The translations under genes were made by a program, and so were the position numbers. The notes under the pieces are model-generated. The model saw only the letters and a list, made by a program, of their open reading frames with translations, ran no database searches and was not told the DNA's origin. From positions 1 to 24,123 of the IMG/VR virus record IMGVR_UViG_3300047462_000706: 24,123 nt of DNA. One strand, 5' to 3'. This document shows positions 1 to 24,123 of the stretch, piece after piece (position 1 is the first letter of the stretch; each line of letters begins with the position of its first letter). The stretch is from a virus.

Positions 1-264
1 TTAGAACAACTTCACGCCGAGACCACCGAGCACGCCGCCGATCAGAGCCCCCGGAACAGCGCCGACACCACCGAAGGCAGACCCGACAGCTGCGCCTGCA
101 AGTGCGCCGGCACCCGCGCCGGCCGCCGCATTACCCGCCTCATCCGCCTGCTGCGTCTGCTTGTTGGTCGCGTTGATGCGCTCCTCGTTGGAAGCGCCCT
201 GCTCAAGCCCAGTCATACCTTCGCGCATGACCTGCTGGCCCATCCCGATCAATCCGGTTGCCAT
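1..264 (-). CDS. Small glycine-zipper phage protein, probable virion/ejection protein
   Basis: Complete 87-residue ORF: ATG at 264, TAA stop on the first bases of the window. The N-terminal half is polar (Gln, Glu, Asn rich). Residues about 45-85 form a Gly/Ala-rich hydrophobic stretch with repeated GxxxG-type spacing (GAGAGALAG, GGVLGGLG), a glycine-zipper pattern that can insert into membranes. It starts one base after the stop of the 119-residue gene and is the third gene of a run with the same Gln/Ala-rich, low-complexity character. Short-tailed phages often place small DNA-ejection (internal virion) proteins here, after the tail genes. The ejection role is inferred from position and composition; no catalytic motif is seen. 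It could also be an unrelated small membrane protein. Confidence 0.7.
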   Translation of the reverse strand: MATGLIGMGQQVMREGMTGLEQGASNEERINATNKQTQQADEAGNAAAGAGAGALAGAAVGSAFGGVGAVPGALIGGVLGGLGVKLF

Positions 265-265
265 G

Positions 266-625
266 TCAGCTGCCTCCCAGGATCTGCATCTGTTCGTTGT
301 AGGTCGAGTTGGCAGCCGTGTTCATGGCGCTGACTTCGCTGAGCGACTTCGACGTGTCGGTCTGGCGCTGGTTGGCCGCCACCTGGTCCGGCGTCAGCTG
401 CAGTCCTAGGCCCGTCGCCTGGCGCTGCTGCTGACCGGCGATGCCGGTGTAGGCGCTATCCACCAGGCCCTGGGCCTTCGCGGCCTGCTGGGCGGGCTGC
501 GTCGGGTCGGTGGCGTACTGGATCAGCTCGTTCTCGCGCGGCACGAACCTCTGCAGGTAGTCGTACCATTGCGAGCGCGTGTAGTAGGCCGCGTCGCTCT
601 GGAGGTCGGTTTCGGTGTTGTCCAT
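266..625 (-). CDS. Gln/Ala-rich internal virion (ejection) protein candidate
   Basis: 119 residues, ATG at 625, three bases after the TAA of the upstream gene. It opens with an acidic/aromatic segment (AAYYTRSQWYDYLQRF), followed by an almost wholly helical Gln/Ala/Thr-rich sequence (QQQRQATGLGLQLTPDQ, then repeated Asn/Ala/Ser turns). The second half resembles the upstream 216-residue protein in composition, with short segments rich in Gln, Thr, Ser and Asp. There is no signal peptide, TM segment or enzyme motif. By position downstream of fibres and next to a glycine-zipper protein it is likely a minor virion protein ejected with DNA, comparable in role to P22 gp7/gp20-type proteins. The function is inference; the reading frame is well supported by tight packing with both neighbours. 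Confidence 0.75.
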   Translation of the reverse strand: MDNTETDLQSDAAYYTRSQWYDYLQRFVPRENELIQYATDPTQPAQQAAKAQGLVDSAYTGIAGQQQRQATGLGLQLTPDQVAANQRQTDTSKSLSEVSAMNTAANSTYNEQMQILGGS

Positions 626-628
626 GTT

Positions 629-1279
629 TTATCCGCCGCCCGGTTGGCCTGTCGGCACGTTGAGGGAGAAGCCGCCGCCGCCCGAATATGGCGCCAGTCC
701 AGATCCGGGCGTCTTCGGTGCAACACCGCCGCCCTTGCTGCCGAAGTAACCGCCGGCCGTGCCGGCCACCTGCCCGACCAGCTGGCCATAGCCGGCGTTC
801 TGCTCGGAGGCGATCTCTGCATCGCTGGTGGCCTGGTTGATGCTGGTCTGGGCATCCGCGGCCGCATCGTTCGACACCTGCGCGGACTGGCCGCGGCCGA
901 TGTTGACGATGTCGGTCAGGCCGCCGAGGTATTCGTTTTGCACCGCCTGGTCGGTGGCGGCGAGGCCCCGACCCTTCGAGCTGGCCAGCTGCGTGCCGGA
1001 GTTCAGTACCGCGCTGTTGAACTTGCCGGAGCCAGCCTTCGCGCCGCTGTTGTCGAGAGCGGTCTCGGTGTCCTGCTCGCCTTGGCCGAACGCCATCTGG
1101 GTCGCGGCGTTGGTCTTGCCGAGCTGCTGGCCCTCGTTGGTCTTGATGTTGCTGACGCGGCTGTCGAACACCTTCTCGACGGGGCGCCACCGGGTTTCAT
1201 AATCCTGCACTTTCTGTAGCGCGATCTGCTGCTGCGCCAGCTGGTCAGGTGTCGTCTGTACCTGGTCCCCTCCGTTCAT
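629..1279 (-). CDS. Probable DNA-ejection/internal virion protein
   Basis: 216 residues. I start it at ATG 1279, preceded by a strong Shine-Dalgarno (GGGAGGTG, about six bases away) and overlapping nothing but the end of the upstream gene, rather than at the longer in-frame start at 1510. The N-terminal part (about 1-45) is helical with charged heptads. The middle (about 45-160) is full of Gln, Asn, Ser, Ala and Thr, including TDIVNIGRGQSAQVSNDAAADAQ. The C-terminus (about 165-216) is Gly-rich (GTAGGYFGSKGGG, SGGGGFSLN). A helical, low-complexity body with a glycine-rich tail and no enzyme motif is typical of podovirus proteins ejected into the host with the genome. The call rests on composition and gene order, not on a recognised domain. 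Confidence 0.72.
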   Translation of the reverse strand: MNGGDQVQTTPDQLAQQQIALQKVQDYETRWRPVEKVFDSRVSNIKTNEGQQLGKTNAATQMAFGQGEQDTETALDNSGAKAGSGKFNSAVLNSGTQLASSKGRGLAATDQAVQNEYLGGLTDIVNIGRGQSAQVSNDAAADAQTSINQATSDAEIASEQNAGYGQLVGQVAGTAGGYFGSKGGGVAPKTPGSGLAPYSGGGGFSLNVPTGQPGGG

Positions 1280-1280
1280 C

Positions 1281-1718
1281 TCACACCTCCCGTGACCAGC
1301 GAACGTATTCCTGAGCCCATTCCGGCGGCAGCTTTCTTTCGTACCCGCGGCGCGATGGCGGCGTGTTGAACACCAGCCGGGTTGCACCCGCCTGCCGCGC
1401 CAGCGCCACCAGCTGAGGCTCGTATTCCTCGATAGCATTGCGGCCGCCATAGCTGGCGCCGATCCAGACCGTGACGGACTTCTCGCCTGTGTCCAGGTTG
1501 GTGTACTCACGCAGGATCACGAACCCGCGATCGCAAGCGAACAGAGTGGCACGGCCGGCGTGCAGCGCGGCATAGACGTCCTCGAGGCGGAATCGCTCGA
1601 CGGATCGGCGCAGCATCTTCGCGATCACCGGCGCGATGCGGTCCCATAGGTGGCGATAGTCGGCCACCGCGAGCTGGGCCCCCACTTCACCTGCCGCAGT
1701 CTGTGGATCGGCGCTCAT
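1281..1718 (-). CDS. GNAT-fold-like small phage protein
   Basis: 145 residues, start taken at ATG 1718, four bases after the stop of the LamG gene; longer starts would run deep into that gene. Visible features: a helical N-terminus with WDRIAPVIAKML, an LEDVYAAL helix, an ATLFACDRGFVILREY strand, a second strand pair ending in VTVWIGASYGG, then helix EPQLVALARQAGA and the C-terminal RLVFNTPPSRRGYERKLP. This order (entry helix, strand carrying a host-like 'gaa' strand, 'lieawar' type helix, RRGY/W near the end) matches a family of small phage proteins with an acetyltransferase-like (GNAT) fold that sit beside tail and ejection genes. No clear acetyl-CoA loop can be confirmed by eye, so catalytic activity is uncertain. 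No strong SD is visible; coupling to the upstream gene is likely. Confidence 0.65.
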   Translation of the reverse strand: MSADPQTAAGEVGAQLAVADYRHLWDRIAPVIAKMLRRSVERFRLEDVYAALHAGRATLFACDRGFVILREYTNLDTGEKSVTVWIGASYGGRNAIEEYEPQLVALARQAGATRLVFNTPPSRRGYERKLPPEWAQEYVRWSREV

Positions 1719-1722
1719 CGGA

Positions 1723-2541
1723 TCAGTGATGCGGGAACGGACCCGTCGGCACGGTGTAGGCCGACGTATACCGCGCGACACCCTTGGTAGCCCGCGAATC
1801 GCTGATATAGACGCCCGGATTGGATGCCTCATGCTGAGGGTTTCCGAGCCCATCCCGGCCGACGCCGATCGTCGATTGGTTTGGGCCGCCGAACTGGGAA
1901 AACGAAACACCGGAAAGGCCGGTGCCAACATTGGTTGCTGAGCCATCCAAAGCGAAGTAACTGACGCCGCTCGCCCGGCAATAGCCGATGTGATGCCAAT
2001 TACCGTCCGCGATGCTGCTCACCACCAAAATTACCGATGCCGCTGCGTGGTTGAGATCGACTTCCAGCCGCAATTTGTTCTGGGTGGGTATGTAGGCGAA
2101 GTTGTATCCGCCCACCACTGAAATGTCCTGCGCTCCGTAAACAAACAGCGATGCCGTGTCGTTGCTGGAGGTCACGACCGTTGACGGAATCAACACCCAC
2201 ATTTCGAGCGTCAGATCACCAGTCCCCATGTCCAGGGTAGTGATCGCACTGTTCGTGATCGCACCGCCGTTGCAGGCCAGCAGGCTCCTCGAGCCCCATC
2301 TCGAATACGCTGTCGACAGCGACGCCGATCCGTAGAGCGACATCGGGTTGGCGGCGCTGCTGTAGTCGGTGAGATTTCCGTTAAAAGGGTTCAGCAAAAC
2401 GACGTTGCTGAAATAGGGGTCGCTCGGGCTTGGCGCCCCGCCTCCCGCACTGAAGAAGGCAGGTCCGCACGAGATGAAATCGCACCGCCCGGCCGGTCGC
2501 TGCAGGAGTAACCCACTTTCTGGATCGCGCTGCCAGTTCAC
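1723..2541 (-). CDS. LamG/concanavalin-like domain tail-surface protein
   Basis: 272 residues with a GTG start whose first bases overlap the TGA of the fibre gene (GTGA). A short N-terminal anchor (about 1-45, with Cys20 and Cys25) is followed by a single beta-rich domain (about 45-265). Its features are typical of the Laminin_G_3/concanavalin-like lectin family: an opening LLNPFNGNLTDYSS segment, DLTLEMWVLIP, a NKLRLEVDL strand, DGNWHHIGYCRA with ALDG, and a closing YISDSRATKGVARYT segment followed by PTGPFP. This fold in phages binds sugars or decorates fibres. It lies immediately downstream of two fibre-like genes, so it is likely part of the adsorption apparatus. Binding to a polysaccharide is inference. 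The N-terminal segment could attach it to the fibre or tail hub. Confidence 0.8.
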   Translation of the reverse strand: MNWQRDPESGLLLQRPAGRCDFISCGPAFFSAGGGAPSPSDPYFSNVVLLNPFNGNLTDYSSAANPMSLYGSASLSTAYSRWGSRSLLACNGGAITNSAITTLDMGTGDLTLEMWVLIPSTVVTSSNDTASLFVYGAQDISVVGGYNFAYIPTQNKLRLEVDLNHAAASVILVVSSIADGNWHHIGYCRASGVSYFALDGSATNVGTGLSGVSFSQFGGPNQSTIGVGRDGLGNPQHEASNPGVYISDSRATKGVARYTSAYTVPTGPFPHH

Positions 2542-3377
2542 GCCAGACCCTGCTGGAAGGCACAGACATAGGTGCCGTCGGTAGCATCGTAGTAGGCCGA
2601 CAGGAAGTCGATGGCATTGGCGGCCGTCGAGAGGCTTGGCGCCGTTCCTCCTGCAAACTTGAAGCTGCTCGGCCAGGCGATTGTGTGGCCGCCGGTGCCA
2701 TCCTGTTTCAATCGGAAATTCAGGACTTGGCCATCGCTCGGCCCGCTAGGCGTTACCAGCGTCACATTGCCGGTCACCAGGTAGCGGAAGTTATTCGAGG
2801 CCGTTGCATCCGGCGTGATGGACCCTGCAACGGCGTTATTGATGACCGGGGTGACGGTCTGCGCTTTCGTGAAGACATTCTGGGCAGCGAGCAGCGCCGC
2901 GCCCGCTCCCGGCGGCCCCGAGAAGGTCACCACCGCGCCGCTGGCGATCGTATCGCCAACAGAGCCGGCCACGACCAGAAGCACACCGATGGTGGCATTG
3001 TTGCCCGTTAGCGTCGAGACCTGACCCAGAATTGCGTGCGAACCATCACTGACTACGCAGTACGCCCCGACAGGGAATGCGGTGGGATCGCTGAGTGGGG
3101 CGGTGGCAGATCCGCCCGCGGCTACGATGGCGAAACCGCCCGTCGTGGTTGTGGCTCCATGACCATTGGCGCCATTGGCGCCATTGGCCCCCGCCGCGCC
3201 CTGCAATCCGCCGTAAGACAAACCGGAATAGGCTGTGACGCCGTCGCCGATCTTGAACAGATGGGTGTCGAGCTCGACGCCCATTTCGCCCTGCAGCAAA
3301 ACTGGATTGGCTGCCGCCCATGCCGCAGCGGAACCGCGGCGGAATTGGATCGTGCCCTGATAGAGGATCGCAGTCAT
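2538..3377 (-). CDS. Tail fibre with Mtd-N-type domain and collagen-like repeat
   Basis: 279 residues, ATG at 3377 overlapping the previous stop (ATGA). Residues about 8-55 (IQFRRGSAAAWAAANPVL, then GEMGVELDT and FKIGDGVTAYSGL) match the small N-terminal domain first seen in the Bordetella phage tropism determinant Mtd and now known in many tail fibres. Residues about 58-76 form a short collagen-like Gly-X-Y run (GAAGANGANGANG) that would trimerise. The rest is beta-rich and ends with a Gly/Thr-rich distal segment (about 195-279, including DGQVLNFRLKQDGTGGHTIAWP) resembling tips of other phage fibres. The C-terminus shows no C-type lectin signature of a diversity-generated receptor-binding domain. 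Probable trimeric receptor-binding fibre; the receptor is unknown. Confidence 0.85.
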   Translation of the reverse strand: MTAILYQGTIQFRRGSAAAWAAANPVLLQGEMGVELDTHLFKIGDGVTAYSGLSYGGLQGAAGANGANGANGHGATTTTGGFAIVAAGGSATAPLSDPTAFPVGAYCVVSDGSHAILGQVSTLTGNNATIGVLLVVAGSVGDTIASGAVVTFSGPPGAGAALLAAQNVFTKAQTVTPVINNAVAGSITPDATASNNFRYLVTGNVTLVTPSGPSDGQVLNFRLKQDGTGGHTIAWPSSFKFAGGTAPSLSTAANAIDFLSAYYDATDGTYVCAFQQGLA

Positions 3378-4069
3378 GGGTGGCCGCCGTCGGCATTGAA
3401 GAGGTAGGGGCTGAAGCTGGCCGGCGTGCCGCCGTCGAGGGAATAGGTCGTCGAGTTGATCGACGCCAGCGCCAGCTCACCGCTGATCAGGGTGAGCGCG
3501 AGATCTGCTGACTGACCCGACTGGTTGATCAGCTCGCCGATCGACACCAGCATGTCGGTGGCACTCGTGGCATAACCGACGCGGCGCACATATCCCGCGG
3601 ATGGGGCCGTCTGGGTGAGCGAGCTGGGACCGACGAAGATCGGTGCGAGCGGCGTCCACGACCAGTTCGGGTTGTTGACCATATCACCGTCGGTCGCGAC
3701 ACTGACCTGGGTTCCAGGATTGGCTGGCCCTAGGGTGATGCCGATCAGCGTGTCGCCCGATCCAGCCACCATTGGATCGGCCGGCATGACATTGCCGGTA
3801 AGGCTGATGTAGACCGGGACAAAACCTGCGACCGAGAGCGCCGCCTGATAAGACGTCGAGGTCGATGCGCCGGATGAGGCTTTCTGTAGCGCGTTGACGA
3901 TCGACTGTAGCGTGGCCAACTGCGACTTGATCGGCGACAGCTGTGCGGTGATGTTGGTCGAGCTGGAAGACGAGGCATCGATGGTATCGAGCCGAGTCCG
4001 GATGTTGTCGATCGCCTGCTGCACCGAGGCACTCGCGTCGCGCGGCGTGATGATCGCCGGAGCGCTCAC
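3374..4069 (-). CDS. Coiled-coil fibre / virion decoration protein
   Basis: 231 residues with a GTG start overlapping the TGA of the tail hub gene. Residues about 10-70 are a heptad-rich helix (QQAIDNIRTRLDTID, then QLSPIKSQLATLQSIVNAL) interrupted by a Ser-rich stretch, a clear trimeric or dimeric coiled coil. The next domain (about 75-185) contains VYISLTGNVMPADP, a 'GxTLGPANPGTQVSV' strand pair and a WSWTP-PIFVGPSSLTQTAPSAGYVRRVG block ending in MLVSIGELI. This pattern (tryptophan-rich WTP, then 'vyvG..G.LTQT.P..g...vG') recurs in phage fibre and head-fibre proteins. The C-terminal 45 residues are mixed. It lies between tail hub and Mtd-N fibre, so a fibre or fibre-connector role is inferred; attachment to the capsid instead of the tail cannot be excluded. 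Confidence 0.78.
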   Translation of the reverse strand: MSAPAIITPRDASASVQQAIDNIRTRLDTIDASSSSSTNITAQLSPIKSQLATLQSIVNALQKASSGASTSTSYQAALSVAGFVPVYISLTGNVMPADPMVAGSGDTLIGITLGPANPGTQVSVATDGDMVNNPNWSWTPLAPIFVGPSSLTQTAPSAGYVRRVGYATSATDMLVSIGELINQSGQSADLALTLISGELALASINSTTYSLDGGTPASFSPYLFNADGGHP

Positions 4070-6318
4070 TGCAGATCCTCCGACGCTTCGGCGATGCAGA
4101 CGGTCTCGACGCGGGAGGTGCCATACAATTCGAACTGGAACCGGCGCGTATTGCCGCGCGGCGGCGGCGGGATCGTGAACTCACTTTCGCTGAGCACGGC
4201 GGTGTCGAAGTAGACGGCACCATCCGCCACGAAGCGGATGCCGAGCTGCGTGTAATCACTGGCGCGCACCAGCACATACCGCGGGCACACCGGGATGTCG
4301 TACTCGTAGAGCTTGCTGCGGTGCTGGTAAGCCAGCAGGCCGGTGCCGGCGTCCCAGGCTTTCAGGGTGGCATCGCTCTCAACGTAGTACAGCGTGTCGG
4401 TGAGCGCATCGACATAGCAGGCAAATGCATGCGGTGAGATCGATATCAGCCCGAAGCCATTCGGTGTCGTGTCGATCACGAAGGAGCCCGGAGCCCCGTT
4501 GTTGTAGAAACCGAAGTAGCGTTGATCGTGGGTGTAGCCAACGATCGATGCCGGGTTCAGCGCCTGCCATTCGCGGCGCGAGAACAGGTTCTCGGTGAGG
4601 TTGACCATGCTGCCGGTGGAGGCCACGGACCACAGTCCGCTCGGCGTGGCGTAGATGACGCCCACATCGCGCAAGTAGGCCACGGAGCGCTTGCTGACGC
4701 AGCCCTCGTTGACCTCTAGCTTTCGCATCGACTGCGTGCCCGGCGTCGAGCCGTAGGCCAGGTAGGGGAAAGCTTGCGTGAGGATCGCAACCGACTGGTC
4801 CATCGCGCCGACAGCAACCGGCGGATAATCCGTCGCAAGCTGGTAGCTGATCGGCCAGGCGTGTGGATAGTTCTGTTCGCTGAAGCAGACCTGCAGCCCC
4901 GAGGTGCCGACCAGGCCGCCATTCGGCAGCGCCAGCAGGTTGGTGAGATCCGACGGTGGCTGATCCCAGTCGGTAGAGATGATCGGCTCGCCGAGCGCGC
5001 TGGTGGCCGTGGTGTCGACGTAGGTTGCCGGGAACGGCGGGTCGACCTGGTCGAGGTACAGGAACGACGTGGTGCCATCCGCGGCCGATGCCGCTCGGTA
5101 CAGCTTCACGAACGAGACATCGGAGCCGGCCGGGGGCGCCGGGATCGTGTAGGTCTCGGTGTAGCCGTTGTCGACCTGGAACGTCGCCGTCGCTGGAGAG
5201 GGTGAGCTCTCCTCGCCCAGGCTGTTGACGTAGGTGTAGACCAGCGCCGAGTAGACCGGCAGCGGCGGCGTGCCGGCGATCGTCGTGCTGATGACGATGT
5301 TGTCGACCCAGGCGGCGTGTGCGTCGGTCTGGCCGGGCGAGCTGTTGACGGCGAAGCCCAGCTGGCCACCCGCCTTGATCGCGCGGCCGGTGAACGATGC
5401 GATGGGCGCGCCCGTGTCCTTGCGCGTCAGCGTGACCTGCACGGTGGTATAGGTGTCGCGAGTGTCCAGCGTTCCGACGATGTGGAAGTGGACCGGCGTG
5501 TTGTTCGGGAAACCGGTGTAGCTCTGGCCGAGGCCACCGCCTTCGGCATAGTTGATCTGGCCGTCGAAGGTCACCCCGATCGAGGGGCCCACCGCACCCT
5601 CCGACAGGAAGTAGATATTGGCGGAGCTGTTCGACTGGTCGATCGTCAGCGAAAAATCGAAGGCGATGTCGAACGAGCTCGCCGTGTCGAGGCTGAAGTC
5701 CCTCTGCATGATCGCCCGGGTCGTGTTGACCGCGTAGCCATAGAAGGCCGGCGGCGGCACACCGACGTCACTGCGAACGCCCCAGCGCTGGTTGCCGATG
5801 TTGTCGAAGTACCAGGCCGAGATATCCGAACCGTCATAGGTCACGGAGCTGGTCGAATCGCCACTCGGGCCTGGCGTGGTGGACACGGTCGCTGCCACCG
5901 TTGGCGCCGGTACGCCCAGCGGCAAGCTGCTGTACGGATAGGCGCCTTCAGGCGCGCTACCGCGGTAGGCCTCGTTGGTGGCCAGGTCCAGGTTGGTGAC
6001 GCGCGGGCCACCGACGCCGGTGAAGAAGGTGCGATGCGTGGTGTCGCCGACCACCGGCCCCAGCGCGACATCCACATTGACCGCGCCGGCATCCAGCTCC
6101 GCTTGCGTCCACTGGAACCAGTACAGGCGATCGAACAGAAATATCGTGTTGAACGGCGGCGTCTTGGCCAGCTGCTGGATCACCTGCACCGACTTCCATG
6201 CCTCGAGGTCGCCGGACAGCAGCCGCGAGTTCAGCGCGATCGCCGCCATTTCGTTGGGCAACAGGCGCGAGGAAATCCGCGGCCCCATGCCGCGGAAGCT
6301 GGTGACGTAAATCTTCAC
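4066..6318 (-). CDS. Tail hub/nozzle protein with inserted LamG-like domain
   Basis: 750 residues with a GTG start one base after the FN3 gene stop. It begins with the conserved opening of podovirus tail-hub proteins (FRGMGPRISSRLLP, then LFDRLYWFQWT and FFTGVGGPRVTN) and ends with a long beta-propeller-like body (about 440-750: VCFSEQNYPHAWP, VGAMDQSVAILTQ, the GCVSKRSVAYLRDVGVIYATPSG region, LYGTSR near the C-terminus). Related proteins run from 'PLGVPAPT' almost directly into 'YVYTYVNSLGEESSPSPA'. Here about 200 residues (roughly 150-350) are inserted at that joint. The insert has a jelly-roll-like pattern (FDIAFDFSLTIDQSN, ANIYFLSEG, VQVTLTRKDTG, AAWVDNIVIS). It likely forms the tail tube/nozzle to which fibres attach (T7 gp12 or P22 gp10 role). 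Confidence 0.82.
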   Translation of the reverse strand: MKIYVTSFRGMGPRISSRLLPNEMAAIALNSRLLSGDLEAWKSVQVIQQLAKTPPFNTIFLFDRLYWFQWTQAELDAGAVNVDVALGPVVGDTTHRTFFTGVGGPRVTNLDLATNEAYRGSAPEGAYPYSSLPLGVPAPTVAATVSTTPGPSGDSTSSVTYDGSDISAWYFDNIGNQRWGVRSDVGVPPPAFYGYAVNTTRAIMQRDFSLDTASSFDIAFDFSLTIDQSNSSANIYFLSEGAVGPSIGVTFDGQINYAEGGGLGQSYTGFPNNTPVHFHIVGTLDTRDTYTTVQVTLTRKDTGAPIASFTGRAIKAGGQLGFAVNSSPGQTDAHAAWVDNIVISTTIAGTPPLPVYSALVYTYVNSLGEESSPSPATATFQVDNGYTETYTIPAPPAGSDVSFVKLYRAASAADGTTSFLYLDQVDPPFPATYVDTTATSALGEPIISTDWDQPPSDLTNLLALPNGGLVGTSGLQVCFSEQNYPHAWPISYQLATDYPPVAVGAMDQSVAILTQAFPYLAYGSTPGTQSMRKLEVNEGCVSKRSVAYLRDVGVIYATPSGLWSVASTGSMVNLTENLFSRREWQALNPASIVGYTHDQRYFGFYNNGAPGSFVIDTTPNGFGLISISPHAFACYVDALTDTLYYVESDATLKAWDAGTGLLAYQHRSKLYEYDIPVCPRYVLVRASDYTQLGIRFVADGAVYFDTAVLSESEFTIPPPPRGNTRRFQFELYGTSRVETVCIAEASEDLQ

Positions 6319-6319
6319 T

Positions 6320-7636
6320 TCAGATCGGGGTGAACGAGACCGCGTCGATCTGTGCGAACTGGCCGTTGTAAGGCTGCGACACGACGACCGGCTGGCTGGG
6401 ATTATCGTCCGTGACGGTCAGATTGCCGCTATTCGTGGTTTGCAGGCCGTCGCGTGTCAGCGCGATGAGGGACACCGTCGCACCCACATCAACCTCGATG
6501 TTTGCGAGATAGTCGATGGCGAGAATCGGCACCGCTGTGGTGATCGGCGTCGTGTCGAGATTGATGTAATAGGTTTGCGCCGGGCTGCTGACCTGCAGCT
6601 CATAGACGTTGTTGTTGGGTGTTGCCGGCGATCCGCCAATCTGCAGGTAGCCACCGTTGTTGGTGCCGCCCGAGTAGTTATTCAGCTCGACGACGCCACG
6701 GATACGGATCTGCACCGAATACCGATGTCCGGCATTGCCGGTCACCGTCGCAGTATCAACCGGCGGATCCACACAGGTGCATCCGCCACCGCTGGCCGGC
6801 GCAACGCAGGGGATTCGCCACGATAGGCCGGTGAGCTGAGCAATGAGGAAGTCGAACTCACCCGAGGTTCGCGTCGCGCTCGTGGCGGACCCGTTCACCG
6901 CGATTGCGTTCACCACCGCGTTGTTGGACAGGTTGAACGGCCCTGAATATAGCGTCGACGCTGTCGTGGGCTGGCTGCCATCCAGGGTGTAGTAGATCGC
7001 TGAGCCCGGAACATCGCTGGCGATGGTCACGGCTTGCGGCGTATTGAACTCGCCGCCGGCCGGTGCAATTGTCGGCATGAAGACCTTCGTGGTCACCGCA
7101 ATTTCGCCCGACCGAACCATCTGCCCGCACGGGTTCACCGCCGAGACCTGGATGAAATACTCGGTGCCGTCGAGCAGGCCCGTGAAGTTGTAGGCTGTCA
7201 CCACGCTGCCGGTGAAGACTGGATTCGCACCCTCTTGGCCCGAAGCGGTCGCGATGAACAGGTCGTAGGTGCAGCCCGGAATGGCATCGAAGGTCACGCC
7301 AATCTGGCGCAGTCCTGCCGTGGCCACAATCGAAACTGGCGCGGCGAGCGCGACCGGAATCGCGCTTGCTTCTGGGGTCGGATTCGAGGCCACGCCATTG
7401 GTGAAAGCGCGGCCGATGACGTAGTAGGTCTGTCCATTGGTCAGGCCCGGGATGACGCCTTGGGGGCCGTTGAACGACACCGTCGGTGTTGCGGGCTCAG
7501 CGCCCGGCGACGTCGAGACATAGACGGCGTGCTGGGGCGCTCCATCGGCGAAGGTGACCTGCAACGCGCCGTCGCATGGCGTGAGCGTCAACGGAAGCTG
7601 CACCATCGGCAACGGGAGACAAAAGTTGCCGCTCAT
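6320..7636 (-). CDS. FN3 plus chitobiase-C-like domain virion protein
   Basis: 438 residues, ATG at 7636 overlapping the previous stop (ATGA). Three Ig-like modules are visible: a fibronectin type III repeat at about 13-98 (LQVTFADGAPQHAVYVS, then LTNGQTYYVIGRAF), a second at about 99-184 (GVTFDAIPGCTYDLFIA, LLDGTEYFIQVSAV), and a chitobiase/beta-hexosaminidase C-terminal type domain (CHB_HEX_C) at about 187-262 with the hallmark SAIYYTLDGSQPTTASTLY followed by Asn/Ala strands. The remaining 175 residues form a beta-rich domain containing GHRYSVQIRIRGVVELNNY and an unusual Cys cluster (CVAPASGGGCTCVD, about 277-289). Such modules bind polysaccharide surfaces and decorate virions. It lies between adaptor proteins and the tail hub, so it may be a tail accessory or fibre component. 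The exact location on the virion is unknown. Confidence 0.8.
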   Translation of the reverse strand: MSGNFCLPLPMVQLPLTLTPCDGALQVTFADGAPQHAVYVSTSPGAEPATPTVSFNGPQGVIPGLTNGQTYYVIGRAFTNGVASNPTPEASAIPVALAAPVSIVATAGLRQIGVTFDAIPGCTYDLFIATASGQEGANPVFTGSVVTAYNFTGLLDGTEYFIQVSAVNPCGQMVRSGEIAVTTKVFMPTIAPAGGEFNTPQAVTIASDVPGSAIYYTLDGSQPTTASTLYSGPFNLSNNAVVNAIAVNGSATSATRTSGEFDFLIAQLTGLSWRIPCVAPASGGGCTCVDPPVDTATVTGNAGHRYSVQIRIRGVVELNNYSGGTNNGGYLQIGGSPATPNNNVYELQVSSPAQTYYINLDTTPITTAVPILAIDYLANIEVDVGATVSLIALTRDGLQTTNSGNLTVTDDNPSQPVVVSQPYNGQFAQIDAVSFTPI

Positions 7637-8286
7637 CGGCCTCTCCAGCCAACGACGAAGCGCGCCGGCTTCATCCTCAGGTTGCGACGATTGAAGTTGC
7701 GCAGGCTCTGGCCCTTCGCGATGTTGATGGCCGCTGCGAACAGGCCGGCGTTGCGAGCCGACTCGCGGCTATCGGCCCAGCTCTTCTTCGGCATGCCATA
7801 TAGCCATTCCAGCGCGCCATAGCCAATGGCCCGGCGCCACTCGGGGCCGAGCTCATCGGCAAGCGCGGTAGCTCCGGTAATGGGTTGCACTGCGACCTCG
7901 ACCGGCACGCTGTAAACCCCATCGGGCGGCCGCGCAAAAGAGATATGGTCATATGGCAGATAGGTGAAGTCGGTCGGGATGCCGGGACTCAGGTCGGGCC
8001 GGATGTTCGAGAAATCCGGACTGCCCAGCGGGCGGACTCGCGAGCCATCAGACGGCTGAACCTGCGCAGCACGGACGCCGATGACCTCTTCGCCCGAATT
8101 GACCACTGCAGCGATCGAGTAATTGGACTCGCCGGCTACTGTAGTGATGACCACCAGGCGCCTCACGAACCAGGTCTGATGGCAGAAGTCCTGAGCTGCA
8201 CGCACCAGCGCCATGGATAGCAGCGGCTCCGGCACCGACGGCAGGTGGACCCGGACTTCCGGGTAGAAGCACTCGATATCAATCAT
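7633..8286 (-). CDS. Head-tail adaptor-like podovirus protein
   Basis: 217 residues, ATG at 8286 overlapping the upstream gene by eight bases. The start is a typical adaptor-type helix (MIDIECFYPEVRVHLPSVPEPLLSMALVRAAQDFCHQTW), here split as FYPEVRVHLP then MALVRAAQDFC. This 'yPeV...P..P..l...alr.Aa.eFc..T' pattern recurs in podovirus neck/adaptor proteins encoded just before the tail hub. The middle has beta strands with a GEEVIGVRAAQV element. The C-terminus is helical with WRRAIGYGALEWLYGMPKKSW and a basic tail. The protein fits next to the two DUF6682-like genes, suggesting a neck assembled from related adaptors. No enzyme motif is present. The function is inferred from this pattern and the neighbours. 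Confidence 0.75.
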   Translation of the reverse strand: MIDIECFYPEVRVHLPSVPEPLLSMALVRAAQDFCHQTWFVRRLVVITTVAGESNYSIAAVVNSGEEVIGVRAAQVQPSDGSRVRPLGSPDFSNIRPDLSPGIPTDFTYLPYDHISFARPPDGVYSVPVEVAVQPITGATALADELGPEWRRAIGYGALEWLYGMPKKSWADSRESARNAGLFAAAINIAKGQSLRNFNRRNLRMKPARFVVGWRGR

Positions 8287-8914
8287 CGTTCTTCCCCGTC
8301 ATCTGGGCCAGGTTGGAGCGCGTGCTCTGCCCGAGCGCCTGCAGGAACATCTGCACCCAGCGCACGCCGAGATCCTTGTCGAGACCCTTCTCATTGCGCA
8401 GCAGCGAAATCCCGACGAGGTAGTCGTGCAGGGGCGAGGTGTAGGTGTCAGCGAACGGGAACTCGTCGGTCAGCGCCACCGTCGGGGCCGAGCCGTGGTA
8501 GACCAGCTCGATGTAGCCGGCCGGATTCGGTCGTGGCGGCCAGATGTAGAACACCTGCATGTTCCGCGGATCGGCCATGTAGTGGCGTGCGATCAGACTC
8601 GGCGGATCGTTGTGCCAGTTCGGATTGACGGCATCCATGTCCGCCATCGCGCACGGCCGCAGCGCCCGACCTGGCCCCAGATCGGCATCGGTATTCCGAG
8701 TCGAATCGATGATGGCCAGCATGTCATCCGGCGACTTCTGGCGCGTGCCAGGCGAGCACTCATATGGGATCGACTTGGTGTAGGCCGTCGGGTCGAACAC
8801 GACGATCTGCTGCAGGCCGGCGTTGGCCGTATTGAGCAGCTCGGCCGGCCCCCAGACGACCTGTGTGTTGTCGTAGAGCGTGGCCGCGGCGCGGCTGATG
8901 ATGTCCTCGATCAT
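8279..8914 (-). CDS. DUF6682-like phage adaptor protein (second copy)
   Basis: 211 residues, ATG at 8914 overlapping the upstream paralogue (ATGA). The pattern is the same as in the gene before it: an N-terminal helix (MIEDIISRAAATLYD), a helix containing ELLNTANAGLQQIVVFDPTAYTKSIPYEC, then ADMDAVNPNWHND, a strand block ending in MADPRNMQVFYIWPPRPNPAGYIELVY and a C-terminal helix FADTYTSPLHDYLVGISLLRNEK. In the neighbour the same slots hold LIKPDACVLHAEMPL, LNHARPTWTTD, MYDPEDPLNFGVYPP and SPIYDEALFNYVMALALGKN. (Quoted stretches are fragments from these regions.) DUF6682 proteins are phage structural proteins of unknown detail placed between capsid and tail genes; an adaptor/neck role is inferred from context. 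The paralogy is direct observation. Confidence 0.75.
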   Translation of the reverse strand: MIEDIISRAAATLYDNTQVVWGPAELLNTANAGLQQIVVFDPTAYTKSIPYECSPGTRQKSPDDMLAIIDSTRNTDADLGPGRALRPCAMADMDAVNPNWHNDPPSLIARHYMADPRNMQVFYIWPPRPNPAGYIELVYHGSAPTVALTDEFPFADTYTSPLHDYLVGISLLRNEKGLDKDLGVRWVQMFLQALGQSTRSNLAQMTGKNDD

Positions 8915-9573
8915 TTCATCTCCGGATCAATCATCGGCGCCAGCGCCAGCTGGGCCTGCGTCTTGGCGCCCACCAGCTGGATCCAGGCGTTGCGGTAGGC
9001 GCTCCACTTCGCGGTATCGCCGCGCTGGGTGTTCTTGCCGAGCGCCAGTGCCATGACGTAGTTGAACAGCGCCTCGTCGTAGATCGGCGAGATCGGCATG
9101 ATGTCGGTCAGCGTGGCCACTTTCGTCGGCACCGCGAACACGATGGTGTGGACCGATGCCCCAGTAGCGGCCGGCGGATAGACCCCGAAGTTAAGCGGGT
9201 CTTCCGGGTCGTACATGAAGTGCAGGATCGTTGTCGATGCCGCATCCGTGGTCCACGTCGGCCGCGCGTGGTTGAGACGCGACTTGTCGCACGGCCGAAT
9301 CGGCGCGCCCGGCAGGCCGCCAACACCCGTGTTGTACGGAATGTCCTTCAGCCCTACCGAGCCTGCAGGCAGGGTTTGCAGCACGCCGGCAGCGAGCGGC
9401 ATCTCCGCGTGCAGCACGCAGGCGTCTGGCTTGATCAGTGCGGTGGCGCTATTCGCCGCATTGACGTCACCGATCAACTCCACGTCCTGCCAGCTGCGGC
9501 TGGCGTCTACGGACGCGATGTCGATCAGCTCGAGTCGAACCCGGCTGACCAGATCCGAAACGAGGTAGGCCAT
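8911..9573 (-). CDS. DUF6682-like phage adaptor protein (first copy)
   Basis: 220 residues, ATG at 9573, three bases after the TAA of the unknown structural gene. It opens with MAYLVSDLVSRVRLELID, a Trp-containing helix (SRSWQDVELIGDVNAANS), and LIKPDACVLHAEMPL, then the Gly-rich AGVLQTLPAGSVGLKD and GGLPGAPIRPCDKSRLN segment. The strand block with MYDPEDPLNFGVYPPAAT and the helix SPIYDEALFNYVMALALGKN close the domain. This layout is the DUF6682 type described in phage neck regions. It precedes and overlaps a diverged paralogue, so the pair may form a hetero-oligomeric adaptor ring or stacked rings. The role is inference; family resemblance is strong. Confidence 0.78.
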   Translation of the reverse strand: MAYLVSDLVSRVRLELIDIASVDASRSWQDVELIGDVNAANSATALIKPDACVLHAEMPLAAGVLQTLPAGSVGLKDIPYNTGVGGLPGAPIRPCDKSRLNHARPTWTTDAASTTILHFMYDPEDPLNFGVYPPAATGASVHTIVFAVPTKVATLTDIMPISPIYDEALFNYVMALALGKNTQRGDTAKWSAYRNAWIQLVGAKTQAQLALAPMIDPEMK

Positions 9574-9576
9574 GAC

Positions 9577-10143
9577 TTAGTTGTCGATGCCGGCCAGCAT
9601 CGCCACTTCTTCGCGCAGAAGCTCGATGTCCATGTCCGGATCGAGCGTGGCGTTGAACTGGTCCTTGGCGAACTCCACCAGCTCCGCAGCGCTCGCCTCT
9701 TCGAGGACGAACTCGCCCGGCGAGTCGGCGGCATCGACCAGGTTCTGCGCGTGGTCGGTTTCGGCACTCGGCAGAATGGCTCCCGCGGTCTTGCGCAGCG
9801 ACGCGCGCTGGCGCTCGCCGAGTGCGGCGACACTCTCGTTGTATTCCTGCTCGTAGGCTGCGCGCGCAAGCTCCTGCGCTTTGCGATGCTCCACCAGCTT
9901 CTGCATCTTGACGACGTAGGAAGTCGGCATGGCATACGCCAACTTCAGGTGAGGATTCTGGGATGCGACATCGGCGTTGTAGGGCAGCACATGCCCATCG
10001 ACATCGATCATGTACTTCGGCTCCTTCGGCGCCTGCACGACCGTGGGCGGCGGCGCATAGGCGCGGCGCTGCAGCGTGGTCCTGGTCCCGGCGATCTGGG
10101 TTGACGGCTGCGCGGTGGCGGCCCGTGGCTTGGCTTTCGGCAT
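9577..10143 (-). CDS. Unknown phage structural-region protein
   Basis: 188 residues, ATG at 10143 with a purine-rich GAGAG element about seven bases upstream. The N-terminal 38 residues are basic and Pro/Thr-rich (KAKPRAATAQPSTQ), probably disordered. Residues about 40-80 hold a compact segment (PKYMIDVDGHVLPYNADVAS, then HLKLAYAMP). Residues about 75-188 are predicted helical, with KMQKLVEHRKAQELARAAYEQEYNES and an acidic C-terminus (LVEFAKDQFNATLDPDMDIE). It is separated from the capsid gene by the 52-residue ORF and lies right after a terminator-like hairpin, so its transcription may be set separately. I do not recognise the family. Position between capsid and neck genes suggests a capsid-accessory or decoration protein, but nothing in the sequence shows this directly. 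Confidence 0.75.
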   Translation of the reverse strand: MPKAKPRAATAQPSTQIAGTRTTLQRRAYAPPPTVVQAPKEPKYMIDVDGHVLPYNADVASQNPHLKLAYAMPTSYVVKMQKLVEHRKAQELARAAYEQEYNESVAALGERQRASLRKTAGAILPSAETDHAQNLVDAADSPGEFVLEEASAAELVEFAKDQFNATLDPDMDIELLREEVAMLAGIDN

Positions 10144-10170
10144 TGGTGCTCTCGGTTGGGAACGAAGAGA

Positions 10171-10190
10171 GCGCGGCCCGAAGGCCGCGC
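10171..10190 (-). terminator. UUCG-loop terminator-like hairpin before the 188-residue gene
   Basis: On the minus strand an eight-base-pair perfect stem (GCGCGGCC/GGCCGCGC) closes a TTCG loop (cUUCGg tetraloop), followed by a pyrimidine-rich tail TCTCTTCGTT. This is the form of an intrinsic terminator or attenuator lying between the 52-residue ORF and the next gene. The tail is not a pure T run, so termination may be partial, and readthrough by antiterminated polymerase is expected. Confidence 0.65.
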
Positions 10191-10200
10191 CCTGTGCTGC

Positions 10201-10359
10201 TTACTTGCTGCCGGTCTTCGACGGCATGGAGGCTTTCTCCATGTCGTAGTTGGCCGGATCCACGGAAGCGCGAAAGCCGTCCGGCTTGGGCGCTGCGGGA
10301 AGCACGGTGCCAGGCGAGGCCTGACCGTTGACCGGCTTCTTCATCTTCTGGGTTTCCAT
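10201..10359 (-). CDS. 52-residue protein between capsid and structural genes
   Basis: The chosen ATG (10359) is preceded by AGGAG six bases away; the longer start two codons upstream would overlap that SD. The product is small, polar and Pro/Lys-rich (KKPVNGQASPG, PAAPKPDGF, DPANYDMEKAS, a Lys/Ser C-terminus), with no TM segment or domain. It sits alone between two strong hairpins, after the major capsid gene. The good SD and conserved-looking spacing support a real gene. The role is unknown; many phages carry small capsid-accessory proteins here, but that is only an analogy. Confidence 0.6.
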   Translation of the reverse strand: METQKMKKPVNGQASPGTVLPAAPKPDGFRASVDPANYDMEKASMPSKTGSK

Positions 10360-10384
10360 GTTCATCTCCTGATGATCGGAAGGA

Positions 10385-10406
10385 GGCGCCGGCCGAAGCC
10401 GGCGCC
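10385..10406 (-). terminator. UUCG-loop terminator-like hairpin after the major capsid gene
   Basis: A nine-base-pair perfect stem GGCGCCGGC/GCCGGCGCC closes a TTCG loop on the minus strand, beginning about 20 bases after the capsid stop. The tail TCCTTCC is pyrimidine-rich but interrupted. It may act as a partial terminator or as a 3' stabiliser that raises the level of capsid mRNA relative to the genes after it. Confidence 0.7.
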
Positions 10407-10427
10407 CACGTCGCTGCTGCGATCGCC

Positions 10428-11390
10428 TTACAGGGCGGTCGAGTCGTAGGTGACGTAGCCGGCGGCGATGTAGGTCGGCTCGACCACCTTGTAGCCCCAC
10501 AGCGTCTGGCCGCGGATACCCGTCTTGAACTTGTTCTGCAGACGGATGAACTCGGGCAGCGTGTACTGCATGGCCCACGTCAGGCCATCCGGGTGGATGA
10601 CGTAGACGTACTCGCAGTTGTTGGAGCCATCCACGAACTGCGGCAGGAAGATCGACTCGTACATCGTGAGCCCATCGATCTCACCCAGCCGACCGTTGCG
10701 GATCACGCCCACGTCGTCACCGGTGATCAGCGCGCTCTTCAGATCGGTGTTCTTGATGATCTGAGCGAACTTCGGACCGATGACGGCCTTGAGGCCGATC
10801 TTGCTGACGCCCTGCTCGGTCAGCACCCGCTTCATGCGCATCAGGAAATTCAGCGCATTGGCGGCAGTGATGAGCACCGGCGCGCCGGTGGCGCCGAGGT
10901 TGGTATCGGCGTTAATGCCCGCCGTCGCGCCGCGGTTGGTGGTGGCGACCTGTGCCGCGATGCCGGCCAGAAGCTTCGTGTCCTGGCGGATGGCGACCTT
11001 CCGCACCGCATCGTCCGCCTGGCGGTCCAGGTAGTTGATGTTGGTCTGGAAGGCATCGACGTCTTCGATCGCGAAGCCGTAGATCTCGCGCTGGTTGATC
11101 TCCAGCAGTGCGTTCGGCGCAGTCGGCGTGTTGTAGAGACCGGCAACGTCCAGGTCGACGTCCTTGTTACCGTCGATGACGGTCGTGTCGGGCGTGCGCT
11201 GGATGACGACGGACTGGCCCATCGTCTTGATGTCGCCTTCCCAGTCGTTGTTGCAGATCTCCATTCCGATGACCGTCCCGTAATGCTTGACGGTGCAGCG
11301 GGTGCTCCACATGGTTGGCAGCATGCTGCCATTGGCCGAGGAGGCCAGATCCGGGTACGTCGACCCGGATTGAATCGGTAACTCTGCCAT
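10428..11390 (-). CDS. Major capsid protein
   Basis: 320 residues, ATG at 11390 with a GGAG element about eight bases upstream. The gene directly follows the scaffold gene and is followed by a strong hairpin, the usual position of a podovirus coat gene. The body contains TNINYLDRQADDAVRKVAIRQD followed by LLAGIAAQVA, a long alpha-helical spine-like segment, a LKAVIGPKFAQIIKNTDLKSAL segment, and the C-terminal strands with FKTGIRGQTLWGYKVVEP and AAGYVTYDST (fragments quoted). This matches about 320-340-residue HK97-fold coat proteins of short-tailed phages. No signal or TM segment. The HK97 fold itself is inferred; the identity as coat protein is well supported by order, size and the scaffold partner. 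Confidence 0.85.
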   Translation of the reverse strand: MAELPIQSGSTYPDLASSANGSMLPTMWSTRCTVKHYGTVIGMEICNNDWEGDIKTMGQSVVIQRTPDTTVIDGNKDVDLDVAGLYNTPTAPNALLEINQREIYGFAIEDVDAFQTNINYLDRQADDAVRKVAIRQDTKLLAGIAAQVATTNRGATAGINADTNLGATGAPVLITAANALNFLMRMKRVLTEQGVSKIGLKAVIGPKFAQIIKNTDLKSALITGDDVGVIRNGRLGEIDGLTMYESIFLPQFVDGSNNCEYVYVIHPDGLTWAMQYTLPEFIRLQNKFKTGIRGQTLWGYKVVEPTYIAAGYVTYDSTAL

Positions 11391-11431
11391 TGGAATTTCT
11401 CCGGCGGAGGACCGACGTCACATCGACTTTT

Positions 11432-12427
11432 CTATCGGTTGGGGTCGATGTTCTTGCTCAGATAAGCAGCGTCGATCCGTGTCTGGATTTCCAACGCTTC
11501 CTTCGCTCTGCCCTTGTACTTGCCCCTGCCGAAATCCTTCTGGAACTGCTGAATCTCGGAGAGCGCCATCCGGGTGTCCTGGCGCGTCTGGCGTGGCGGA
11601 GGATCTCCGCCACCGCCGCTGCCGGACACCGGGATCTGACGGGAGGTCGGATCGATGGACTGCGTCGGGTCGATACCGAGACTCCGGAGGAAATCGCGCA
11701 GCAGGCTGACCACGACCGTCGCATCCCAGCGCGCCTGTGCGGCGTGCAGCACGCTCTCTCGTGTCTCCACGGAGTACGGGGATACGGTGTGGGTCAACCA
11801 CTCACTGAACCGCGGGTCTTCCTTGCCCTTGACTGCCCAGCCATCCCAGCCGCTGACCTCGCGGTTGAGCTGGTCGTAGAACGCCTGCTGCTTGCGCGTC
11901 AGATCGTTCTTGCTCGACTCGGCGAGCTTCGTCTCGAGCGGCGCCACCGCCTGCCGTACCGCCTGCGCGGTCAGGTCAGCGGAACGCTTCTCGAGCTTCA
12001 GCATCGCGCCGAGCTGGCGCCGGCAGTAGTCCTCGCCAAGCTCATCGATGTCCTCTTGCGAGAAGTAGTCGAGAAGCGTGGGAGGTGCGGCCGGCGCCGC
12101 CGGCCTGGCCTGCAACTGCTGCTGCAGCTGCTGAACCAGTTCGGTGAGCTCTTCGTTCTGGCGGGTGAGGCTTTTCAGCATGCCCGCCTGGGTGGACAGT
12201 CTCTGATTCCAGTAGGCCTCGCGGTCCCCGTCGGGAGCCTGCGGCTGGCTGTTTGGTGGAATCGGTGGCAGCTCGATGCGTCCGGTCTGCTGGCTGTTGG
12301 CAGCCTCGGCAGTCGTGATCGCAGGAGCAGGTTGCGGTTGGGGCTGGCTCTTCGCCGGCTTGCCGAAATTGGCAGCCATCTCGGCGTCGAGCTGTGCCGC
12401 TGCTTGAATCCTCGGGTGTCTCGTCAT
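11432..12427 (-). CDS. Scaffolding protein
   Basis: 331 residues from ATG 12427; an in-frame GTG lies five codons upstream and cannot be excluded, because neither has a strong SD at ideal distance. The N-terminal 75 residues are Gln/Pro/Ala-rich and probably disordered (KSQPQPQPAP, PPIPPNSQPQAP). A heptad-rich coiled coil follows at about 85-110 (LTRQNEELTELVQQLQQQL), then a charged helical middle with DIDELGEDYCRRQLGAMLKLEK, and a basic C-terminus (QKDFGRGKYKGRAKEAL). Between portal and coat genes this composition is characteristic of phage scaffolding proteins, which guide coat assembly and leave the head before or during packaging. No protease active-site motif is visible. Confidence 0.8.
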   Translation of the reverse strand: MTRHPRIQAAAQLDAEMAANFGKPAKSQPQPQPAPAITTAEAANSQQTGRIELPPIPPNSQPQAPDGDREAYWNQRLSTQAGMLKSLTRQNEELTELVQQLQQQLQARPAAPAAPPTLLDYFSQEDIDELGEDYCRRQLGAMLKLEKRSADLTAQAVRQAVAPLETKLAESSKNDLTRKQQAFYDQLNREVSGWDGWAVKGKEDPRFSEWLTHTVSPYSVETRESVLHAAQARWDATVVVSLLRDFLRSLGIDPTQSIDPTSRQIPVSGSGGGGDPPPRQTRQDTRMALSEIQQFQKDFGRGKYKGRAKEALEIQTRIDAAYLSKNIDPNR

Positions 12428-12537
12428 GGGTGTGGGTCTCACTCCGACTGATCCACACGCGCACAGCTCTACCTCCGGGCTCCCTTGTGGGGTCCAGACA
12501 GGCGGCGGCTATGCCGGGGACTTACGGGCTGTGGTGT

Positions 12538-12556
12538 GCTGCCGAACGCCGGCAGC
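12538..12556 (-). other. GC-rich hairpin between portal-side gene and scaffold gene
   Basis: The 140-base gap between the 75-residue gene and the scaffold gene (12428-12567) contains a perfect seven-base-pair inverted repeat GCTGCCG/CGGCAGC with a five-base loop. No T run follows, so it is not a clear intrinsic terminator. It is probably an mRNA structure or processing site. No promoter-like pair was convincing in this gap. Confidence 0.45.
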
Positions 12557-12567
12557 GAGCGGAAGGC

Positions 12568-12795
12568 TTACTTCGCCCTCAAAGTCTTCTGAACCTCGAC
12601 ATCAGAATCGAGGAGGTCAATCAACAAGCTGGACCGGCCCTGCGCGCGGAAGAGGGCCACGCCCTCACCGCTGCGGCAGGTCTTGTCGGACTCGATCAGC
12701 AGCCGGGTCAGCAGGCCTTCACGCAGCCGCTGGAAGTCCGGGCTGACTTGGAGCCGGGAGAGCAATTCCGCCTCGTCCTTGCTGAGCTTGAGCAT
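12568..12795 (-). CDS. 75-residue protein overlapping the portal gene end
   Basis: ATG at 12795 with a GAGG element about six bases upstream, placed inside the portal coding sequence in another frame. The first 77 bases overlap the portal 3' end. The product is polar and helical: MLKLSKDEAELLSRLQVSPDFQRLREG (first fragment MLKLSKDEAELLSRL), then TRLLIESDKTC and a C-terminal LLIDLLDSDVEVQKTL. Acidic/leucine heptads suggest a helical bundle. Its position between portal and scaffold resembles small head-assembly factors of other phages, but I do not recognise the family. The start is supported by the SD and by the protein-like composition of the non-overlapping part. Confidence 0.68.
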   Translation of the reverse strand: MLKLSKDEAELLSRLQVSPDFQRLREGLLTRLLIESDKTCRSGEGVALFRAQGRSSLLIDLLDSDVEVQKTLRAK

Positions 12796-14974
12796 GCGCG
12801 CCTCGTTGCATGGATACCGCGATCTGAGCGCCGGCAATGCGCTCCTTGGTTGCGTTCTTCGCAGCCTCGACACGCTCGCTCGACTTCGCGGCGATCGCGG
12901 CCGGCGACGGCTGCTGGGCGGCCTGGGCCTGCTGCTGCATGATCTGCGCGACCAGCTGATCGAGCTCCGGACCATCCGGCACCACATTCGGCAGGTGCAG
13001 GCCCTTGAGATAGGCGCCCAGGATCTCGGCGATGTGCTTCATTCCGACGATGCTCTGGTACATCGGACTGGAGCCGAGCAGCTGCAGCGCCTGCATGCGG
13101 CCCTGCTGCATCGACTCCTTGATCAGCAGCGCGTTGGAGCCGCGCGGCACGATGTTGCAATCACCCTTGATCTGCGGGTCCGGGTTGTGAAGCATGTTGT
13201 GGATGAAGGCGTCGTACGTCGTCTCGGCCAAGACGTGGACGTCGATCTCGGTGATCGCGCGCCGCACGCCCTTCGCTGCCGCGCCCATCAGCATCGACAG
13301 GCCCTGCGCTGTGCTGCCTGCACCGCCGACCCGGTCGTCGCCGTAGGTGTAGCGCGGGATGCCGGTGGCGTCGTCGGCCTTCTCCTCGAACTTGTCGAAA
13401 ATCTGCATGAGCTCGGCAGCGTTCGATTCCGGCTGAAAGAACTCCAGCGGCCTGTTGGCGTTGCCGGAGCTGCCCGTCTCGTCATTGGTGAACTGCCAGA
13501 TCTTGTAGGGGAACATCGACTCGATGTCCTCGCCCGTCGGGATGCGGTCGATGTTCACGCCGACCATCGGGCCGGAGGCGAAGCCCATGTTGTTGGCCAG
13601 CGCGCGCGCAGCGGCGTTGGCCATGTCCTGGTGCGACTCGCACAGCTCGGGCACGGCGCGGCCCCAGAAGGAGCCCGGCACCTTCTCGTAGCTGGCGATG
13701 CGGTACGGCCGGCGGCCGAGCGGGTCGCTGTTGATCACGCACCGGATCACCCGGGTGCCGATCATGATGGCGTCGACCTCGTAGAACTTCTCGGGGTCGG
13801 TGATGCCCTTGACGCCCCAGGCCTCGAGGCAGCGACCACTGAGCGAACCCCAGTAGTGCAGCGCATCGATGGTGTCGTCCTGCGCGAACCAGTTGTAGTT
13901 GGTGTCGCCCTCGAGCCGCTGCCGCTCGGCGTCGGTCCAGATCCAGTTGCGCAGCAGACCGACCTGGTGGTTCGCCAGCACCCAGCGCACGGCCTCTTCG
14001 TCCGTGCCCGGCACGCCGATCATGTCGTACAGCTGCGTCTCGGTCATGCGCAGCCGCTCGATGAACGCGCGGTCCTGCGCGGTCGCCGCGAGCGGCGCCG
14101 GGTACGCATCGAACGGGCTCACGGCCGACCAGCCCAGCCCGACCTTGGACGTCACGATCGGCTCGAAGCCAGGGCCCCAGGTCAGCGACTTGCTGCGCTT
14201 CAGGAACGGGCCCTTCAGGATCGCGGTCATGTACGTCGAGAAATACTCGATGAAGTCGCCCAGGGCCAGGTCGAAGTCGCCGTCGTCCATGTCTTGGAAG
14301 ATCGCGTCCTCCATCTTCTCGGCGGCCCGCTCGGCGCGCTCGCGCGCCATCTGCTTGACCTCGGACTCCATCTGGTCGGCCATCTCGAAGGCCATCGCGT
14401 GGAAGTCTTCCTGCGACATCGGCTCGCCGCCGGCCTGGGCCGCCTGCGTCATGATCTGGCGCGCCTTCTGGGCCGCGCCCTTGATGATCATCGCCTTCAC
14501 TTCTTTCGGCAGATCCGGAATCGGCCGCGGCTCCAGGCCGCAGGCACGATCGCCGGGCGCCATCAGGATCTCCTTGATCCAGGCCGACAGCGCGCGGCAC
14601 TTGGTCGCGGCCACCGTCATGTAGATCGTGGAGTTGGCGCCGCCCTCGATGATCTCGGACAGCTCGCGATCCGAGTACACACCCTTGCGCATCCGCAAGC
14701 AGGCCAGCAGCCGCGTGTCGATGGTCTGGCGCGCCATCTTGTTGCGCATCCAGGCCTTGTTGATCTCGCCGGCCACGAAGCTGTGGCGGATCGCGCCGTA
14801 GTCGATCTGGGTCTCTTCGACCGGCTGCTCTGCGGCCTCGATCTCGCGGGTGACCTCGTCCGGCGTCTTGATCCGCATCAGGCCCTTGTAGACGGCCTGG
14901 CCCTGCTGCGGGCGGCCGACTGCGCCCATGGAAGCGGCGGCGCCAGCAGAAATCGCTTCTGCAGGTACGCTCAT
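12719..14974 (-). CDS. Portal protein
   Basis: 751 residues from ATG 14974, which overlaps the terminase stop (ATGA); a GTG two codons upstream is less likely. The portal forms the dodecameric DNA channel at one capsid vertex and docks terminase. Visible parts: an Ala-rich N-terminus, a helical wing with a strongly charged coiled stretch (about 190-240: MESEVKQMARERAERAAEKME), the core with SLTWGPGFEPIVTSKVG and SAVSPFDAYPAP, the stem/crown part with RRPYRIASYEKVPGSFWGR and DDATGIPRYTYGDDRVGGAG, and a Gln/Ala-rich C-terminal tail (about 690-751). Size (about 750) and the sequence pattern match portals of podoviruses rather than siphoviruses. Position directly after the large terminase agrees. 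The tail overlaps the start of the next gene. Confidence 0.9.
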   Translation of the reverse strand: MSVPAEAISAGAAASMGAVGRPQQGQAVYKGLMRIKTPDEVTREIEAAEQPVEETQIDYGAIRHSFVAGEINKAWMRNKMARQTIDTRLLACLRMRKGVYSDRELSEIIEGGANSTIYMTVAATKCRALSAWIKEILMAPGDRACGLEPRPIPDLPKEVKAMIIKGAAQKARQIMTQAAQAGGEPMSQEDFHAMAFEMADQMESEVKQMARERAERAAEKMEDAIFQDMDDGDFDLALGDFIEYFSTYMTAILKGPFLKRSKSLTWGPGFEPIVTSKVGLGWSAVSPFDAYPAPLAATAQDRAFIERLRMTETQLYDMIGVPGTDEEAVRWVLANHQVGLLRNWIWTDAERQRLEGDTNYNWFAQDDTIDALHYWGSLSGRCLEAWGVKGITDPEKFYEVDAIMIGTRVIRCVINSDPLGRRPYRIASYEKVPGSFWGRAVPELCESHQDMANAAARALANNMGFASGPMVGVNIDRIPTGEDIESMFPYKIWQFTNDETGSSGNANRPLEFFQPESNAAELMQIFDKFEEKADDATGIPRYTYGDDRVGGAGSTAQGLSMLMGAAAKGVRRAITEIDVHVLAETTYDAFIHNMLHNPDPQIKGDCNIVPRGSNALLIKESMQQGRMQALQLLGSSPMYQSIVGMKHIAEILGAYLKGLHLPNVVPDGPELDQLVAQIMQQQAQAAQQPSPAAIAAKSSERVEAAKNATKERIAGAQIAVSMQRGAHAQAQQGRGGIALPAPSQPGLPAAA

Positions 14975-16521
14975 TTCCACCGCTTCCGGACGACCTTACG
15001 GGCGACGGAGCGCGTCGCGGCAACGATCATCGATGGCGCTTGGCTCATGCTCAGGACTCCGTAACGGAAGGCATCGGCAGGGTGCGAGGCCCAGTCATGC
15101 AGCGGCTGGTCGCTCCAGATGCCCATCACCTCATTCCACTTCTTGCGATAGGACTCGAGCGCCTTGATGCCGGCGCCCGCGCGCTCCTCATCGAATACAC
15201 AGCGGCTTAGCGCATTGCGCACCGCTTCGATACCGTCGTCGCGCGGCAGCTCGGGCGCGATCTCGAACTTGATGCCGAGCTTCTCGGCACGCTCCAGCCG
15301 GCTCTCGCCGCTGCCGCCCCAGTCCGCGACCCGAAGGTCGTGCGGACCGATTGCGCGGCTGTAGGTGATGCCGTGCGCTTCGCGCCAGTCGTGCAGATGC
15401 TTGGCGTAATGCGGCAGCGGCTCTCCGCTGTTCTGGTAGAAGTCCACAATGCGGACCTCGGCGCCGTAGCGCTGCACGAACCAGATGCTGGTCGTGTCGT
15501 TGCCGATGTCCCACCAGGTCTCGACCGGAAGACCCGGCTCGATCGGCACACTGGTGACGCGGCCCTGCTGCCAGGCCAGCAGCATCTGCCGGCCGTAGTA
15601 CGCGCCTTCGGTGGACTGCTTGAATGCCTCGTCCGGCGTGCTCGGGTATTCCGAGTAGACGTCTTCGCCGAGCTCGCGCCACTTCCGGATGTACCACTCA
15701 CGCTGGCCAGTGGTGAGCAGCTGGCCGATTTTGATCTCGAGCTTGTCGAGGTACTCGCGTTCGTTCTGAGACTCCGCGAACGGCTCAAGGCCGATCATCG
15801 CGGTGTAGGTCGGCTCTCGCCACCAGGGCAGGAACCGGAACCGCCAATCGCTCGGGCTGGTTGGCGCTCGCTTCTGCGCCTCCTGCGTCAGCTCGTAGAA
15901 GTGACCGGCGCGGCCCTTGGCCGTGGCTTCGATCACCACCAGGCCCTGCTGCGGCACGGCCTGCATCGCGCCGGTGCGGATTTCCTCGGCTCGCTGCGGC
16001 ATGCGCGAGCAGATGTAGCCGTACTCGGTGATGTGCAGGATGTTCGGCGTTCCAGAGCGGAACGTGACGCCGACCCGGATACTGCTGTTGTTGTTCAGCA
16101 GCAGCTCGCCGCTATCGTTCTTGATTGCCCCGATGACTGACCGGATCTCCTCCGGCAGGCTCTCGTAAGCGAACTTGACCTTGTCCCTGAAGATCGTCTT
16201 CGCATCGTCCTTGGTGTGGGCGACGATGCCGATGCGCATGTTGCGGTTGAACAGCGCGGTGTCGAGCCAGAGGATGCAGTAGCCGGTCGTGCTGCCCAGC
16301 TGCCGGACCTTGAGATCGATGTTGCGGTGGCCCAGCGTGGCCCACTGCTCGAGCTGCGCCCAGTTGGGCTTGAACAGCTCCTTCTCACCATCCTTGTTGA
16401 TGAACCAGTAGAGGTTCCGCAGTCTCCACTGGCGGTCGAGGAGCTTCTCCCCGAGCGCTTCGACGGCGGTTGCCGAGTCATCGACATCATCCCGCATGGT
16501 TAGCGAGCTGAGCTTCGGCAC
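14971..16521 (-). CDS. terL: Terminase large subunit
   Basis: 516 residues with a GTG start two bases after the small-subunit stop. It is the ATPase/nuclease that translocates and cuts concatemeric DNA during packaging. ATPase part: an adenine-binding KPNWAQLEQW (about 51-60), a deviant Walker A VRQLGSTTG (about 72-80), a Walker B-type segment ILHITEYGYI (about 161-170) with the catalytic Glu, and a coupling motif IEATAKGRAG (about 197-206). Nuclease part: first acidic residue in WWDIGNDTT (Asp338), then PHDLRVADWG (about 393-402), and the C-terminal HDWASHPADAFRYG (about 475-488). The P-loop lacks the usual Lys after Gly, as is common in this terminase group. Adjacent small subunit and portal confirm the identity. 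Confidence 0.93.
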   Translation of the reverse strand: MPKLSSLTMRDDVDDSATAVEALGEKLLDRQWRLRNLYWFINKDGEKELFKPNWAQLEQWATLGHRNIDLKVRQLGSTTGYCILWLDTALFNRNMRIGIVAHTKDDAKTIFRDKVKFAYESLPEEIRSVIGAIKNDSGELLLNNNSSIRVGVTFRSGTPNILHITEYGYICSRMPQRAEEIRTGAMQAVPQQGLVVIEATAKGRAGHFYELTQEAQKRAPTSPSDWRFRFLPWWREPTYTAMIGLEPFAESQNEREYLDKLEIKIGQLLTTGQREWYIRKWRELGEDVYSEYPSTPDEAFKQSTEGAYYGRQMLLAWQQGRVTSVPIEPGLPVETWWDIGNDTTSIWFVQRYGAEVRIVDFYQNSGEPLPHYAKHLHDWREAHGITYSRAIGPHDLRVADWGGSGESRLERAEKLGIKFEIAPELPRDDGIEAVRNALSRCVFDEERAGAGIKALESYRKKWNEVMGIWSDQPLHDWASHPADAFRYGVLSMSQAPSMIVAATRSVARKVVRKRWK

Positions 16522-16523
16522 CT

Positions 16524-17018
16524 TCAGCTCTTGCCGATCAGGCTTCCGACACCCTCGCCATTGTCCTGCGCGCGCTTGAGCACCGCGGCCAACGCTTCAC
16601 CGACTGCGGCACCTGCAGTCTTGCCCTCTTCCGCGAACAGGTTTGCGTGGCGAGCCAACAACTCCAGCGCCTTGTTCCGGTCGCTGGCCTTCACGTCCTG
16701 GTTGATCCAGGTCGACTCGTCCACTTCCCACGCCTTCTTGCGGTCGCCAGTCTCGGGATCTAACAGCTTGCGGCTGTCGTGACGAACCACCGAGGCTAGG
16801 CGAAACAGGATCTCATCGCGCCCCATGTGGAGCGCCCTCATCGCGTCAGCCTTGAGAGTTTCGATCAGCGCCTGGACTTCAGGTTTTTTCAGGAGGTCAT
16901 GCGCCTGAGACCCGGCTGTCTTCGCGCTGTACTTTGCACGGATCGCAGCCTGGGTGGCGTTGTAGTCCTTGACGTACTCGTTGCAGAAGTTGATCTGCCT
17001 TGGGTTCAATGCGGCCAT
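16524..17018 (-). CDS. terS: Terminase small subunit
   Basis: 164 residues, ATG at 17018 sharing one base with the upstream stop (TGATG). The N-terminal 60 residues match the Terminase_2 family: LNPRQINFCNEYVKDYNATQAA followed by SAKTAGSQAHDLLKKPEVQALI, a helix-turn-helix that recognises the packaging site. The middle (HMGRDEILFRLASVVRHD, WINQDVKASDRNKALELLARHANLF) is the oligomerisation part, and the C-terminus is helical and Gly/Lys-rich. The protein forms a ring that recognises viral DNA and recruits the large subunit. Cos- or pac-type packaging cannot be told from this sequence. Confidence 0.9.
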   Translation of the reverse strand: MAALNPRQINFCNEYVKDYNATQAAIRAKYSAKTAGSQAHDLLKKPEVQALIETLKADAMRALHMGRDEILFRLASVVRHDSRKLLDPETGDRKKAWEVDESTWINQDVKASDRNKALELLARHANLFAEEGKTAGAAVGEALAAVLKRAQDNGEGVGSLIGKS

Positions 17019-17227
17019 CAGTGAAGCACCGGCGGCTCGAAGCAGTCCAGGCGCACGGCCATGTAGCCGAGGCCCACGATCTCGCAGACCGCGATGCTCG
17101 CCTCGTCTTCCACGTCGGTGACGTCGCCAAAGGCATCGACCATGTCGATGATGCGCAGCACCTGGCCGTCGTCGAGCACGACTTCTCGCCGGCGCAGGCT
17201 CACGGCGATCGCTTGCGGTTCGGTCAT
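17018..17227 (-). CDS. 69-residue protein of unknown function
   Basis: Start at ATG 17227, which overlaps the stop of the preceding gene (ATGA); the in-frame extension to 17461 lies in other genes and is rejected. The product is acidic and beta-rich, with VVLDDGQVLRIIDMVDAFGDVTDVEDEAS and a C-terminal LGYMAVRLDCFEPPVL (short fragments of these regions). There is no known motif. The tight fit into the run of small genes before the terminase supports a real gene. Function unknown. Confidence 0.7.
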   Translation of the reverse strand: MTEPQAIAVSLRRREVVLDDGQVLRIIDMVDAFGDVTDVEDEASIAVCEIVGLGYMAVRLDCFEPPVLH

Positions 17228-17451
17228 GGAATCACCTCGATTGCGAACACGGCCTTGGCGTACAGCCTCTGGACCATGTCGGGTTCCCGCTCCCACTCTT
17301 CTGTGTAAGTCCGGACCTTGGCGCGCACCTTCGTGGTGCCGAAGCGCGTGAAGGTGTCGCTGACGAGCTTGTTGAAGGCCAGCTCGTGGGTAAGGTCTCG
17401 GAGTTTCGGCAGCGTCGCTTCCTCGATTGGATAGCGCGCTGTGTACTTCAT
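17224..17451 (-). CDS. 75-residue protein of unknown function
   Basis: ATG at 17451 overlaps the previous stop (ATGA). The product has one alpha-beta-like pattern: ARYPIEEATLPKLRDLTHELAF, a basic KVRAKVRTYTEEWEREPDMVQRLY segment, and an aliphatic C-terminal strand AVFAIEVI. No known motif or TM segment. One member of a cluster of four small unknown genes between the lysis and terminase genes, a place where phages often carry host-takeover or packaging-accessory genes. Role unknown. Confidence 0.7.
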   Translation of the reverse strand: MKYTARYPIEEATLPKLRDLTHELAFNKLVSDTFTRFGTTKVRAKVRTYTEEWEREPDMVQRLYAKAVFAIEVIP

Positions 17452-17702
17452 CAGCCGTCACTCTCCGGGCTCATCCGCTTGACGATCTTGTGCTTCAGCG
17501 CCTCGGCCTTGCCCAGCAGGTCGAACAGGTTCTCGGCCGGCGTGTGGCATGTGTCCCAGGTGTCGTCGCTGTATTCGACGAGCATCACGACACCGACGAT
17601 GTCGCCGCGCTCGGCCCGATCAAGCGCTGTGCGAAGAACCTCAATGGAATTGGCGTTTGCCTCAGACCTTTGCGCGTGCAGCGGGACGACCTTGCCGCTC
17701 AC
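17451..17702 (-). CDS. 83-residue protein of unknown function
   Basis: GTG start at 17702 sharing its G with the previous stop (TAGTG). The N-terminus carries helix IEVLRTALDRAERGD, then a strand pair VGVVMLVEYSDDTWDTCHTP, followed by an amphipathic helix ENLFDLLGKAEALKHKIVK. The layout (helix, two strands, helix) looks like a compact alpha-beta fold. I do not recognise the family. It belongs to the same overlapping cluster as its neighbours, so it is probably cotranslated with them. Confidence 0.7.
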   Translation of the reverse strand: MSGKVVPLHAQRSEANANSIEVLRTALDRAERGDIVGVVMLVEYSDDTWDTCHTPAENLFDLLGKAEALKHKIVKRMSPESDG

Positions 17703-17995
17703 TACGCCGCAGCCTTCGACGGAGACGTCACGCCCGGCGGCAGGATCAGATCCTTCGGAGGGATGCCGGTGAGCGTCTCGTAGACCTCGGGCTCCGGCCT
17801 GGGCGCCGATGGCTCGCGCACGATCGGCACGAGTGGCTCATCCGTCGTCGGGTCGCGCACCAATTCCCACGCGGCGACGATTGCATCCTGCTGCGCCTTG
17901 TTGAACAGCATGCCGCTGGTGCGCTCGAGGAGCGTGACCAGGGAGAACTTGATCAGCTCCTGCTGTTTCGGCGTGAATTTCTTCGTGGCGCGCAT
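17702..17995 (-). CDS. 97-residue protein of unknown function
   Basis: ATG at 17995, 19 bases after the upstream stop. Residues about 1-45 are basic and helical (RATKKFTPKQQELIKFSLVTLLERTSGMLFNKAQQDAIVAAW read in parts), possibly nucleic-acid or protein binding. The rest is Pro/Glu-rich and probably disordered (VPIVREPSAPRPEPEVYE, PPKDLILPPGVTSP). First gene of the unknown cluster before the terminase. No family recognised. The frame is supported by the codon bias shared with its neighbours. Confidence 0.65.
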   Translation of the reverse strand: MRATKKFTPKQQELIKFSLVTLLERTSGMLFNKAQQDAIVAAWELVRDPTTDEPLVPIVREPSAPRPEPEVYETLTGIPPKDLILPPGVTSPSKAAA

Positions 17996-18014
17996 TCGAT
18001 TCTCGGGCTTGAGG

Positions 18015-18383
18015 TCAGGCGAAATGGAGGTGAGACCACACCTGCTGGAGCAGGAACACTACGAGCGCGCCGAAAATCGTCCATTGCTGGTTCTTGGCGC
18101 TCTTGGCCAGTTCGGACTTCGATGCACTTTCATCGCGCCGATACACTTCCAGCAGCCCGACACGGACTTCGAGCAGCGCCAGTTTTTGGGGAAGCTCGAC
18201 GGTCCTGTCGAGGCGCTCGATCAGGGATTCCAGCTTGCCGTTGATCTGCTGCAGAGACTGCTGAAGCAGGGCGACTTCCGTCTTCATATCGTTGAGTTTC
18301 CCCGCATTCTCGATATGCATCTCGTAGAGTCGATCGCTCTCCCGGCGGGTTGCGGTCCGACGGTCTGTACTCGCCGGAGGCAT
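18015..18383 (-). CDS. Coiled-coil protein with C-terminal TM segment (XhlA-like)
   Basis: 122 residues, ATG at 18383 overlapping the i-spanin stop (TAATG). Residues about 18-80 are one long heptad helix (IENAGKLNDMKTEVALLQQSLQQINGKLESLIERLD in parts, then QKLALLEVRVGLLEVYRR). The C-terminus has a single hydrophobic segment (about 100-118, WTIFGALVVFLLQQVW). A cytosolic coiled coil with a C-terminal membrane anchor is the plan of XhlA-type lysis-accessory proteins. Its place in the lysis cassette supports a role in membrane disruption or in controlling the holin. It might instead be a superinfection-exclusion type membrane protein. The motif evidence is structural, not family-level. Confidence 0.68.
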   Translation of the reverse strand: MPPASTDRRTATRRESDRLYEMHIENAGKLNDMKTEVALLQQSLQQINGKLESLIERLDRTVELPQKLALLEVRVGLLEVYRRDESASKSELAKSAKNQQWTIFGALVVFLLQQVWSHLHFA

Positions 18384-18820
18384 TACTGCGGACTCGTGTT
18401 CGCACGGATCAGGGCTTGGAGCTGCTCGAGCTGGATGGCGTTGCGTTCGGCGGCGACAAGGTCGTCAGCGAGTCCACTACCGGCGTCGGCCGGCGCGGCT
18501 GCATCAGCGGGCTTTCCAGAATCGCCAGCGGGCACTGGTACACCACCTGCGGCTGGCTGCTGCATGCTGCAAGCAGCGCGAACGATGCGAGTGCGAACAG
18601 TCTCAACCGGCACCTCGACCCGCTGGATTTTGTCGACATAAACCGTCTCCACCTTGGCTGAATCGGAACTCTGCTGCTGCACGATCTTCGTGGCGGCCTC
18701 GGCCGCTTTCGCGGCATCCGCTTCCCAGGCGTTGTGGGTGACTTGATGGCCGCCCCAGAACCCGAACGTGAGCGCAATGACGACCGCAGCGGCCGCCCAT
18801 GTGAATGGAATCGGAATCAT
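18383..18820 (-). CDS. Rz: i-spanin (Rz-like)
   Basis: 145 residues, ATG at 18820 sharing one base with the holin stop (TGATG). An N-terminal signal-anchor (about 5-24, FTWAAAAVVIALTFGFWGG) is followed by a periplasmic helical domain rich in Ala, Glu and Gln with heptads (EADAAKAAEAATKIVQQQ, then KIQRVEVPVETVRTRIVRA), a Pro/Ala-rich hinge and a C-terminal helix. This is the plan of the inner-membrane spanin subunit that, with the outer-membrane lipoprotein, fuses the two membranes in the last lysis step of Gram-negative hosts. The o-spanin gene is embedded in it in a different frame, exactly as in lambda. The sequence itself is divergent, so the name rests on topology and context. Confidence 0.85.
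   Translation of the reverse strand: MIPIPFTWAAAAVVIALTFGFWGGHQVTHNAWEADAAKAAEAATKIVQQQSSDSAKVETVYVDKIQRVEVPVETVRTRIVRAACSMQQPAAGGVPVPAGDSGKPADAAAPADAGSGLADDLVAAERNAIQLEQLQALIRANTSPQ
18409..18639 (-). CDS. Rz1: o-spanin lipoprotein (Rz1-like), embedded in Rz
   Basis: 76 residues in another frame, wholly inside the i-spanin gene, so it is easily missed. ATG at 18639 has a GGAG element about eight bases upstream. The N-terminus is basic (RCRLRL), followed by FALASFALLAAC: a lipoprotein signal with the lipobox LAAC and Cys26 as the lipidated residue. The mature part is short, with Pro/Ser-rich segments (SSQPQVVYQ, then SPLMQPRRPTPVV), ending Ser-rich. This is the classical embedded Rz1 type of lambda, in which the lipoprotein anchors in the outer membrane and pairs with the i-spanin. 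Host Gram-negative nature follows. The overlapping frame is directly visible. Confidence 0.86.
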   Translation of the reverse strand: MSTKSSGSRCRLRLFALASFALLAACSSQPQVVYQCPLAILESPLMQPRRPTPVVDSLTTLSPPNATPSSSSSSKP

Positions 18821-19107
18821 CAGGACTCACCCTTGGTTGAGGTGTTGGGCTGAATTGCCGGTGGCTGGTCGGGCTCGGTGTCCTTCTTCGCCCACAGCAG
18901 CGCGCCGATCCCGGTGATGAGACTGCCGACGCCGATGCCGAAGTCCTGCCAGGCGAACGGATGCTCGGGAGTGGCGATCCACATGCCGCGGATCGAGCCC
19001 GGCACGACCGCGGCGATCAGCAGCAGCCCGATCACACGGCCCATGTCGAAGGACTCACCCGATTTCGTCGTGGTGATGTCCTTGAGCAACTTGGCCGTCG
19101 TGGCCAT
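18820..19107 (-). CDS. Holin candidate (two TM segments)
   Basis: 95 residues from ATG 19107, which shares its A with the endolysin stop (TGATG); a GTG one codon earlier is also possible. It has two hydrophobic segments, about 23-43 (MGRVIGLLLIAAVVPGSIRG) and about 56-72 (FGIGVGSLITGIGALLW), a basic end after the second and a polar C-terminus rich in Pro, Thr and Asp. Two-TM proteins of this size next to an R-type endolysin are typical class II holins, which form the inner-membrane lesions that release the endolysin. Neighbouring spanin genes agree. No dual start (antiholin) is evident, although the ATG/GTG pair could allow two products one residue apart. Confidence 0.8.
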   Translation of the reverse strand: MATTAKLLKDITTTKSGESFDMGRVIGLLLIAAVVPGSIRGMWIATPEHPFAWQDFGIGVGSLITGIGALLWAKKDTEPDQPPAIQPNTSTKGES

Positions 19108-19613
19108 CACGGCGTCTTGATCGCGTCCAGCTCGCCGGCCGCCAGCACGCCACCGGCTGCCGTAAATGCGTTGGCCAGGCCCAGCAGCTTCTGCTGGTGC
19201 TGGCCGTAGTTATTGCCCGGCAGAGACGCCCAGATGTTCGAACACTTCTGGATGGCGCTGCGCAGATGGCCGCCCGCGATGTCAGTGAGGGCGACTCGCT
19301 CGCGAATCTGCTGGACCGCGATCATGTCCTGGGCAAGCGGACCGAAGTCCAGCAGCCTCAGCAGCTTCTGGTAGTCCGGCCACCAGCGATGGATCAGCTG
19401 GTAGCGGCCGGCGGCTGTCGAGTCCTCGGCCTGGTTGTAGATGTCCGGGTGCGTGCCGTAGCTCGAGAACAGCAGCGGCTTGCCCGGCGTCGAGCCGACC
19501 AGGACGTTGTAGCCGTCGTCGCTTTCAGCCAGCAGCTGCGGCCCGATCTCGGACCAGGCAAGCATGTCGAGGAACGCCGCCAGATTGACCGGCAGCGTGG
19601 TCGAGCGCGGCAT
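19107..19613 (-). CDS. R: Lambda R-type endolysin (lytic transglycosylase)
   Basis: 168 residues, ATG at 19613. The similarity to the lambda endolysin R is plain over the full length: FLDMLAWSE near residues 14-22, the GYNVLVGS segment, AGRYQLIHRWWPDYQKLL, VQQIRERVALTDIAGG and the C-terminal CSNIWASLPGNNYGQHQQK. Glu22 aligns with the catalytic Glu19 of lambda R. The enzyme cleaves the glycan MurNAc-GlcNAc bond and leaves 1,6-anhydro-MurNAc. There is no signal peptide, so it depends on the holin to reach the periplasm. Length is close to the family (158 in lambda), with no truncation. It is followed at one base by the holin gene, and preceded by the Ala-rich first late gene. Confidence 0.95.
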   Translation of the reverse strand: MPRSTTLPVNLAAFLDMLAWSEIGPQLLAESDDGYNVLVGSTPGKPLLFSSYGTHPDIYNQAEDSTAAGRYQLIHRWWPDYQKLLRLLDFGPLAQDMIAVQQIRERVALTDIAGGHLRSAIQKCSNIWASLPGNNYGQHQQKLLGLANAFTAAGGVLAAGELDAIKTP

Positions 19614-19616
19614 GGC

Positions 19617-20201
19617 TCAGCTGACGAGGTGCTTGACCGCGGCGACCACACCCTCGCGAATCCGGATCTGGGCGATCTCGAGCTCGTTGCCGAGGCGCCG
19701 GCCGGCAGCGACGGCCTCGGCCTCCAGGGCCGCCAGCCGGTTGTGGAAATTGCCGTAGAGCTCTTCCAGATCGTAGAGCGCATCCTCCTCGGCTTCCGAG
19801 AGTTCCGGCTTCAGCGCCAGCAACGCACCGACTTCTGCGCGCGTCTGGTTGGCGTGCTGCTGGTTGACCGCCACCGGCGCAGGCGCATCGACCGCCGGCT
19901 CGGACGCCGGAGCAGGCGAATCCGGCGCGGCGCCAGCATCAGCAGCAGCCGGCGCGACCGCGGTTTCAGCAGTGGCGCCATCGGCGGCGGCATCGGTTGT
20001 CGCGCTGGCAGCGGCGTTGTCAACAGCGCTGGAGACGGTCGGAGCCTCGACAGCGGCCGGAGCATCGGCGGCAGCATCGACCGGTGCCGGAACATCGGCC
20101 GGTGCGGCATCGCCAGCTGCGCCGGCAGCGGCGCCATCGGCGGCGGCTTCGGCCATGACGAGGGCAAGCACGGCGTACATCGTGAATCGGGTGCGGATCA
20201 T
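19617..20201 (-). CDS. Ala/Pro-rich protein with N-terminal hydrophobic leader, first late gene
   Basis: 194 residues, ATG at 20201 with GGAG about eight bases upstream, only about 20 bases after the terminator stem. It starts with a basic/hydrophobic leader (MIRTRFTMYAVLALVMAEA) that may be a signal peptide or anchor. Residues about 20-120 are an extreme low-complexity Ala/Pro/Asp/Val stretch (AAAGAAGDAAPADVPAPVD and many more). Residues about 120-194 are helical and charged (LSEAEEDALYDLEELYGNFHNRLAALEAEAV, read in parts). Function is unknown. Being the first gene after the late switch and next to the lysis cassette, it might act at the envelope in lysis or assembly. Disordered Ala/Pro linkers are often used to span the periplasm, but this is inference only. 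Confidence 0.72.
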   Translation of the reverse strand: MIRTRFTMYAVLALVMAEAAADGAAAGAAGDAAPADVPAPVDAAADAPAAVEAPTVSSAVDNAAASATTDAAADGATAETAVAPAAADAGAAPDSPAPASEPAVDAPAPVAVNQQHANQTRAEVGALLALKPELSEAEEDALYDLEELYGNFHNRLAALEAEAVAAGRRLGNELEIAQIRIREGVVAAVKHLVS

Positions 20202-20224
20202 TTTCGAGTCTCCAGAAACGAAGA

Positions 20225-20243
20225 AACCCGCACGAGGCGGGTT
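20225..20243 (-). terminator. Rho-independent terminator before the late genes
   Basis: A perfect seven-base-pair stem AACCCGC/GCGGGTT with a CTCGT loop on the minus strand is followed by the T-rich tail TCTTCGTTTC. It lies between the early HTH gene and the first late gene, whose SD comes directly after the tail. Placed after a Q-like gene it is the natural candidate for a tR'-type terminator that antiterminated polymerase must read through. Confidence 0.82.
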
Positions 20244-20247
20244 CGGA

Positions 20248-20285
20248 AAGATTCTCGGTCAGGTGTGACCAGTCTGGAGAATCTT
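20248..20285 (-). promoter_or_regulatory. Nested inverted repeat upstream of the late terminator
   Basis: Nine-base arms (AAGATTCTC and GAGAATCTT, 20 bases apart) enclose a second inverted repeat GGTCA/TGACC with a four-base loop. Transcribed, it would fold into a long interrupted hairpin right before the terminator. As DNA it could be an operator for the adjacent HTH protein or a recognition site for the Q-like protein. The symmetry is directly visible; the role is inferred. Confidence 0.6.
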
Positions 20286-20286
20286 G

Positions 20287-20315
20287 CGGCTATTTTTGCG
20301 GCTGCACTACGTCAA
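20287..20315 (-). promoter_or_regulatory. Candidate late promoter
   Basis: A good -35 element TTGACG (20310-20315) lies 17 bases from a poor -10 candidate TAGCCG (20287-20292), inside the 3' end of the HTH gene. A start near 20280 would give a leader of about 50 bases before the terminator. The weak -10 means an activator or a different -10 would be needed. Tentative. Confidence 0.3.
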
Positions 20316-20565
20316 AGTGGCGTAAGTTCCGCATGGAACGCTCCAGCTTGATCACGATGCGGCTCGGCGTCTCCGCTCTTGACTGGGCTGCGGCAACTGC
20401 CGCCTGCTTCAGAGGCTCGACCATCTGATCGCGTTTCAATCCGATCTTCAGCCAGCGCTGATAGGTCCGGAACGGCACGCGGCACAGCTCAGCGGCCTCC
20501 ATCTGAGTGAGGCCGGCGATGATCTGCCAGCGGCGGATCTGGTTCCCGTCAAGCCTTGATGGCAC
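20290..20565 (-). CDS. Small HTH DNA-binding protein
   Basis: I start it at GTG 20565 (91 residues), preceded by GAGGT five bases away; GTG 20577 is an alternative. It overlaps the end of the Q-like gene by about 17 bases. The N-terminal half holds a helix-turn-helix of Cro/XRE-like type: QIRRWQIIAGLTQMEAAELC followed by VPFRTYQRWLKIG, in which RTYQRW is the recognition helix. The second half is helical and basic (KQAAVAAAQSRAET, KLERSMRNLRHF). It is the last early gene, directly before the late switch, so it may regulate early-to-late timing and could bind the inverted repeat just downstream. The target is not shown by the sequence. Confidence 0.72.
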   Translation of the reverse strand: MPSRLDGNQIRRWQIIAGLTQMEAAELCRVPFRTYQRWLKIGLKRDQMVEPLKQAAVAAAQSRAETPSRIVIKLERSMRNLRHFDVVQPQK

Positions 20566-21097
20566 GACGCACCTCACCTGTTCTGCCCTTTCGAACCCGC
20601 AAGGCCACACTGAGCTCCAGCTGAAGGCGTCGCTTCACGCGCCGGATCGTGCGGTAGAAGACATCGACACTGACGCCGTGGATTTCCGCCACTCGTGCGG
20701 CCGGCGTCCAGCCGCTGTAGCCGGTGTGTAGCGGCGCCTTGCGCTGCAGATAAATCCTGCGGTGATCGTAGGCGCCGATCTGGATGTCGCCATCCACGCG
20801 GAGCAGGTGGGTTGTCTTGACCTCCTTCTCGCCGACGTAGTGCGTCAGCACCATGGCGCGATCCCGCTGCGGGTGCTCTGCCAGGAACGCATCGATCAGC
20901 GCGGACATGCCCTGCCCATCCTTCAGCGTGCGCAGCACCTCGGCCAGCACCGGGTTCGAATGGCTGCCAGCGCCGCGCTTGCCGCCCACATGGCCGTCGA
21001 CGCCGCCACCCCAGCCCTGCGCCAGGCCGGCCGTGACTTTCCACACGCCCCATTCCTTCAGCTGGTTCTCGATCACTTCGGCGGGTGACTCGTTCAC
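20549..21097 (-). CDS. Probable Q-type late gene antiterminator/regulator
   Basis: 182 residues, GTG start at 21097 with a very strong SD (GAGGAGG, five bases away) and overlapping the previous stop (GTGA). The N-terminus has NQLKEWGVWKVTAG, like the 'LERWGAW' opening of one Q antiterminator family (Phage_antitermQ). The middle has a helical DRAMVLTHYVGEKE segment. The C-terminal part has a sigma-like helix-turn-helix: GWTPAARVAEIHGVSVDVFYR followed by TIRRVKRRLQLEL, in the same position as in Q proteins. It sits at the end of the early operon before a terminator and the lysis genes, exactly where Q lies. Residues about 30-45 (GWGGGVDGHVGGKRGAG) are unusual. The name rests on motif and context, so a different HTH regulator is possible. 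Confidence 0.72.
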   Translation of the reverse strand: MNESPAEVIENQLKEWGVWKVTAGLAQGWGGGVDGHVGGKRGAGSHSNPVLAEVLRTLKDGQGMSALIDAFLAEHPQRDRAMVLTHYVGEKEVKTTHLLRVDGDIQIGAYDHRRIYLQRKAPLHTGYSGWTPAARVAEIHGVSVDVFYRTIRRVKRRLQLELSVALRVRKGRTGEVRRAIKA

Positions 21098-21480
21098 GCA
21101 TGCCTCCTCAGGTACGCATCACGCGGCAGAATTTTCGAATTGGCTTGCGGTGGCTGATCAACGCGCTGCTTGGTGCCGACGACTTGAAGCATCCCCAGCT
21201 GCCACATCGCGAACCAGGTGCGCTCCCGGGCGATGCGCATGGCCTCGCGCTTGGCCGCCCGGTTCAGCCGATGGCCCTGGTCGATCTCGGCATGGCACGC
21301 CGAACAGCCCCAGGCGCAGAAAACGTCGTGCGCTTTGATCGACTTGCCATGGCCATGCTCGGCCTCGTTCGAATGGCAACTCACCACCGTCGCGGGATCG
21401 TTGTTGCAGATCCCGTCGAGCCGGATCATGCAGGGCTGGCCGCGGGCCAGATCCAGCAGGTGGCGGTTGCGGTAGTTCAA
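21094..21480 (-). CDS. YbcO/DUF1364-like putative nuclease
   Basis: 128 residues with a TTG start at 21480 overlapping the upstream stop (TTGA). The next ATG is codon 18, after the first motif Cys, so TTG fits the family length better. The sequence closely follows the lambdoid YbcO family: LARGQPCMIRLDGICNNDPATVV, then SCHSNEAEHGHGKS and the signature CAWGCSACHAEIDQGH (fragments). Cys17, Cys25, Cys35-His36, Cys55, Cys59 and Cys62-His63 form likely metal ligands of an HNH-like fold. In lambdoid phages the gene lies in the nin-like region near Q with recombination or resolvase genes. Nuclease activity is a family proposal rather than something shown here. C-terminal region is extended by about 25 residues. 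Confidence 0.85.
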   Translation of the reverse strand: MNYRNRHLLDLARGQPCMIRLDGICNNDPATVVSCHSNEAEHGHGKSIKAHDVFCAWGCSACHAEIDQGHRLNRAAKREAMRIARERTWFAMWQLGMLQVVGTKQRVDQPPQANSKILPRDAYLRRHA

Positions 21481-21707
21481 ACGGTCGGGTCTACCGTGTT
21501 CAGCGGAAGCGACTTGTAGACGCCGCGGATGTTCCGACTGAAGTGCGAACCGATCGAGTCCGCGCCCATCAGCTTGGCGTGTTCCTCCGCCGGAACGCCG
21601 TAGTAGACGTGAGTCTTCCCGCTCGGAAACTGAACGCGCAGCTGATCCGTCGCGGGGTCATGGGCCACGGCCTTGATGGCCGAAGAATTGACAGGTTCCA
21701 TTTTCAT
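21477..21707 (-). CDS. KTSC-domain protein
   Basis: 76 residues, ATG at 21707 overlapping the previous stop (ATGA), so the longer in-frame start at 21926 is rejected. Nearly the whole protein is one KTSC domain: VNSSAIKAVAHDPATDQLRVQF, the strand SGKTHVYYGVP, then EEHAKLMGADSIGSHFSRNIRG (fragments of one continuous region). The family name comes from the conserved Ser/Ile, Tyr and Ser-x-Gly-x-x-F/Y-N positions (SIGSHF). KTSC domains occur alone in phages and fused to other domains in bacteria, and are thought to bind nucleic acid; the function is not established. It is packed between a DUF1367-like gene and the YbcO-like gene. Confidence 0.85.
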   Translation of the reverse strand: MKMEPVNSSAIKAVAHDPATDQLRVQFPSGKTHVYYGVPAEEHAKLMGADSIGSHFSRNIRGVYKSLPLNTVDPTV

Positions 21708-22219
21708 GCGGCTTTCCTCATCAGTGATTCCATCTCTTCGATCTGGTAGACGTTCAGGCCCGGCCAGTAGCGCCGCTCGACGTACTGGCAGAAGCGCAGG
21801 AAGATCTCCATGAACTCGCCTTCGTCCATGAGTTCGAACGCCAGGCTTTTCGGGTAGCGAACGGTCATCATTCCGATGGTCGGCACGTCGACCGCCATCT
21901 CGTCGCAGCCGACGTTGGCCTCCCACTGCAGACGCTTCAGGACCGCGTGGGCAGCCATGCCTTCGAAGGTATCGAGGTGTTCGGCCAGCAGGGCGCCGAA
22001 CTTGTGGACGATTCGGTTGTTGCGGGCCGACCGCTGCTTGCGGAGCGTGGCTGACAGGAAATCGCCGACCTTGTATTGGCGGTCACGCATGTCCTGCTTG
22101 TAGCTGTCGTCGATCGGCACCAGCACGCCCTCGAGCGGTGCCACCGACTTCGCGCGCACAACCTCGAGCATGATGGTCGGCGCCTCGACCTTCCTTGGGA
22201 GGACGTTGGTGTTCTTCAT
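21704..22219 (-). CDS. DUF1367-like phage protein
   Basis: 171 residues, ATG at 22219 overlapping the DnaC stop (ATGA). It carries the pattern of DUF1367: a short strand LEVVRAKSVAPLEGVLVPIDD, YKVGDFLSATLRKQRSARNNR leading to HKFGALLAEHLDTF, then MMTVRYPKSLAFELMDEGEFMEIF and the aromatic C-terminus YVERRYWPGLNVYQIEEME (fragments). The family is found in early regions of lambdoid prophages between replication genes and late regulators, with no assigned activity; a recombination or NinB-like role has been suggested by context. Length agrees with the family. No catalytic residues can be named. Confidence 0.78.
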   Translation of the reverse strand: MKNTNVLPRKVEAPTIMLEVVRAKSVAPLEGVLVPIDDSYKQDMRDRQYKVGDFLSATLRKQRSARNNRIVHKFGALLAEHLDTFEGMAAHAVLKRLQWEANVGCDEMAVDVPTIGMMTVRYPKSLAFELMDEGEFMEIFLRFCQYVERRYWPGLNVYQIEEMESLMRKAA

Positions 22220-23004
22220 GCCGCGCGCTCCTTGCGATAGCTCGACCAGTCGAACAGCAGCACCCGGCCTCCGTTGTCCATGAGGCGATCCAACACCCGA
22301 TCGCCGACACAGCGCGCCAGCTCCGGAACGGTCAGGTTCGCGGCGAGCACAGTGGGTCGGCGCGCGCGGTAGCGCTGGTCGATCACGTCTGAGATCAGGC
22401 CCACCTCGTTGTCTGACGCGGTCTGTGAGACGCCAACCTCATCCAGCACCAGCAGTCGACACTCCGCATAGAGGCGAATGACGTCAGCCTCGCTCTCGCC
22501 GCTGCTGCGCGACCAGGTCGATCGGATGTGACGGACCATGTCGCCGACGGTCGAGTAACGACCGCTGTGGCCGGCCACGATCACGGCGCGAAGCACCGCA
22601 ATGGCGAGGTGTGTCTTGCCGGTGCCTGGCGTGCCGAGCAGGATGCGGCCGCCGACCGCGCCATCGCCGTTGGCTACGGCCCGCGCGAAGACCTTCAGGT
22701 CGCCATGGTTGGCGGCGCGTGGACCGGCCGCCTCGTAACTCAGGAAAGATGACTCCAGAAAACGCGGCGGCACGCCGGCCGCGACGATGCGCGCCAGGAT
22801 TGCCTCCTTCCGCTCGCGCCGATCTTTCTCCTCGCGCGCCAGCTGCGAGCAGGCCATGCACCCAGTCGGAAATGCTCCGACCTGGCGATCGCCGTCGTGG
22901 AAGATGCGGATCGGGTAGCTGCCGTGAGTCGGGCAAGATCCTTCGCCGGCCGTCTCGGTATAGCCACCGCGGAGCGCGCGCAGCATGTCGAATCGATCGG
23001 TCAC
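22216..23004 (-). CDS. dnaC: DnaC-like AAA+ helicase loader
   Basis: 262 residues. I start it at GTG 23004, which overlaps the replication gene stop (GTGA) and has GGGAGG about six bases upstream; the 136-residue N-terminal extension is a shadow of the upstream gene. A zinc-finger-like part near the N-terminus has Cys24, His27, Cys49 and Cys52. The AAA+ core has Walker A GTPGTGKT (124-131), Walker B LLVLDE (184-189), sensor-type AANLTVPELA (221-230) and the arginine-finger-type RCVGDRVLDRL (231-241). DnaC-like proteins load the host DnaB helicase onto the phage origin. Its coupling to the initiator gene parallels lambda O-P or phage replisome operons. Cooperation with DnaB is established for the family; details here are inferred. 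Confidence 0.92.
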   Translation of the reverse strand: MTDRFDMLRALRGGYTETAGEGSCPTHGSYPIRIFHDGDRQVGAFPTGCMACSQLAREEKDRRERKEAILARIVAAGVPPRFLESSFLSYEAAGPRAANHGDLKVFARAVANGDGAVGGRILLGTPGTGKTHLAIAVLRAVIVAGHSGRYSTVGDMVRHIRSTWSRSSGESEADVIRLYAECRLLVLDEVGVSQTASDNEVGLISDVIDQRYRARRPTVLAANLTVPELARCVGDRVLDRLMDNGGRVLLFDWSSYRKERAA

Positions 23005-23771
23005 AGGAGCCTCCCGCTGGACGACACGCCGGCGCTGTAATCCTTGGCCGAAAGGCCGGTATGCGAGCCGCCGGTCTTCGAGCAGGCTGCGGCCGTTTTC
23101 AGAAGCCATGGCACCGGGTCGCTTGGTCGCTCGGCATCGGCGCGATCCAGCGCTGCCATCACGGCGATGTCGCCGTGCTCCTTGCGGAGCTTGCCGAGCA
23201 GACTGCGCGCGGCGTCCGGTTTGCTGCCGGCGGTGGTGAGCAGCAGCACGCCGCGGTCGAACAGTGCCTTGATCGGGTCCACTGCCGCTGGCGTCGGCTC
23301 GGCAGGCGGTGGCGCTGCAGTCTGGGCACCGACCGCGGCAGTCGGCGGCTCGCCGCCCGACGGAGTCGGAAAATCTTCTCCTTTCCCTTCCCTTCCTTTC
23401 CCTTCCAACCACGAATCCTCGCGAGTATTCGAGAGTGCTCGCGGGGGCTCAGGAAATACAGGCTTGGATGGCTTATCAATTTTCTGGTGTTTCAACCAGT
23501 TATGGATCTCCAGATAGGTCGATCCATCGACGACATACCGGCGGATGCAACCTTCGCGCTCGAGCTCGCTCAACCAGCCCTCGATCAAGCCTGGAGCGTC
23601 GTCGTCGTAGGGGAAAAGAGTGCTCGCGAGCATTCGCGAGGCCGCGCGAGTCCTCCCGTGGTCGTCGCAAACCGGCCAGAGCATGACGAACAGCAGCCGC
23701 GCATCACGCGACACGTTGCCCATGCTTTCGGACTGCGGGAACTCAGGTTTGATTGATCGAATTCTTGCCAT
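23001..23771 (-). CDS. Phage replication initiation protein (winged-helix, DnaT/O-like)
   Basis: 256 residues. Start at ATG 23771 with GGGA about eight bases upstream; a GTG nine codons earlier has no SD. The N-terminal domain (about 1-90) is a winged-helix type common to phage initiators: ARIRSIKPEFPQSESMG, then RDARLLFVMLWPVCDDHGR and LEREGCIRRYVVDG, ending in EIHNWLKHQKI. A low-complexity Lys/Gly/Glu and Pro/Ala linker (about 100-150) follows, encoded by a purine-rich tract. The C-terminal part (about 150-215) has helices GVLLLTTAGSKPD and RSLLGKLRKEHGDIAVMAALDRAD resembling replisome-organiser tails. It should bind the phage origin and recruit the loader encoded next. Repeats within the gene may be that origin. 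Confidence 0.85.
   Translation of the reverse strand: MARIRSIKPEFPQSESMGNVSRDARLLFVMLWPVCDDHGRTRAASRMLASTLFPYDDDAPGLIEGWLSELEREGCIRRYVVDGSTYLEIHNWLKHQKIDKPSKPVFPEPPRALSNTREDSWLEGKGREGKGEDFPTPSGGEPPTAAVGAQTAAPPPAEPTPAAVDPIKALFDRGVLLLTTAGSKPDAARSLLGKLRKEHGDIAVMAALDRADAERPSDPVPWLLKTAAACSKTGGSHTGLSAKDYSAGVSSSGRLL
23418..23640. repeat. Repeated TCGCGAG elements with nearby purine tract (origin candidate)
   Basis: Within the replication gene the heptamer TCGCGAG occurs at 23419-23425, 23624-23630 and 23634-23640, and the 12-mer AGAGTGCTCGCG occurs twice (23432-23443, 23617-23628). A homopurine tract on the minus strand (about 23380-23407) lies just downstream. In lambdoid phages iterons followed by an asymmetric, easily melted tract inside the initiator gene form the origin. 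The elements are only loosely spaced, and the GC-rich context raises chance matches. Confidence 0.35.
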
Positions 23772-23880
23772 GTGTGTTTCCCAAGCGTTGGCCCTCACGC
23801 CCCATTGGTTAGAGGGCCGGGCGTGGGTGGTGTGGGGAGCACCATCCGGGGGCTGCAGACCCCCTGCCCGGCCTTTGCTG
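23772..23880 (-). promoter_or_regulatory. Intergenic leader with two inverted repeats before the replication gene
   Basis: The 109-base gap between the CII-like and replication genes holds GGGGG-CTGCAGA-CCCCC (23848-23864) and a second inverted repeat GGCCCTC/GAGGGCC with a 15-base spacer (23790-23818). No T run follows the first, so it is not an evident terminator. These may be leader RNA structures or operator-type sites controlling replication gene expression. No clear sigma70 promoter was found. Confidence 0.4.
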
Positions 23881-24123
23881 TCAGCTGTCGGCTTGCATTG
23901 CTCGCAAGGGATCCATCGCGAGCGCGGACTCCGCGATCGAGCACATGGCCTTCAGCTTGTTGGTGTCGACGGTGGTCGCGTTGGCGTCCACCACCTTGAG
24001 ATTCAGGGCTTCGAGCAGGGTCTTGAACTGCGTCAGGCGCAACGCGGCCGTGTTGCCCTTGACCTTGCTGAAGGTGCCCTCGTCGATGCCTGCGGCGCTG
24101 GCGATCGCGGCCTGTTTCGGGCT
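23881..24123 (-). CDS. CII/Cro-like HTH regulator, 5' end outside window
   Basis: 80 residues of the C-terminal part are visible; the 5' end is cut off by the window edge. The visible N-terminal segment is a helix-turn-helix: SPKQAAIASAAGIDEGTFS followed by KVKGNTAALRLTQFKTLLEA, comparable with the region of lambda CII containing 'AVGVDKSQISRWK'. The segment after it (LNLKVVDANATTVDTNKLKAM) and the helical end resemble the CII dimer/tetramer part, and the total size would fit CII (about 97). It is transcribed into the replication genes, as lambda cII is into O. CII-type activators turn on lysogeny promoters. A Cro- or other phage repressor-type HTH protein cannot be excluded without the missing start. 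Confidence 0.72.
   Translation of the reverse strand, partial: SPKQAAIASAAGIDEGTFSKVKGNTAALRLTQFKTLLEALNLKVVDANATTVDTNKLKAMCSIAESALAMDPLRAMQADS

Follow-up and report, generated by a model that had tools for sequence, protein, structure and literature searches.

A compact gap between regulatory and lysis genes of an IMG/VR virus as a possible attenuated late-operon leader

The window, i.e. the whole stretch of 24,123 nucleotides that was analysed, corresponds to positions 1 to 24,123 of the virus record IMGVR_UViG_3300047462_000706. From 23.8 kb down, its minus strand encodes replication genes, NinB-like, KTSC and HNH genes, a 182-aa Q-like protein and a small HTH protein; an 88-nt non-coding gap (20289-20202) follows, and then an Ala-rich gene, the endolysin, a small unassigned gene, an Rz-like gene, the terminase, the portal and the head genes. 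This gap is the sole one longer than 25 nt within 12.7-23.8 kb, and a TTGACG hexamer, two copies of AGCCGCAA, a nested inverted repeat, a terminator-like hairpin and a GGAG all lie in it or beside it. The features, all on the minus strand, are listed from upstream to downstream:

20549-21097, minus: Q-like gene with a GTG start, encoding 182 aa; LKEWGVW at the N-terminus, followed by ALIDAF and HYV, with a C-terminus that is HTH-like by eye
20290-20610, minus: gene of the small HTH protein, longest frame 106 aa, start codon uncertain, stop at 20290
20310-20315, minus: candidate -35 TTGACG, inside the end of the HTH gene, flanked by CACT/AGTG
20296-20303, minus: AGCCGCAA, copy 1 of a tandem direct repeat with a 12-nt period
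20292-20287, minus: would-be -10 TAGCCG, 17 nt on from TTGACG
20284-20291, minus: AGCCGCAA, copy 2, sharing bases with both the would-be -10 and the nested repeat, at the edge of the latter
20248-20285, minus: nested inverted repeat or leader hairpin, 38 bases, AAGATTCTC-CAGACT-GGTCA-CACC-TGACC-GAGAATCTT
20273-20280, minus: UCUCCAGA, 5' strand of an alternative helix (predicted fold), exclusive with the outer repeat arms
20224-20244, minus: intrinsic-terminator-like hairpin GAACCCGCCTCGTGCGGGTTT, then the tail CTTCGTTTCT; stem of about -12 kcal/mol
20209-20216, minus: UCUGGAGA, 3' strand of the alternative helix (predicted fold), which includes the Shine-Dalgarno GGAG
19617-20201, minus: first gene 3' of the putative leader, Ala-rich, 194 aa, signal-like N-terminus, ATG at 20201
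19107-19613, minus: endolysin (PHROG 90, E 2.9e-44), the anchor for finding relatives

The Ala-rich 194-aa protein had no family match; an Ala/Thr-rich protein (2876-3424) encoded 5' of the endolysin in locus L116 resembles it. As for the endolysin, its relatives reach identities of up to 66%.

Regarding the nested repeat, the 38-base element with GGTCA/TGACC inside that the initial annotation described is present at 20285-20248; its outer arms of 9 bp (AAGATTCTC, 20285-20277; GAGAATCTT, 20256-20248) enclose the inner arms of 5 bp. The window contains one nested 9+5 repeat, and 20 shuffled versions of the window contain 0.3 each on average; an after-the-fact estimate from these figures gives a chance of about 0.001 for the 88-nt gap, and its occurrence at this position is thus unlikely by chance. 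Only 3 of 1000 shuffles of its own sequence fold as well or better as RNA. Its energy of -14 kcal/mol places it at about rank 3500 of the 24085 windows of 38 nt, and such a hairpin is not exceptional in this GC-rich genome. The repeat has a single site in the window. An exact 18-mer taken from it had two matches in viral contigs, both set aside because of their unrelated contexts, and a looser pattern with six free bases had no match.

The position of the repeat bears on its function. Every possible -10 lies 5' of it, and 3 nt separate it from the terminator, leaving no room for a -10 before the latter. The Q-binding elements known so far sit between -35 and -10 (PMC6606751, PMC7969949, PMC11150451), and the proposal of a new Q-recognition site therefore puts it in the wrong place. 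The repeat is best read as a leader hairpin and not as a Q site.

The proposed rho-independent terminator is found, as a sequence feature, in the hairpin with a tail at 20244-20224, between the promoter position and the first late gene; the tail 3' of the stem is interrupted (TTTCTTCGTTTCT). Terminator-like sites are as frequent in the window as expected (12 found, 11.7 expected), and this one carries weight by its position in the gap and by the relatives, not by the scan count. The Shine-Dalgarno sequence of the first late gene was also correctly placed: GGAG lies at 20213-20210, and 8 nt separate it from the ATG at 20201. The 5' arm of the terminator is complementary over 13 bp to about 20606-20592; this was rejected as chance, as it ranked only about 31st of 759 upstream segments.

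As for the promoter, the TTGACG hexamer does lie at 20315-20310 on the minus strand, but what follows does not complete it: a consensus promoter scan of 4200-24123 returned none, and the pair TTGACG-17-TAGCCG scored 4.73, rank 97 on its strand, with a scoring matrix. This score was the 4th lowest among the 25 loci compared. The would-be -10, TAGCCG, is without the final T; the promoter at TTGACG is weak, with no acceptable -10. The late promoter, with both -35 and -10 ahead of the leader, by which a Q-dependent late switch (pR'-QBE-tR') is recognised, was not found here.

The tandem AGCCGCAA is placed between TTGACG and the nested repeat, roughly where a Q site of the phage 21 type would lie, and it has a P of 0.011 in shuffles of 20202-20320; this value, like those for the nested repeat and for the Shine-Dalgarno complementarity given below, was calculated after the fact and is not independent of how the feature was noticed. 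If any DNA site for a factor exists here, the tandem AGCCGCAA by TTGACG is a better placed candidate than the nested repeat.

Of the two upstream proteins that are candidate regulators, neither significantly matches any Q family. The frame of the 182-aa Q-like protein is present at 20549-21097 on the minus strand, but the product had no significant match in Pfam, PHROGs, PDB or phage genomes, and it falls outside the zinc-motif Q family of the Dyella-order prophages. By eye, its layout of WGxW, ALIDAF, HYV and HTH resembles Phage_antitermQ; against a five-member PF06530 profile, hhalign gave an E of 0.0025 with a probability of 12%, and some shuffled copies did equally well with HMMER; the likeness of layout is weak. 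The predicted structure, with a mean pLDDT of 37.6, was unusable. In the Dyella order itself, most PF06530 matches are confined to the C-terminal half of the profile, lie in frames of some 200 aa and presumably represent sigma-factor region 4.

The small HTH protein matches HTH_23 with an E of 7e-5, just under the cut-off (4.9e-5 with the shorter frame), which is a generic HTH match only. Relatives of the two proteins were sought in viral contigs, phages and genome contigs, and none were found; for the Q-like protein, about 800 genomes from two orders yielded no believable relative, nor did 299 genomes from one order for the HTH protein. In the relatives search, 5 of 17 matches were inspected and read as noise. 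No close relative of the gap region was found either. HTH-like matches to the small HTH protein, with weak E-values, occur on the opposite strand just 5' of the terminase in several relatives (loci L004, L005, L008, L011 and L023).

Prophages in Dyella and others were reached via the endolysin. The sample comprised 24 loci of the Dyella order with a zinc-motif (lambda-Q-like) Q gene (L113, L114 and L145-L167, minus the duplicate L151), and their Q proteins mostly carry CxxC motifs, with L163 and L167 as the members without them; these Q proteins are unrelated by sequence to the regulator of the window. In 18 of the 24 loci, the Q stop is followed within 110 nt by an intrinsic terminator (0.7 in shuffles, maximum 4), and 17 have an inverted repeat with arms of at least 6 and a gap of 3-12 at -15 to +45 of this stop (2.4 in shuffles, maximum 7); the loci come from one order and include some close kin, so that these counts are not independent events. 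As in the window, such loci (e.g. L113 in D. lutea and L114 in D. japonica) combine the regulator gene, an inverted repeat, a strong terminator and the late genes within about 100 nt. L113 and L114 also have a related endolysin downstream, and in L113 GGAG and a start codon come immediately after the terminator. Very short leaders are therefore normal in this order, and the reservation that the leader of the window is too short when compared to that of lambda falls away.

The repeats themselves differ. Those of the Dyella-order loci have arms of 6-10 and a gap of 3-12 and often enclose or adjoin a -35; read in the sequences, their loop often holds a -35-like hexamer (TTGAGA, TTGAGT, TTGTGA, TTGAAA, TTGAGG or TCGACG), and they are possibly Q-binding elements. 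In the window, the gap of the repeat is 20, and the same rule (arms of at least 6, gap 3-12, -15 to +45) finds none. The repeat of the window, lying 3' of any possible -10 and touching the terminator, is thus not the same element, which argues further against its being a Q-recognition site. In L114, L146, L147, L148 and L150, the leader starts with a motif like CTCTGCCGCTACGTGCGACC, with the hairpin CGC-TTCGT-GCG, right after the -10. As regards the minimal switch of the pR'-qut-tR' type that had been proposed for the window, the anatomy and the terminator hold and are common in these relatives; the nested repeat as the Q element does not hold, the promoter is weak and the Q protein is a candidate only.

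Among the characterised systems, phage 21 has its terminator downstream of the late promoter, and its Q-binding element consists of two direct repeats, with TGAGCA subsites contacted at -21 and -13 (PMC6606751). The window shares with the Q, pR' and tR' of phage 21 the terminator downstream of the late promoter position, and its two AGCCGCAA copies could be direct repeats of this kind; however, the word is different, the period is 12 nt, there is no good -10 and the Q is a candidate only. AlpA of Pseudomonas aeruginosa and GafYZ of the Caulobacter gene transfer agent are antiterminators without sequence similarity to lambda Q (PMC7969949, PMC11150451); the AlpA terminators lie just before the first gene (PMC7969949), while GafY and GafZ form a two-protein regulator, and the GafZ site is an inverted repeat (PMC11150451). 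The AlpA and GafYZ sites, unlike the nested repeat of the window, lie between -35 and -10. Finally, the isrK RNA of Salmonella Gifsy-1 (RF01394) is comparable to the leader as a phage RNA of similar size ending in a terminator; its covariance-model match was weak (21.3 bits against a threshold of 50) and skipped the nested repeat, and it was rejected together with a Trp leader match.

The gene order (NinB/HNH-type, Q-like, HTH, gap, Ala-rich, endolysin, Rz-like, terminase), the terminator in the gap and the relatives point to an attenuated late-operon leader, of a known kind and probably under antitermination, with an orphan regulator; we give this reading about an even chance. The gap 20289-20202 would be the leader of the late operon, which includes lysis and structural genes, and a polymerase that starts at the end of the HTH gene or further upstream would make a short RNA, with the bulged hairpin at 20285-20248 followed by the intrinsic terminator at 20244-20224. 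Most transcripts would stop at this terminator until a phage factor lets the polymerase read into 20201 and beyond, and we infer that this factor would most likely be the 182-aa product of the upstream Q-like gene, and possibly also the small HTH protein.

Alternatively, the hairpin and the terminator could mark no more than the end of the early/middle operon behind the HTH gene, with the late genes expressed by leakage or from an unrecognised promoter and with no antitermination involved. That the terminator comes directly after the HTH stop would fit such a plain boundary, as would the lack of a confirmed Q protein and of a good promoter; yet no other gap of comparable size precedes the late genes to hold their promoter, which would have to be upstream of or inside the terminator, since the Shine-Dalgarno sequence of the next gene follows within about 11 nt. 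We regard this explanation as rather unlikely. The nested repeat could also act at the DNA level, as a putative operator for the small HTH or the Q-like protein, serving as repressor site or roadblock, and the HTH protein encoded beside the palindrome agrees with it, as do the inverted repeats that the relatives have at this boundary. This seems quite improbable, given that the arms are asymmetric, with a 6-nt insertion on one side only, that the site is single in the window and that it lies 3' of the possible promoter. The put sites of HK022 consist of two stem-loops. An RNA of this type, acting in cis on the polymerase without a protein, would be consistent with a leader that begins with a stable bulged hairpin and contains a terminator; however, the window has a single bulged hairpin, and neither put nor any other Rfam family was matched at threshold, which makes this suggestion of the initial annotation very improbable indeed.

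A further explanation moves the control to translation, with two alternative partners for 20280-20273, one inside the nested repeat and the other the Shine-Dalgarno region of the gene at 20201. The RNA ending at the terminator is predicted to fold into the nested hairpin plus the terminator; as soon as the Shine-Dalgarno region has been transcribed, a pairing of UCUCCAGA with UCUGGAGA becomes possible in its place, and the two pairings are exclusive. In RNA from 20320 with the coding sequence to 20150, the predicted probabilities are 0.82 for the nested hairpin and 0.18 for the Shine-Dalgarno helix, which rises to 0.95-1.00 in RNA from 20282-20278, again with 52 nt of the coding sequence. The complementary stretch of 8 bp that links the leader to the Shine-Dalgarno region has a P of 0.025. 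Transcripts from far upstream would accordingly keep the ribosome site open, and those starting at about 20282-20278 would bury it. These preferences are predicted from energies only and decided by small differences: the folds differ by only about 1 kcal/mol in the full leader, and added coding sequence can reverse the preference. The direction is also odd for a late gene, as local late transcripts would be silenced, and such a switch is improbable as the main explanation.

Returning to the attenuated leader under antitermination, known antiterminators (lambda Q, 21Q, AlpA and GafZ) share little or no sequence, so that new ones are recognised mainly by anatomy, and the locus in the window is a unit small enough to be tested, whose regulator is an orphan. 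It is conceivable, as a long shot, that the 182-aa protein, perhaps with the HTH protein, represents an unrelated class of late antiterminator, which would load at the tandem AGCCGCAA, with a leader fold set by the start site, and control both readthrough and the translation of the first late gene. In the Dyella order, the repeats often found around the -35 after zinc-motif Q genes suggest a shared, testable way of loading Q there. Elsewhere in the window, at 3163-3188, there is a short tandem repeat, CCATTGGCG, with a 9-bp period and nearly three copies.
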